Shown: one piece after another, positions 1-47,281 of the stretch
How the letters are laid out: every line of letters begins with the position of its first letter
Numbering within the stretch: position 1 is the stretch's first letter
The notes under the pieces: generated by a model
Seen by the model: the letters and a program-made list of their open reading frames with translations, nothing else
What the model was told of the DNA's origin: nothing
Databases searched by the model: none
Position numbers and translations under genes: made by a program
Virus record (IMG/VR): IMGVR_UViG_3300042861_001127
Coordinates: 1 to 47,281 of that record
Reading direction: 5' to 3' (one strand)
DNA: 47,281 bases
Source: a virus

Positions 1-32
1 AAACACTTGCGGTTGGGTCATCCAAGAAGTAG
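1..32 (+). CDS. 3' fragment of the HU/IHF-like gene (duplicate by contig overlap)
   Basis: These 32 bases, ending in TAG, are the last codons of the HU-like gene at 46884-47186, repeated because the contig ends overlap. This is not a separate gene. Confidence 0.85.
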   Translation, partial: TLAVGSSKK

Positions 33-67
33 GATACCACCGCTTGTAGTGCTGTTCATAGTTGTCG

Positions 68-105
68 AGCCCCTGGGATTGTGAGGTCCCGGGGGCTTTT
101 TGTTT
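68..105 (+). terminator. Strong intrinsic terminator of the plus-strand early operon
   Basis: Arms at 68-78 and 87-97 form an 11-bp stem with one G-T wobble and an 8-nt loop, followed by TTTTTGTTT at 97-105. It lies 36 bases after the stop codon of the HU-like gene once the circle is closed, so it should end the 43060-47186 transcript. The U tract is on the plus strand only. The same element is at 47222-47259. Confidence 0.9.
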
Positions 106-188
106 GCGGCGGAGACCGCGGGGGGGGGCTCCCCCTCCCGGCGTCCAGACCAGGAGAGGGATGGGCCGATACCAAGCCGATGGATGGG

Positions 189-221
189 AAAAACGTAAAC
201 CACCCCGGCCACGTCGGTTAC
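189..221 (-). terminator. Possible weak terminator of the minus-strand early operon
   Basis: Read on the minus strand, GTAACC (221-216) can pair with GGTTTAC (201-195) with a one-base bulge, and a five-T run follows at 193-189. It lies at the stop codon of the last minus-strand gene, facing the early plus-strand terminator. The stem is short and the loop long, so this is tentative. Nothing else is seen between 129 and 217. Confidence 0.35.
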
Positions 222-427
222 CCGAAGGTGGCTGATAGCACTCCCGGGATCTTCTTCAGATTCACCAGGAGCGTCTCTGGATCCTGCGAGTTGGCGACGC
301 AGGTGCCAATGAGATCCTTGCGAGCGCGGTCGCCGAGATCCTTGGTGTCGATCACGACAACCCGGTTACCGGAGAGATGAATCCGATGGATGCCGGTGGA
401 TTGCTTGGATGGTGCGCTGGTCTTCAC
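218..427 (-). CDS. Small hypothetical protein, last gene of minus operon
   Basis: A 69-aa frame starting at GTG that I do not recognise. It has a basic Ser/Thr/His-rich N-terminus and then an ordered-looking region (VVVIDTKDLGDRARKDL) with a mixed hydrophobic C-terminus. It overlaps the gene upstream by 62 bp, much more than the usual 4 bp in this operon. The true start may therefore be the internal GTG near 355, just after the upstream stop, giving about 45 aa. Position at the operon end supports it being real; function unknown. Confidence 0.5.
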   Translation of the reverse strand: MKTSAPSKQSTGIHRIHLSGNRVVVIDTKDLGDRARKDLIGTCVANSQDPETLLVNLKKIPGVLSATFG

Positions 428-569
428 GGATCATGGCTTGGTAGCGCCTGGAGACCTGCTGGCAGTTCCAGCATGGCTCGTGATGGCAGCCGCAGGCTAG
501 GCGTTCATGCAGCTGGTGGGCTATCGCTTTGAATTTGGAGAGTTCGTCGTTGGCGTGGTTGAGTTCCAT
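366..569 (-). CDS. Small Cys/His-rich hypothetical protein
   Basis: A 67-aa protein, acidic and helical at the N-terminus (NHANDELSKFKAIAHQLHER), then a compact Cys/His cluster ACGCHHEPCWNCQQ around residues 25-38 with four cysteines and two histidines in 14 residues. The cluster suggests a metal site, probably zinc. It starts at ATG 569 and overlaps the HTH gene upstream by 65 bp. No family recognised. The Cys spacing is too tight for a classic zinc finger, so DNA binding is only a guess. Confidence 0.6.
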   Translation of the reverse strand: MELNHANDELSKFKAIAHQLHERLACGCHHEPCWNCQQVSRRYQAMIREDQRTIQAIHRHPSDSSLR

Positions 570-747
570 TGTGGTGACGGTATCTGTGAATGGTTGCGTA
601 GGAGACGTTGAGAATGCGTGCTAGCTCGGCGTCGGTTACGTGCATCGGGGCGCCTTTGATTGCCAGGCGCTTTTCGATTGGGATCCGGGGTCGGCCCATG
701 GTTTTGTTGATGCCGAGGAATTTCTTGATGCGTTGGATGAGGTTCAT
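505..747 (-). CDS. Small helix-turn-helix protein
   Basis: 80 aa. The start is set at ATG 747 because it forms an ATGA overlap with the stop of the gene upstream, the rule in this operon. A basic N-terminal helix (QRIKKFLG) is followed by a GRPRIPIEKRLA segment that resembles an AT-hook-like or homing-endonuclease-associated linker. Then comes a likely helix-turn-helix, DAELARILNVSYATIHRYR (about residues 38-56). The tail is polar and unstructured. Probably a small DNA-binding regulator; target unknown. Confidence 0.7.
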   Translation of the reverse strand: MNLIQRIKKFLGINKTMGRPRIPIEKRLAIKGAPMHVTDAELARILNVSYATIHRYRHHNGTQPRQRRTLQIQSDSPPAA

Positions 748-1286
748 TCGCAGCTGTAGATTTCGGTGGTTGTTTTGAGGTTGGTCGGCCATTCCGGTGT
801 CACAAAGGAGAGGTCATGGAAAAGCACCCTGTCGGTCGGCTGGATCGTGAGGCGGCCGTTGTCGAGCTTGATGAACATGAACTCCTTGGCCTGCTCAGGA
901 TGCCTGCTGAATCCGTCGTCAATGGGCGCGACAGTGAAGAGGTACTGGCCCATTCGATGAAGACCGAATGCCTTGGCCTCTGCGGCAACGCACCGCAGGA
1001 ATGTGTATTCGATTGTCGTGAACTCCCGGCTGTAGCAGTCCCACCGCTGAGCGTGCTCGATGCGCCAGTCAGGCTCCGGGTTCTCATGGAATGCTAGCGC
1101 GTGCGGTGGAACCGCCCGGTAAACGGCACCGCATTCGAGCATGATGGTGCAACCCCAGACACGCCCCGGTATGGAGACCAGGCCGAACCAGACGCAGGGC
1201 ATGAGGCCGATCTTGTCGGAGATGAACGAGGCATCGACCCAACAGTACTGGTGATGCGGCAGCTGGCCGGATTGGGAGTAGGTCAT
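744..1286 (-). CDS. Hypothetical protein, 180 aa
   Basis: The start at ATG 1286 is chosen for its ATGA overlap with the preceding 67-aa gene; an upstream in-frame extension exists but has no such support. The protein is globular, rich in aromatic and hydrophobic residues, with HHQYCWVDASFISDKIG near the N-terminus and FHDLSFVTPEWPTNL near the C-terminus. No enzyme motif or membrane segment is apparent. Codon use is like a typical real gene of this operon. Function unknown. Confidence 0.75.
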   Translation of the reverse strand: MTYSQSGQLPHHQYCWVDASFISDKIGLMPCVWFGLVSIPGRVWGCTIMLECGAVYRAVPPHALAFHENPEPDWRIEHAQRWDCYSREFTTIEYTFLRCVAAEAKAFGLHRMGQYLFTVAPIDDGFSRHPEQAKEFMFIKLDNGRLTIQPTDRVLFHDLSFVTPEWPTNLKTTTEIYSCE

Positions 1287-1486
1287 GGGACGGGTTTGGT
1301 GTAGAGGTAGATGCCGTCTTTCAGCAGCTGGTGAATCAGATGGCCTTGGTAGCTGAGGACCCACGCCGCTGGTGTTGGCTTGCGGTGGATCCAGCCGGCG
1401 GTCACGGCTTTCTTCGCTTGGGCGGCTTGGTAGAGTTCTTCGAGGGTGTTGAGTCGGGTCGGTAGAACAGGTGGGTTCTTCGGCAT
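1283..1486 (-). CDS. Small hypothetical protein, 67 aa
   Basis: Start set at ATG 1486 (MPKNPPVLPTRL). It couples to the 180-aa gene downstream by ATGA and overlaps the zinc-ribbon-like gene upstream by 85 bp in another frame. It has one helical segment (TLEELYQAAQAKKAV) and a short C-terminal region ending IYLYTKPVP. Not recognised. The long overlap leaves some doubt about the start. Confidence 0.6.
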   Translation of the reverse strand: MPKNPPVLPTRLNTLEELYQAAQAKKAVTAGWIHRKPTPAAWVLSYQGHLIHQLLKDGIYLYTKPVP

Positions 1487-1578
1487 GAGATGCAGGTCAC
1501 TTTGGATTTGTCTTCGGTGAGGTTTGGTAGGGATCGGCCGCACGCGGTGCGCAGGTAGCCGTAATAGTGGGTGGTCAT
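1402..1578 (-). CDS. Small zinc-ribbon-like phage protein
   Basis: 58 aa from ATG 1578, which makes an ATGA overlap with the XRE-sigma gene. It has the layout of a widespread small phage family: an aromatic N-terminus (THYYGYLR), TACG, a short acidic link, then VTCISCRR. Two Cys groups about 20 residues apart suggest one metal site of the CxxC/CG type, although the first group has only one Cys. The C-terminus is basic and Pro/Ser-rich. Probable nucleic-acid or protein binder. Confidence 0.7.
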   Translation of the reverse strand: MTTHYYGYLRTACGRSLPNLTEDKSKVTCISCRRTHLFYRPDSTPSKNSTKPPKRRKP

Positions 1579-2171
1579 TGATCCTCTGGTTTTTCGTATG
1601 GAATAGATAGCCACTCAAACCAATGTGGCATGAGTTTCCTAGCTCTCGCTGGGTGCATTAGCATTCTAATCGATCGTTTTTCCAAATTGTGAACCTGCTG
1701 TTTGCCAACACCTATTTCATTTGAAATTTCTTCGAGTTTTTTGTTCTCCCAAAACCTCTTGATTAAAATCTGACGGTTGCGTTCTGGAAGTTTTGAGATC
1801 ACTGACTTTACGCGTTCTTCAATCTCATCATCTTGATACTCGGGCGCTGCAATCTGAAGCGCCTCTGGATGATCAAGAAGCCTTTCCATGGGTACATCAA
1901 TCGTCTGCTCTCGACGATAGCCACGCTTCAAACCAACGAACGTCTCTGGCCACTCCGATAGAACGTCCAGGTATTCCCCGACTGTTCCAAGCGCCCGCTG
2001 AATTGCGTCTGCCTCTTTTTGGATCGGACGGCGTTGCAGGTTGATGATTTCTCCAATCCTGTTTTCAGAGAGCCCTGAATTCCTTGCAAGGTCTGATTGC
2101 TTCCACCCAACCCGTTGTAGCATCGCGTACAGTTCTCCATGCTTGAACTTCGTTACGGCGGTGATTTTCAC
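1575..2171 (-). CDS. XRE helix-turn-helix / sigma-70 region 4 fusion regulator
   Basis: 198 aa. GTG 2171 is the start because it gives a GTGA overlap with the upstream gene. Residues 22-50 form an XRE/Cro-type HTH (WKQSDLARNSGLSENRIGEI). Residues 128-172 match sigma-70 region 4: LPERNRQILIKRF, then the recognition HTH LEEISNEIGVGKQQVHNLE. Sigma regions 2 and 3 are absent, so it cannot be a complete sigma factor. It could act as a transcription activator or appropriator that places a region 4 near the -35 element, or as a repressor. The base composition is clearly lower in GC than the surrounding genome (21 of 60 bases G/C in 1681-1740), suggesting recent acquisition. Confidence 0.85.
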   Translation of the reverse strand: MKITAVTKFKHGELYAMLQRVGWKQSDLARNSGLSENRIGEIINLQRRPIQKEADAIQRALGTVGEYLDVLSEWPETFVGLKRGYRREQTIDVPMERLLDHPEALQIAAPEYQDDEIEERVKSVISKLPERNRQILIKRFWENKKLEEISNEIGVGKQQVHNLEKRSIRMLMHPARARKLMPHWFEWLSIPYEKPEDQ

Positions 2172-2509
2172 AGCTTGTCCTCCTTGGCTATGCGCCATGC
2201 TGCAAGGTGCTTGTCCTTAGTGAAACCATATCCGATCCATCCTTCGTACAGCGCATCCCCCGCATCCTCCAGCCGCTTGATGCGGTCCATGTAGTGTTTC
2301 CTGTCACCGTCGTATTTGTCCCACAAAGCGCGGAGACGGTTTTCGAGTTCGGTGACGTACTGGCGTGAGTCGGCCAGTTTCTTGTCCAGATCCAAGCAGG
2401 TTTGCTCCCACGTTGGAGGTGGTGTTCCGCGCATCATCTCGACTAGATTGCCAACAGTTACATTTCCGATTCCAAGATCAGTCGATTTGGTTAGTATGTT
2501 GTCGCTCAT
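2168..2509 (-). CDS. Coiled-coil hypothetical protein, member of a local paralogous set
   Basis: 113 aa from ATG 2509 (ATGA overlap upstream, GTGA overlap downstream). The N-terminal third is polar; residues 45-90 form a likely coiled coil (LDLDKKLADSRQYVTELENR). The C-terminal half contains DRIKRLEDAGDALYEGW and ends WRIAKEDKL. These two stretches recur in the protein at 2987-3211, and their coding sequences share about 20 identical bases at the 3' end. Function unknown. Confidence 0.75.
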   Translation of the reverse strand: MSDNILTKSTDLGIGNVTVGNLVEMMRGTPPPTWEQTCLDLDKKLADSRQYVTELENRLRALWDKYDGDRKHYMDRIKRLEDAGDALYEGWIGYGFTKDKHLAAWRIAKEDKL

Positions 2510-2703
2510 TTGCACTCCTTCCATTTGAATTGTGGTTTCCCGTTCTTGTCGGCCACCCATTCGGCATGACCTGCTAGAACTGCCTGTTGCTGCATTTGAT
2601 CAGTCCCGTTATCGAACCCTTTAATCAAACACATCGTAATCAAAACCACGAACAACAGAGTGCATGGAATCACTAGCGAGTATTGCCAGTGTTTGTCGTT
2701 CAC
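2506..2703 (-). CDS. Small single-pass membrane protein
   Basis: 65 aa starting at GTG 2703 (GTGA overlap). A short polar N-terminus precedes a membrane segment LVIPCTLLFVVLITMCLI (about residues 9-26). A periplasmic or cytoplasmic C-terminal domain follows, with AGHAEWVADKNGKPQFKWK. This ending is typical of small phage inner-membrane proteins of unknown role. Candidates are superinfection exclusion or modulation of host membrane proteins, but nothing in the sequence decides. Confidence 0.75.
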   Translation of the reverse strand: MNDKHWQYSLVIPCTLLFVVLITMCLIKGFDNGTDQMQQQAVLAGHAEWVADKNGKPQFKWKECK

Positions 2704-2990
2704 GACTTCACCTCCTTCTGTTCCCACAGCAGCAGATCCGCTCGCAATGCGTCGTTCTCCTCTTCCAGTTGTTTGATCCGCTCGGCCCTGTCTTCGTCCA
2801 ACGCAACGTCAGCAACCAGAACGCTGTGCTTGTTTTTCACTTCCATAAGCTCCTCCTCCAGTTGCTTGATCCTAGCGTCAGCATTGTTCAACGCCCGCTC
2901 CAAGGCACGCGCATGGTTGATAAGAACTTTTGGTTCAGGATCCATGTCATGTATAATTAGAAGCGTATCTGTTCGCAGCGTATCACTCAC
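2700..2990 (-). CDS. Coiled-coil hypothetical protein (VSDTLRTD type)
   Basis: 96 aa. The start is GTG 2990, overlapping the upstream stop as GTGA. It begins VSDTLRTDTLL, very like the VSDTPRTDA start of the next gene upstream. The rest is one long coiled coil with heptads (ALERALNNADARIKQLEEEL and RIKQLEEENDALRADLLL). It was probably produced by tandem duplication with its neighbour and then diverged. It may oligomerise; function unknown. Confidence 0.75.
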   Translation of the reverse strand: MSDTLRTDTLLIIHDMDPEPKVLINHARALERALNNADARIKQLEEELMEVKNKHSVLVADVALDEDRAERIKQLEEENDALRADLLLWEQKEVKS

Positions 2991-3211
2991 AGCTTGTCCT
3001 CCTTGGCTTTGGCCCATACAACACACATTCCGCTCCAATCTTGTACAGACCATCCAGCCTCAACGATTTTATCCCCCGCCTCCTCTAGCCGCTTGATGCG
3101 TTCGTTGGCGGCGTTCAGTTCGCGTTCGAGTTGTTCAGAAAACTCAGCATCAACGGCGGTGTCCAAATCATGAAAACCACGCTTCGCATCCGTCCTCGGT
3201 GTATCGCTCAC
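2987..3211 (-). CDS. Coiled-coil hypothetical protein (VSDTPRTDA type)
   Basis: 74 aa from GTG 3211 (GTGA overlap). It opens with VSDTPRTDAKRG, an N-terminus seen in many small phage proteins, followed by a coiled coil (SEQLERELNAANERIKRLEE). The tail AGDKIVEAGW...WAKAKEDKL matches that of the gene at 2168-2509. It therefore combines the head of one neighbour and the tail of another, a sign of local duplication and recombination. Confidence 0.75.
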   Translation of the reverse strand: MSDTPRTDAKRGFHDLDTAVDAEFSEQLERELNAANERIKRLEEAGDKIVEAGWSVQDWSGMCVVWAKAKEDKL

Positions 3212-3426
3212 GGCTTTACCTCCCTCGCTTTGAGCATCGCGTCGGCGATGTAGAACGCTCGCTTGGCTATTTCATCAGCATTTCGATCTGATCCTCTCGA
3301 TGCTTTTTCCAACGCAGCGGCTGCGAAGTAGTCGCGGATTGAAATCCCGTAACATTCTGAGGTTGCTTCATCGTGTTGAAAAACAACAGGAAACGCCGGT
3401 CCGCCGTCGTTGATTGGTTGGTTCAT
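3208..3426 (-). CDS. Small phage protein of the GGPAFP...GISIRDYFAA type
   Basis: 72 aa from ATG 3426, with a strong GGAGGAA Shine-Dalgarno 6-10 bases upstream and an ATGA overlap. It contains INDGGPAFPVV, then GISIRDYFAAAALEKA, a pair of motifs found together in many short phage proteins of unknown function. A helical C-terminus (ADEIAKRAFYIADAMLKA) follows. No catalytic motif. The family is real and common in phages; its role is not known to me. Confidence 0.8.
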   Translation of the reverse strand: MNQPINDGGPAFPVVFQHDEATSECYGISIRDYFAAAALEKASRGSDRNADEIAKRAFYIADAMLKAREVKP

Positions 3427-3776
3427 TTCGATTCCTCCACGACTCCACACGGGAGCCACGTTTTACCGCCGTCGGTGCTGTACTCTCGCTCATCCAGCCA
3501 CAAGTCTCTGTCAGCTTGGACAGACACCCAGCCAAGGAGAACTCGGTCCTGCGGGTTGCGCTTGAATCTCATCCACGCCCCCAGCGGCACCTCATCCGCT
3601 GTCCATGGGCGGAGCGTTGCGGCGGGTTTGATACGGTAGTCGTAGTTGAGCCAGTTCCAACTTGGGTTTTTATCGAGTACCCAATCATAAGTGCCAATCA
3701 GTTTGGATTCCACTTCCATCCCATTGATAGATGCATCCATAACGCGGATGGTTTCGATTGTTTGTGCTATTGTCAT
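3423..3776 (-). CDS. Hypothetical phage protein, 117 aa (RPWTADEVPLGAWMR motif)
   Basis: Starts at ATG 3776 with AGGA upstream and couples by ATGA on both sides. The middle contains WNWLNYDYRIKP and RPWTADEVPLGAWMRFK, followed by DRVLLGWVSVQADRDLWL, EREYSTDGGKTWLPCGV. This is a known layout in many phage genomes. The beta-rich C-terminal half looks like a small ligand- or protein-binding fold. Function unknown. Confidence 0.8.
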   Translation of the reverse strand: MTIAQTIETIRVMDASINGMEVESKLIGTYDWVLDKNPSWNWLNYDYRIKPAATLRPWTADEVPLGAWMRFKRNPQDRVLLGWVSVQADRDLWLDEREYSTDGGKTWLPCGVVEESK

Positions 3777-3928
3777 TTCGATTCCTTTCTCGCTAGGTAT
3801 TCACTGACCGCCTCATCGGCGATGTACTGTAGTTTGTATCCCATCTTCAGGGCGTATGCTTTCAACTTCCTATGCGTGTCGTCTGAGACTACGAACGTCT
3901 TGGCCGTCGGCCGTTTTTCTTTCTTCAT
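3773..3928 (-). CDS. Ribbon-helix-helix-like small protein
   Basis: 51 aa from ATG 3928 (ATGA overlap; AGGGGA upstream). A basic N-terminus (KKEKRPTAKT) is followed by FVVSDDTHRKLKAYALKMG and YIADEAVSEYLARK. The strand-then-two-helices pattern fits a CopG/Arc-like ribbon-helix-helix protein. It would bind DNA as a dimer. Likely a local transcription regulator; target not identified. Confidence 0.7.
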   Translation of the reverse strand: MKKEKRPTAKTFVVSDDTHRKLKAYALKMGYKLQYIADEAVSEYLARKESK

Positions 3929-4137
3929 GGCTTCCCCTCCATGATGATGGACTTCACGAACCGCTTCTTCACGCCGATGGCCTTGGCCACGTAGGACAGG
4001 CTCTGGCCTTCGTTCCACAATTTCCAGGCGCGTTTGGCATTGAGCGGTGGCGTTTCGATTCGTGCTGGCACCGCAACTGGATCAGGGAAGGAGATCCATC
4101 CACGGGCTACGGCGTTGGAGATCAATTCACTGACCAT
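3925..4137 (-). CDS. Small helix-turn-helix protein, 70 aa
   Basis: ATG 4137, overlapping the next upstream gene by 11 bp. The C-terminal half reads AKRAWKLWNEGQSLSYVAKA then IGVKKRFVKSIIMEG, which fits a resolvase/Hin-type HTH. The N-terminal half may be an interaction segment. No nuclease or recombinase domain is attached. Candidate DNA-binding accessory or repressor. Confidence 0.7.
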   Translation of the reverse strand: MVSELISNAVARGWISFPDPVAVPARIETPPLNAKRAWKLWNEGQSLSYVAKAIGVKKRFVKSIIMEGKP

Positions 4138-4348
4138 TGATAACCTGCCAGATGGCGCTGTTTGACCTGCCGAATTTCTTTTCGAGTTCACGATACGTGT
4201 AGGTGGGGTTGTTCCGCTTGCATTCAATGATGGCTTTTCGCTCATCCTCGGTCATGCGAGTCCAGGTGCTGGTGGGTTTTACTTCGACAACTGGCACCGG
4301 TGGCTGCTTCCCGAGTACGCGCTCAATGGCTTCACGGGTGAGTTTCAT
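4127..4348 (-). CDS. Small helix-turn-helix protein, 73 aa
   Basis: ATG 4348, inside the last codons of the exonuclease gene (17-bp overlap). The N-terminal helix EAIERVLGK is followed by a Pro/Val-rich link. The C-terminus TEDERKAIIECKRNNPTYTY then RELEKKFGRSNSAIWQV resembles a homeodomain-like HTH. With its downstream neighbour it forms a pair of small HTH genes directly after the recombination genes. Function unknown. Confidence 0.7.
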   Translation of the reverse strand: MKLTREAIERVLGKQPPVPVVEVKPTSTWTRMTEDERKAIIECKRNNPTYTYRELEKKFGRSNSAIWQVINGQ

Positions 4349-5126
4349 CTTTGAGGATCCAGGTGGGTGACTGAATGATCTGGGTTGAATCGCCGTTGTA
4401 CCCGGGCCAGCTGTCGGTGTCTTCGCAGACCATCCACTGACGGACCCACGACTGCCAAACGGCCGATGCCTTGTCGAGGGACTCGGTGTCCAGCTGGTAC
4501 ACAGCGACCGCATAGGGCGCCACGTCTTCGACGCAGACCCACTGCCAGGCACGGGTCTCACCGGTGATGTCCCGGTACAGGTCCCGGTAGTAGGCGGCCT
4601 GAACGTCGTAGCGCAGCTGGCCAATCTGCCGGCGAAACCCGGCCTTGCTAGCATCTCGGCACTTCTTGAGATCCACGATCACCGGCATGGACGTGGGCAG
4701 CCAGTCGATCAGGCCTTTGCGTTCGCAGGACTCGAACTCACCGAACATACCCACCTGGGCCTTGCCGGGCTCGGCGAAGATCCGGCCGGCGACCGGGTGT
4801 TGGCGCACGGACTCAACCATGCGTTCGACGGTCTCGATGGCGTCGTGCTTGAACACGGTGACGCCCCGCTCGGTCTGCTCATCGCGCCAGGCGCGTGCCT
4901 CCTTAGTGCGGTAGTCGTCGTATGGAGACGTGGTCCAGAGGTACGGCGTCCCGAGGACCTTGTGATCCAGCAGGCTGCCGATAGCCATGGCTTCGGTTGG
5001 CTCCTTCTCTTCCTCGAAGCCTACCATGGCGTGCAGCGCAGAGCGGGAGAACGCCTTGAGGCTGGAGATGTTGATCGCAGGGTGGCTGCGGTAGGTGTTT
5101 ACGTCGATTGGGTGGACCAGCTTCAC
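4332..5126 (-). CDS. RecE-like PDDEXK exonuclease (putative exodeoxyribonuclease VIII type)
   Basis: 264 aa. It belongs to the PDDEXK nuclease family that partners RecT in phages. Visible signatures are GSLLDHKVL (residues 50-58), Asp141 in GLIDWL, D-x-K at 152-154 in VIVDLKKC, and QAAYYRDLY (176-184), the helix that usually follows the active site. It would digest one strand of duplex DNA from ends to give a single-stranded tail for RecT. ATGA overlap with recT indicates joint translation. It is shorter than E. coli RecE but normal for phage versions. The family often has Lys-Thr-Thr after the catalytic Lys; here it is Lys-Cys. Confidence 0.85.
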   Translation of the reverse strand: MKLVHPIDVNTYRSHPAINISSLKAFSRSALHAMVGFEEEKEPTEAMAIGSLLDHKVLGTPYLWTTSPYDDYRTKEARAWRDEQTERGVTVFKHDAIETVERMVESVRQHPVAGRIFAEPGKAQVGMFGEFESCERKGLIDWLPTSMPVIVDLKKCRDASKAGFRRQIGQLRYDVQAAYYRDLYRDITGETRAWQWVCVEDVAPYAVAVYQLDTESLDKASAVWQSWVRQWMVCEDTDSWPGYNGDSTQIIQSPTWILKDETHP

Positions 5127-6130
5127 AGCGCACCTCCGGCCTTCTGAAACGCTCGGCCGATGCCCCGCTTGTTGCGGATCACCCAGTACTGAATCTCCAG
5201 CGGCAGGTCAGCGACCGTGGGATAGGTGTCAGCATCGGGCCACCACTCAAGATCGGTGGCGAGCTTCGCCAGCTGCGCGTAGGTGATGCCGATCTGGGCC
5301 AGGGTAGATTCGGCGGTCTGCTCGGCGGGATCTACCGAAGGCAGTGGAGCCGGCGTCGGCTCAGGCGCAGCTGGAGTCTCGACGGGGGCGGGCGTGGGCT
5401 CCGGTTCAGCCACCGGTGCCGGGGTGGGCTCAACAACCGCGACCGGTGCGGCCTCGGGCTCGACCTTCTTGCGGCGCTTAGGCTCGGGCGGTGTCGGCGT
5501 CACGTCCACGACGGACGCGGTGACCGTGGTGGCGACGGACGGCTGAATGACCTGCTGGGCCGCCTGCGTGTCGTGGACCTCCTCCGAGGTGTGCATACCC
5601 AGCGCGATCTCCGGCGCGTAGGCGCGGGTCCAGAACGCAGCGGCGCGGTACTGGAGCATCTGTTCGGGCATAGTCTTCCACTTGGAACCGTTCTTGGAAT
5701 ACCAGCCCTCGGCCTTGGCCATGGCGATCGTCACCAGGGCACCGACCAGTTCGAGGTTGCCCTCGCGCTCGACGGCGTATGCGCGGCAGCCCCAGTCGTC
5801 GGCGCCTTCCTTGCCGACCCAGCGGAACCGCATCGGGGAGAACCGGCCACACGAGTTGACGGTTGCGATCAGGAACGCGGCGCTCCACGTGGGCTTGCCG
5901 TGGATCGGGACCATGGACTGCATCACGGCCATGACCGATGCGCCGATGCGCTGGCTCAGTTCAAGCGCGATGATGCAGTTACCGAGGTTGGCCTCGCCGC
6001 GATAGGAATCGGGAACGAGGGTGCTGGACGCAAGGGCCTTGGCCATGCGTTGGACGGACACGAACGCGTTCTCCGAAGAGAAGGCGCTCAGGGGTTGTGA
6101 TTGCTGTGTTGCGACTGGTAGGTTGCTCAT
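5123..6130 (-). CDS. recT: RecT family single-strand annealing protein
   Basis: 335 aa. Residues about 45-190 carry the RecT core: ALELSQRIGASVMAVMQSM, HGKPTWSAAFLIATVNSCGR, AKAEGWYSKNGSKWKTMPEQ, YRAAAFWTRAYAPEIALGM and EEVHD. RecT binds single strands and anneals them during recombination and replication repair. A Pro/Ala/Glu-rich linker (about residues 208-270, repeats like PTPAPV) leads to a small C-terminal domain that may bind a partner such as SSB. It is the first gene of the minus early operon and has its own TTGACG-type promoter candidate upstream at 6131-6172. Confidence 0.88.
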   Translation of the reverse strand: MSNLPVATQQSQPLSAFSSENAFVSVQRMAKALASSTLVPDSYRGEANLGNCIIALELSQRIGASVMAVMQSMVPIHGKPTWSAAFLIATVNSCGRFSPMRFRWVGKEGADDWGCRAYAVEREGNLELVGALVTIAMAKAEGWYSKNGSKWKTMPEQMLQYRAAAFWTRAYAPEIALGMHTSEEVHDTQAAQQVIQPSVATTVTASVVDVTPTPPEPKRRKKVEPEAAPVAVVEPTPAPVAEPEPTPAPVETPAAPEPTPAPLPSVDPAEQTAESTLAQIGITYAQLAKLATDLEWWPDADTYPTVADLPLEIQYWVIRNKRGIGRAFQKAGGAL

Positions 6131-6136
6131 ACGTCA

Positions 6137-6166
6137 GTCAACGTATGGCAAGTGGTGCGTAGCGTC
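6137..6166 (-). promoter_or_regulatory. Candidate promoter of the recT operon
   Basis: In the 42-bp gap before recT, the minus strand reads GCTTGACGCT, then after 17 bases from TTGACG comes TACGTT, 10 bases before the ATG. This gives a plausible -35/-10 pair (TTGACG-17-TACGTT). The leader would be very short. Similar TTGAC elements stand before four other genes (see findings). Confidence 0.5.
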
Positions 6167-6172
6167 AAGCAA

Positions 6173-9100
6173 TCATCGAACGCTTCGGTCGATTTTTTCT
6201 CGGATTCTTGCGCGGATCCGTTCGGTGTCCTGGCTGATAACTCTGATCGCTTGGTCCGGCGTGACTGCCAGCAGTTGCGGCCCTTTTCGCAATACGTACT
6301 CGCGATACTGCTGACCAACCTCTCGTTGGTAGCGGTAGAACTCTTCAGGGGTCATCTGACGGCGCGTGCCGTTTTCGCTGACCTTTGCAGCTGCCGAAGG
6401 CGAAGGAAGAAACACTCCACGCTCCGACAGAGTGGCCAGCGTATTCCAAGCGGGATCATCCTTGCGGGTTTTGATCCAGCGGCTGAACGGATGTTTCATC
6501 ATCTCCACCGGTTCACCCAGGACGTTGACCATGGGACCGGCTCCGATGTCGCGTCGAAGCATAGGCACCTGCTGGAGGAAGTACTCGGAGCCCAGCTTGG
6601 CTTGGTAATACTGCGGATCGAAGTACGTATCGACCTGCTTGAGTATGTTCGGGATGAACGATCCAGCAAGGCGACCAGCCCAGCGGGAAAGGTCCTTGTT
6701 GACCAAGTCGTCGGCGTTGTACTTGTACGCGTTGGTCATTCCGACGAGTTCAGTAAACGCTGAGATGGCAGGTGAATCGGTGAGCACAAACATCCCGGCC
6801 TGGGCGGCATCCTTGAACTTTCCAAGGATTGCATCTCGATTCCATTCCTTCGGGTTGTGCAGCTGGTGATCGCGAAGCTCCCCGATGGCTGCAAGGCCCA
6901 TAGCAAACGGCATCTGCCGGTAGCTGATGAACTTATCTCCGATGCGGATGGAATACGGTTGGCGACCTTGAGCAAGTAGCTGCCGTTTCTTGTCCGGATC
7001 GAGTGATCGGTAGGACCCAGTGATGTCGATGTTGCGATCCTCTTCCTTGTCATCATCACCGAGGAACAGGGCGCCCGCCATGGCCATCAGAGCAGTTCCA
7101 ATGGAGGCCTTCATCAACAGGAGCTTCCGCTCGTTGTCGCTGATCTGGTAACCGAACGGTTTGTTGATCCGGCTGGAGTTGCTCATGTAGTACCGAGTGA
7201 ATCCCCACGGCAACCAGTCGATGCTGCTGTTGGTCGCGTTGGCCGCAAACCGCAGGAACGCCAGTCCGGTGACCATCTTGACGCCTGGGTACTTCTTCTC
7301 GGCTTGGTTGAGCCATTGGTAGAAGAGACCGACAATGCCAGTCGGGTCCTGCTTAAACGCGGCTTGGCGGGCGAGTTCCTTCGCGTCGATCAGGATCTCG
7401 GACGGGATTCTGGCTTCTAGGATTTCACGAACGCGCTGGTTCACGCGCTCGGCGGGAAGCCCTTCGGACTCAGCCTTCTCTCTAGCCAGTTGCACGTCAG
7501 AAGCGTCTGGAATGAGGAACTCCCGGATCTGCTTAGTGTCTCCACCACGGGCAATGATCCACGCCTTCATGGCTTCGTAGTTGGAAGTCACGGCAACATG
7601 GTCCATGGCGTCCATGAATCGGGACACGAAACGCAGATTGCTGATCGCCTTGAGCGCCATGTTGTCCGAGTCCTTCAATGCTTCGAGCGTGCTGGTCGGG
7701 CGCTCGGGATCGAAGTTGATGCCACGGAACATCTCTCCCCTGGCAAAGATTGCCGGCACATCCTTGAACGATCGGCGCATACCATCGAGCCATGCAGACG
7801 CGATGTAAGGCGCAGCAGTAGGGCTTTGCACGGATGCAAGGCCGGCGTTGATCATGCTGTTGATGATGCCGGTGCCCTGCTCGACAGCCGTAGTCAGACC
7901 GGACAACACGGATCCGTACCAGTAATCCATGATGATGTTGCGAGCGCGGATACCGCCCTCTCGCTGCATCAGCTGGTACATCTCTTGGATGATCTTGTTT
8001 CGGGCGGTGCCACCGGTCCTCTGGGCGCGTTGCGCCATGTCGGAGATCTTCTGGGCAGTCTCGCCATTGATCTGAGCCACCCCAAACTTCGGAGCGATGG
8101 CGTTGCGGAACGCATCAGCGGCCGCTTCAGGATTGGTGAGCAGACCGAGGTTAGCCCACTTAATAATGTTCGGAATGGAGTCGTAGATCTTCTTGCGAAC
8201 CTTCTCCTTAACCTCAGGCAGTTTGACCTGTTTTTTGAACTCCTCTCGAACGATCTTGTTGCGCTCTTTCTCGAAGGCGTTGCCAAGCAGGTTGGCGAGT
8301 TCGATCTGGCCTGCACGGCTCAGCGTTCTGAGGATCGGATGCTCGCTGATCACGTCGAGCAAGATGCGCTTGTAGTTCCCCTGCTTGTCCAAGCTGGAGG
8401 TCATTATGTCCTCCCAGGAAACACCAAGCTCTCGGCGAGCCTGCTTGAGTTCGCGAGACACGACGTTGTCGGCGATCGACAGTGTAGACCGGATGTTGGC
8501 GATTGCGCGCTTGGAAGCGTCCAGTAGCCAGCGGCGGATCTGATCGGATGAAACCTCAGGGAACGGGATCTCCTTCTGCCGCTCGTTGATCAGGTTGTAA
8601 TAGGTCAGCGTAGGAGTCAGGTAGTCGATGTCGCTGATCATCGCTCGACGCGCCTGGCCGCTCTGACCGAAGTCCTGGGCGCCACTCTGGGCAGCGACCT
8701 CACCGATCTTGCGCAGCAGGTAGACCCATCGCTGTTGGTCGATCGGATTACGGAACGATGCTTGAACTCGGGCGGCAGTGCGCTCGATCAGTTCGCCAAG
8801 GATGGTCTGCTGAAGGGCCGGCGTGATACCGAACTGAGTGGCTCGGTTTCCGCCAGTGGCAGCAGTGAAGGCCTCTTCGATGTCGTCTCCGTACTGATCG
8901 ACCCATTCGCGGGCAGCGGCTTTGCGCTCCGCGTTGGTCTCGCGAACGATGCGCCCCTGGAAGAACCCAGCAGACGGGCGGCGGCGTTGACCAGCGGCAG
9001 CGCGAGGCGGCTGAACCTCTCGTTGCTCAAACGCGCCAGTACCTGGAGTCTCGAATGCGCCTTCGATCAGCTGGCCGATTTCAACCTCGGCAGCGGCGAA

Positions 9101-12100
9101 GTCCGTGTTCGCAGGAGCGTTCTCGCGCACATACTGGATCGCAGCCTGACGCGCTTGAACAATGTCGCGGGTCTTGATGTAGACCGCACGCGCAGCCCGG
9201 AGCGCCAGATTGATCACCGCCAGCGGAATGGCAGCCGTGGATTCGTAGGAACCCTGAGGGCGGGTCGCTTGGATTGCTCGGTTCAACAGGTTCTCAACCT
9301 TGTCGTACATCAAACGACCCAGGTCGGGATTGATCTGTTCAGCCAAAGACATCAGAGACGGCGCATCGGCCGCATCCATTGTGCCTACAAGGAATGATCC
9401 CTTCTGAACGAGGTTATCGGGGAAAAGGCGCTGGACGCTGGGATTAGACCAAACCGGCCGTAACGCATTGCCAGCCCGGATGCGAACCTCGTACTTGCCA
9501 CCACCGAGAGGCTTGATTCGGAGTAGTTCAGCTGCCTTCGCGCCCTCACTCTCGCCCTTAGCGAAAATCTCGGTGCCTCCCCTCAGAAGCGAGATGGCTT
9601 CCTCTCTGGGAACCCGAATGTCCTTCACCTTCCGCTCAGGCGTGAAGTTCGCCGGCATCAAGATGCCAGTCTTCCGCTTGCCGGTGTTGGTCGTGTAGAT
9701 GGTGATCTTCGGGCGAACCTCAGATGCGCCACGTGCTCCCTGGAAACCCTTCAGGAGGTTGCCGGTCACGACGTACCGCTGATCGGTCGTCTCCGTTGTG
9801 GTCTGCCATTCTTCAGCGGCGTTGGAGACTTGTTCGCCAAGAGAAGACGCACCCTCGGCGCCTTCCGACATCGACAGCGGCATCGAAGCACGCGAGCGCA
9901 CCATGTTGCGCATCAAGAGCAGCTGGTGATCGGACGGACGCGTGAAGTTGCCTGGGTCATTCGACTTGAGCTTGAGCCCGATCGGGACCGCGACGTAGCC
10001 AAACTGGTTTTTGAATGCGCGACCAATCTTCTGATACGCCGAGATAACCATCTGTCGGGTTTCCTCGAACGCATCCTTCACGGATTGGATCTGCGCAGGA
10101 GTAACCTCCTTGGCTTCCATGGCAGCAACACGCTGTTGCTCGAAGGCCCGGCTCTGCTTGATCCACCCCTCGGCGATAGCCTTGGTCGTAGCCCGATTCT
10201 TGGCAGCCTCTTCCGTAGCGGCTTCGTAGGTTGGGGGAGCCTTCGGTGGCTTGATGGAAACACGCTCCATGACAGAAGGCCCGTCAAACGGAGTGGTTCC
10301 AGTTCCAGGGGTAAACTCCGAGGACTCAACCGTTTTGGCTCGGAGATCATCGACGTTCGCCTTCAGCGGGTTCTCGCCAACCTCATCGAGTGCGCGGATG
10401 CGGTCAGTGTAGAGTTCCGAGATGTCGCGCCAGAGCTTGGCCGCGTAGTCATCCGGAAGGATTACAAAGTAGCCCGTGGCCGATCTGGCGAAGTCGCCAC
10501 CTTCGTCGATTCCTTCTTCAAGCGGAGGAAGGCTGAAGTCCATCTGGTCAACGATCTCAGGATTGGATTTCAGGACGTTGTAGACCACGTCATCGCCAAT
10601 CGAGTTAAAGATGTCAGCGACCAGGCCTTCGTTTGCGGTGAGATCCGATTCAGTGTCCGCAGACGTGTTGGCATTCAGCGACGCCATCTTGCGGCGCAGC
10701 AACACCATGAACCGATTCTCAGCAGCCAGCGAAGAGGATAGAACCACGTAACGCGGCAGGCTGGTCTGACCAAAACGCATGATGCGCCCGAGCATCTGCA
10801 TGAAGTCGTTGATGTCCGGGGCAGCCTGCCCAACGATCATCACGCGGCGCCGCTGGTCTTTGAACTTCGGATCAGTATGCGCGCTGGTTCCAGTTGAGCC
10901 CGACTTGTTGACCAGGATGGCGTCGAGACGACCGTTGTTGAAGTCGTCCAAGACCACCCGTCGATCGCGCTTTTTCCTCGGGACAGAAGTCGCCTTGCCA
11001 TCAGGCGTGGTGACGATCTCCGTGTTTCGTCCGGTGATTTCGTCGATGGAATAACCCGCCTGCTGAATGCGGTTCTTTATGAAGTCGATGGGAGAGATCG
11101 GCATATCGCCAAAATCACCACCTTCGATTTCGTCGCGAATATCTTCGTACTGCTGGCGAGCATCATCCGGAAGCTCGTCAGGCGTGATTTTGATTGTGGT
11201 CTTCGTGTCGGCCGCTTTGTCGCGGACGGTGACCTCAAGCAGTTTGTCCAGCTGGCGAAGCAGTAATCCCTTGTACGAAACATCGTAACCCTCTTCCTTC
11301 AGGGTTTCGATCGGACCTTCCATCGTGTTGTTGATCGCGATGAACGGCTTCTCATTTCCCTTGAGCGTTTGGATCGCGTTGTCTGCAATCGCTTTGGCCT
11401 TCAGAGACAGGATGTACTGCGTCGAAAGGTTGAACAGCTGACTTCCAAAATTCGTGGATGAAACGCTGACCTTCTCTTCCGATGCGCGGGTCTGGTTTTC
11501 CGCGTTCTCCATCTTCTTAGCGACCTTCGAGACCTTTTTACTGAAGCGCAGGATCTGCTGGAGAAAGTCCGTGTACACATCGGCAAGCTCGCGCTCGCGC
11601 TCTGCGTTGTCGGTAGACGTGACGAAATCAAACGGCACTCCACCCCAGTTCTGCTCACGGCGCACGAACTCGCCGGATTCAGCGAGCATTGAGGTCAACG
11701 CCTGTTGGAGCGCCAAACCGCCGCTGTCCAGCAACTCGGTCATTTCAGTCGGGCGCAATCCAGCGCGCTGCATCAACGTCTTGAGCGCGTAGAGCCCGAG
11801 ATTGTCAGGCCGCTTGGCGAATGTCGCAGATGCGAAGTACGCGCCCTTGGACTTGGGCAGCACTTGGTCAAACCGGATGTTCGTGTCGGAATTGGCTCCG
11901 GCCGCAAGGTGGGCTTCGTCCAGCACGAAGATCGCGTTAGGAGCGATGCGGGAGAGCGCCTGCCAGATCGGACCAAACGGTTTGGCAACGCGCTTGGATT
12001 GGCGCTGACGCCGTTGCTTGGCCACCTCCTTGAATCCCTGCGGAACGTCAGCCTTCAGCTGGTCGTAAGTTGTGAAGAACGCGTTGGATCCGGCCGGAAG

Positions 12101-15100
12101 TTCAGCTGTGTCGTTGATCTTGGCCAGTTCCTCACGGGCCTTCGTGGCGGTTCTGCGCACCTTTACGGTTTCGCCGGTAGATGCCAGGTAATCGACATTG
12201 CTGTTCGTTACATACGGCCGAATGCTCGTCTCTCCGATCGCCGGAAGATCCCGGCCGGCCATGTCAGAATACAGAGTGGGCTTGGCAGTGATGAACACCG
12301 GAGTAAGCCCATTCAGACGGGCATACCGCAACACGGCAGCCACAGTGCGGCCCTTACCCACACCGGTCTGATCTGAGTTAATTAACGCCGAACCGCGTTC
12401 GATGTTTCGGATTGCTAATCCAGCAGCGTCAATCTGCGCGGCTGACATCGTCTTAAACAGCTGGTCCTTGGTCATTTGCAGCCGGTTGGCGACGTACTCG
12501 TCGATCGGCATCTTGACCTCGGCCTCCAATTCGCGGAGGGCGCGTTCGGTGGCGTCTGCGATGTTTGAGGGGCTGACCAACCCGGTCTCCGCGTTCTTGC
12601 TCTGGCTCTTGTAGGGCTTGGTCCGAGCCTCGGACATCACCTCCGGCTCTGCATCTGTTTCGGGCTCGACTGGGATTTCGGGCTCCGTCGGCACCGTGGC
12701 TTGGTCGATGGCATCAATGACGCCGGTGGCCTGGGTTCGATTGAGATCATCCAACCCTTCGACGGTGTTGGCGGTCTCCTGCCAGATGGCCAGAAGCGAT
12801 CGCTTGAGCTTGTCCCAGATTTCAGGGAGATCAGCGCGCACCTGCGAAGCGAATTCGGCAAACGTGCGGATGCCGGCCTTCACGTACAACGCAGCCATGC
12901 GGGCGCCGATCACGATGATCTCGGGATCAACGCCCATGCCGACGCCGCCGAGCTTCTCGCGCAGCTGCTTCTTCAGCGCCTCCAGTTGCGCCTGATCTTC
13001 CGTCGATAGCTTTGCCGTTAGTCCGGGCCTTGCGGTAGGCGGGTTAACCACAGGTTCAGGCCGTCCACCCGCCACGACTCCAGCTGCTCCTGGTTGTTGG
13101 ACTGCGGCCGCTGGCTCAACCACTGGTCCAGCTGCCGTCGGTTCACTTGGAGCAACAGGTCGTTGTTCTTGAACACTTGGTACAACTGGTCCGGGTCCAG
13201 GAACAGGCTGCTCGACAGGTGTAGGTTCTGCCCGCTGTCCTTGAGGTACGATTTCAGGACGCGCAGGCGCTCCTGGAACGCCTCCGGGTTGTTCTCCACC
13301 TCCTGCAACTGCTGGCTCCACAGCTGGGAGATTTCCGACGCCAGTTGCTGCTGGTGTGACAGGGGTTGTGACTTTCGGTTTGCGAGCTTCATTGATCAGC
13401 GGTTTGAGTTGTGCCCAGCTGTTGTAAACGCGAGGTGCTGAAATCCACGGACGAACCAATCCCCCTTGGGCAGCGGGAGGGGTTGATCGTTTTCCGTCGA
13501 TTACCACAATATCAACCGGCCATCCCGCACCCATCTTGGAGTACATTCCCCCGTCGATGGTGAAGAAGTCGGTAACATTGAACCGATTAAACAGGTCAAG
13601 GTACTCAGCCCGTTCGTAGGATTTGAGCCGGTTTTCTGGAGTTCCCAACTTGTTGGACTGCGATCCAGTCTTGGATCCTAAGATCAGCACGGCCTTTCCG
13701 TTGGGGGCCATGGCTTCGAGCGTGTTCAGCGCAATAGCAAGGTCGATGCTCGATGTCTGCGCCCGCTTGATGCTGCTCCTGAAAAGCGGGAACGACTCTT
13801 TCTGGCCTTCGATGAATCGAGCGCCAAACGGAGGGTTGATAATAACGCGATCCGGCTGAGCCGAATCCAGTGAGTTGAAGAACTCCTGGCTCACCGCATC
13901 GAGCCCGGTCGCAGGCTTGCCGATGAAACGCTCCAAGCGGGTGCGGCGATTCGGGTCCAACTCGTTGGCAAGAATGTCCTGCTTGGTCGGATCCGACGTG
14001 ACCAGAAGCATTCCGTTGCCAGCAGTCGTCTCGGCCACGCGTTGACCTCCCTCTACATCCGCCAGAATGCCAGCCAGATAGGCCAGGGGCGGCGGGGTCG
14101 AGTAGGCCTGCGCAGTTTTGCTGGACGCAGTGCGAGTCCCTAACTGCGGCTGCTCCTCGTACCGTTGAGTTAACTTATCGTAGGTCTCGTTTGGATCCAC
14201 TCCGGCCGAGCGGTCTTCACGAACGGTCTGGGCCGTTGCCTCAACAATCTGCGATTCGAGTTCTTCTTCGGCCGCTTTCTTGGTCGGCTCAACCAGCTTA
14301 GGTGCAGGAACCGGGGTCGGTTCGGCAGGGGGAAGCGCAGACGCCGCTGGAGAGATTTCCTCCGGAGGACGGATTAGCTCTTCTGGTACGATCGGCGCTT
14401 GGGTTTCGGTTCTTGCTCCTTCGGGAGGTCGCCCTCCTTTATCCACTTCTGGCAGTCCCACTTGGACTTCGGGTTGCGGCTCTTCTCCGCGAAGCAGGCC
14501 TTCATCTGGGCCTTGTTCTTGAACGGCACTGGGTGTGAGGGGTTGGGGTTCGGGTTGTACGGTCGCTTCAGTTACAATTGGTGCAATCGGCTCCGCCGGC
14601 GGCGCAATAGCCTCCTCAACAGCGGCAGAGATCGTGGGCTCAGGCTGGATCCGAATCGGACCAGACGGCGGACCTCCGGCGTTGATGCCACCAAGCTCTT
14701 CTGCAATGTCAGGAGTAAGCTCATCTTCGATCCCAGCCACGGTGGCGTTAGCACGCGGTAGAGGATTCGTAGGATCACCTCCAAGCGATTCAGCCGCAGC
14801 ATTGGCTAGTTTGGCATTAGGCCGTGAACCAACGAGACCGCCGACAATTCCTCCAGATGCGGCCCCAATGAATCCAGCTTGAGCTACACCATCGAGCCAC
14901 CCGCGTTCCGGATCGTACACTGCTGCGGCAGCAATGTTTCCACCGAACTGCTCAGCTGACTCTTGGACGCCCTCGGTTGCTAGCGCTTCTACCGCGCCTC
15001 GGACACGTTCGGCGCCAGTAACCCCAAGGAACTTCCTTTGGAACTTGGCAGACTGAGGAACCAACCTCTCGGCAAGTCTTTCCCCGATGCCTCCGATTCG

Positions 15101-15874
15101 GCCGGTGACAAAACGCTTGGCTACCTTAGGCGCTGCGCCCAGCAAGCCCTCGGTGACAGCGCCAATGGGAGCGGTTGTGGCGAATGCCAGATTCTTTTTC
15201 TGCTCGCGGCGGTCTTGAAGATCCGCAGCGAGATCGTACTGCTGGTTGGCTAGCGCCTCAGCAATACGACGGTTGATCGTAGCATCAGCCTCTTCGGCTG
15301 CTGACTCACCTGATTGAAGTCCGTAAGAGATGGCGGCCCCCAAGGGAGCGGCCGGACCAGCAATTACCGCAGCTGGAAGTGTAGAAACCGTGCTTCCGAT
15401 ACCGCCCATGATTTGAGCGGGAATCGACTCTCGGACGCCAGGGAGGCCAGGATAGGTTTCCTTTCCAAACTCTTGGACGGCCTGGCCAGCGCGGTAAAGC
15501 GGCTCCTGTTCCAAGGGCACTTCGGCAGTCTGCTCAATCTTCCTTCCGGTGTACGGGTTGACCGTTGGCGGAGGAAGAAAAGTGGCAACACGGGCTGCTC
15601 CCTTGAGGGTTCCTCCAATTCCTTCCAACGCCCCACGCGGCAACTCGGAAAGAGTGTTGAGCACGGTCTCGACCGTGCCGAACTCACCAGCGCGGAACTT
15701 GGCTGCTTCCAGCTGCTCAGTTTCGCCAGCCATTTCTTGCTGACGTCGCTGGATTAAATTCTTCCGAATTTGATCCCGGTTTTGCTTTACGAAGTCGAAA
15801 GCCTGTTCTTGGGTGTAATCTTCTGGGAAAACTACGGTTCCAAGCTCCGTTCCAAAATCGACTTCGATGGGCAT
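6173..15874 (-). CDS. Giant polyvalent ejection protein with DNA methyltransferase and Strawberry-notch-type helicase domains
   Basis: 3233 aa, one fifth of the genome. The start MPIEVDFGTELG is followed by an Ala/Gly-rich region with hydrophobic patches (to about 350) and a Pro-rich linker. An N6-adenine methyltransferase follows, with a SAM-binding ETTAGNGMLL near residue 615 and catalytic NPPF near 678. A second Pro-rich linker follows. The SF2 helicase of the Strawberry-notch class has GVGKGRTVAAVL near 1170, DEAH near 1313 and MLGRIMRFGQ near 1690. The long C-terminal half is helical, with LAFLRFAANATN near 2875 and a hydrophobic segment near 2930. The architecture resembles DarB of phage P1. 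It sits last in the tail operon, where T7-like phages encode gp16, so it is probably packaged and ejected. No break or frameshift seen. Confidence 0.88.
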   Translation of the reverse strand: MPIEVDFGTELGTVVFPEDYTQEQAFDFVKQNRDQIRKNLIQRRQQEMAGETEQLEAAKFRAGEFGTVETVLNTLSELPRGALEGIGGTLKGAARVATFLPPPTVNPYTGRKIEQTAEVPLEQEPLYRAGQAVQEFGKETYPGLPGVRESIPAQIMGGIGSTVSTLPAAVIAGPAAPLGAAISYGLQSGESAAEEADATINRRIAEALANQQYDLAADLQDRREQKKNLAFATTAPIGAVTEGLLGAAPKVAKRFVTGRIGGIGERLAERLVPQSAKFQRKFLGVTGAERVRGAVEALATEGVQESAEQFGGNIAAAAVYDPERGWLDGVAQAGFIGAASGGIVGGLVGSRPNAKLANAAAESLGGDPTNPLPRANATVAGIEDELTPDIAEELGGINAGGPPSGPIRIQPEPTISAAVEEAIAPPAEPIAPIVTEATVQPEPQPLTPSAVQEQGPDEGLLRGEEPQPEVQVGLPEVDKGGRPPEGARTETQAPIVPEELIRPPEEISPAASALPPAEPTPVPAPKLVEPTKKAAEEELESQIVEATAQTVREDRSAGVDPNETYDKLTQRYEEQPQLGTRTASSKTAQAYSTPPPLAYLAGILADVEGGQRVAETTAGNGMLLVTSDPTKQDILANELDPNRRTRLERFIGKPATGLDAVSQEFFNSLDSAQPDRVIINPPFGARFIEGQKESFPLFRSSIKRAQTSSIDLAIALNTLEAMAPNGKAVLILGSKTGSQSNKLGTPENRLKSYERAEYLDLFNRFNVTDFFTIDGGMYSKMGAGWPVDIVVIDGKRSTPPAAQGGLVRPWISAPRVYNSWAQLKPLINEARKPKVTTPVTPAATGVGNLPAVEPAVAGGGEQPGGVPGAPARPEIVPQGQRAEPTPVEQPVPGPGPVVPSVQEQRPVAPSEPTAAGPVVEPAAAVQQPGAAGVVAGGRPEPVVNPPTARPGLTAKLSTEDQAQLEALKKQLREKLGGVGMGVDPEIIVIGARMAALYVKAGIRTFAEFASQVRADLPEIWDKLKRSLLAIWQETANTVEGLDDLNRTQATGVIDAIDQATVPTEPEIPVEPETDAEPEVMSEARTKPYKSQSKNAETGLVSPSNIADATERALRELEAEVKMPIDEYVANRLQMTKDQLFKTMSAAQIDAAGLAIRNIERGSALINSDQTGVGKGRTVAAVLRYARLNGLTPVFITAKPTLYSDMAGRDLPAIGETSIRPYVTNSNVDYLASTGETVKVRRTATKAREELAKINDTAELPAGSNAFFTTYDQLKADVPQGFKEVAKQRRQRQSKRVAKPFGPIWQALSRIAPNAIFVLDEAHLAAGANSDTNIRFDQVLPKSKGAYFASATFAKRPDNLGLYALKTLMQRAGLRPTEMTELLDSGGLALQQALTSMLAESGEFVRREQNWGGVPFDFVTSTDNAERERELADVYTDFLQQILRFSKKVSKVAKKMENAENQTRASEEKVSVSSTNFGSQLFNLSTQYILSLKAKAIADNAIQTLKGNEKPFIAINNTMEGPIETLKEEGYDVSYKGLLLRQLDKLLEVTVRDKAADTKTTIKITPDELPDDARQQYEDIRDEIEGGDFGDMPISPIDFIKNRIQQAGYSIDEITGRNTEIVTTPDGKATSVPRKKRDRRVVLDDFNNGRLDAILVNKSGSTGTSAHTDPKFKDQRRRVMIVGQAAPDINDFMQMLGRIMRFGQTSLPRYVVLSSSLAAENRFMVLLRRKMASLNANTSADTESDLTANEGLVADIFNSIGDDVVYNVLKSNPEIVDQMDFSLPPLEEGIDEGGDFARSATGYFVILPDDYAAKLWRDISELYTDRIRALDEVGENPLKANVDDLRAKTVESSEFTPGTGTTPFDGPSVMERVSIKPPKAPPTYEAATEEAAKNRATTKAIAEGWIKQSRAFEQQRVAAMEAKEVTPAQIQSVKDAFEETRQMVISAYQKIGRAFKNQFGYVAVPIGLKLKSNDPGNFTRPSDHQLLLMRNMVRSRASMPLSMSEGAEGASSLGEQVSNAAEEWQTTTETTDQRYVVTGNLLKGFQGARGASEVRPKITIYTTNTGKRKTGILMPANFTPERKVKDIRVPREEAISLLRGGTEIFAKGESEGAKAAELLRIKPLGGGKYEVRIRAGNALRPVWSNPSVQRLFPDNLVQKGSFLVGTMDAADAPSLMSLAEQINPDLGRLMYDKVENLLNRAIQATRPQGSYESTAAIPLAVINLALRAARAVYIKTRDIVQARQAAIQYVRENAPANTDFAAAEVEIGQLIEGAFETPGTGAFEQREVQPPRAAAGQRRRPSAGFFQGRIVRETNAERKAAAREWVDQYGDDIEEAFTAATGGNRATQFGITPALQQTILGELIERTAARVQASFRNPIDQQRWVYLLRKIGEVAAQSGAQDFGQSGQARRAMISDIDYLTPTLTYYNLINERQKEIPFPEVSSDQIRRWLLDASKRAIANIRSTLSIADNVVSRELKQARRELGVSWEDIMTSSLDKQGNYKRILLDVISEHPILRTLSRAGQIELANLLGNAFEKERNKIVREEFKKQVKLPEVKEKVRKKIYDSIPNIIKWANLGLLTNPEAAADAFRNAIAPKFGVAQINGETAQKISDMAQRAQRTGGTARNKIIQEMYQLMQREGGIRARNIIMDYWYGSVLSGLTTAVEQGTGIINSMINAGLASVQSPTAAPYIASAWLDGMRRSFKDVPAIFARGEMFRGINFDPERPTSTLEALKDSDNMALKAISNLRFVSRFMDAMDHVAVTSNYEAMKAWIIARGGDTKQIREFLIPDASDVQLAREKAESEGLPAERVNQRVREILEARIPSEILIDAKELARQAAFKQDPTGIVGLFYQWLNQAEKKYPGVKMVTGLAFLRFAANATNSSIDWLPWGFTRYYMSNSSRINKPFGYQISDNERKLLLMKASIGTALMAMAGALFLGDDDKEEDRNIDITGSYRSLDPDKKRQLLAQGRQPYSIRIGDKFISYRQMPFAMGLAAIGELRDHQLHNPKEWNRDAILGKFKDAAQAGMFVLTDSPAISAFTELVGMTNAYKYNADDLVNKDLSRWAGRLAGSFIPNILKQVDTYFDPQYYQAKLGSEYFLQQVPMLRRDIGAGPMVNVLGEPVEMMKHPFSRWIKTRKDDPAWNTLATLSERGVFLPSPSAAAKVSENGTRRQMTPEEFYRYQREVGQQYREYVLRKGPQLLAVTPDQAIRVISQDTERIRARIREKIDRSVR

Positions 15875-15875
15875 A

Positions 15876-17069
15876 TCAGAGTTCTTCAGGGTTCTCGCTG
15901 TCCGGCTGGCTTAGAATGCGGCTCAATTCTTCCGGCGACAACGTAATTGGTCCGGAAGGTGCGGCCTGCGGCACTTGGGGCGCGACCATCGGAGCAGCCA
16001 ACGGTGCGGCGGTTCGAGGCAGTGCGCCTTCCATAACCTGACCTATGGTAAATCGCTTGACGCGCTGGGCTGCGGCTTCAGCGCGGTTCTTGGGCTTGGC
16101 TTCTGCGGGTAAACCATAAATTTCACGGCGTAGAGCGCGTTCTCCTTCCAGCCGACGAGCGGCTTCTTCAGGGCTGATTCCCGATGATTCTCCTATGAAG
16201 CCACCCACGTCTTTGCGGACCTTGAAGTTGCCAGCCTCGTCTTGATAGACGTTCACATCATCAACGCGCTTAGCCCGAAGCGTTTGAAGATCCTTGAGAG
16301 CCGCGTCAATGTCATCAAACAGCCCCGGCTCCTTCTCAGGCTTAGCCAACAGCGATGCCTCGTAAGCGCGAGCTTCTTCAGGAGTTCCTTCAAACTTCCG
16401 TTTACGACCCTCTGGTCCTTCTTCGATGATAATCTTTGGCCCCTTCACCGCCGCTGCCCTCGGGCTGGGTCCAACGTAGGCGTACCTGTTGCCACCGATC
16501 GTGGTCTGAGGGTACTGGGACAGGTCTTGTTGCCCCTGGAGAATCCCAGCTGTGGTCGGACGGCCTAAGATTTGATCTTCAACGGCACTCGGAAGTTTTA
16601 CCAACCCGCGACGTGCTAGCGCATTTTCGTAGGTTGATTCTCGTTGCAACCGACGAGCCAGCCCTTGGTTTAAGGCGGTTTTGTACTCGGGGCTTTCAGT
16701 GATTTCCGGTGCCAGCGGTTCGTTGACGTTGAACTCGCCAGCACGGGCTCCGAGGGCGCTGCGAAGCTGTTGGGTTTGAAGGCGTTGATCCCGCTTCAAA
16801 GCCGATTTCGCGTAGTCGGGTTCGCCCTGAGCGTCCAAAACAAGGTCCTGACCAAACTGTCCTGCGGCAGCATCGAGACGTGCTTTGATCCGTTCGCCCA
16901 ACGCAGCCTGCCGTTCTTGCCCAAGCTGGTTGTAATACTCCTGCCGGATGCGCGCCTCTTCCTGCCGTTGCGCAATGGCTTCCTCACGCGCCTGGCGCTG
17001 ATTTGCCAGCTGCACGCCCTGGAGATACGACTGCCCGATGTTTTCGAGTCCTGAGAATGGGTTTGCCAT
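15876..17069 (-). CDS. Probable internal virion / ejection protein, coiled-coil rich
   Basis: 397 aa, no recognised family. The N-terminal 100 residues are Gln/Arg/Ala-rich helix (LQGVQLANQRQAREEAIAQR) typical of T7 gp15-like core proteins. The middle holds YAYVGPSPRAAAVKGPKIII, then another helical region (SPEEAARRLEGERALRREI) and a Pro/Ala-rich tail. It lies between the gp14-like gene and the giant gene with 1-3 bp spacing. Assignment as an inner-core protein rests on context and composition. Confidence 0.7.
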   Translation of the reverse strand: MANPFSGLENIGQSYLQGVQLANQRQAREEAIAQRQEEARIRQEYYNQLGQERQAALGERIKARLDAAAGQFGQDLVLDAQGEPDYAKSALKRDQRLQTQQLRSALGARAGEFNVNEPLAPEITESPEYKTALNQGLARRLQRESTYENALARRGLVKLPSAVEDQILGRPTTAGILQGQQDLSQYPQTTIGGNRYAYVGPSPRAAAVKGPKIIIEEGPEGRKRKFEGTPEEARAYEASLLAKPEKEPGLFDDIDAALKDLQTLRAKRVDDVNVYQDEAGNFKVRKDVGGFIGESSGISPEEAARRLEGERALRREIYGLPAEAKPKNRAEAAAQRVKRFTIGQVMEGALPRTAAPLAAPMVAPQVPQAAPSGPITLSPEELSRILSQPDSENPEEL

Positions 17070-17072
17070 AAA

Positions 17073-17843
17073 TTAACCTCTCGGTGCTCCGACTTGTCCA
17101 GGAGCCATGGGGTTGAACGTCGATGATCCGCCTCCGGCGCCAGCGCCACCGGCGCCGTAATACTGACCAAGGGCACCAAAACCAAGGTTAGTGAGCCCAG
17201 ATCCAAGCGAACCCATTCCCTGACCCACCACTCCAGTTGCACTTGGCATCGAAGCCACTCCGATCAGCGCGTTCATACGTGCGATGCGCTCCGATTCACG
17301 TAGGCGCGCAACGTCCTGCGGAGCAAACTCATAATTGGCAACTGGCGCCAGCGGTGTGGTTCCAAGGATATTGGCAAATTGCTGACCGCCCGCCTGCTGT
17401 AACGCCAGCGACGTGCGACCGAGATCCCGTGCTGTCAGGTTGCGGGCGGCTTGGCTTCCAGCAAACCCTCCGGATACCGCACGGCCAGCAGCCTGTCGTT
17501 GCACCTGGGCAGCGACATCTGGAGGAAGTTCTCCTCGCAGAAGTGCCAACGCATTTTCCGCCCGCTTAGCCTGCGCCTCCTGATAGCCGGGCACCTGGAT
17601 TCCCAGCGACTCCAAAAGTTGAGCGCGAGCAAACTCATTACGTTGCGCCTCTAATTCTCGGGTGCGCGGTGCCAGCTGCTCAGCTTCTCCAATGGCAGCT
17701 GGAATATCCAGTGGAGGGGTCATGGCCGCGCCTCTGGCCTGCTTTCGTGCAGAGCTAGCAGACGATGCCTGAAGACCCATTCCGACGCCTGACGTGACGA
17801 TACCGGCGGCGCCCAAACCGATGGCTGTTCCTACGAATGACAT
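17073..17843 (-). CDS. Probable internal virion protein (gp14-like)
   Basis: 256 aa. The N-terminus is a Gly/Ala-rich hydrophobic stretch (VGTAIGLGAAGIVTSGVGMG) that could insert in a membrane. Long Gln/Ala/Arg-rich helices follow, with a disordered Gly/Ser tail (YYGAGGAGAGGGSSTF). This layout is common to small ejection proteins that help form the DNA channel. It precedes the two larger candidate core proteins, the same order as T7 genes 14-15-16. There is no direct sequence match to prove it. Confidence 0.7.
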   Translation of the reverse strand: MSFVGTAIGLGAAGIVTSGVGMGLQASSASSARKQARGAAMTPPLDIPAAIGEAEQLAPRTRELEAQRNEFARAQLLESLGIQVPGYQEAQAKRAENALALLRGELPPDVAAQVQRQAAGRAVSGGFAGSQAARNLTARDLGRTSLALQQAGGQQFANILGTTPLAPVANYEFAPQDVARLRESERIARMNALIGVASMPSATGVVGQGMGSLGSGLTNLGFGALGQYYGAGGAGAGGGSSTFNPMAPGQVGAPRG

Positions 17844-18286
17844 GGTAAGTATTGGTTTTGCCTCATGTAAGTGAGGTCGTTCAAAAGCTCTTCGTGATCG
17901 GTCTTGTTATCGAGGTTCAGGTGAACCGTGGTCCAGATCGTGTCCTCATGGATCAGCAACACCCGGCGAGTTCCGGGCTTCGTGATTCCTGAGTATGGCG
18001 CCGTGTAGGTCACGTGCCCCTCGTTCTCGCTGACCACCGTGACCTTGCCTTGGGTAATGAAGAACGGGTTGTCGAACTTGTGGATACGGCTGGTGATCAC
18101 CGATCCAGCTGGCATGAAGATTTCACGCACGTACATCCCCTCGGGGAACGTGTGCTTCAGCGGGCACTCCTGCGGAGGAAGGTTGGCAACGAATGCCTCC
18201 CAGCGGTCGAGACGGTCGTCAAACGAGATCGCTTCGTCCGCCAGGAAGTCGAGCCAGGTCGTGGGTTGAGTGGGCACCACTTCCAT
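17831..18286 (-). CDS. Cupin-like protein in the tail operon
   Basis: 151 aa. The central region, YVREIFMPAGSVITSRIHK then NPFFITQGKVTVV, and a later VLLIHEDTIWTTVH form the paired strands of a single cupin barrel. The usual metal ligands are partly present (His in SRIHK, His in TTVH), so an enzymatic role is uncertain. Such small cupins are frequent in phage tail operons. It overlaps the downstream gene by 13 bp and the upstream gene by 1 bp. Role in the virion or in host surface modification unknown. Confidence 0.75.
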   Translation of the reverse strand: MEVVPTQPTTWLDFLADEAISFDDRLDRWEAFVANLPPQECPLKHTFPEGMYVREIFMPAGSVITSRIHKFDNPFFITQGKVTVVSENEGHVTYTAPYSGITKPGTRRVLLIHEDTIWTTVHLNLDNKTDHEELLNDLTYMRQNQYLPCHS

Positions 18287-19374
18287 CAGATAAACCCTCC
18301 GAAACGGTATTGGATCTTTGCCGAACCAAACGGCTGCACGTTTACTACCGTGCGCTCGTTCGGGCTGTAGGCTTCGAGTTCGTTGCGTAAGCTGCGCAGG
18401 GCCAACTGGATCTCGCGCTCGGCCTCGGTGTACTGATTCCGGTCCTCCTTCTGGATGGCCTTCATCATGTGCTTGATGGCCTGGAGATTGCCGATAAACA
18501 GCCAGTCTGAATCCACAACTGCGGGAATGAAGTCCAGGCGCACGATGGCTTCGACCACCGTGTTGGTGCAGGCCTCATCTGGAGGCACGCAGCCGTCGCC
18601 ATGGTCGATGCAGTCGTTCTGCGCTTCCGCGTTGCACCCGGAGGTGCCGCCGCAGACCTCGGGCATACCGATCAGGTAGGTGCGCCGATACTCCGGGTTC
18701 TGCTCGCTCGGCCCCCAGACAGCCACCTGGGTCAGCAGGGTAGTCGATGGGTTGTACGCCAGAATCGTCAGGCTGCCTTGAGTCAGCGGCTTCTGGGCAC
18801 CGGTAAGGCCCGGTTGCTTAAAGAGATTGACCGTCTGAACGTAGGCGGTCACGGCCGGGTTAGGCAGCGTGACGTACTCGCCCCAAACGTACTCACCGGT
18901 GACCGCGTCCAGCGTGCGGATCGGGTTGCCGTTGGGGTCTAGCCCCTGGAGAAGCACGCGCTTGCCAGCATCGGCCGACAGCTGGGGTTGCACGCGGATG
19001 TAGCAGTTGCCGACGGAATCACGGAACTGAGTCACCATGCCGCGATCTAGCAGCTGCTCCTGCTCGCAGCCCTCACGGCCGCACCCGGTGCGCGGTGCGC
19101 GTTCGTCCGTCTGGAACTCGTACCACTGGTTCTGGATCGGGATGTTGTAGCCGCAGACGTTCATCGCCTCGATCGTCTTGACCTCGCGAGGCCAGGTGAT
19201 GCAGCCGGCGGTGACGCAGACGCGGAGCTTCTTGTATGTGCCCCACCACTTGCCCATGTCAGCCAGGCGCGCCTGAGCCTCGTTCAGCAGCTGGAGAAAG
19301 CGATCGTCGCAGGTGGCGAGACCGACAGCCTGCGGGATCGTAGAGTTCTTGGCTTGGGCGAGGGTCTTTCTCAT
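18286..19374 (-). CDS. Tail/connector-region structural protein, Cys-rich
   Basis: 362 aa. The N-terminal helix LLNEAQARLADMGKWWGTYK is followed by LRVCVTAGCITWPREVKTIE, NQWYEFQTDE, DAGKRVLLQGLDPNGNPIR and PEYRRTYLIGMPEV. Together these mark a family common in uncultured short-tailed phages. There are about 13 cysteines, clustered in CGREGCEQE and in CGGTSGCNAEAQNDCIDHGD. The C-terminus is helical. Its place in the tail operon suggests a tail completion or adaptor protein. The exact role is not established. Confidence 0.7.
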   Translation of the reverse strand: MRKTLAQAKNSTIPQAVGLATCDDRFLQLLNEAQARLADMGKWWGTYKKLRVCVTAGCITWPREVKTIEAMNVCGYNIPIQNQWYEFQTDERAPRTGCGREGCEQEQLLDRGMVTQFRDSVGNCYIRVQPQLSADAGKRVLLQGLDPNGNPIRTLDAVTGEYVWGEYVTLPNPAVTAYVQTVNLFKQPGLTGAQKPLTQGSLTILAYNPSTTLLTQVAVWGPSEQNPEYRRTYLIGMPEVCGGTSGCNAEAQNDCIDHGDGCVPPDEACTNTVVEAIVRLDFIPAVVDSDWLFIGNLQAIKHMMKAIQKEDRNQYTEAEREIQLALRSLRNELEAYSPNERTVVNVQPFGSAKIQYRFGGFI

Positions 19375-19375
19375 G

Positions 19376-20350
19376 TCAGCGGATGGCTCGGGCCATGACT
19401 TTCCATTTGGATTCGTCGATCGCGGTCGCTACACCGGTTGTCTTGTGGTAGACGTAAATCGGAGTTCCACCACTGGCGCGAACCAAACCAATCGAGGTGG
19501 TGTTTGAAAAACACCCGGTGATGATTCCGTAATTTGTAGTCCAAGCGAGCGACCTTGAAGAAATGTAGTCCCCGCCAGCCGGATTGATTCCTGCATACCC
19601 CGCATCACCACCTGCGTCCGTGCAGATAATTCCGATGTCCCACGTCAACGGATCCACGCCCAGACCGTGCGAGAACGTGACCGACGATCCAGCCGCTGGG
19701 ATGGCCTGATAGTTCGCCACTGGCGTAATGTAGCCCGACTCCCAGACCGATGCCGGGGTCGAGTTCGTCCGCAGGAACTGGCGATCCGTTCCAGGTGCGA
19801 AGGCCGCAGGCCCGATATTTAGGCCAGGATTCAGCAGCTGGAAACGCGTGCCGTCGTAGACCACAACGCACATCTGGCCGTTCACGATGTCGTTGGCCAC
19901 CAGCGGCACGGTGCCGAACTTCGTGATCGCCTTCGCCGCCAACCCATCCACCGCCAGCGTCGTGGCGCCCGTGTTGGCAGCGTTCGCGATGAACGCGTAG
20001 CACACGCCGGTGCGGTAGGCTTGATTCACGCCAGGAGAGGCCGGGGTCAGCGTCAGCGTGTAGGCGTTGGCAACACCGCCTCCAACACCGTAGGTGAACT
20101 GAGTTGCAACTCGGGCCCACCCAGCAGGCGCCGTGCTGTTGTACTTCAGCACCTCTACCGGGTTCTGGTTCGCATCCAACCGCAGCCAATACAAATCAAG
20201 CGAAAAAGGGGAGACCGTGTTCGCCGACCACTCCGGAGACGTGATGATCTGCCCAATCAGTGCCTGCGCGTAGGCGTCAAGGCGGTCCTGCTCGCTGGCG
20301 TAGCACTGGGGAGGCGGAAGAAGCCCTGCTGAAATATCAATGTTTGCCAT
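19376..20350 (-). CDS. Tail fibre-like protein
   Basis: 324 aa. The middle has the fibre-type motif NAANTGATTLAVDGLAAKAI, followed by FGTVPLVANDIVNGQMCVVV and YDGTRFQLLNP. This pattern is seen in phage tail fibres and collar fibres. The N-terminal part has a Gly/Thr-rich strand region. The C-terminal 120 residues (from QAIPAAGSSVTFSHGLGVDP) look like a beta-sandwich tip domain. It is likely surface exposed and may bind the host. TGA and the next ATG are 1 bp apart. Confidence 0.8.
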   Translation of the reverse strand: MANIDISAGLLPPPQCYASEQDRLDAYAQALIGQIITSPEWSANTVSPFSLDLYWLRLDANQNPVEVLKYNSTAPAGWARVATQFTYGVGGGVANAYTLTLTPASPGVNQAYRTGVCYAFIANAANTGATTLAVDGLAAKAITKFGTVPLVANDIVNGQMCVVVYDGTRFQLLNPGLNIGPAAFAPGTDRQFLRTNSTPASVWESGYITPVANYQAIPAAGSSVTFSHGLGVDPLTWDIGIICTDAGGDAGYAGINPAGGDYISSRSLAWTTNYGIITGCFSNTTSIGLVRASGGTPIYVYHKTTGVATAIDESKWKVMARAIR

Positions 20351-20352
20351 GG

Positions 20353-23300
20353 TCAGATGCGGTAAAGGTAATCGTTAGGCTTGCACGGGCCGGGGTCGCA
20401 TTGAATGTCGAGACACCCCTCTGGGCAATCCAAATAGAATGTTTGCTGAAGAGGTGCAACACAACGACTAGGTCTCCCTGGCAGGAAGCTGGGTCCGAAC
20501 TTGCCACCGTTGTTGATGAACAGTTCGTTGCCCGAAAGGCGCCGCACCGTGTTGCACCGGATCTGTACGTTTTCGACATACCGGAAAAAGTTGCCGCTCT
20601 CGGTCACTGTCGCGACATCGGGGCCAGCGTTGGCAACCTGGAAGGTCGTCGTGGTCGGCATTCCCGTCACGATGAACTGCCCGTTGAACGTGGGGTCCGA
20701 AAAGCCCTCGAGCGTCACGTGGTAGCCCAGCTGCATATTGTGGGCCTTGGTCGTGGTGTAGGTTGCCACACCGGCGGTGCGAGACCGCGCAGACATCCGA
20801 ATCTCCCACGGGAAGTTGACCGGATCGTTGATGCCAAGGAATCCGTTTCCGGAGACGACCGGTGTGTTCGGCAACGGTCCAACCTGATTGTTGACCGTAA
20901 ATTCCGTCGCCGACGGCGTGCTTAGGACGGTGAACACGCCATTGAAAGTCCCGTCCGTAACACCAACTACGGAAATCTCCATGCCTGCCTGAAGTTCGTG
21001 CGGCGAGACAGTCGTGAACGTCGATATGCCGGCTGCGTCTCGCGATGCTCCTGCCGGCAATGGCGCCGGAGGTCGAATCGGGATCTGGTAATCCGTCGGG
21101 TAGTAGTAGGCGCTGCGGTTGACATCGTGGTTGTTGATCACGAACACCGCATCGAGCGGTGCGAGCGCCGGCTGGTAATACCAGCTGTCAGGCCCGGTCA
21201 GCAGCACGTCGTTGTACTCGATCAGCAGGTCCTTGTGCGCCGAGATCCAGGCAGCGTATGAGGGCGGATTTCCAAACCCGAACTGAACCGCTGTTGCGTA
21301 CCAATCCTGCACGGTGAGCGCCATGAACGCTGAGACGTTCAGCGCGGAATTGTGGTGAACGTGCGTTCCGATGTGTGGGTACGTATCAACGTAGAAGCAG
21401 GTGCCAGTGAATCCGTCGAAGTTGTTGTAGCGCACCTCTGCTCCGAACGTATCACGCACGGTGATTCCGTGGACTGGACACTGCTGGGTGAGCGGGTTGG
21501 GACCGCCCTCGATTCGGTTGTACTCGAACACGCAGTCAGCCGCGAGGATCCGCAGAGGGCGAGGCAGTAGCGCGGTTGCCGCAGCAGCGTAAGTGTCAGG
21601 AAAATCAGCGCCTACTTGGGTTACCGAGAACTTCGTGTCGCTGATGATCGAATCGACGGTGAATGTGCCATCGAACGTAATGTCTCCGATTCCAGAGATC
21701 ACGACTGAATCACCAATCCGCAATCCGTGTCGCTCGGTGGTGGTGTAGATGTTTCGACTGGTTGCGGCGACACGCGCAAACGCGATGACATTCACCAGCA
21801 TGGATGAATAACCACCGATCGCGCACTGGGTGTTGGCCTCCGATGTACCTGGGTGGATCGTGGCCTGCACCGAATTGCGCCCCTGGTATCCAAATCGATT
21901 GCGTCGAATGATGCTGCCATGTGACCGGTCAACAACGGTGGACGGCAGGAACGATTTCAGGACGAACGTCTCGGCGTCTGCGATGCCGACTCCGAAGTCG
22001 TAGAACTCGCAATCCTGAACGATCGTGTTTTCACCAACCAGGTTGAGACCTGCGACCGTGAAGAGCGAGTTGACACCGGCCTTCGTTTGCGGCGTCAGCG
22101 CAACGTCTGGAACTGACCAGGACTTGGCGATGTTGGAGCGCAGCTGGTAGGTGCCATTGTCAGCAAAAATGCCCGTGTCAGGCCCAGCATTCACCACAGT
22201 GAACTGGTTTGCGAACGGCGCTCCAGTCACGATGAACGTGCCGTTCATGGTCGGGTCGGCCAGGCCAGTTATGACGACCGTTTCGCCACCAGTGAATCCA
22301 TGGGCGCCAGCAGTGTCGTAGTATCCAACACCAGCAAGTCGCTCGTATCCGATCACCGAAGTCGCGGCGCCGACGTTGACGCAGTAGACCTCTTGGGCGG
22401 ACAGAAATCCTGCCACCACAAAACTGCCGTTGAATGCAGGATTTGAGAACCCTGTCACGGTAATCGAGTCACCCACCGTGTATCCGAAGTTGAAGTCCGG
22501 ATGCTTCGTGTAGATCGCGTAGTTGAACGCGTTTCTGGTGACTCCAATCAACGGGCACCTCATGTCCCGCTGGAACGTCAGCGACGTGACGTTGATCAAC
22601 GGACCAAAGCCGTTGAACGTGCCATCATTAGACGATCCGGATGTCACCACGCCGTCGATGTAATGCGAGTAGGAGCTTTGGTTGCTCGGTGCTGGCAGGA
22701 CTGGAGGTGAATAGGCAGGCGGCGCGTTGACCTGAAACTTCGCCGGAAACGCCGTGGTGTACGTGTTGATGCCGGCAGTCCGCTCCACCGAAACGATGGT
22801 GATGTCTTTCGGGCCGTTGTTGACGTAGTTGCCGTCGAACGTGATGCCTTCGATTGTGAGATTCTTGCAGTTCGTCGCACCCAAAGGCATTGACGGATAC
22901 TTGGTCGGGTCCGACACCAACCCTCCATTGGTGTAGTAATTCCCAAGGCACTTGATCATCTGGATGTTGAATCCAAACGAATCTCCACGGGTAGTGGATG
23001 TATGGTTGGCGAACTTCACCCGCGTCTTGCCAGCGCCTTTTCCTGTGAACGTGAGATTGTCACGCATGGAAAAGGTCAATGGCTGACCATTTCTGGGATC
23101 GGTGATGTTGCCTGCAAAACCCAGCGGAATCGATGATGTGTAATCGCCTCCGATCAGGTTTATCCATCCATCTTGGACAACTAGACCGCTGTTTCCGCCT
23201 GGAACAGTCGCAGTGAACGTCGTCGGGTTCGGTGTTGAATCGACGCGGAAACCAAGTTTTGCGGCTCCGAGTCCATTGAATGTGGGATCCGTGAACCCAT

Positions 23301-23535
23301 CAAGGGTGATCAATTCCCCAACTACGAGACCGTGAGGTGTGGCCGTGGTGAACGTCGCGACGTTGTTGAATCGAAACCTGCTGGTAATCTTGGCTCCCGG
23401 AGCCGATCCGATCAGGAACGTGCCTTCTGGAAAGTCGCACCGGCCCGAGTACATCAGGCAGAGGTTGATCGCCCAGGCGCTGTTTCGCAGCCCGCAAGGA
23501 TCGGCACCGTAATCGACTGGATTCGTGGAAGGCAT
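20353..23535 (-). CDS. Large beta-helix tail spike with repeated modules
   Basis: 1060 aa from ATG 23535 (MPSTNPVDYGADPCG); the longer upstream frame overlaps the neighbour and lacks support. The N-terminus has the pectate-lyase-superfamily signature VDYGADPCGLRNSAWAINL. The right-handed helix is interrupted by six or seven copies of a roughly 55-residue module, core pattern HGL-x2-G-x5-G-DPTFNGTF-V-x-PS-TTFTV, at about residues 55-115, 340-390, 400-458, 592-645, 835-885 and 922-975, with a partial one near 292-315. The modules resemble the FCCH-like domain of tail fibres. The C-terminus is Cys-rich (LDCPEGCLDIQCDPGPCKP). Probably the receptor-binding or polysaccharide-degrading spike. Confidence 0.85.
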   Translation of the reverse strand: MPSTNPVDYGADPCGLRNSAWAINLCLMYSGRCDFPEGTFLIGSAPGAKITSRFRFNNVATFTTATPHGLVVGELITLDGFTDPTFNGLGAAKLGFRVDSTPNPTTFTATVPGGNSGLVVQDGWINLIGGDYTSSIPLGFAGNITDPRNGQPLTFSMRDNLTFTGKGAGKTRVKFANHTSTTRGDSFGFNIQMIKCLGNYYTNGGLVSDPTKYPSMPLGATNCKNLTIEGITFDGNYVNNGPKDITIVSVERTAGINTYTTAFPAKFQVNAPPAYSPPVLPAPSNQSSYSHYIDGVVTSGSSNDGTFNGFGPLINVTSLTFQRDMRCPLIGVTRNAFNYAIYTKHPDFNFGYTVGDSITVTGFSNPAFNGSFVVAGFLSAQEVYCVNVGAATSVIGYERLAGVGYYDTAGAHGFTGGETVVITGLADPTMNGTFIVTGAPFANQFTVVNAGPDTGIFADNGTYQLRSNIAKSWSVPDVALTPQTKAGVNSLFTVAGLNLVGENTIVQDCEFYDFGVGIADAETFVLKSFLPSTVVDRSHGSIIRRNRFGYQGRNSVQATIHPGTSEANTQCAIGGYSSMLVNVIAFARVAATSRNIYTTTERHGLRIGDSVVISGIGDITFDGTFTVDSIISDTKFSVTQVGADFPDTYAAAATALLPRPLRILAADCVFEYNRIEGGPNPLTQQCPVHGITVRDTFGAEVRYNNFDGFTGTCFYVDTYPHIGTHVHHNSALNVSAFMALTVQDWYATAVQFGFGNPPSYAAWISAHKDLLIEYNDVLLTGPDSWYYQPALAPLDAVFVINNHDVNRSAYYYPTDYQIPIRPPAPLPAGASRDAAGISTFTTVSPHELQAGMEISVVGVTDGTFNGVFTVLSTPSATEFTVNNQVGPLPNTPVVSGNGFLGINDPVNFPWEIRMSARSRTAGVATYTTTKAHNMQLGYHVTLEGFSDPTFNGQFIVTGMPTTTTFQVANAGPDVATVTESGNFFRYVENVQIRCNTVRRLSGNELFINNGGKFGPSFLPGRPSRCVAPLQQTFYLDCPEGCLDIQCDPGPCKPNDYLYRI

Positions 23536-23536
23536 T

Positions 23537-25591
23537 TTAGGCGGATAGGAGCGGGCAGGCGACGCGACTGAGGTCACCGTAAATATCCTCCTGAAGGCGT
23601 TGAGCAACCATTGCCACGCGCTTGAGGCGGAACCGGCCCGTGTTGACGTAGCGGAGTTGGAACTCATAGCCGTCTCGAGTGAACCCGCCGGTTTGGATGT
23701 CGCATTTGTCGGGCGGCTGCGGCAATGCAATGCGCGAGCGGGCGGCCGGCTGGTAATACTTCACCTCCTGGCAGTTGATCACCGCTGGAGGGCAGCTGAT
23801 TTCACCGGGCTCGCAGTTGCGGTACTTCGCGCAATCCTTGAACTCCGCCCACGGCTGCCAGCACTCACCCTCGTTGGCCTTGAAGTAGACCTTGGATTCG
23901 ATCGAACCCATAACCTGGTCATACCACTGCTCGGCGCTCACCAGGCGCTTCTTGTTCGCCGGCTCGGCAAACGTCAGCGACCGCGTCTCGATCACCCAAT
24001 CGATCGGCGCATCATCGAACCCATCGAAGTCGAACTGGCCGTTCTTGGTAATCTCGTACAACCCGATATCGCCCTGGTTCAACCCGAACGCAAAGCATCG
24101 ATCGGAGTTCTGGATCCGGATCGTCAGGAACTGAAAGAAATCCACCCCGGTCCAGACGCCTTCCCAGGCGGGAGCCACCTTCCGGCCCATGCCGGAGACC
24201 AGATCGAAGTCCAGCACGACGGCGCCGCCATGCACGATGCCACGGCCGTTGACCTTTTTCGGCTGCGTGGTCATCAACATCCGGTTGTCGAAGTTCACCG
24301 CGCTGGCTGCGTAGAGATAGAACTCGGTGTCGTATGCCAGCGCCCTGACAACCTGCCGGCTGACCGGGGTGTTGCCCCACTCGGTGAAGTCGCGCCTGGC
24401 GTAGATCAATGATCGGATGCCGTCCTGAGCGCGGAAGAACAGATCGCCGTTCACCGCCACGATGGATTCATGGTTGAACGATCCGAAGTTCAGCAGCGCG
24501 AACCGCTGAATCGGATAGTTCAGGTCCTTCCACGCATCGCGATCGACCGGGGCGTTGAAGGCGTAGGTGGCCGTCGGGGTGAACACCAGCAGGTCGCCGT
24601 CACCCAGAGACGTGTCGAGGTTGGCTGCGAACGCCAGTCCGGTGATCGGGCCGTTGCTCACCGCAAACGCGCCGCCCTCGGCCAGGAAAGTGTTCTCGGT
24701 GAATCGAATCACCGAATCACGACCGTATGCCGGGTCTCCGTAGACCAGGTCGCCGCCGTAATATTCTGAGCCGTTCGCCACCCAGAGGCGCCCCTTGCCG
24801 TAGGCCATCGGGCCGCCAGTCGGTACTTCATCGCCCGTGGCCCTGCGAATCGTCGCACCGTTGTAGAGGTAGGGAACATTGATGGTGTCCTGCACGACCA
24901 ACCAGTTCTCGGCCTGCTGGAAGTAGACGTGCGGCGCCTGCGGGTTGTTCGCCAACATCTGGTAGCCGATGAACAGAGGACCCAGCAGCGGACCGGCGTC
25001 GATCCCAGGCGAGTAACAGGTGAACGTGGTCGGTGACGGCACCGAGTCCACAACGAAGTCGCCGAAGAACCCGGTCGGGAAAAATGCGCCAACGGGCTCC
25101 GGGAGTCGCACGACCATGCCGGGCGAAAGGCCGTGCGGCGCGCTGCACACATAGGTGGCGACGTTGCTGGCACGGCCGCGAGTCAGAACGGTGAACTGAA
25201 ATCCGATCGGAGTCTGGTCGGTGACCTTGAAACCGTTCTGGATGTCGATCTGGTAGACCTTGCCGCTGATCGACGCGAACAGGTACGGAGCGCCAGAATC
25301 GGAAACGTAGGTGCCGCAGCCCTGAAAGAATCCGTTCAGAAACGAGTCACGGACGGCGCGGTTGTAGTATCCGCCCTGGTAGACCACATCCGGATCATCG
25401 AACGTCAGGCCCTTCACCCAGATCCCCGGGCGCGCCTTGGGAAACCCGCCGCGCACCGTCGTGTTCACCGCCCAGGCCAGCTGGTTCGGCTGAATGAGCG
25501 AAGGCGAAAAACCGCTGTCTACCCCGCCCTCGGCGGTGAGTAGGCCGTCTACAATGCGATTTTTTTCGGCGACCATGACGCTTGAAGCCAT
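23537..25591 (-). CDS. Tail tubular B-like (beta-propeller) tail protein
   Basis: 684 aa from ATG 25591 (MASSVMVAEKN); a TTG at 25618 is an alternative. The N-terminus LIQPNQLAWAVNTTVRGGFP and NRAVRDSFLNGFFQ, followed by repeated blades (GKVYQIDIQNG, QQAENWLVVQD, GKGRLWVANGSEYYGGDL, GDLLVFTPTATYAF) fit the propeller-type tail nozzle seen in many podoviruses. Residues about 142-200 carry one copy of the repeat module of the neighbouring spike. Near the C-terminus there are seven Cys between ECWQPW and INCQEVKYY. It is first in the tail operon, 28 bp from the divergent terminase start. Confidence 0.8.
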   Translation of the reverse strand: MASSVMVAEKNRIVDGLLTAEGGVDSGFSPSLIQPNQLAWAVNTTVRGGFPKARPGIWVKGLTFDDPDVVYQGGYYNRAVRDSFLNGFFQGCGTYVSDSGAPYLFASISGKVYQIDIQNGFKVTDQTPIGFQFTVLTRGRASNVATYVCSAPHGLSPGMVVRLPEPVGAFFPTGFFGDFVVDSVPSPTTFTCYSPGIDAGPLLGPLFIGYQMLANNPQAPHVYFQQAENWLVVQDTINVPYLYNGATIRRATGDEVPTGGPMAYGKGRLWVANGSEYYGGDLVYGDPAYGRDSVIRFTENTFLAEGGAFAVSNGPITGLAFAANLDTSLGDGDLLVFTPTATYAFNAPVDRDAWKDLNYPIQRFALLNFGSFNHESIVAVNGDLFFRAQDGIRSLIYARRDFTEWGNTPVSRQVVRALAYDTEFYLYAASAVNFDNRMLMTTQPKKVNGRGIVHGGAVVLDFDLVSGMGRKVAPAWEGVWTGVDFFQFLTIRIQNSDRCFAFGLNQGDIGLYEITKNGQFDFDGFDDAPIDWVIETRSLTFAEPANKKRLVSAEQWYDQVMGSIESKVYFKANEGECWQPWAEFKDCAKYRNCEPGEISCPPAVINCQEVKYYQPAARSRIALPQPPDKCDIQTGGFTRDGYEFQLRYVNTGRFRLKRVAMVAQRLQEDIYGDLSRVACPLLSA

Positions 25592-25619
25592 TGAAAGGCC
25601 AACCCATGATTCCCGCAAG

Positions 25620-27392
25620 ATGAATGAAAGCCCCGATTACCTGTCTATCCCGTGGCGTACAAAAGACCGCTTTCTGATCGAGGCTGAGATGGTGCGCCGT
25701 GGCGGGTACATCATGTCCGGCGGGGTGAAGTACGGGTGCGGCAAGTATCATCACTTCCGCCAGGCCATGACGGCTCTCTGGCCGCACTTCGACTGGCACG
25801 ACTGGTCGGAGCTTCTGATCCGCACGTTCGTCGAGAATCAGGAGGTCGGAATCATGGGCCCTGGTTCATCGGGCAAGACATACGATTCAGCCGCGTTCGG
25901 GCTATGCTCGTTCTACATCTACCCCACCGGGACATCGATCATCATGTCGTCAACGACGCGTGAGGGTCTCCAGCTGCGAATCTGGGGATCGATCAAGGAG
26001 CTTCACAACAAGGCCAAGGCGAAACGCGAGTGGCTCCCGGGGCGCGTGATCGAGAGCCGATTCATCCTGACCAGTTCGGATGAAGATGCCGAGGCGCAGG
26101 ACTTCCGTGATGGCATCATCGGTGTGGCGTGCAAGGTCGGTGGCACGTTCGTGGGTCTGTCGAACTACGTCGGCTTAAAGAACGATCGCGTCATGTTGAT
26201 CGCGGATGAAGCGTCGCTGATGGGGCGCGGCTTTCTGGATTCAGTCGCCAACCTCCGCAAGAACCCGGTGTTCAAGCTGATCGCGATGGGCAACCCCAAG
26301 GACCGCAACGACGCGCTGGGCGTGGTCTGCGAGCCTCACCCGTCGATCGGCGGATGGGAAGGCCTTGAGTACCTCGAAAAGACGCGCACCTGGAGAACGC
26401 GGGCACCCGGTGGTGTGGCTGTCCAGCTGTGTGGATACGACACGCCGAACGCGAAGTTCCCGAAGGGCACCAACCCGTACAAGGGCATCATCACGCCGGA
26501 GCAGATTCAGGCGGACCTCGATTACTACGGCCGCGACTCGTTGCAGTTCTCGATGATGAACCTAGGGCTCCTGCCCCGGGACGGCGGCACCAGGCGCGTG
26601 GTCACCATGTCTCTGTGCGAGCAGAACCAAGCGTTCGACGACCCCGTGTGGGAACGCTCTGACAAGCTGACCAGGATCATCGGTATCGACGCGGCGTACT
26701 CGGGCGTCGGCGGCGATCGCTGCGTAATGACTGACCTGACCTTCGGGCCAGATTCGTCGGGGCGCATCGTGCTAGCATTCAGCGAGGCTCCGATCGTTAT
26801 TCCGGTCACGGCCATCAAAGCCCAGCAGGCCGAGGAGCAGATTGCCGAGTACGTCCTGCTGTACTGCAAGCAGCGCAACATCCCGCCGGAGCGCGTGGGG
26901 TTTGACTCAACGGGACGCGGCACGCTGATGTCGGCGTTCGCCCGCCTGTGGTCACCAGAGGTTGTGCCGATCGAGTTCGGCGGTAAGCCCAGTGACCGCC
27001 CGGTGCGCAAGGGCGATCCAAAGACTGAACGCGAAGCCTACGGCAAGATGGTTACCGCGCTGTGGTACTCGTCGCGCCTGCTGATCGAATCCAAGCAGCT
27101 ACGGAAACTGCCCCGCGAAGTGGCCGAGGAAGGCGCGATGCGCGAGTGGGGAATCGCACGTACCGGGTTGATTGACGTTGAGCCCAAGAACAAGACCAAG
27201 GAGCGCATGGGCCGGTCGCCTGACCTCTGGGATTCGTTCGTCGTTGCGCTCGAAATGGCACGCAGAACGGGTTTTGAGATTGCAGGCGGGCAGGGTGTTG
27301 GTATTGTCAAGCGACAGACACCAAAGTGGCTGACACGTCTGTCAGATAAGCGTCGCACGATGGAGTCTGAACACGCATTAACTTATTCCTGA
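25620..27392 (+). CDS. terL: Terminase large subunit
   Basis: 590 aa from ATG 25620 (MNESPDYLSIPWRTK); an earlier ATG at 25577 would overlap the divergent gene. ATPase motifs: Walker A GPGSSGKT at residue 80 and Walker B VMLIADEAS at 191. Nuclease acidic triad motifs: GIDAAYSG (355), GFDSTGRG (427) and SPDLWDSFVVAL (535). It cuts concatemers and drives DNA into the prohead through the portal. The linker TRRVVTMSLCEQN joins the two domains as in other TerL. No small terminase subunit is seen next to it. Confidence 0.95.
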   Translation: MNESPDYLSIPWRTKDRFLIEAEMVRRGGYIMSGGVKYGCGKYHHFRQAMTALWPHFDWHDWSELLIRTFVENQEVGIMGPGSSGKTYDSAAFGLCSFYIYPTGTSIIMSSTTREGLQLRIWGSIKELHNKAKAKREWLPGRVIESRFILTSSDEDAEAQDFRDGIIGVACKVGGTFVGLSNYVGLKNDRVMLIADEASLMGRGFLDSVANLRKNPVFKLIAMGNPKDRNDALGVVCEPHPSIGGWEGLEYLEKTRTWRTRAPGGVAVQLCGYDTPNAKFPKGTNPYKGIITPEQIQADLDYYGRDSLQFSMMNLGLLPRDGGTRRVVTMSLCEQNQAFDDPVWERSDKLTRIIGIDAAYSGVGGDRCVMTDLTFGPDSSGRIVLAFSEAPIVIPVTAIKAQQAEEQIAEYVLLYCKQRNIPPERVGFDSTGRGTLMSAFARLWSPEVVPIEFGGKPSDRPVRKGDPKTEREAYGKMVTALWYSSRLLIESKQLRKLPREVAEEGAMREWGIARTGLIDVEPKNKTKERMGRSPDLWDSFVVALEMARRTGFEIAGGQGVGIVKRQTPKWLTRLSDKRRTMESEHALTYS

Positions 27393-27393
27393 T

Positions 27394-27792
27394 ATGGCCT
27401 CATTCAATCAAGTCATCCTGATCGGCAACCTCATCAAAGACCCAGAAGTCAAAACGCTCCCCAAGGGGACCACTGTTTGCGCTTTTGGCCTGGCATCAAA
27501 CCGCCGCTGGAAAAGTGAATCCGGTGAGGACAAGGAAGAGGTTTTCTTCGCTAACTGCAAAGCGTTCGGAAAGTCCGCTGACTCGATTGGTAAATACGTC
27601 AAGAAGGGTGACCCGCTGATGGTCACCGGCCGGCTGACCACTGAAAAGTGGACCTCCAAGGATGGCCAGGAGAAGTCATCGACCCGGATCGTGGTCGAGC
27701 AGTTCCAGTTTCTGAAGAGCCGTGATGCTGCGGCGCCAAAGCCTGCCGCTGCCCCGAAGCCTGATCTGGACGCGGACGACCTACCGTTCTAA
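27394..27792 (+). CDS. ssb: Single-stranded DNA-binding protein
   Basis: 132 aa. OB-fold SSB signature: MASFNQVILIGNLIKDPEVK, FFANCKAFGKSADSIGKYVK, GRLTTEKWTSKDGQEKSSTR. A short Pro/Ala/Lys linker leads to the acidic tip DADDLPF, which in SSBs recruits partner proteins. It starts 1 bp after the terL stop, so it is co-expressed with packaging genes. That is an odd place for a replication protein; it may protect single strands or bring partners to DNA ends. The RecT linker could contact its tip (inference). Confidence 0.93.
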   Translation: MASFNQVILIGNLIKDPEVKTLPKGTTVCAFGLASNRRWKSESGEDKEEVFFANCKAFGKSADSIGKYVKKGDPLMVTGRLTTEKWTSKDGQEKSSTRIVVEQFQFLKSRDAAAPKPAAAPKPDLDADDLPF

Positions 27793-27801
27793 ACCTCGCC
27801 C

Positions 27802-28074
27802 ATGAATCGCGATACGTTTCCTCCTGGTGGCTGGCAGTTCTACGAACCCAAGACCAACTGGAGTCCAAAGGACGCTCTGAACTACGGCTTCTACGACATG
27901 GCTCGCTTGATTCACAACCACCGGATTGCAAACAGCATTCCGTCCACGATCGAGCAGGCGATCTCTGACTTGGAGGCCTACACTCGGGCGCGATTCCCTC
28001 AGATTGCAGCCACTCCATCCCACACAGCGAATGTACAACCAAGGGTTTCAGGCTGTCGCACGTGCGGCCGCTAG
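27802..28074 (+). CDS. Small hypothetical phage protein (FPPGGWQFYEPKT type)
   Basis: 90 aa. It begins FPPGGWQFYEPKTNWSPKDA, then DMARLIHNHRIANSIP, a pattern found in many phage proteins near packaging genes. The C-terminus ends SGCRTCGR. Its 3' end overlaps the next gene by 44 bp in another frame. The family is real; function unknown. Its two Cys could pair with the Cys-rich neighbour. Confidence 0.75.
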   Translation: MNRDTFPPGGWQFYEPKTNWSPKDALNYGFYDMARLIHNHRIANSIPSTIEQAISDLEAYTRARFPQIAATPSHTANVQPRVSGCRTCGR

Positions 28075-28423
28075 ACTACGCAGGACCGCTCAAGGGGCAC
28101 GGATCCTAGCTGAATGGCTGGGCGACGGTGGTAAACCTGTCGATCGCCAGCTGGCGCAGGATCGAATTGATACCTGCAACCGCTGTATCCACAACAAACC
28201 CACGGATGCGCGGTCGATCAACAAGGCCGTCGCTGAGGCGATTCTGGAGCAGGAGCAAGCGCGCAACGACCTGGCGATGTTTCTGTACGGAGAAGGCCTT
28301 GCTGGCACCTGCGAGGTCTGCGGGTGCTACCTGAAGCTCAAGGCTTGGGTCCCTTTGAATTATCTTGGCAACCAAGAGATGCCTGATAATTGCTGGATTT
28401 CGCGGGAACGGAAAGCAATCTGA
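28031..28423 (+). CDS. Hypothetical protein with two Cys clusters
   Basis: 130 aa from ATG 28031. The N-terminal basic helix (AVARAAARLRR) is followed by DTCNRCIHN and later GTCEVCGCYLKLKAWVP and PDNCW. Five or six Cys can build a zinc site of the C-x2-C / C-x2-C-x-C type. The layout recurs in phages just upstream of the portal gene. It may help packaging or nucleic-acid binding; unproven. Confidence 0.75.
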   Translation: MYNQGFQAVARAAARLRRTAQGARILAEWLGDGGKPVDRQLAQDRIDTCNRCIHNKPTDARSINKAVAEAILEQEQARNDLAMFLYGEGLAGTCEVCGCYLKLKAWVPLNYLGNQEMPDNCWISRERKAI

Positions 28424-28430
28424 GGTCAAT

Positions 28431-30701
28431 ATGAGTTTCAAAGAACCGAGTAAAGTCTGGAATGTGGTGAGTGCGATGCTTGAGGCCGAACAGCCTCGAT
28501 CCCGCAATCGCGCACGCATCAACGCGACGTTCAATGGCAATCCTCCCTACAGCGAAGAGGAGGCGCGGGACAACCGGATCCAGACCAATGTCAACTTTCT
28601 GGAAGGCACCCGGATCATTCACGCGGCGCGCCAGCAGTTTACCAACGCGTTCCTGAAACCGCAGAATTACTTCTCGGTGGGTCTCGACATCGGCCCACGC
28701 GACAAGCGCACCCAGTGGGGCAACACCATCACGAAGCAGCTGAACCGCGTGATGAAGCGGTCTCCGAAGTATTCCACGGTCTTGGAGTCCCAGTTTGCGG
28801 CCACCGTGCTTCACGGCATCGGTCCCGTCACCTGGCTTCGTGATCGCGACTGGTGCCCATCGGCTCGCGGCACCGAGGACATCCTAGTCCCGACGAACAC
28901 GCTGACCACGATGGAGAACCTGTCGCACTTCGCGATCTACACGTCGTTCACGGCAGCGGACCTGATTCGCATGACCCGGGGTGAGAACGTCGATCCCGGC
29001 TGGAACATGAAGCTGGTCAACGAGTTGCTGGCCAACATGATTCAAGAGGAGGCGACCAGTCTCCAGGTGAACGATTGGTCTGGCCAATACTTCCCCGAGA
29101 AGGTTGAGGAAGATTTCAAGGAGAACTCTGGCTACTGGGGTTCCGACGCGACGCCGGTGCTGCGGTGCTACGACTTCTACTTCTTGGACACGACCAGCGA
29201 CGATCCCTCCTGGCGCCGCCGGATCATCGTGGACCAATACAACAGCGGCATCGGCAATATGCAGACCGCTGGCCAGTGGCTCTTCGATGCCGGCGACCGG
29301 TGCTACGGCCGGGATATCTTTGAGTTGATGCACGTCCAGTTTGCCGACGGCGCTGTCGTCCCTCCGTTCCGCTGGCACTCGGTGCGCTCACTGGGCTACC
29401 TGCTTTACGCGGTCTGCCACCTTCAGAACCGGCTCCGCTGTAAGTTCACCGACTCCGTGTTCGAGCAGATGCTCTGGCTCTTCCGCAACGTCGCCGACGG
29501 TGATGCTGAACGGATGGAGAAGATCGACCTTTTCAACATGGGCGTGATCCCCGAGGGCCTCTCCTGGGTTCCGCAGTCTGAGCGCCATGTCGTGGATTAC
29601 ACGATGCTTTCCGGGGCCATGGCCATGCACCGGCAAATTATGGCCGAGTCCAGCGCGGCCTACACCCAGGACGTGAACGACGGTTCCTCCAAGGAACTGA
29701 CCGCCACCGAGGTGATGGCTCGCGTAAACAACGCCAACGCGCTCATGGGCTCGATGCTCACCCGCGCCTACACCCAGCAGACCTTCCAGTACCGCGAGAT
29801 CGCTCGCCGCTTCTGCACGATTGACCACCCCGACTGCGTTCAGTTCCGCCGCAAGTGCGAGGCCGAGGGCGTTGATCCGTCCGTTTGGAACAACCTGGAC
29901 AGCTGGGATATCATGCCCGAGCGCGTCATGGGCTCCGGAAACAAAATGCTGGAGATCGCGCAGGCCGACCGCCTCATGGCTATCCGCCCGCTGCTGGCAC
30001 CGGATTCACAGGCCGAGGTGGTCCATATGTACGTCGAGGCCAATACGGACGATCCGCTCCTGGCGAACCGGCTCGCACCGGTGGACAACAAGCCGGTCTC
30101 CCCGGCGGTCGAGCGCGCTACGCTGGCTTGGGGTACGCTCATCGACGGTCAGCCGGTGGTTATCGCCAGCGCGATCAATCGGCCCGAGTACATCCAGACG
30201 CTCCTGCAAATGCTGGGCGCTGCGATCGGCAAGATCGAGCAGGCCGGCGGTATGCCGACGATGGAGCGCGTCATGGGCTTGGCCAACGTGATCCAGCACA
30301 TCCAGGAGCAGATCCAGCTGATCTCTCAGGACCCCGGTCAGGAGCAGAACATCAAGCTCTACATGGACGGCATCGGCCAGGCGTCGAACTACATCAAGGG
30401 CTACGTGCAGCGTCTCCAGGAGCAGGCTCAGGCTCAGGCCGAAGCCGGCGCAGCTGGCAATGGTATGGACGCCGAGACGGCAGCCAAGATCCAGTCGATG
30501 ATCATCACCGCGCAGTCCAAGTCCCAGATTGCCGCCGCGAACGCCGAACAGAAGCGTATCCAGAAGCAGGTGGCCTTCGAGCAGGATCAGCAGCGCAAGA
30601 ACGCTAGCACGATCGCCGAGGCCCAGCGCAAGGGCGCCATGACCCGGGCTGATATCGCGGCCATGGATCTCAAGACTCAGGCAGACATCCTTAACCAATG
30701 A
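28431..30701 (+). CDS. Portal protein
   Basis: 756 aa from ATG 28431, with GAGG 6-9 bases upstream. The N-terminal half has the typical podovirus portal features: RINATFNGNPPYSEEEARDN, RIIHAARQQFTNAFLKPQNY, and EATSLQVNDWSGQYFPEKVE. The middle FTDSVFEQMLWLFRNVADGD and SSKELTATEVMARVNNANAL fit the stem and crown. From about residue 660 on, a long Gln/Ala helix (QAQAEAGAAGNG, IAAANAEQKRIQKQVAFEQD) forms a coiled coil that may make the barrel. It forms the ring through which DNA enters and leaves. ATGA overlap with the next gene. Confidence 0.88.
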   Translation: MSFKEPSKVWNVVSAMLEAEQPRSRNRARINATFNGNPPYSEEEARDNRIQTNVNFLEGTRIIHAARQQFTNAFLKPQNYFSVGLDIGPRDKRTQWGNTITKQLNRVMKRSPKYSTVLESQFAATVLHGIGPVTWLRDRDWCPSARGTEDILVPTNTLTTMENLSHFAIYTSFTAADLIRMTRGENVDPGWNMKLVNELLANMIQEEATSLQVNDWSGQYFPEKVEEDFKENSGYWGSDATPVLRCYDFYFLDTTSDDPSWRRRIIVDQYNSGIGNMQTAGQWLFDAGDRCYGRDIFELMHVQFADGAVVPPFRWHSVRSLGYLLYAVCHLQNRLRCKFTDSVFEQMLWLFRNVADGDAERMEKIDLFNMGVIPEGLSWVPQSERHVVDYTMLSGAMAMHRQIMAESSAAYTQDVNDGSSKELTATEVMARVNNANALMGSMLTRAYTQQTFQYREIARRFCTIDHPDCVQFRRKCEAEGVDPSVWNNLDSWDIMPERVMGSGNKMLEIAQADRLMAIRPLLAPDSQAEVVHMYVEANTDDPLLANRLAPVDNKPVSPAVERATLAWGTLIDGQPVVIASAINRPEYIQTLLQMLGAAIGKIEQAGGMPTMERVMGLANVIQHIQEQIQLISQDPGQEQNIKLYMDGIGQASNYIKGYVQRLQEQAQAQAEAGAAGNGMDAETAAKIQSMIITAQSKSQIAAANAEQKRIQKQVAFEQDQQRKNASTIAEAQRKGAMTRADIAAMDLKTQADILNQ

Positions 30702-30961
30702 TCCAAACCCCCAAGCAAGAGTTTCAACGCGACCCGCAACGCCTTAGCGCGCTGAAGCGCACACTGGACTCCTCGGACTTCCAGGCGGCGCTCCTCGCAG
30801 CGTTCAACAATTTCTGCTGGAACCTTCCAGCCTCAGAGAACCCTCAACACGGCTGGAACGCCAACTGTCGGCGACAGGGCGCCAAGGCGTTGATTGAGGA
30901 ACTCAACGGCCTGGTCGAACTGCGGAAAGAGAAAACGCCTACTACTCAGAACCTCGAATGA
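30698..30961 (+). CDS. Small hypothetical protein between portal and scaffold
   Basis: 87 aa, coupled by ATGA on both sides. It contains SDFQAALLAAFNNFCWNLP and GAKALIEELNGLVELR. Short helical proteins with this W-N-L-P...GA-x2-L-x2-L pattern are common at this position in phages. It could be a head-assembly helper. Function unknown. Confidence 0.75.
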   Translation: MIQTPKQEFQRDPQRLSALKRTLDSSDFQAALLAAFNNFCWNLPASENPQHGWNANCRRQGAKALIEELNGLVELRKEKTPTTQNLE

Positions 30962-32205
30962 AATTGCTGCTATCACCAGATGCCCCGACTGAACGGGGCG
31001 CAGATTACACCGACGCCTTTGCTGGCATCGACGCCATCGAAGGACAGGGCCTTGAGAATCCGATGGGCTCAGCGTCGCCGGCACCAGCGCCGGTGGCTCC
31101 CGAGGCGCCAACGCCGACGCCAACGCCGGAACCGCAGGCCGCCACCCCGGCTGCCCCGCAGAAAAACGACGACCTGTTCAACCTCGACAAGCTGGTCACG
31201 CCTAAGACTGAGGCGGCCGCACCTGCCAAAACACCGGAGCCGGCAAAACCGGAGCCTGCGTCCTTGAAGCAGTTCCGCGAGCAGTATGAGATGACCAAGA
31301 AGGAGCGCGACGATTTCGCGGCCAAGGTCGCCGAACTGGAGCGCGCCAAGTCTGAAGGCACCCGCAAGGAAGTCGAAGAAGCCACCAAGGCCCTGAAGGC
31401 CGAGATGGATTCGATCCGCAAGAACGCCGAGGAACTCGATACCGAGGTCCGCTACCTGAACTACACCCGCTCCGGCGAGTACAAGCAGAAGTACGAGACG
31501 CCGCTGCGTGAAGCGTGGCAGACCGCCCTGGGCGACATCGAGGGCATCCGCGTCACAGATGAGGACGGCACAGAGCGTGACGCCAATCATCAGGACATCA
31601 TGGCGCTCCTCAACGTGCCGGTGGCCAAGGCTGCTATCATCGCCCAGGAGACCTTCGGGCCAGCCGCGCCCGAGATCATGGCGCACCGTCGCCGGCTGAT
31701 CGAGTTGACCCAGGCGCGGGACAAGTCCATTGCCGAGTGGAAGGAGAAGGGCGCCCAGCGTGAGGTCGAATCAAAGAAGCAGCTGGAGAGTCGCCAGGCG
31801 CGCTCGCGTGACCTGTTCGAGTCGCAGTTCGCTGACTACGAGAAGACCCACGCCCAGTTGTTCGGCCGAGAAGAGGGTGATGAAGATGGCAACAAGCTCC
31901 TGGATGAGAGCGACCGCCTGGTGCGCATCGCGCTCAAGGGGGAAGGCATCGACGCCGACATGGGCTACGACGACAAGGTGGACCTGATCACCAAGGCCCA
32001 GGCTCAGGTGGCTCTGCGGGCGCGTGCCTACGGGCGTGAGCGCCTGCGTGTGATCCGCCTCCAGCAGAAGGTGGCGGAACTGGAGAAGAAGGTCGGCAAG
32101 GTCCGGTCGTCTGAACCCGGCCAGGGCGAAGGCACCTCGACGGCGACCCGCGTGGCGCCTAAGAACGCGGAGGACGCGATCGACGAACTGCCGTCGGCGT
32201 ACTAA
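30958..32205 (+). CDS. Probable head scaffolding protein
   Basis: 415 aa. A short N-terminus is followed by a Pro/Ala/Thr-rich region to about residue 75 (APEAPTPTPTPEPQ), then a long, highly charged coiled coil (KERDDFAAKVAELERAKSEG; EATKALKAEMDSIRKNAEEL) and RLRVIRLQQKVAELEKKVGK near the C-terminus. Size, charge and position directly after the portal fit a scaffold that shapes the procapsid. The major capsid gene is 3.6 kb away on the other strand, which is unusual. It ends 4 bp into a convergent gene. Confidence 0.75.
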   Translation: MKLLLSPDAPTERGADYTDAFAGIDAIEGQGLENPMGSASPAPAPVAPEAPTPTPTPEPQAATPAAPQKNDDLFNLDKLVTPKTEAAAPAKTPEPAKPEPASLKQFREQYEMTKKERDDFAAKVAELERAKSEGTRKEVEEATKALKAEMDSIRKNAEELDTEVRYLNYTRSGEYKQKYETPLREAWQTALGDIEGIRVTDEDGTERDANHQDIMALLNVPVAKAAIIAQETFGPAAPEIMAHRRRLIELTQARDKSIAEWKEKGAQREVESKKQLESRQARSRDLFESQFADYEKTHAQLFGREEGDEDGNKLLDESDRLVRIALKGEGIDADMGYDDKVDLITKAQAQVALRARAYGRERLRVIRLQQKVAELEKKVGKVRSSEPGQGEGTSTATRVAPKNAEDAIDELPSAY

Positions 32206-32351
32206 CGGGCGGCCTTACGGCCAGCAGCGGCTCGGCGTTGAAACTCTTTCGCGCCGAGTTTTTTTCTGCCGATGAAGGCTGCGAGAGCGCGAGGATCGTC
32301 AGCGCCTTGCTTCTTGAGTTTCGTGACCAGTTTCGCGTACTTCGTTTTCAT
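32202..32351 (-). CDS. Small basic phage protein, 49 aa
   Basis: MKTKYAKLVTKLKKQGADDP, then ALAAFIGRKKLGAKEFQRRA. This is a common basic phage protein with a conserved K-Y-x2-L-V-x2-L...ALAA-x-IG-R-K-K core. ATG 32351. It overlaps the scaffold stop by 4 bp on the opposite strand and contains the plus-strand terminator. Function unknown; the charge suggests DNA or capsid contact. Confidence 0.8.
   Translation of the reverse strand: MKTKYAKLVTKLKKQGADDPRALAAFIGRKKLGAKEFQRRAAAGRKAAR
32230..32265 (+). terminator. Intrinsic terminator of the packaging operon, inside a convergent gene
   Basis: CTCGGCG (32231-32237) pairs with CGCCGAG (32252-32258), followed by seven T (32259-32265). The distance from the scaffold stop is about 25 bases. 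It lies within the coding region of the minus-strand gene at 32202-32351, where the T run encodes the Lys codons of its RRKKLGA segment. It works on the plus strand only. Confidence 0.85.
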
Positions 32352-32355
32352 AGAG

Positions 32356-32601
32356 TCACCAGGCCGCGCAACTCCAGTACTTGGCCGACAGTTTCGTTCC
32401 CGGATTATCGCACCCGTGCCGCGCACGGAAGCTCTTCCGGTTCTTAGCGATGTGCTTCTTGATCGGCATCTTGGGGTCGCCGAACCGGACCAGACGGACT
32501 TTGCCGTCTTCCTTAGCCAGCACAGCGGACTTCTTGGACGCGCCTGGCGTAGACTTGGGCTTGTTGTAGCCGGCGAACTTCTGGCCTCGGTAGGTGATCA
32601 T
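32356..32601 (-). CDS. Small conserved phage protein (DUF6321-like)
   Basis: 81 aa from ATG 32601. The core GKVRLVRFGDPKMPIKKHI, then KSFRARHGCDNPG and SAKYWSCAAW, is a family found next to head and tail genes of many phages. The conserved RFGDP...RARH-x-C...YWSC-x2-W pattern is intact. Four bases separate it from the next gene. Function unknown. Confidence 0.85.
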   Translation of the reverse strand: MITYRGQKFAGYNKPKSTPGASKKSAVLAKEDGKVRLVRFGDPKMPIKKHIAKNRKSFRARHGCDNPGTKLSAKYWSCAAW

Positions 32602-32810
32602 TTGGCTTTGGGAAGAGCGTACCACCCAGCTGGAATCTTCACGGTCGAAGGACCGACCAGCTTACCGTCGCGGTCGAACGCGTAGACCTTGGCCCGCGTC
32701 GGCTCTGCTAGCATCACCGGGTCACCGGAAGGGACCAGGACCACCTTGGTCCGGCAGCCCAGGCAGATCGGCAATACGACCAGCCAGATCAGACTTGAGA
32801 GGTTTGGGTG
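32598..32810 (-). CDS. Small putative lipoprotein (possible outer spanin)
   Basis: 70 aa from ATG 32810 (a TTG 15 bases upstream is possible). The signal LSSLIWLVVLPICLGC ends in a lipobox-like sequence with Cys20. Mature part: VVLVPSGDPVMLAEPTRAKV, then DRDGKLVGPSTVKIPAGWYA. Such short lipoproteins occur in lysis cassettes and may link membranes at lysis. The Cys at -3 of the lipobox is atypical, so lipid attachment is not certain. Its 5' part overlaps the 56-aa gene upstream by 89 bp in another frame. Confidence 0.7.
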   Translation of the reverse strand, partial: HPNLSSLIWLVVLPICLGCRTKVVLVPSGDPVMLAEPTRAKVYAFDRDGKLVGPSTVKIPAGWYALPKAK

Positions 32811-32892
32811 CATTTCCGTCTTCAACCGTTGGCGCAGGCGTTTCCCGGAGCCAGTCCAGGAACGCCTTTGCCAGTTGGTAGATCCAGTTCAC
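32722..32892 (-). CDS. Small overlapping gene, 56 aa, in the lysis-like cassette
   Basis: Starts at GTG 32892 with a GTGA overlap of the holin-like gene stop, and reads VNWIYQLAKAFLDWLRETPA, then LKSDLAGRIADLPGL. The amphipathic or hydrophobic N-terminal helix and Pro-rich tail resemble short phage proteins beside holins. The 3' half is inside the lipoprotein gene in a different frame, recalling overlapping spanin genes, though its N-terminus is a weak membrane helix. Confidence 0.7.
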   Translation of the reverse strand: MNWIYQLAKAFLDWLRETPAPTVEDGNAPKPLKSDLAGRIADLPGLPDQGGPGPFR

Positions 32893-33083
32893 GCAGCTGG
32901 AGCAGCAGGCGGAGTCGGCGGGGTCTTGGAGTTCTTCCAGACGGACCAGCCTACGCCCAGGAGCGTAATCACAGCGCCGGCAAGCTCATTGGCCTGGTCA
33001 ACGGTCACAAGGCCCTTGGCGACAAGGAAACCGCCACCGAACGAAAGTCCGTGGCGGACGATGGATTTGATCGAGTCGTTCAT
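32889..33083 (-). CDS. Holin-like small membrane protein
   Basis: 64 aa. Two hydrophobic segments, GLSFGGGFLVAKGLV (12-26) and ELAGAVITLLGVGWSVWK (33-50), are followed by a short Pro-rich tail (TPPTPPAAPAA). This fits class II holins of many phages, including the W-S-x-W-K end. Coupled by ATGA to the XhlA-like gene upstream. It would form the lethal hole in the inner membrane at lysis. Confidence 0.75.
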   Translation of the reverse strand: MNDSIKSIVRHGLSFGGGFLVAKGLVTVDQANELAGAVITLLGVGWSVWKNSKTPPTPPAAPAA

Positions 33084-33286
33084 TTCAGTCCGATCCTACC
33101 AATGAGTTGAGCTAGCACAACCAAAACCCCGAGGCCGCCAAACAGCTTCCATTGAAACTGCTTGAGGCCTTCGAGGGTGGCTTTGATTCCGTGGATGTCG
33201 GAGACCATCCCTGCGTCTTTGTCGCCGATGATGGTCTCCAGTCTCACGATACGTACCTCAAGGTTGTGAAGGTTCTCCTCCGGCAT
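33080..33286 (-). CDS. XhlA-like membrane-anchored coiled-coil protein
   Basis: 68 aa from ATG 33286. An N-terminal coiled coil (HNLEVRIVRLETIIGDKD, IHGIKATLEGLKQFQ) leads to one C-terminal membrane helix FGGLGVLVVLAQLIGRI. This is the layout of haemolysin XhlA-type proteins that work with holins. ATGA overlap with the holin-like gene. The start overlaps the next upstream gene by 29 bp. Confidence 0.75.
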   Translation of the reverse strand: MPEENLHNLEVRIVRLETIIGDKDAGMVSDIHGIKATLEGLKQFQWKLFGGLGVLVVLAQLIGRIGLK

Positions 33287-33443
33287 TGGTCGGTGCAGTT
33301 TGAGATGCAGCCAACAGAATCTTGTCCTGAAGCGGGATTCCGACGCGACCGTTCTGGCTTCCGCCGGCACGGATGGCGATCTCGATCAGCTGGACAAGGT
33401 TCTGGGCTTCAGTTTGCGTGATGGTGAGCGTGATTTCGTTCAT
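33258..33443 (-). CDS. Small hypothetical protein, 61 aa
   Basis: Begins MNEITLTITQTEAQNLVQLI, then EIAIRAGGSQNGRVGIPLQD. A strand followed by a helix, with a Q-N-L-V-x-L-I heptad. Many phage genomes carry such a short protein beside lysis genes. Its upstream sequence has a GCTTGACGCT element, but only 20 bases before the start, so promoter function is doubtful. Confidence 0.7.
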   Translation of the reverse strand: MNEITLTITQTEAQNLVQLIEIAIRAGGSQNGRVGIPLQDKILLAASQTAPTNAGGEPSQP

Positions 33444-33465
33444 GCGGGGTCAGTGTCTGTCAGCG

Positions 33466-33858
33466 TCAAGCAGCTGGCAACTCTGGACTCGTCATGGGAA
33501 GCATCGGAGGCACGATCATCTCAGGCTCAGGCGGCGGCGTAGGCGGCACCCACGGCAGCGGCAAAACGACAACCGGCGGGTCGATCTGGTTCTGGATCTG
33601 CGCGGTGACGTTCGCTTCGATGGCCGCTTGATCGACGCCAGAAGCGAAGCACCAACCAAGCACCTGCTGCTCGGTCAGATCCTCGTAAGGCGTGAACGAA
33701 CCAGTGGGCGGCTGAAACGACGCGCTGCCGTAGCAGGTGCCGGTGTATTGATCCTGCGAGCCGTTGCACCTCCAGTCGGCGGTGATGACGACATCGGTGA
33801 GAGTGCCTTCGGTCGGCTTAACGAGAAGGCGTTCGATGATCCAAGAGAGGGTGGTCAT
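33466..33858 (-). CDS. Conserved phage virion-region protein (DUF7936-like)
   Basis: 130 aa. It contains ITADWRCNGSQDQYTGTCYG, SASFQPPTGSFTPYEDLTEQ and QVLGWCFASGVDQAAIEANV, a conserved phage pattern where a short beta domain is followed by YEDLTEEQVLGW. The C-terminus is Pro-rich (LPWVPPTPPPEPEM). It is regularly near structural genes. Function unknown. Confidence 0.8.
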   Translation of the reverse strand: MTTLSWIIERLLVKPTEGTLTDVVITADWRCNGSQDQYTGTCYGSASFQPPTGSFTPYEDLTEQQVLGWCFASGVDQAAIEANVTAQIQNQIDPPVVVLPLPWVPPTPPPEPEMIVPPMLPMTSPELPAA

Positions 33859-33869
33859 GGTGGTATGAA

Positions 33870-35012
33870 TTAAGCGTTAGCGAGCGTGGTGACGGTGCCA
33901 GAGCTTCCACGGTACTTCAGCGCACCGGCTTCGACGTAGAGCTGGCCCATGCCAGCGGGTGAAGTGCTTGGAGCGGTAGCGTTTGCAAGACCAAGAACCT
34001 TAGCGGCAGAGGTTCCGAATGTGCTAACCCCCACGCCGACGTTGCCGGAGCTATCCAACGTCATCTGCTTTGTCGAGCCACCGGCGGCGAATTGCAAAGC
34101 ACCGGACAGCATTCCGATGTTCGCAATGTTCGACGTATCAGAAAACTGAAGAGCAACAGCTCGGCCAGAAGCTCCGGTACGGAACGTAGCAACAACATTT
34201 CCAAAATCAGTTGTTCCGGTTCCTCCGCTGTAGATGTGCAGCGGAACAACAGGACTCGCCCCCACGCCCAGCCCCGTGGAGTTCAGGGTCATGGCGGTGC
34301 CAGCGACTCCGCCGACGTTGGACCATGTGGCTACGCCAGTAGACGATATCGCATACCGCTCGGAACCATTAACATTGAAAAACAACGGAAGCGCATCTCG
34401 TTGATAAACAATAGCGCCAAGACTGTTTTGAATTAAATCAAAACTAGTTGTTCCAAGTATAGTGCCATTGCCTGAAATCTTAAGCCCACCTGCACCGCCA
34501 ACTCCGCCTCTGACGTCAATGGTGGCAATCGAAGCTGCGCGAACAGATAACTCATTGTCAGGTGTCGCCGTCCCAATACCCACCCGATTGTTCGTCGAAT
34601 CAACCTTCAACACGTTCGTGTCCACCGTCAGATCGCCGGTGATGGTGGCGGAGCCAGTGACCGTCAGCAGGTTCGTGGTTTTGTTCCACAGGAACTGCGG
34701 ATCCCCTGCTAGCACGCCCCCATCATTGAAGATCACCTGGCCATTCGCACCTACGCCACCCGGGGCCGGCGGAGCGTACAGGAACTTCATCAGCTGATTC
34801 GCGATGATCGACTCGATGTCGGACTTCGGCTGCGTGACGATCTGATAGAACTCATTCCACAGCTGTTGCGTGGTCAGGTTCGGGTTCAGCGGCGTGCCGG
34901 CGTTGGCGTTGGCCAAGGTTGCGGCGACGACCGACCGGACGGCAGAGATGGAATCCAGGTTCAGCACCTGCTGCGCATCGGTCCTTAGGGTTTGAATTGA
35001 AGGAGTAGGCAT
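33870..35012 (-). CDS. Fibre-like structural protein
   Basis: 380 aa. Motif [20 protein letters not shown] and repeats of the type [28 protein letters not shown] are characteristic of phage head or tail fibres and of repeat-built adhesins. The C-terminus [20 protein letters not shown] is also typical. The N-terminal 90 residues are helical and probably attach it to the virion. A stretch around 34340-34500 is poorer in GC (23 of 60 bases in 34381-34440), as often seen where fibres exchange domains. A second fibre is at 19376-20350. Confidence 0.8.
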
Positions 35013-35015
35013 AGG

Positions 35016-35420
35016 TCAGACAAACTGGGCAAAGGTGTACGAGGGGGATCCGGTGGTTGCAGCGACGCTGATGGCGCCGATGTATCCGTCCAGCATTAAA
35101 GGGTCGGAGTGCTTATTCCCGGTGTTGTGAGCCGGAAGCACGATGTGGTAGTCGGAAGCCGTGGCGCCAGTGCCGAACTTCACGAACAACTCTTCGTTCT
35201 TCTGATTCTGGAGCGTGAACTTCCTGCGCAACGGGTTGGCCGCAGACGTGGCTGTAATGGTGAGCAATCCGCCGGCGCTGGTCGTGGTCAGCGGCGCACC
35301 TGGTGCAGCAGCCAAAATCTGGTTGAGCAAGGTCACCATGTAGGTGTCCTTGATGCCTGGCGACAGGCAGTCGAAACACCCGCTGAGCGAGGCGATCTCC
35401 TGGGAAGTTAGGGCTGGCAT
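35016..35420 (-). CDS. Small virion-associated protein, 134 aa
   Basis: The N-terminal EIASLSGCFDCLSPGIKDTY has two Cys and is helical. The C-terminal part is a beta-sandwich-like region: RKFTLQNQKNEELFVKFGTG, DYHIVLPAHNTGNKHSDPL, DGYIGAISVAATTGSPSYTF. This latter pattern is widely found in phage virion accessory proteins. Spacing to the neighbours is 1-3 bp. A capsid decoration or fibre-attachment role is possible. Confidence 0.75.
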   Translation of the reverse strand: MPALTSQEIASLSGCFDCLSPGIKDTYMVTLLNQILAAAPGAPLTTTSAGGLLTITATSAANPLRRKFTLQNQKNEELFVKFGTGATASDYHIVLPAHNTGNKHSDPLMLDGYIGAISVAATTGSPSYTFAQFV

Positions 35421-35421
35421 A

Positions 35422-35694
35422 TCAGGCTTCCTCCTCCATGTCGTCCATCTCCATCTCGGCGCCTTCCATCTCCATCTCTTCCACGTCCTGACGGCCGGAC
35501 TCGCCTAGCGTGATGCCGTCGAAACCGATGATCTCGATGGTGCCACGCGGCGTGGTGCGCCAGTCAACCATGGCGGTGCCAGACTCGCCTTCGAGGCGCA
35601 GTTCCTTAGGCGGCGTGAACTCGACAACTTCGACCTCGGCGCCCATGCGGCCCATGCCGTCCATCTTTCGTTTACCCATCATTTGTCCGTACAT
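35422..35694 (-). CDS. Acidic Met/Glu-rich small protein
   Basis: 90 aa from ATG 35694, with AGGA about 10 bases upstream. Basic N-terminus (MYGQMMGKRKMDGMGRMG), middle KELRLEGESGTAMVDWRTTP, then an acidic tail with alternating Met and Glu (EEMEMEGAEMEMDDMEEEA). The tail charge could interact with capsid or packaged DNA counterparts. Unknown function. Confidence 0.7.
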   Translation of the reverse strand: MYGQMMGKRKMDGMGRMGAEVEVVEFTPPKELRLEGESGTAMVDWRTTPRGTIEIIGFDGITLGESGRQDVEEMEMEGAEMEMDDMEEEA

Positions 35695-35723
35695 CGTAAA
35701 ATCCTTTCCTTTGCCTTGGTGAG

Positions 35724-35792
35724 AGGCTGCCAGCATCCCGGACACTCCGGAAGGCTGCCAGCACCTCAGGGGCTCCCCCGAAGGAGAGCCCC
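35724..35792. other. Intergenic region after the major capsid gene: direct repeat and hairpin
   Basis: AGGCTGCCAGCA occurs at 35724-35735 and 35752-35763. CCGGA and TCCGG form a small inverted repeat between them, and GGGGCTC (35769-35775) pairs with GAGCCCC (35786-35792). The hairpin is 14 bases beyond the capsid stop. It lacks a T run, so it may be an RNA end protector or attenuator. Confidence 0.5.
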
Positions 35793-35805
35793 GTTTGGTG
35801 ATAGC

Positions 35806-37413
35806 TTAGATCGCGAACTCCAGGGTCACGTTCGTGCAGGGCACAACCTCAGTGGTCGTACCGATCGCGCTGCCGGCCAGCTGGATCACGTTGCCAGAGA
35901 CAACGCTCCAGGTGCCAGACGCGGTGCCGAATTCGGCGTCCCAGACCGTTTGCAGGGCGGCAACCAACGCGGCCGGAGTGGCCTCGCTGATACCCGCGTT
36001 GGTGACGATGTTGTCGTCGCACAAGATGCCGGTCGTTCCGATAACGAAGTTTCCAGCATCGTTTGCAATGGCCGTGAACTGCACGGTGACACCGCAGACC
36101 GGATCCGCCGAGTTGTAGTTCTGAGCGGCGTAGGACTCAGCGTCAGCCTCGCAGATGGGGATGATTTCCACGCAGCCACGATCAACCTTGTGGAAGATCG
36201 CTTCAAGCCATTCCGGATGCTCAGGCTTCACGGCCAACTGGAAGTCAGCAATGAACTTACCCTTGTTTCCACGGCTGTTGTCGATTGGCTTGCCGGAGCA
36301 GTCCGCGCCCAGGTCGTTGGTCGCGAACTTCCAACGCCCACCGTAATCCCGAACCATGAACGGCATATTCGGGTTCACAGCCTCGGGGCGGAACGGCATC
36401 ACGCGCAGGGCGCGAGGATTGTTGATGTAGCTGATCTGGTAGTGGGCGTTGTCGTAGTCCTCGTTGAAGACAGACTTGATGCCCTCGGTGGCAGCCACAT
36501 TCTTGTACGGCAGAACCAGGGTGTAGTTGCCCGGGGTAGCCGTCGGATTGAAGCGCAACGGGAACTGGAGCACCTTCACCATGAAGTCGCCGACGAAGCC
36601 CATGAAGCCGTACTTGTAGAACTCCTTGGCGGCCGGGGCGAAAACGCCGAAGCGCCAGGCGTCGTACAGGGTGGCGTTGGTCTTCTGGAGATACCGGAAG
36701 GTATCCTTGTCGGTGTGCAGCTGGAGGGAATCGTATCCTTCCTTGCCGGCCTGGATGGCGCCCAAGAAGTACTGACGGGTGACACGCGACTGGAGGATCT
36801 CCGGAGTCAAGCGTCCTAGCGAAGCAGCGGTGATCGGGGCAGCCGCGTTGTCGGTGACCCGCAACGTGACGTAGCCGGCGCCAACCCAGGAGAAGTTGAT
36901 CGCAGGCAGGCCCAGAGCGCACGCGAAGGCGTTACCGCCCAGCAGCGAGCTAGACAACTCAGCGGCCTTGCGCTGGAGGTAGTAGGTGGTGATCCAGTTC
37001 GTGGCCGGACGCAACACGTCGTCGATGATCTGACGGAAGTGCTCCTTGGCCTTCGTCTTCGTCATAATCTGGTCGAAGCACAGGATGTCGGAACCCCATG
37101 ACTGCTTCTCCAGCGAGTATTCGTTACGGCTCCAGCCCCAACCAATCTTATTCTCGGTGGGATCGCACGGCTGACCGGTACAGGCCGCACCGGTCGGGTT
37201 CTCCCAGGCGCCAGTCACGTTCGGGAACACGCTGTTGAAGCGGTCAAAACGGTGGGTGGTGCCGGAATACGCGTCGAACGATCCGGTGTTGTAGTATCCG
37301 ATCATCCCGTCAAACGGGCGGATATCCTTGAGCACTTCCTTGTCGTACACAGGCTCCTGCGAGACGAGGAAGGAAGCAAACTGCTTACAGCTGATTACAT
37401 TTCCATTGGCCAT
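35806..37413 (-). CDS. Major capsid protein
   Basis: 535 aa. Supported by size, composition and position: first gene of a structural operon, AGGAG Shine-Dalgarno, and low bias for charged repeats. Visible pieces are KDIRPFDGMIGYYNTGSFDA near the N-terminus, YKYGFMGFVGDFMVKVLQFP in the middle, and RPEAVNPNMPFMVRDYGGRW then DFQLAVKPEHPEWLEAIFHK. The C-terminal 100 residues appear as an added beta domain (TGILCDDNIVTNAG). About eleven Cys. It is on the opposite strand from portal and scaffold. HK97-type fold is likely but cannot be proved by eye. Confidence 0.75.
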   Translation of the reverse strand: MANGNVISCKQFASFLVSQEPVYDKEVLKDIRPFDGMIGYYNTGSFDAYSGTTHRFDRFNSVFPNVTGAWENPTGAACTGQPCDPTENKIGWGWSRNEYSLEKQSWGSDILCFDQIMTKTKAKEHFRQIIDDVLRPATNWITTYYLQRKAAELSSSLLGGNAFACALGLPAINFSWVGAGYVTLRVTDNAAAPITAASLGRLTPEILQSRVTRQYFLGAIQAGKEGYDSLQLHTDKDTFRYLQKTNATLYDAWRFGVFAPAAKEFYKYGFMGFVGDFMVKVLQFPLRFNPTATPGNYTLVLPYKNVAATEGIKSVFNEDYDNAHYQISYINNPRALRVMPFRPEAVNPNMPFMVRDYGGRWKFATNDLGADCSGKPIDNSRGNKGKFIADFQLAVKPEHPEWLEAIFHKVDRGCVEIIPICEADAESYAAQNYNSADPVCGVTVQFTAIANDAGNFVIGTTGILCDDNIVTNAGISEATPAALVAALQTVWDAEFGTASGTWSVVSGNVIQLAGSAIGTTTEVVPCTNVTLEFAI

Positions 37414-37624
37414 ATTGGCTCTCCTGCCTCGGGGGTTTTCTTCACCTACCCCTCCGAGACAACGAGGCAGATTGCAGGTCCGTGAAGACCATCAATCCAA
37501 CCTCGGTGGCGAGTCCGAGCCGTGGAGCCGGCGAATGCCCTTCGGCAGTCTTAGCCAACTGGAATAACGCGCCCAGTTCGCGCCCGGTTGACGAAACCGA
37601 GCTATGCGTCGTGGCGGTATCGTT
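37414..37624 (-). promoter_or_regulatory. Leader and likely promoter region of the major capsid operon
   Basis: 211 bp without a gene. TGCCTCG (37425-37431) and CGAGGCA (37463-37469) form a perfect 7-bp inverted repeat. CTCGG (37428-37432) can alternatively pair with CCGAG (37454-37458). The hairpins lie next to the AGGAGAG ribosome site, so they may set capsid mRNA stability or translation. No clear -35/-10 pair was found. Confidence 0.5.
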
Positions 37625-37816
37625 CTACCGCTTCTTCTTGATGTCAACGGGTTTCTGCATCCACTCCGACCGCTCGTTCTCGCACCGTAAAACGTGATCC
37701 TCGATGGCTATGATCAGCACCGCAGTTTTCGTCCGGCGCGATCGGATCGCTTCCTCCTCCAGCATCTTGGCGACCTCGATTGGCAGGCGGTAACTCACGC
37801 GAATTGTATTCTTCAT
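37625..37816 (-). CDS. Ribbon-helix-helix regulator (CopG/Arc-like)
   Basis: 63 aa. IRVSYRLPIEVAKMLEEEAI, then RSRRTKTAVLIIAIEDHVLR fits the beta-strand and two-helix fold that binds operators as dimers. It lies alone between the capsid operon and the divergent helicase operon, with a CTTGAC-AC-GTCAAG palindrome 22 bases before its start. It is a good candidate for controlling both divergent units. Confidence 0.75.
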   Translation of the reverse strand: MKNTIRVSYRLPIEVAKMLEEEAIRSRRTKTAVLIIAIEDHVLRCENERSEWMQKPVDIKKKR

Positions 37817-37837
37817 GGCCGCAGTGTGTGGCTTATG

Positions 37838-37851
37838 CTTGACACGTCAAG
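37838..37851. promoter_or_regulatory. Palindromic TTGACA-type element between divergent genes
   Basis: CTTGACACGTCAAG has 6-bp arms with a 2-bp centre. It provides a TTGACA on the plus strand (towards the SF2 helicase) and a TTGACG on the minus strand (towards the RHH gene). It may be a bidirectional -35 region or the operator of the adjacent RHH protein. A -10 is not obvious in either direction. Confidence 0.55.
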
Positions 37852-37886
37852 CTGGAGAACGCAGCCTACGGCTCACGCTCATATCT

Positions 37887-39260
37887 ATGAACCTCCGTCC
37901 ATACCAGGACCGCCTGGCGAACGATATCCGATCAGCCTTCGCATCTGGAGCACGCAGGCCCCTCGCCGTGAGCCCCACCGGTTCCGGCAAGACCGTGCTC
38001 TTCAGCTACATCACCTCCCAGGTCCTCAAGCGTGGCGCCCGGGTTGTCATCGTCGCTCACCGCCGCGAGATCCTCGATCAGATCAGCGGCACGCTGTCCA
38101 AGGTATCGGTCCCGCACGGGTTCATCCAGGCCGGCAAACCCATGTCCAAACAGCCGGCCATGGTCGCCTCGATCCAAACTCTCGGTCGGCGCCTGGATCA
38201 GGTCACCACTCCTGACCTCGTTATCATCGACGAGGCGCATCACTCGGTCTCCAAATCCTACGTGGAGATGTTCGCCCGATGGCCCGAAGCCAAGTTCATC
38301 GGCGTCACGGCCACCCCAGAGCGCCTGGATGGCAAGGGCCTCGGAACCATGTTCGACCGCATGGTCATGGGGCCATCCGTCCAGTGGCTTATCGACAACG
38401 GATTCCTGGCCAAGCCGGTCTACTACGCGCCCAAGCACACTCCAGACCTGTCCAGCGTATCCAAGGTCGCCGGTGACTTCGATCGCGCCGAGACCGAGGA
38501 GATCATCGACACCCCACGCATCACCGGTGACGCGGTGACGCACTACCGCAAGTTCTGCCCGAATCAGCGGGCGGTTGTGTTCTGCATCTCCGTGGCCCAT
38601 GCCCAACACGTCGCTGATCAGTTCTGCGCAGCTGGTGTTCCTGCTGCTAGCATCGACGGGACGCTGGATCCCGATGTCCGCAGCAAGCGGGTCGAGGACC
38701 TGACGGCCGGCAAGATTTTGGTCCTGACCAGCTGCGAACTCATCTCCGAGGGATTCGATCTGCCGGCCGTCAACGCCGCCATCCTGCTGCGGCCCACACA
38801 CTCGCTGTCCATGCACCTCCAGCAGCTGGGGCGTGCGCTCCGGCCGTTCCCAGGGAAGACCCACGCGACGATCCTGGATCACGTCGGCAACTGCCTGCGT
38901 CACGGCCTGGCTGAGCAGGAACGCGCCTGGGACCTCGAAGGCCGCGAGAAGCGCAAGAAGAAGTCCACGCCCGTCGAAACCAAGCAGTGCTCCAAGTGCT
39001 TCGCGATCTTCGCTGGCACGGCGTGCCCGCAGTGTGGCCAGGAACGTGAGGTCACCGTCCGCGAAGTCGAGCAGGTCGATGGCGAGCTTCAGCGCCTGTC
39101 GATCGAAGACATCGCGGCCAAGCGCGAGGAGCGGCGCGAGGAAGGAAAGTGCCGTACCCTCGAAGATTTCCGTGCCCTTGCCGCACGGCGTGGCTACAAA
39201 CCCGGCTGGGCTTACTTCCGATGGCAGGCCCGTTCTCGCAAAATCAGCCACCTCGTATGA
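37887..39260 (+). CDS. SF2 DEAD/DEAH-box helicase
   Basis: 457 aa from ATG 37887 (MNLRPYQDRLANDI). Motif I SPTGSGKT (28-35), motif II VIIDEAHHS (112-120), motif III GVTATPERLDG (138), motif V-like TSCELISEGFDLPAV and motif VI QQLGRALRPFPG (near 310). A zinc ribbon CSKC...CPQCG follows at about 367-385, then a C-terminal helical tail FRALAARRGYKPGWAYFRWQ. ATP-driven unwinding or branch processing for replication and recombination. It starts the replication operon and couples by ATGA to the VRR nuclease. Confidence 0.9.
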   Translation: MNLRPYQDRLANDIRSAFASGARRPLAVSPTGSGKTVLFSYITSQVLKRGARVVIVAHRREILDQISGTLSKVSVPHGFIQAGKPMSKQPAMVASIQTLGRRLDQVTTPDLVIIDEAHHSVSKSYVEMFARWPEAKFIGVTATPERLDGKGLGTMFDRMVMGPSVQWLIDNGFLAKPVYYAPKHTPDLSSVSKVAGDFDRAETEEIIDTPRITGDAVTHYRKFCPNQRAVVFCISVAHAQHVADQFCAAGVPAASIDGTLDPDVRSKRVEDLTAGKILVLTSCELISEGFDLPAVNAAILLRPTHSLSMHLQQLGRALRPFPGKTHATILDHVGNCLRHGLAEQERAWDLEGREKRKKKSTPVETKQCSKCFAIFAGTACPQCGQEREVTVREVEQVDGELQRLSIEDIAAKREERREEGKCRTLEDFRALAARRGYKPGWAYFRWQARSRKISHLV

Positions 39261-39628
39261 CCGAATCCGAACTCCAATCCTTAATCCTCCGCGCAGCTGG
39301 ATCAAAACCGCACGTCCGCGTATTCCGCAACCAGGTGGGCGAGGGCTACGTCGGAAAAGCCCTCCGCGATCCGGAAGGCGTCTTCCTACGCGACGCTCGC
39401 CACGTCCGCATGGGATTATTCCCGGGCTCTGGAGACCTGATCGGCTGGCGAACGGTTACAGTCACACCCGACATGGTCGGCAAACCTATCGCCCAGTTCC
39501 TCTCCATCGAAGTCAAGACACCCACCGGACGCATCCGGCCTGACCAGACCAACTGGCTTGAGCAGGTTAACCTTCACGGCGGCCACGCGATTATCGCACG
39601 CTCAGTTTCCGACACCGACAACCTATGA
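39257..39628 (+). CDS. VRR-NUC nuclease
   Basis: 123 aa from ATG 39257 (ATGA overlap). Residues TESELQSLILRAAG, VRVFRNQVGEGYVG, GLFPGSGDLIGW, FLSIEVKTPTGRI and QTNWLEQVNLHGGHAIIARS form the complete VRR-NUC domain. Active-site residues are D in GSGD and E-x-K in IEVKT. Stand-alone phage VRR nucleases probably cut branched DNA; pairing with the helicase suggests Holliday- or flap-processing. Confidence 0.88.
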   Translation: MTESELQSLILRAAGSKPHVRVFRNQVGEGYVGKALRDPEGVFLRDARHVRMGLFPGSGDLIGWRTVTVTPDMVGKPIAQFLSIEVKTPTGRIRPDQTNWLEQVNLHGGHAIIARSVSDTDNL

Positions 39629-39816
39629 ACCCGCAACTACGCGCCGATACCATCACGCAGGCGCTCCAACGCACAGCCCCATCCAACCTGTCCCCAGAGG
39701 CCACCTACCGCTACTACGAGCGCCTGGGTATCATGTGCGGGGCAGCGGATCCAACGCCGGAGCAGCATCGGCAGGCCCTACTGGAAGCACGCGAGTACGA
39801 TCTCAATAACGACTAA
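39625..39816 (+). CDS. Small hypothetical protein, 63 aa
   Basis: ATGA overlap with the nuclease gene, then 20 bp to the primase gene. Helical: RADTITQALQRTAPSNLSPE, ATYRYYERLGIMCGAADPTP, EQHRQALLEAREYDLNND. No known motif. Being fixed within a replication operon, it may be a helper of the primase-helicase. Confidence 0.7.
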   Translation: MNPQLRADTITQALQRTAPSNLSPEATYRYYERLGIMCGAADPTPEQHRQALLEAREYDLNND

Positions 39817-39836
39817 CCTCACCCCTCACTACAAGC

Positions 39837-42050
39837 ATGACCCTCCCCGAACTCTCGGACGCCCTCTCCGTCCGGGTCGCAGAACTCTGCGCTCAACTCC
39901 TCCCCGCCGGCCGCCAGGTCGGCTCCCAGTGGATCGTCGGCAACGTCTTCGGCGACGCCGGCGACTCCCTGTACGTCGAACTCACCGGCCCCAAGCAGGG
40001 CCTGTGGTACGACCACGCCGCTGGCAACGGTGGCGATCTCCTCGAACTCATCGGCCAGAATCAAACCCTCCCGAAGGGCCGCGCCGCCCAGTGGGCACGC
40101 GAATTCCTCGGTATCCGCGACGATTACCAGCCCGAACCCCGCCGATTCGATCCCCTCAAGCACGGCCACCGCGCCGACGCCTCCCAGCCGTACCGCTACG
40201 GCTCCGCCGCCTGGCCCTATCCCGACGCCGACGGCACCATCCGGGCCTACGTCGTCCGATTCGACCTCCCCGACGGCTCCAAGGACGTCCGCCCCCTCCG
40301 GTTCCTCCCGCCCGATAACCAACCCCCTGACCTCCTCAACCCCCGCCACTGGCGCTGGAAGGGCTGGACCTCACCGGAGTCCGTCCCCCTCTTCAACCTC
40401 CACCTTCTGGACCGGCGCCCGAACGACCCTGTCCTCATCGTAGAGGGCGAGAAAACCGCCGTCGCAGCATCCAAGCTCTTTCCGTCCCACGTCGTCATCA
40501 CCTGGCAGGGCGGCTCCAAGCGCGTCGCCCGTGCCGCTATCGACCCTCTCCTGACCCGAGCCACCCCGATCGTCCTGTGGCCCGACGCCGACAAACCCGG
40601 CCGGGACGCCATGGTCTACCTAAAAGCCCGCCTGCCGTCCGCCAAACTCGTTCACCTCCCAGACACGCTCCCCGAAGGCTGGGACCTCGCCGATCCAATC
40701 CCAGCTGACGTATCCATCCAGGGCCTCCTCGACGCCGCTGGCGATCCACCACGCCCGGTTCCGGCTGCACCGCTCCCTGCCAGCCCCAACCCGCTCGACG
40801 ACCTCCACTACGATCCGAACTCCGGCCAGTGGTGGACCCGCAACTCATGGGGCGATTACGCCCAGATCAACGGCGAGCGCGTCCGAACCCTCTTCACCGA
40901 GTCCGGCGTCTCCCCCACGAAGGACCAGACCGGCGCCTCCGACGTCGATCGCGAACTCCTGCGCCGTACCCGGGACACCCGGATCCGCTACGCCGGCTCC
41001 GTCGCCGGCCACCAGGCAGGCCTCTACGACAAGGTCCTCGTCACCGAATCCGTCGCACCCCTGCCGGCCGTCCCCGGCGACTGCGCCCGTCTCCAGACCT
41101 ACCTCCACAACCTCCTCGACCAGAACGACGACCAGTACTGGCGCCTCATCTTCTGGCTCGCGCTCCGTCGGCAGGCCGTCCTGACAGGCACCTGGAGAGC
41201 ATCGCAGGCGCTGGCGCTGGTCGGTCCCGCCGCGTGCGGCAAGTCCTTCGTGCAGGCCCAGGTCATCACCAAACTCCTCGGTGGCCGCATCGCCAAGCCC
41301 TACCGCTATATGTCCGGCGCCACGGAGTTCAACGGCGACCTCTTCGCCGCTGAGCACCTCTGCATCTCCGACGAGGCCCCTGGCCGCGATATCCACTCCC
41401 GGCGCTCCCTCGGTTCTCACATCAAATCCATGCTGTTCGACATCGACCAGTCCTGCCACCCCAAGAACCGCCAGGCCATCACCCTCCGCCCCATCTGGGC
41501 CATGTCCATCTCCCTCAACGACGAGCCCGAGAACCTCCAGGTCCTCCCGCCACTCGACCCGTCCCTCATGGACAAACTCATTATCCTCCGCTGCGTCCGC
41601 CATACCCTCCCCTGGCCAGGCCCCGAAATCCAAGTCCTCCGCGAGATCATCGACACCGAACTCTCCCAGTTCGCCCACTACCTCGACGGCCTCACCGTCC
41701 CTGAGCACCTGGTGGAACCACGCTGCGGCCTCAAGGCTTACCAGCACCCGGCCATCCTCGAAGAACTCATGCAGCTGTCGCCAGAGCACCAACTCATCGG
41801 CCTCATCGACACCGCCATTTTCGAGAACGAATTCCTCACCTGGAGAGGTACGGCTGCTGACCTGGAAACCGTTCTACGTGACTCGAAGTATTCCCGGGAG
41901 GCCGACCGGCTCTTCCGGTTCAACACCGCGTGCGGCGTCTACCTAGCGCGCCTGCATGAGCAGGATCCGGAGCGGTTCAAGAGGACCAAGTCGAAAAACA
42001 AGATCCGATGGGCGATTACGCCGCCGCAGAAGAGCGAAATGATGGATTAA
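39837..42050 (+). CDS. Primase-helicase (TOPRIM-like and SF3-type ATPase)
   Basis: 737 aa. The N-terminus WYDHAAGNGGDLLELIG (about 57-73) is like the start of phage primases. Then comes the TOPRIM region VLIVEGEKTAVAA (about 198) and IVLWPDADKPGRD (about 242). After a Pro-rich linker (about 300-325) comes an ATPase domain with GPAACGKS (462-469) and HLCISDEAPG (505-515), and LDPSLMDKLIILRC as a likely sensor region. It should make primers and unwind at the fork. No polymerase gene follows. The G-tract region starts directly after its stop. Confidence 0.85.
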   Translation: MTLPELSDALSVRVAELCAQLLPAGRQVGSQWIVGNVFGDAGDSLYVELTGPKQGLWYDHAAGNGGDLLELIGQNQTLPKGRAAQWAREFLGIRDDYQPEPRRFDPLKHGHRADASQPYRYGSAAWPYPDADGTIRAYVVRFDLPDGSKDVRPLRFLPPDNQPPDLLNPRHWRWKGWTSPESVPLFNLHLLDRRPNDPVLIVEGEKTAVAASKLFPSHVVITWQGGSKRVARAAIDPLLTRATPIVLWPDADKPGRDAMVYLKARLPSAKLVHLPDTLPEGWDLADPIPADVSIQGLLDAAGDPPRPVPAAPLPASPNPLDDLHYDPNSGQWWTRNSWGDYAQINGERVRTLFTESGVSPTKDQTGASDVDRELLRRTRDTRIRYAGSVAGHQAGLYDKVLVTESVAPLPAVPGDCARLQTYLHNLLDQNDDQYWRLIFWLALRRQAVLTGTWRASQALALVGPAACGKSFVQAQVITKLLGGRIAKPYRYMSGATEFNGDLFAAEHLCISDEAPGRDIHSRRSLGSHIKSMLFDIDQSCHPKNRQAITLRPIWAMSISLNDEPENLQVLPPLDPSLMDKLIILRCVRHTLPWPGPEIQVLREIIDTELSQFAHYLDGLTVPEHLVEPRCGLKAYQHPAILEELMQLSPEHQLIGLIDTAIFENEFLTWRGTAADLETVLRDSKYSREADRLFRFNTACGVYLARLHEQDPERFKRTKSKNKIRWAITPPQKSEMMD

Positions 42051-42080
42051 GACGGGGGTGGGGGTGGGGAGTGCATGGGT

Positions 42081-42114
42081 GGGGGTGGGAGGTTTTCGTA
42101 GACCCCCCACCCCC
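42081..42114. repeat. G-tract inverted repeat 1
   Basis: Arms GGGGGTGGGAGG and CCCCCCACCCCC, one mismatch, loop of 10 bases. It could act as a strong transcript end hairpin for the primase operon, although there is no T run, or as an origin structure. Confidence 0.75.
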
Positions 42115-42218
42115 GTTCGGACCCCGATAAACATTGGGTCAAATGAATGTTTTGGAGTCAGGGGGTGGGGGGTGAGGGGGTGGTAGGAAAATTGATGGAC
42201 TGGCCGGCTGGAGAAGCT

Positions 42219-42249
42219 GAGCGGACGGAGCGCAGCTGGAGCGGACGGA
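42219..42249 (+). repeat. Tandem GAGCGGACGGA direct repeats
   Basis: GAGCGGACGGA at 42219-42229 and 42239-42249, spaced 20 bp (about two helical turns), with a partial third copy (GGAGCGGAA) from about 42258. Possible initiator-binding iterons. Confidence 0.6.
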
Positions 42250-42348
42250 ACAGTGGCGGAGCGGAACCGTTAAGGTTGGTTATAGCCCCTAACCCCCTAC
42301 CCTAAAGAGTAAAATATGAAGAAAGGCCAATGAAATGGGGTCAAAAAC

Positions 42349-42393
42349 GGGGGTGGGGGGTACAGCGATACCCCTATTCGACCCCCCACCCCC
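42349..42393. repeat. G-tract inverted repeat 2
   Basis: Perfect 12-bp arms GGGGGTGGGGGG and CCCCCCACCCCC around a 21-base loop. Nearly the same arm sequence as repeat 1, 268 bp away in the same orientation. Confidence 0.8.
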
Positions 42394-42587
42394 TAAGTGG
42401 CACCCCCTACCCCAGGGCGTAGAGCGGTTTATGATGGTTTGGAAAGTGGGCTAGGTATTTGGGAGGGGGTACCGTTGTGGCCTGCCGTCGAGCGCGGCCC
42501 CCACCCACCCTACCCCGTGGGGACGGTACGGCCCGTAAGGAATCCATTATGGGTCCCGCAGGTCAGGCACAGCCGTCGAGGGTGGCG

Positions 42588-42944
42588 TCAGTCTAGGTTA
42601 GGCAGGGATGGGGAGGAGCCGACCAAGGTTGCTGGCGAGATGTCGATGGGGATGGAGGCCTTGCCTCTGCCAGCTGAGCCAGCCGGTCGTCGCGGTATGG
42701 CAAGCAGGTCCATGAGTTGGTCTTGGAGGGAGACCATGGCTTTTGCGGCGGAGATCCGATCGTTGGCAGGTGCAGTCGTGTCTTCCACAAGGTCAGCCAT
42801 CCGCTCAGCCGATCGACGCAGCCGCAGGACCATCTGTCCGGGAAGAGAAGCCCTTGCCAGACTCAATACCACCTCACTCCTCGCAGCCCTCCGCGACAGG
42901 CTTTTCCCGTCAGTCGCAGGGTATGACTTCTCCATGTACGGCAT
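42588..42944 (-). CDS. Lone minus-strand hypothetical protein, 118 aa
   Basis: The start at ATG 42944 is uncertain (GTG 42950 and ATG 42935 are possible; none has a clear Shine-Dalgarno). It is mostly helical: SRRAARSEVVLSLARASLPG, QMVLRLRRSAERMADLVEDT, NDRISAAKAMVSLQDQLMDL. Its size, helical repeats and acidic patch are compatible with a small terminase subunit, which is otherwise missing, or a regulator. It is the only gene here read against both neighbours. Confidence 0.6.
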   Translation of the reverse strand: MPYMEKSYPATDGKSLSRRAARSEVVLSLARASLPGQMVLRLRRSAERMADLVEDTTAPANDRISAAKAMVSLQDQLMDLLAIPRRPAGSAGRGKASIPIDISPATLVGSSPSLPNLD

Positions 42945-42950
42945 GACCAC

Positions 42951-43059
42951 ACAATGCGATTTCCGACAGCGATTTCAACCAATGTTTACGGGCCTGCGAT
43001 CAAGGTCCTGAAAAAGAGGTGTTGACACGTAAAGCGGTTTATGAGATCGTGTCCACCGT
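42951..43059. promoter_or_regulatory. Divergent promoter region before the early plus operon
   Basis: The plus strand has TTGACACGTAAAGC at 43022-43035, almost the same as TTGACACGTCAAGC at 37839-37852. AGCGGTTTATGA at 43033-43044 is an exact copy of 42423-42434. These are likely promoter or operator parts for the early operon starting at 43060. Confidence 0.55.
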
Positions 43060-43287
43060 ATGAAATACCTACCTACCATCGACCTCTGGTCCAACGGCAT
43101 CATCAACGCTCTCCACACCGGCGCCTTGCGACTCCAACGTGGACAATGGGTCCGTTGTGGACAGCAGCGCCCTTCACGGTTCGTGCGAGCCACTGAGTCG
43201 TCGATCTGGGCCGTGCACCCTCAGCCGGGGCAGCAGCGGCAGTTCCTCTCGGTTTGCTCGGCGTTCAAGCGACAGGGCGGCCTGTGA
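43060..43287 (+). CDS. Small phage protein, LQRGQWV...PSRFV type
   Basis: 75 aa. The signature GALRLQRGQWVRCG then PSRFVRATESSIWAVHP and LSVCSAFKRQGG is a widespread small phage protein family with two conserved Cys. No Shine-Dalgarno; it may be translated from a short leader after the TTGACA element. Role unknown; it heads the early operon. Confidence 0.8.
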   Translation: MKYLPTIDLWSNGIINALHTGALRLQRGQWVRCGQQRPSRFVRATESSIWAVHPQPGQQRQFLSVCSAFKRQGGL

Positions 43288-43349
43288 TCGGATCCGGTCC
43301 CATCCTGCGGGGTGGGATCTGGTCTGGCCATAGAGCCGGAATCGAACCC

Positions 43350-43574
43350 ATGAAAAACACATATCGCATCACCAGCACCGATTGGTGCTACACCCCGGGA
43401 ATCATCCGCTTCGCGCAGTCGATGTACTTCTCCGACGCCCCTGCAGCAGTCCGGATCCTGCGCGACGGGTTTGGCCTGCCGAACGCGATCGCCGACGCAC
43501 TGTGCTCCGGTGCTCTGGATTACGAAATTGACGGCGAGGCTGTCGTGTTCGCAGTAGAGGAGGTGGCGTTGTGA
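43350..43574 (+). CDS. Small hypothetical protein, 74 aa
   Basis: MKNTYRITSTDWCYTPGIIR, then DGFGLPNAIADALCSGALDY and DGEAVVFAVEEVAL. A compact alpha/beta protein. The 62 bp before it contain a hairpin (TCCCATCC/GGGTGGGA, 43298-43317). It is coupled by GTGA to the next membrane peptide gene. Not recognised. Confidence 0.75.
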   Translation: MKNTYRITSTDWCYTPGIIRFAQSMYFSDAPAAVRILRDGFGLPNAIADALCSGALDYEIDGEAVVFAVEEVAL

Positions 43575-43675
43575 AGCGCCTTCTCCGTGATGCGGCGGTC
43601 CTACTCTTGGGCAGCGGCGTCGTGTTTCTGGTCGTCTGGCTGCTGGTGGACGCAATGATCGGACCAATCGGATGA
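43571..43675 (+). CDS. 34-aa membrane peptide
   Basis: GTG 43571, GTGA overlap with the gene before it, and a GAGGAGGT Shine-Dalgarno 8 bases upstream. It reads VKRLLRDAAVLLLGSGVVFL, then VVWLLVDAMIGPIG: a basic start and one membrane helix. Tiny membrane peptides in early phage operons often target host membrane proteins or block superinfection. Coupling and the ribosome site make a real gene likely. Confidence 0.75.
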   Translation: MKRLLRDAAVLLLGSGVVFLVVWLLVDAMIGPIG

Positions 43676-43708
43676 TCCGGCGAGCCTCCTGCGTGCAGGG
43701 GGTTCTGC

Positions 43709-43722
43709 GGATCAGCTGATCC
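43709..43722. promoter_or_regulatory. Perfect 14-bp palindrome
   Basis: GGATCAGCTGATCC, 10 bases before the ATG at 43732. It follows another inverted repeat CCTGC-GT-GCAGG at 43688-43699. The location would suit an operator or a translational hairpin. Confidence 0.5.
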
Positions 43723-43731
43723 ACAACAACT

Positions 43732-43977
43732 ATGACGACCAACGAAATCAAACGCAGTGTGGACCTGTCGAATGCAGGTCGAGTGAAGGACATGGTCCTG
43801 TCGGACCAGAACAAGCGGGAGCTACGGGAGGCTGGCTACAAGGTCTCTGGCTCTACGGTCTACGGTCCCGCTTGGAAGGGTGAGCGGTTCATCACGTACC
43901 CAGTGCGGACGACGGCTGTCGAGCATGACTACGAGGGCGCAATCCTCGCACGTCAGTATCTGGGAGGTGGCCTGTGA
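43732..43977 (+). CDS. Small hypothetical protein, 81 aa
   Basis: MTTNEIKRSVDLSNAGRVKD, then REAGYKVSGSTVYGPAWKGE, ERFITYPVRTTAVEHDYEGA. Mixed alpha/beta. Coupled by GTGA to the 47-aa gene that follows. Not recognised. Confidence 0.75.
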   Translation: MTTNEIKRSVDLSNAGRVKDMVLSDQNKRELREAGYKVSGSTVYGPAWKGERFITYPVRTTAVEHDYEGAILARQYLGGGL

Positions 43978-44117
43978 ATCTGGGAGACTTCGTGACGTGC
44001 CCAAACGGCCTGACTGGCATGGTAATGAGTATCTACGGCGATCAGGTGTTGGTCCAGTTCTTGGACGGCTACCGGTCGTTCCCAGCGGCGCAATGCGTAT
44101 TGGTGGAGGTCGATTGA
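43974..44117 (+). CDS. 47-aa SH3-like small protein
   Basis: GTG 43974 (GTGA overlap; GGGAGGT upstream). VNLGDFVTCPNGLTGMVMSI, then YGDQVLVQFLDGYRSFPAAQ and CVLVEVD. The pattern of a KOW/SH3-like barrel: GDFV...G-x-V-x5-G-D-x-VLVQF-x-DG. Probable small binding domain. Confidence 0.75.
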   Translation: MNLGDFVTCPNGLTGMVMSIYGDQVLVQFLDGYRSFPAAQCVLVEVD

Positions 44118-44118
44118 T

Positions 44119-44442
44119 ATGAGCATCATCGACACCTTCAGGAATCTCGAACGACACGGGTTCGTTCGCCTTCGCGCTGAGCCGGAAACCGAGTCGTATT
44201 TTGACGTCTACGGCGAACCTGACTCGCCTGAGGAACGGCAGGAGATCATGGACAGCATAAACCTGCATGGCTGCTGGTGTGTCTTCTCTGAGTTCAGGGG
44301 CGACGATGGTCGCTGGCATCATGCCGCCTCGATCGGGATGTGTGCTGGTTACCAAAACGTGCTGGACCCGGAGGAGAATGACTACGTGTGCGACCTCATG
44401 GCCTCGGCTGTGAATGCGTTGGAAATGCAGATGTGCATCTGA
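44119..44442 (+). CDS. Hypothetical phage protein, 107 aa
   Basis: Includes SIIDTFRNLERHGFVRLRAE, YFDVYGEPDSPEERQEIMDS, HGCWCVFSEFRGDDGRWHHA, ASIGMCAGYQNVLDPEENDY, VCDLMASAVNAL. The pair GCW-x-V-x-SE...W-x-H-x2-SIG and GY-x-NVLDP-x2-N-x-YV-x-DLM is found in a phage family of unknown function. Possibly a small enzyme or inhibitor; no catalytic motif clear. Confidence 0.8.
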   Translation: MSIIDTFRNLERHGFVRLRAEPETESYFDVYGEPDSPEERQEIMDSINLHGCWCVFSEFRGDDGRWHHAASIGMCAGYQNVLDPEENDYVCDLMASAVNALEMQMCI

Positions 44443-44451
44443 CTAGAGCAC

Positions 44452-44473
44452 GGCCGCCCCTGCGGGGGCTGCC
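44452..44473 (+). other. GC-rich hairpin after the 107-aa gene
   Basis: GCCCC at 44456-44460 faces GGGGG at 44464-44468 with a 3-base loop and GGC/GCC flanks. Only TTCT follows, so if it terminates transcription it does so poorly. Could be an attenuator inside the early operon. Confidence 0.4.
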
Positions 44474-44504
44474 TTCTCTGGCCAGAAGCGCCGGAATCCA
44501 AACT

Positions 44505-44975
44505 ATGATACCAATACATTCACCTGCACCGTGGTCGATTGAGTTCGACCGCATCAACGACGCGACTGGCAAGCAGGTCGCGCAGATTACGCCCCGCCTG
44601 ACTGGCGAGCAGAACCACAGGCTTATTGCAGCTGCGCCAGAGTTGCTGACGGCGCTGGACGGAATCCTCCAATGGTGGATGGAATCCGATGGCGGCGACG
44701 ATATGCCGGTGGATCTGTTCGACCGGGCTGAGGCGGCGCTGAAGGCGGCCAAGGGAGGTGCAACACGCCTGACCAGCCTCTCTGACATCAAGGGCGCTGT
44801 CTTGGCTGGCAAGATCGTCCACTGGAAGACGCCAGCCTATCAGGTTGTCTGCGACTCGGTTGGCCAGTGGCTGATCGTGTGTCAATCGACCAAGGGCTGC
44901 TGGGGGCTCACGTGGGCTGATGGCGTGACGATGAATGGGAAGCCTGAGGAGTTCTTCGTGGGAGGTGCTCGATGA
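44505..44975 (+). CDS. Two-domain hypothetical phage protein, 156 aa
   Basis: N-terminal domain: HSPAPWSIEFDRINDATGKQ, then NHRLIAAAPELLTALDGILQ, a very common phage domain ending in LIAAAPELL-x-AL. After a short linker, the C-terminal domain RLTSLSDIKGAVLAGKIVHW, then YQVVCDSVGQWLIVCQSTKG resembles a separate small phage protein, so this looks like a gene fusion. ATGA overlap with the next gene. Confidence 0.8.
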   Translation: MIPIHSPAPWSIEFDRINDATGKQVAQITPRLTGEQNHRLIAAAPELLTALDGILQWWMESDGGDDMPVDLFDRAEAALKAAKGGATRLTSLSDIKGAVLAGKIVHWKTPAYQVVCDSVGQWLIVCQSTKGCWGLTWADGVTMNGKPEEFFVGGAR

Positions 44976-45247
44976 GCCCCAACGCATACGATGCAGCCTT
45001 CGCAGCGGCCGGTCTGGCGAACCGAGTCGAAGGAGCCAGCGTGAATACAATGACTCGGATCTCATTGGCTGCACTGACTGTGGCTGAACTGGAGTCTGAG
45101 AACGCTATTCCAGAGGGGTGCTACGACGACCTGCTGGATCTGGTGGGTAAGCGCCTGAGTGATCCACGGTGGCCTGTGCCGGGAGTGAAGATCAGCGCAG
45201 CCGTGCGAGCCGTGCTGGTGAACATGAAGGAGGTGTCCCGTGCCTGA
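44972..45247 (+). CDS. Hypothetical protein, 91 aa
   Basis: ATG 44972 with GGGAGGT upstream and ATGA overlap. Ala-rich start (NAYDAAFAAAGLANRVEGAS), then TMTRISLAALTVAELESENA and DDLLDLVGKRLSDPRWPVPG. Mainly helical. Not recognised. Confidence 0.7.
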   Translation: MSPNAYDAAFAAAGLANRVEGASVNTMTRISLAALTVAELESENAIPEGCYDDLLDLVGKRLSDPRWPVPGVKISAAVRAVLVNMKEVSRA

Positions 45248-45479
45248 CCTAACGATCGAACAGGGCCGTGGAGCCACCTACGCCAGCGATCGCTGGACGG
45301 TCTACGAGCATGGCACCTACGGGCGAGGATCCGTGCTGGAAGGCCAGAGCCGCAGGGTTTGGCTCGATGACTTCGACACGCTGGAGGAGGCTGTGATCGC
45401 CTACCCAGATGCGGTCGTGTGCGCCTGCTCGACGTATCAGCCGCCTTACTTAAACCACCTGCCGGAGGATGGAGAATGA
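45240..45479 (+). CDS. Small phage protein, SDRWTVYEHGTY type
   Basis: GTG 45240 after AGGAGGT; overlaps the gene before it by 8 bp. SDRWTVYEHGTYGRGSVLEG and QSRRVWLDDFDTLEEAVIAY followed by PDAVV make up a conserved small domain. The pattern W-x-VYEH-x-TY-x-R-x-SVLEGQ, R-x-WLD-x-FDTLEEA-x-x-AYPDA is known from many phages and plasmids. Function unknown. Confidence 0.8.
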   Translation: MPDLTIEQGRGATYASDRWTVYEHGTYGRGSVLEGQSRRVWLDDFDTLEEAVIAYPDAVVCACSTYQPPYLNHLPEDGE

Positions 45480-45943
45480 GGAAAATCAAAGGCATTTTCG
45501 TGGACCCGTTTGAACGGGTGAACACGATGGTTGAAACCTCGAAAGACATCCGAGAAATCCAGAAACTACTGAAAGTGGAATTATTGGAGGTCTTCAATCC
45601 CAGTCGAGTTGGTGGACCAGACGTCGAACTCTGGGTGGATGAGATGGGCACACTGCGTGAGAACCCCGGCTGGTGGTTTGGTTCGTGGAACCAGCTGTTT
45701 GCTGGCCGGTGTTTCATCTGCAAACCCGGTCTGAAGACACTTCCGAAATCGCAAGCCTACGGTCTGGTTTGCTGGATCCGTCCCGGCATGACGGAGTCTT
45801 GCAAGCAGATCGCGCACCTGAATCGGGCGAGGATAATCTCCGGCCCCAAGGGCTTTCAGGACTGGAAGCGCGACGCGAATGACTGCAAGACGATGCTTTC
45901 GATGCTTGCTCTTGCCGTTGAGGAAGCGCCACTGCTACCATAA
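45476..45943 (+). CDS. DUF3846-like protein
   Basis: 155 aa from ATG 45476 (ATGA overlap, GGAGGATGGAG upstream). RKIKGIFVDPFERVNTMVET, REIQKLLKVELLEVF, DVELWVDEMGTLRENPG, WWFGSWNQLFAGRCFIC match the phage/plasmid DUF3846 layout: I-K-x-I-x-VDPF...VDE-x-G. The extra C-terminal helical region (from PKSQAYGLVCWIRPG) is longer than in the usual family. Role unknown. Confidence 0.78.
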   Translation: MRKIKGIFVDPFERVNTMVETSKDIREIQKLLKVELLEVFNPSRVGGPDVELWVDEMGTLRENPGWWFGSWNQLFAGRCFICKPGLKTLPKSQAYGLVCWIRPGMTESCKQIAHLNRARIISGPKGFQDWKRDANDCKTMLSMLALAVEEAPLLP

Positions 45944-45950
45944 GCGGATT

Positions 45951-46280
45951 ATGAAAGCCGAACTATTGGCAGCACTGATCGCCGTGGAATCCGGCGGGAA
46001 CGACCTGGCTCGGGGCCGGCACGGGGAACTCGGTGCTCTCCAGGTGCGCCCCTGCGTCGTCGCGGACGTGAACCGGATCACCGGGAAGTCGTACCGTTGG
46101 TCTGAGATGACGAACCGTGTGGTGGCTCAGACAGTTTGTAAATCGTACCTCAGATACTGGGGTGGGCGTATTGGCCGACCGGCGACTGACCGGGACCTCG
46201 CGCTGATCTGGCATCACGGCCCGAACGGATGGAAACGATCGGGCGGGGTGTATTGGAAGCGGGTGTCGGCAGCGAAATGA
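45951..46280 (+). CDS. Lysozyme-like / transglycosylase small protein
   Basis: 109 aa. IAVESGGNDLARGRHGELGA, LQVRPCVVADVNRITGKSYR, and then a helical end with LALIWHHGPNGWKRSGGVYW. The ESGG...G-x-LG-x-LQ-V pattern with Glu13 as the likely acid fits the lysozyme-like SLT fold. No signal peptide. It is the only muralytic candidate found, so it may be the endolysin, although it lies away from the holin-like gene. Many small proteins of this family are unproven as enzymes. Confidence 0.7.
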   Translation: MKAELLAALIAVESGGNDLARGRHGELGALQVRPCVVADVNRITGKSYRWSEMTNRVVAQTVCKSYLRYWGGRIGRPATDRDLALIWHHGPNGWKRSGGVYWKRVSAAK

Positions 46281-46290
46281 CTCGGAGCAC

Positions 46291-46313
46291 GGTGGTCGGC
46301 GTGTCCGACCACC
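46291..46313. other. Perfect 9-bp hairpin between lysozyme-like gene and next gene
   Basis: GGTGGTCGG and CCGACCACC around a 5-base loop, in the 63-bp gap. There is no T run after it, so it is more likely an mRNA-stability or attenuation element than a full terminator. Confidence 0.6.
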
Positions 46314-46343
46314 CTCTCCGCGCCAGTAACGCGGGAACAGATT

Positions 46344-46700
46344 ATGGAAACAGAGAACCAACCGAACGAGGAAGCACCGCTGGTGCCTCCCGCAGTCAGT
46401 CAGGCAGCGTCCGCATTGGGTCGCCGTGGTCGCGGCCGGGCGAAAACCATCACCGATGAGGACCGCCAGCGCCGCAGCGACCAGATGGTGGCGCTCAACG
46501 AGAAGCGCCGGACGATCCGGGTGCAGGGCATCGTGGTGAACGGGCCGGGTGGCAACACGACGATCCAGGAGCGCGTGAAGGGAACCGGCATCCAGCCGGT
46601 GACCAACCCGGCAATCGTGGATTCGATCAATCGCGCCTCGAAGACCCCGCCGCCGTGGCAGGGTCAGCGTGTCGCTCGCGTGGAAGGGAGGCGCGCATGA
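46344..46700 (+). CDS. Basic hypothetical protein, 118 aa
   Basis: Polar N-terminus, then GRRGRGRAKTITDEDRQRRS (positively charged), ALNEKRRTIRVQGIVVNGPG, GNTTIQERVKGTGIQPVTNP. The basic segment could bind nucleic acid; the rest looks partly disordered. Not recognised. Coupled by ATGA to the next gene. Confidence 0.7.
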   Translation: METENQPNEEAPLVPPAVSQAASALGRRGRGRAKTITDEDRQRRSDQMVALNEKRRTIRVQGIVVNGPGGNTTIQERVKGTGIQPVTNPAIVDSINRASKTPPPWQGQRVARVEGRRA

Positions 46701-46897
46701 CCCGGAAGGTGACCATTGAGATCACGGACGCAGACGGCGGGTTTCACCTGTCGATCGACGTGCAGCCGCCACTGCCTGAGCATGGAACCGTGCCTGAGCC
46801 GTCTGCCGCGCTGATCGCTGGCATGGTAGCGCGGCGTGCGATCGAGCAGCTGGTGGCGCAGCAGCAGGTTGATGGAGGTCAGTGTGACGCGAATTGA
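46697..46897 (+). CDS. Small hypothetical protein, 66 aa
   Basis: ATG 46697 with GGGAGG upstream. VTIEITDADGGFHLSIDVQP, then ALIAGMVARRAIEQLVAQQQ. A strand pair followed by a helix. It overlaps the HU-like gene by 14 bp, so the two are likely translated together. Function unknown. Confidence 0.7.
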   Translation: MTRKVTIEITDADGGFHLSIDVQPPLPEHGTVPEPSAALIAGMVARRAIEQLVAQQQVDGGQCDAN

Positions 46898-47186
46898 GAT
46901 CGCCAGACGCGTGTCCGACGAGTGCGGCCTGCTGGTGCCCCACGCTCAACAGGTCGTGGACTGCGTGCTTGACCTGATGACTGAGCAGGTCCTGAAAGGA
47001 GAGCTATTGCTGCCTGATTTCGGGAAGTTCGAGGTCAAGTGGACAGCTCAGAGAATCGGCCGGAACCCGCTGATCCCGGATGTCGATATCCCGATCCCGC
47101 CGAGGCCGAAGGTGTACTTCAAACCGTCGAAGGAACTAGCCGATCGGGTGATTAAAACACTTGCGGTTGGGTCATCCAAGAAGTAG
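46884..47186 (+). CDS. HU/IHF-like DNA-binding protein
   Basis: 100 aa. GTG 46884 is chosen because GGAGG lies 5 bases upstream; ATG 46872 would put that site inside the gene. IARRVSDECGLLVPHAQQVV, then LLLPDFGKFEVKWTAQRIGR, GRNP (59-62) and KVYFKPSKEL give the complete HU/IHF fold, including the R-x-GRNP arm start. The arm is shorter and Pro-rich (IPDVDIPIPP). It bends or coats DNA, perhaps at the origin or for packaging. Last gene of the early operon, followed by a strong terminator. Confidence 0.88.
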   Translation: MTRIEIARRVSDECGLLVPHAQQVVDCVLDLMTEQVLKGELLLPDFGKFEVKWTAQRIGRNPLIPDVDIPIPPRPKVYFKPSKELADRVIKTLAVGSSKK

Positions 47187-47281
47187 GATACCACCGCTTG
47201 TAGTGCTGTTCATAGTTGTCGAGCCCCTGGGATTGTGAGGTCCCGGGGGCTTTTTGTTTGCGGCGGAGACCGCGGGGGGGG
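47155..47281. repeat. Second copy of the 127-bp terminal repeat
   Basis: Exact copy of bases 1-127. Removing one copy gives a unique length of 47,154 bp and joins the plus-strand early operon directly to the region before the minus-strand operon that ends at 218. Confidence 0.9.
47222..47259 (+). terminator. Intrinsic terminator after the HU-like gene (second copy in the repeat)
   Basis: Same 11-bp stem and T-rich tail as at 68-105, seen in its natural position just downstream of the HU-like gene stop at 47186. Confidence 0.9.

Follow-up and report, generated by a model that had tools for sequence, protein, structure and literature searches.

The linker between the two enzyme domains of a giant phage protein was shown, by frame-specific selection and by conservation, to be dual-coding, with one frame coding for the giant and the +1 frame for a probable second protein of 124 amino acids (aa). 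We favor, with rather better than even confidence, the reading that this locus encodes an ejected, payload-carrying giant together with a separately translated 124-aa protein which partners the enzyme pair. The overlapping gene in the linker is what appears to be novel here. A polyvalent giant with a methyltransferase-Strawberry-notch (Sno) dyad is already known, as Iyer et al. (2017, PMC5512222), describing polyvalent proteins that contain a dyad of DNA methylase and helicase, note a Sno form "in a few instances", and the idea of an ejected anti-defense giant is likewise in that paper. Its text makes no mention of overlapping genes, frameshifting, or overprinting, and no described overlap in Sno dyads was found in the open-access literature searched. 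Long conserved out-of-frame nested genes have rarely been established in prokaryotes; the present one accompanies just one enzyme pair, both in numerous phages and in plasmids from two phyla of bacteria.

The window, by which we mean the whole stretch of 47,281 nucleotides analyzed, ends in a 127-bp direct repeat, leaving a unique length of 47,154 bp; because this repeat is terminal, the window looks like a complete, circular viral contig of that length, and the source genome (47.15 kb) is podovirus-like. On its minus strand (the earlier note named no strand) positions 6173 to 15874 form a single open reading frame (ORF) of 3233 codons, which starts with ATG and contains no internal stops; the features described below lie on that strand unless stated otherwise. 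At 20.6% of the unique sequence, the ORF bore out the claim that one unbroken gene covers about a fifth of the genome, and we describe its product as a polyvalent ejection-type protein. The motifs from which a DNA methyltransferase and an Sno helicase had been read were all present at the expected places (TAGNG at residue 617, NPPF at 680, GVGKGR at 1171, DEAH at 1319, and MLGRIMRFGQ at 1694), and profile searches made domain by domain backed both calls. For the helicase, Pfam matches above cut-off were obtained with AAA_34, the P-loop NTPase half (residues 1119–1421; 11612–12520; E = 9e-10), and with Helicase_C_4, the Sno C-terminal domain (residues 1610–1770; 10565–11047; E = 1.9e-18). For the gamma-class N6-adenine DNA methyltransferase (residues 555–835; 13370–14212), the Pfam N6_Mtase match fell below cut-off (E = 0.0037), though a six-sequence profile of relatives matched EcoR124II HsdM (1.3e-5) and M.BseCI (1.4e-5) in the PDB; STP and NPPF were invariant among six methyltransferase relatives. 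Values of dN/dS between 0.00 and 0.09 indicated strong purifying selection on both enzymes. Because of the Pfam helicase matches, the methyltransferase profile matches, and this purifying selection the domain calls stand, and the joining of a predicted gamma-class adenine methyltransferase to a predicted Sno helicase is confirmed at the level of sequence.

With several effector domains and small linker domains in one giant among virion genes, and with the diagnostic domain ART-PolyVal on the same scaffold in relatives, the giant belongs to the polyvalent proteins, a known kind. As in those described in PMC5512222, an adenine methyltransferase and an SF2 ATPase are fused within a giant protein that is linked to the virion and has small additional domains; unlike them as described there, the window giant has a second gene in a linker and a payload exchanged between near-identical siblings. 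The suggested relation to P1 DarB held for layout, with methyltransferase preceding helicase, and for a proposed role on incoming DNA, but not beyond. The giant has the gamma-type adenine methyltransferase of the DarB family but not an SNF2-type helicase homologous to that of DarB; the DarB helicase is of the SNF2/Helicase_C type, no similarity to it was found, and the DarB linker carries no coding-like +1 ORF. As judged from these comparisons, the giant is not a DarB orthologue. The DarB-like giants of Lessievirus and Lastavirus occupy the same genome place and are similar in size, but those of CSP3 and SopranoGao carry a lytic transglycosylase and SNF2/HepA/ResIII-type helicases which are absent from the window protein, and Lastavirus giants also carry LPD39, of which the window protein has none. 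One small polyvalent bead (residues 955–1054; 12713–13012) is common to the window giant, Lastavirus and other phage giants, and Bacteroides phage BS-TP4. The dyads of BS-TP4 and of plasmids are 31–36% identical to that of the window; the C-module and N-module scaffold of the window was not found in BS-TP4.

The earlier note placed the giant last in the tail operon, behind two gp14/gp15-like genes. The run of tail-type genes was indeed present, but profile searches with the two upstream genes, of 397 aa (15876–17069) and 256 aa (17073–17843), did not support a gp14/gp15 identity and named neither. Both genes keep their place directly upstream of the giant in the relatives read and are candidate ejection proteins. 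The C module (residues 2191–3233; 6176–9304) is a conserved scaffold that also occurs alone: in podovirus ctQWt234 a 1121-aa protein matches this end of the giant, lacks the enzymes, and comes after a four-helix-bundle protein, an arrangement that fits a core ejection protein. A long helical C-terminal half, as claimed, was recovered only through a low-confidence AlphaFold model of the C module (24 sequences; pLDDT 51.5, pTM 0.31), which was not taken to fold search. The C module gave zero matches to PDB sequences, T7 gp16 included, and Pfam detected no lytic transglycosylase domain, a T7 gp16-type trait, in the giant. A small SLT-like ORF was seen on the plus strand at 45879–46280 (Pfam E = 0.003, below cut-off), and the window phage, in contrast to Lessievirus and Lastavirus, may keep its transglycosylase outside the giant. 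In phage JC1 the genes follow the order seen in the window, with a small virion protein, a larger virion protein, and a 4515-aa DarB-like protein, and 51 unique peptides place this last second in the proteome of the virion (PMC9144972). From gene order and JC1 virion proteomics we infer that the long frame of the window encodes an ejection protein with an exchangeable payload between conserved N and C scaffold modules, and that the giant would travel in the virion and be ejected along with the DNA. By analogy with DarB, its adenine methyltransferase and Sno-type DNA translocase would then mark or shield the incoming genome from restriction; methylation with translocation is the model proposed for the protection of incoming DNA by DarB-type dyads (PMC5512222). 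Alternatively, the giant might act inside the cell late in infection, methylating phage DNA before packaging, with the C module lying near the tail genes by chance. The C-module model is compatible with such a role, as it does not settle the fold, but we consider the role unlikely, given that the giant follows the two upstream genes in conserved order in the relatives read, that the stand-alone C module of ctQWt234 occupies the same place, and that the JC1 giant is found in virions.

The giant's payload was shown, by comparison of relatives, to be exchangeable on a common scaffold, even against a near-identical sibling. The relatives fall into two groups. Those in group A (e.g. loci L006–L013) retain the methyltransferase and helicase and have C modules 84–97% identical to that of the window; group B, 22 loci (L014–L035), lacks both enzymes, with C modules 41–44% identical and the N module (residues 1–414; 14633–15874), where sequence covers it, 48–93% identical. 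The group B payloads are strings of small beads whose order differs among members, with ART-PolyVal or DUF7178 in several of them; ART-PolyVal was above cut-off in L014, L015, L025, and L034, on the same scaffold as the giant. The clearest swap was in L033. Its two upstream genes are 99.7% and 100% identical to those of the window and the N module of its giant is 92.5% identical, followed by a different payload and a C module of 41% identity; DNA homology with the window stops at 14724 and restarts at 7101, save for a 154-base patch in linker 1. N modules have also been exchanged on their own, being 36–37% identical in L008, L009, and L011. Ejection-type payloads thus appear to be traded like cassettes between near-identical siblings. 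In the middles of L014, L020, L022, L029, and L034, beads of 60–130 aa, many of them 80–99% identical, occur in varied orders and combinations spaced by Pro/Ala linkers, which amounts to payload domain shuffling. The middles of L030 and L031 contain a bead with a sliding-clamp-like pattern (FSDGxRxVxxxGKxLLxxE) for which there was no Pfam clamp match, and in L012 one stop at 10103–10105, either a sequencing error or a real break, interrupts the giant ORF inside the C module. A C-module scan of cellular genomes yielded a single contig from a metagenome-assembled genome (MAG), L079, and a search of 299 genomes of that MAG's phylum, run without a positive control, gave 0 matches to the Sno-dyad helicase at E ≤ 1e-40. 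Within L079 (1–4272) an ART-type segment nearly identical to that of group B phages precedes a C module of about 40% identity; because of this pairing, payloads may move between C-module types. The ADP-ribosyltransferase payloads on this scaffold belong to a class whose usual targets are host proteins, and raise the question of whether the window payload, too, attacks or remodels the host rather than shielding phage DNA; we think this improbable for a methyltransferase-translocase pair, which fits the known antirestriction layout (PMC5512222).

The long Pro-rich stretches of the giant had been taken for linkers, but not all of them are mere linkers: the one between the enzymes holds an overprinted second gene, which the earlier note missed. 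Over residues 851–950 the G+C content of the long frame was 88–96% at codon position 1 and only 24–40% at codon position 3. Here the +1 frame contains an ORF of 124 codons, ATG to TAA (13018–13392, long-frame residues 828–952), whose product is present in 12 viral loci at 80–98% identity. Among seven genomes of the window lineage, pN/pS at this ORF was 0.13–0.43 in the +1 frame and 0.83–2.48 in the long frame, whereas in control segments from the methyltransferase, the bead, and the helicase the contrast was reversed, with the long frame constrained. Counted by long-frame codon position, substitutions in the segment numbered 73 at position 1 (the third position of the +1 frame), 34 at position 2, and 28 at position 3; those in the controls fell on position 3. 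The ATG and stop of the +1 ORF were kept in all seven genomes, and start, stop, and length were conserved among relatives. A sliding frame scan across the whole giant gene flagged only this segment in the window. No clear Shine-Dalgarno sequence was seen at the window ATG or in its lineage, and a codon-shuffle test of the ORF in the window alone was not significant (P = 0.14). Frame-specific selection and conservation together argue for a second gene, from which the 124-aa protein is probably translated.

BS-TP4 and the plasmid dyads of Gloeobacter, Chroococcidiopsis, Picosynechococcus, Leptolyngbya, and Thalassospira also carry a +1 ORF in this position; the Gloeobacter protein had been annotated independently by PGAP (WP_230844304.1). 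When four Picosynechococcus plasmids were aligned by the long frame, pN/pS was 0.29–0.45 in the +1 frame and 1.47–1.71 in the long frame, and controls were reversed. We extended the survey to 79 loci from a viral contig scan, plus named records; methyltransferase and helicase lay in one ORF at 81 loci, were split at 1, and the methyltransferase was not found at 9. There were 71 distinct +1 ORFs, with 70 counted as coding-like (products of about 83–175 aa) after exclusion of that of Pseudomonas pND6-2 as not coding-like. In Acinetobacter phage MD-2021a and in locus L154 only short +1 stretches were present. Almost every distinct Sno-type fusion in the survey thus has a candidate +1 gene in this position. 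All 53 comparable pairs had lower pN/pS in the +1 frame, with the long frame above 1 in 49, although these pairs were selected and aligned by +1 product, a bias toward +1 identity that makes the window-lineage and Picosynechococcus tests cleaner. A Shine-Dalgarno match of at least 4 nt preceded 56% of the +1 ATGs (all 71 ORFs) versus 14% of helicase-internal ATGs. Synonymous shuffling of the +1 ORFs at the 70 loci led us to expect 153 long-frame stops were the +1 frame alone coding, and 0 were observed, and therefore both frames have been kept open across the survey; the test counted fused loci only (split loci seen: 1), and it is uninformative in the window lineage, where few stops are expected. 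Codon-shuffle tests were significant in seven dyads (P from 0.0002 to 0.013). In P1 DarB and Lastavirus SopranoGao, the +1 base composition of the linker was not coding-like, despite which the length of the DarB +1 ORF gave P = 0.012.

Direct similarity grouped 49 of the 71 +1 products into one family, the largest, and AlphaFold gave it a confident predicted fold (38 of 49 members; pLDDT 93.6, pTM 0.87) with no structural neighbor in the libraries searched (best E 0.77 in the PDB and 0.81 in BFVD). None of the small-protein families rose above the Pfam cut-off or gave a credible PHROG match, and three members searched against phage records had no match. The proteins are mostly acidic, with a median pI of 4.6; that of the window is nearly neutral (6.1). 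The window protein clusters with those of its near relatives and with that of L113, a locus with a 52% identical helicase; comparison by hhalign (0.2–1.9%) left it unlinked to the 49-member family, and direct homology to the cyanobacterial small protein was unsupported by profile comparison. What we claim for the window and the large family is the same arrangement; position, frame, and partner suggest common ancestry.

The +1 ORF might instead be reached by a programmed +1 frameshift, giving a methyltransferase with a small C-terminal domain and no helicase. The lack of a clear Shine-Dalgarno sequence in the window lineage would be in keeping with this, as would the +1 frame being open up to about 16 codons upstream of the ATG in some long-frame genes. 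We nevertheless regard a frameshift as rather unlikely, since in all seven window-lineage genomes a stop just before the ATG closes the +1 frame, since sites resembling a Shine-Dalgarno sequence lie ahead of the ATG in the Thalassospira dyad and those of cyanobacteria and were commoner than at control ATGs across the survey, and since AlphaFold produced a complete, compact model for the protein as started at the ATG. That the ORF is an untranslated accident of a Pro/Ala-rich linker is very improbable and refuted as far as computation allows: low-complexity frames often keep other frames open, and the codon-shuffle result in the window lineage is not significant, but selection specific to the frame, seen in two independent lineages and in 53/53 pairs, the confident fold of the largest family, and the Shine-Dalgarno enrichment all stand against it.

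We therefore return to the reading of a separate protein made from its own internal ATG. Because a +1 ORF accompanies the methyltransferase-Sno pair in plasmids as well as in phages, regardless of what else the giant contains, and because it is found alongside the Sno-type pair but was unseen in the SNF2-type P1 DarB and SopranoGao, we consider it most likely that the small protein acts together with this pair, as a subunit, accessory or regulatory, that is produced independently of the fusion; it offers a testable missing component of an antirestriction-type machine. On the broader proposal, that Sno pairs are three-part machines with an orphan-fold, out-of-frame small protein as a near-universal third subunit overlooked by gene finders that suppress overlaps, we are evenly balanced. 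Cas11 (e.g. PMC11899642), a small separate subunit made inside the gene for a large CRISPR subunit, provides an analogy only, and its internal translation is in-frame, whereas that of the window protein would be out-of-frame. Other "Pro-rich linkers" of giant phage proteins may also be second genes. Pro-rich linker 1 of the window giant (residues 415–540; 14255–14632), which contains a small conserved segment and slight indications of another +1 ORF, was rejected as a clear second overprint, its frame contrast being weak (about 0.3–0.6 in the +1 frame and 0.5–1.4 in the long frame). It is a possible one, with a conserved +1 stretch (MKACYAEKNRNPQSKWDCDKWIKEGGLPKSEGPKPKSPRKKYSK) seen there and also in L020, L022, L024, L025, L029, L030, and L033.

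Follow-up and report, generated by a model that had tools for sequence, protein, structure and literature searches.

A large inverted repeat behind the primase-helicase gene as a candidate replication origin in a clade of uncultivated phages

Introduction

The replication origins of iteron plasmids combine short repeated motifs, set in a head-to-tail array, with an AT-rich patch. To our knowledge, few uncultivated phages have an origin with experimental support. For the Sulfolobus plasmid pRN1, a 100-nt stem-loop situated 3' of the initiator gene is described as required for replication, and a similar stem-loop is predicted behind the initiator gene of Bordetella phage BIP-1 (PMC4234260). As described there, the initiators of both elements carry an SF3 helicase and a C-terminal winged helix, and the authors of the pRN1 study propose a scheme of winged-helix binding, ring assembly, melting and bidirectional forks (PMC4234260). 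The same account presents the alpha protein of satellite phage P4 as a Toprim-type primase and a helicase with a winged-helix domain that binds origin repeats (PMC4234260).

Here we examine a region behind a primase-helicase gene in IMGVR_UViG_3300042861_001127, a 47,281-base phage record analysed over its whole length and referred to below as the window. An earlier note had picked out positions 42051–42587 as a structure-based origin candidate, with two short inverted repeats, an AT-rich patch and G-rich runs that could form G-quadruplexes. From sequence comparisons we conclude that this region is probably the replication origin of the phage, or at least the site at which its initiator assembles, and we put the probability of this reading at roughly 0.6.

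Results

Bases 1–127 of the record are identical to bases 47155–47281, so that the assembly is probably circular or circularly permuted. The end repeats of relatives are 101, 123 or 127 bases long, lengths that are typical of assembly k-mers, and for this reason we regard circular assembly as probable and do not take the repeats as true termini. Comparison at the DNA level with named phages gave no match to the window, and among the 15 protein matches listed the named phages are about 27–32% identical over at most 40% of the primase. A primase scan of IMG/VR gave 29 loci with protein identities of at most 95%. The region analyses described below have 21 rows, namely the window and 20 of these loci; those left out are L018, which stops before the anchor, L022, L023 and L028–L030, which are cut in or near the primase, and the near-duplicates L006 (of L025), L021 (of L019) and L024 (of L014). 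Whole-genome tests used 13 records, eight with end repeats and five without, all treated as circles. The contig of L007 is 92,531 bases long, about twice the usual length, and has one element match.

Wider scans added little to this set. A scan for distant relatives with the primase alignment gave 30 loci, 28 of them on contigs already in the set and two weak and new (L122 and L123), and a scan with the element pattern gave 22 contigs, of which 21 were in the set and one was new (L079). An exact piece of the window's G tract, scanned for in the same way, matched 0 contigs. In a genome collection, close relatives were found in three metagenome-assembled bins labelled Akkermansiaceae, Aquidulcis and Actinomycetota, labels that disagree on the host, together with two weak Legionella matches. 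The relatives form one tight clade (primase 83–95% identical among 16 aligned relatives), and the rows of the counts given below are therefore non-independent. The named phages Mica and AcaML1, in which the primase N-terminus is distantly related, have no comparable annotated gap behind the gene, so that nothing generalises beyond the present clade yet.

The window encodes a RecT protein (5123–6130, − strand), a PDDEXK-type protein (4332–5126, −), the large terminase subunit (25494–27392, +), an SSB (27394–27792, +), a DEAD/RadD-like helicase (37815–39260, +) and an HU-like protein (46836–47186, +); of its proteins that were scanned, none was recognised as a DNA polymerase. A single open reading frame of 3233 codons (6173–15874, −) takes up about one fifth of the genome. 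The protein encoded at 1575–2198 (−) has a helix-turn-helix joined to a sigma-70 region 4 domain and is a candidate phage sigma factor or regulator. The gap between helicase and primase (39261–39836) looks coding by eye and may hold a VRR-NUC-like nuclease. On the far side of the region under study lies a small convergent gene of 120 codons (42588–42950, −), which has the same place in 13 of 13 full genomes; a family search with its product gave no confident family, and at least two quite different sequence versions of it occur among the relatives.

The primase-helicase gene itself (39837–42050, +) encodes 737 amino acids with Toprim-like and DUF5906 helicase-like parts, and we propose its product as the initiator. 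Its Pfam matches are to DUF6371 (3.7e-08), to DUF5906 (5.1e-05, just under the curated cut-off) and to Toprim (0.0023, below the cut-off), and it matches PHROG 239, DNA primase/helicase, at 4.6e-19. The families that it matches are thus Toprim-like and phage primase/helicase families, with no archaeo-eukaryotic primase domain among them, and comparison with solved structures gave no sequence match at E ≤ 1. Of 21 sequences first entered, 17 make up the primase alignment. The full-length model is poor (pLDDT 42). For the 105-residue C terminus (41733–42050, +), AlphaFold2 predicts a winged helix, with helices followed by a two-strand wing (mean pLDDT 72.5, pTM 0.62), from an input of 17 relatives (the C termini of 11 primases and of 6 small genes); this domain is the proposed DNA-binding part. 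VIA with this model gave Z values of at most 7.7 (under 8) to Cdt1 and to many bacterial winged-helix regulators, a level that can reflect a common arrangement, and Foldseek gave no match at E ≤ 0.001.

In each locus that reaches the element, the gene order is primase-helicase, then none to two small genes, then the element, with one or two small genes intervening in 13 of the 20 relatives. Family 1 of these small genes is present at 13 loci (including L018) and family 2 at six. An intervening small gene whose C terminus resembles the primase C-terminal domain is found in 12 of the 20 relatives, and the profile comparison of the family 1 C terminus with that of the primase gave a probability of 82% and an E-value of 1.1e-5 (one comparison, no database). 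The family 2 small gene was also considered as a relative of the primase C terminus and is unsupported in this (probability 13.5%).

As the earlier note had it, the region starts directly after the primase open reading frame, which ends at 42050. Of the two inverted repeats that it had reported, the one at 42349–42393 (the right local hairpin, −) is exact, with 13-nt arms GGGGGTGGGGGGT and ACCCCCCACCCCC separated by 19 nt and followed by GTTTTT on the − strand. The other, at 42081–42114, matches at 12 of 13 positions (92%), and its right arm has a better partner, as 42052–42064 is complementary to 42104–42116 at 13 of 13 positions with 39 nt between them. The left local hairpin is accordingly placed at 42052–42116 (+), and in relatives such as L002, L004 and L017 its arms have other letters with their complementarity kept. 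Within the whole window, exact 11-nt inverted pairs at most 40 nt apart are confined to the region, and their count there is reached by 0 of 300 dinucleotide shuffles.

Both hairpins sit inside one larger imperfect dyad (42055–42413), missed in the earlier note, which local alignment of the region against its own reverse complement brings out. The dyad spans about 360 bases, with 86 of 132 columns identical (65%); its left arm (42055–42179, +; 125 nt) and right arm (42286–42413, −; 128 nt) are separated by 106 nt. It is kept in all but a few of the relatives while its letters change. The centre (42180–42285) holds GGAGCGGACGG repeats (42215–42251) and AACCGTTAA, which is related to GGAACCATTAA in relatives. 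The AT-rich patch that had been reported is present at 42304–42346 (33% GC) and is a candidate unwinding element; the 40-nt stretch from 42297 belongs to the least stable 0.04% of window positions and is the fourth-lowest separate minimum. The abundance of (G)4-6T(G)3-6 runs on both strands likewise holds, with five on the + and two on the − strand of the region as against three and none in the rest of the window. The density of runs of at least four G or C has its window maximum here, at 22 per 500 nt (mean 2.35, sd 2.38), and in each of the 13 genomes it peaks at the element. The long G tracts seen in the window are for the most part lineage-specific, relatives carrying interrupted versions such as GGGTGAGGGT.

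Each arm of the dyad carries a core box, ACCCTCACCCTNCGTTT or a variant of it, in mirror orientation, in which CGTTT is nearly invariant. In the window the left copy (42102–42117, +), the counterpart of ACCCTCACCCTNCGTTT of relatives, is the exact reverse complement of the right copy (42346–42361, −), which reads AACGGGGGTGGGGGGT on the + strand and in most relatives is placed at about −83 from CTAGGTATT, and the boxes are conserved and covary among relatives. Motifs of the GTGAGGG type number 48 where 1.8 are expected and are spread over 16 of 21 regions. A block with fixed spacing (42451–42549) follows to the right of the dyad, made up of CTAGGTATT (42451), GGGGACGG (42519) and AAGGAATCC (42537). 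The spacing from CTAGG to GGGGACGG is 68–69 nt in 22 of 25 sequences examined, and the columns of the block are conserved with a covariation of about zero. An AACG-GGGTGAGG box lies about 83 nt before CTAGGTATT in most genomes where it is found. Just before the block is AGAGCGGTTTATG, an operator-like motif copy (42421–42433, +), and AAAGCGGTTTATG (43031–43043, +) adjoins a TTGACA upstream of the early + strand genes; the AAAGCGNTYTATG motif, palindromic in several relatives, is present at both places. A search of the window for DnaA boxes gave none that has the full consensus.

Whole-genome scanning for pairs of inverted 150-nt segments with 80 nt between them places the strongest long inverted repeat here, 3' of the primase-helicase gene, in 12 of 13 genomes. 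The exception is G005 (L008), which has no clear long dyad and ranks 136 in the scan. In 17 of 21 regions no more than 3 of 100 shuffles attain the self-inverted similarity of the region, and in 16 of 21 the DNA self-fold is lower, on one strand or both, than that of any of 40 shuffles; L010, L015, L016 and L019 are regions in which it is not.

The two arms also change together. With all 21 sequences, 91.0% of cells are paired as against 85.6% after shuffling, and the covariation score is 0.255 as against 0.159, neither being reached in 500 shuffles, whereas sliding the partners by one to three columns gives at most 68.2% paired and a covariation of at most 0.127. Of the five measures, two are less clear-cut, their observed values being reached in 47 and in 68 of 500 shuffles. 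Compensatory changes by which the stem is retained appear both in the first structure count, which used 16 of the 21 rows (without L008, L014, L015, L016 and L027), and in the later count with all 21. RNAalifold independently picks the same long-range stem from the 16-sequence alignment, with changes on both sides at 6 of 17 pairs, and retains 11 stem pairs with all 21 sequences, at a weak energy of −5.6. Arms match better within a genome than across genomes (mean 21.6 vs 16.4; 0 of 5000 permutations), a preference also seen with the 13 less similar loci (0 of 5000), and the individually contrary loci are L008, L007 and L019, for which 18, 14 and 12 other loci match better. These paired changes support a constraint linking the two arms; two co-evolving copies of one protein-binding site, with no stem, could also give rise to them.

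Cumulative GC skew agrees with an origin in one respect and departs from it in another. In all 13 genomes the detrended minimum falls within −494 to +2089 nt of the anchor, and the skew change elsewhere that the earlier note had named as refuting an origin is therefore not seen as far as the minimum is concerned. The maximum, however, is not opposite to the element but 5 to 17 kb to its left, and beyond about 5 kb the skew is no longer strong. The same local turn is seen in all 13. At third codon positions, taken on the coding strand, the helicase and primase genes are C-rich (−0.24 and −0.48), and most + strand genes to the right of the region have a positive skew; in the window, co-oriented genes lie on both sides of the minimum. 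The local turn fits an origin, and a local mutational or codon-usage effect would also fit.

Discussion

The features computed for this locus, that is its position, the dyad and its conservation, the paired changes between the arms, the local skew and the predicted winged-helix fold of the neighbouring gene product, have to be set against other functions that inverted repeats can suggest. The main rival is a pair of inverted transcription terminators, in which the transcripts of the primase-helicase gene and of the small − strand gene would end at GC-rich hairpins followed by CGTTTT. It owes this standing to the convergent genes, between which the region lies in 13 of 13 full genomes, together with the hairpins and the CGTTT behind them, as the left local hairpin stays complementary despite changed letters in several relatives before running into CGTTT and the right unit mirrors it. 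We nevertheless think it unlikely. A scan for terminators finds none between −480 and +120 of the anchor in any of the 13 genomes, and the terminator tool's own scan finds none at 42051–42587. Behind the early genes of the + strand, at 67–105 (and once more in the end repeat), the window has a canonical terminator with a tight hairpin and a T run, which all 13 genomes conserve at 4.6 to 6.4 kb rightward of the anchor; that the scan detects this distant terminator in every genome and none at the region weakens the terminator reading. Moreover, the T run often starts some nucleotides past the stem, with only TT in the left copy of the window, the loops in the window are of at least 19 nt, and the conserved inverted similarity extends far past the T run, which is more than a terminator needs.

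Somewhat less likely again is a regulatory or packaging region, in which the repeats would be arrays of sites for a phage DNA-binding protein (a repressor, a partition or a packaging protein) with no origin. The motif copy at 42421 that is common to the early promoter region at 43031, the repeated GTGAGGG-type motifs and the adjoining convergent gene at 42588–42950 would suit such a role, but over 500 bp separate the region from the early promoter, no small terminase subunit was recognised beside the region (the large subunit being far off at 25494–27392), and both the cumulative skew turn and the link to the primase would be left unexplained. That the block at 42451–42555 encodes a structured RNA seems improbable: in its favour are the invariant blocks, the 68–69 nt spacing in 22 of 25 sequences and a fold energy below that of column shuffles on the + strand (z −5.2, with shuffles that ignore composition blocks), yet covariation is about zero on both strands, and Rfam gave no match to the window at gathering thresholds and weak, chance-like matches at E ≤ 5. 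We give least credence to an origin that depends on G-quadruplexes, as the earlier note had proposed. Candidate motifs do exist at 42054–42089 (+) and 42498–42516 (−), the former not conserved in relatives, but 94 of 500 shuffles do as well as these two. Upstream of the CTAGG block, 5 of 21 homologous regions contain four G3 tracts with loops of at most 7, and each of these five is equalled by 10 or more of 100 shuffles of its own sequence. In L002 and L009 the G arms are replaced by GGGGGTTTTGG, paired with CCAAAACCCC. With the potential confined to 5 of 21 regions, this part of the origin claim fails, and the G-quadruplexes are a by-product of the G-rich form that the arms have in this lineage.

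The origin reading itself is supported by position, by the conserved inverted repeat, by the compensatory changes and by the skew minimum. How it would bind its initiator, melt, prime and direct its forks we infer as follows. The predicted C-terminal winged helix of the primase-helicase may bind both core boxes, which face each other in inverted orientation (...CACCC..CGTTT and its mirror image), and binding in this manner would place two helicase rings in opposite orientation. The helicase would then open the AT-rich patch, or extrude the dyad as hairpins, and the primase part would lay primers. Once exposed, the strands would be coated by the phage SSB, and two forks would be carried away from the site by the replication enzymes of the host or by a phage polymerase that escaped recognition.

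A large covarying dyad, in which symmetry is kept and letters vary, together with small genes related to the winged helix that are swapped between genomes, might represent an exchangeable cassette of initiator and origin, an idea that we offer tentatively and consider doubtful. If true, it would mean that the origin is recognised by its symmetry and a short fixed core (CGTTT), and not by fixed iterons. The arrangement also suggests a sequence rule that could be tested on many viral genomes, namely to look for the strongest long inverted repeat, behind a primase-helicase gene and at the skew minimum.

Like the iteron plasmid origins, the element has short repeated motifs and an AT-rich patch, but its repeats are inverted and form a covarying dyad, with no head-to-tail array. 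The combination of a Toprim-like primase part, a helicase-like part and a predicted winged helix resembles the P4 alpha protein, as far as P4 can be compared by description; the origin of P4 is described in PMC4234260 by its repeats (iterons), whereas here there is a conserved dyad. The likeness to pRN1 and BIP-1, as these are described, lies in a primase and a hexameric-type helicase with a C-terminal winged helix (in our case a helicase-like part and a predicted winged helix) and in a large inverted repeat situated 3' of the gene. In those two systems, however, the primase is archaeo-eukaryotic and here it is Toprim-like; the stem-loop of pRN1 is of about 100 nt, whereas our dyad, which contains nested hairpins and repeated motifs, spans about 360 nt; and the present locus can take up small genes, of which some have a similar C terminus. 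By analogy, then, we hold that the element works like the stem-loop origins proposed for pRN1 and BIP-1, and because it shares their arrangement but has a Toprim-like primase we liken it to them and do not class it with them. This reading would extend the pRN1/BIP-1 stem-loop model to initiators with a bacterial-type primase.
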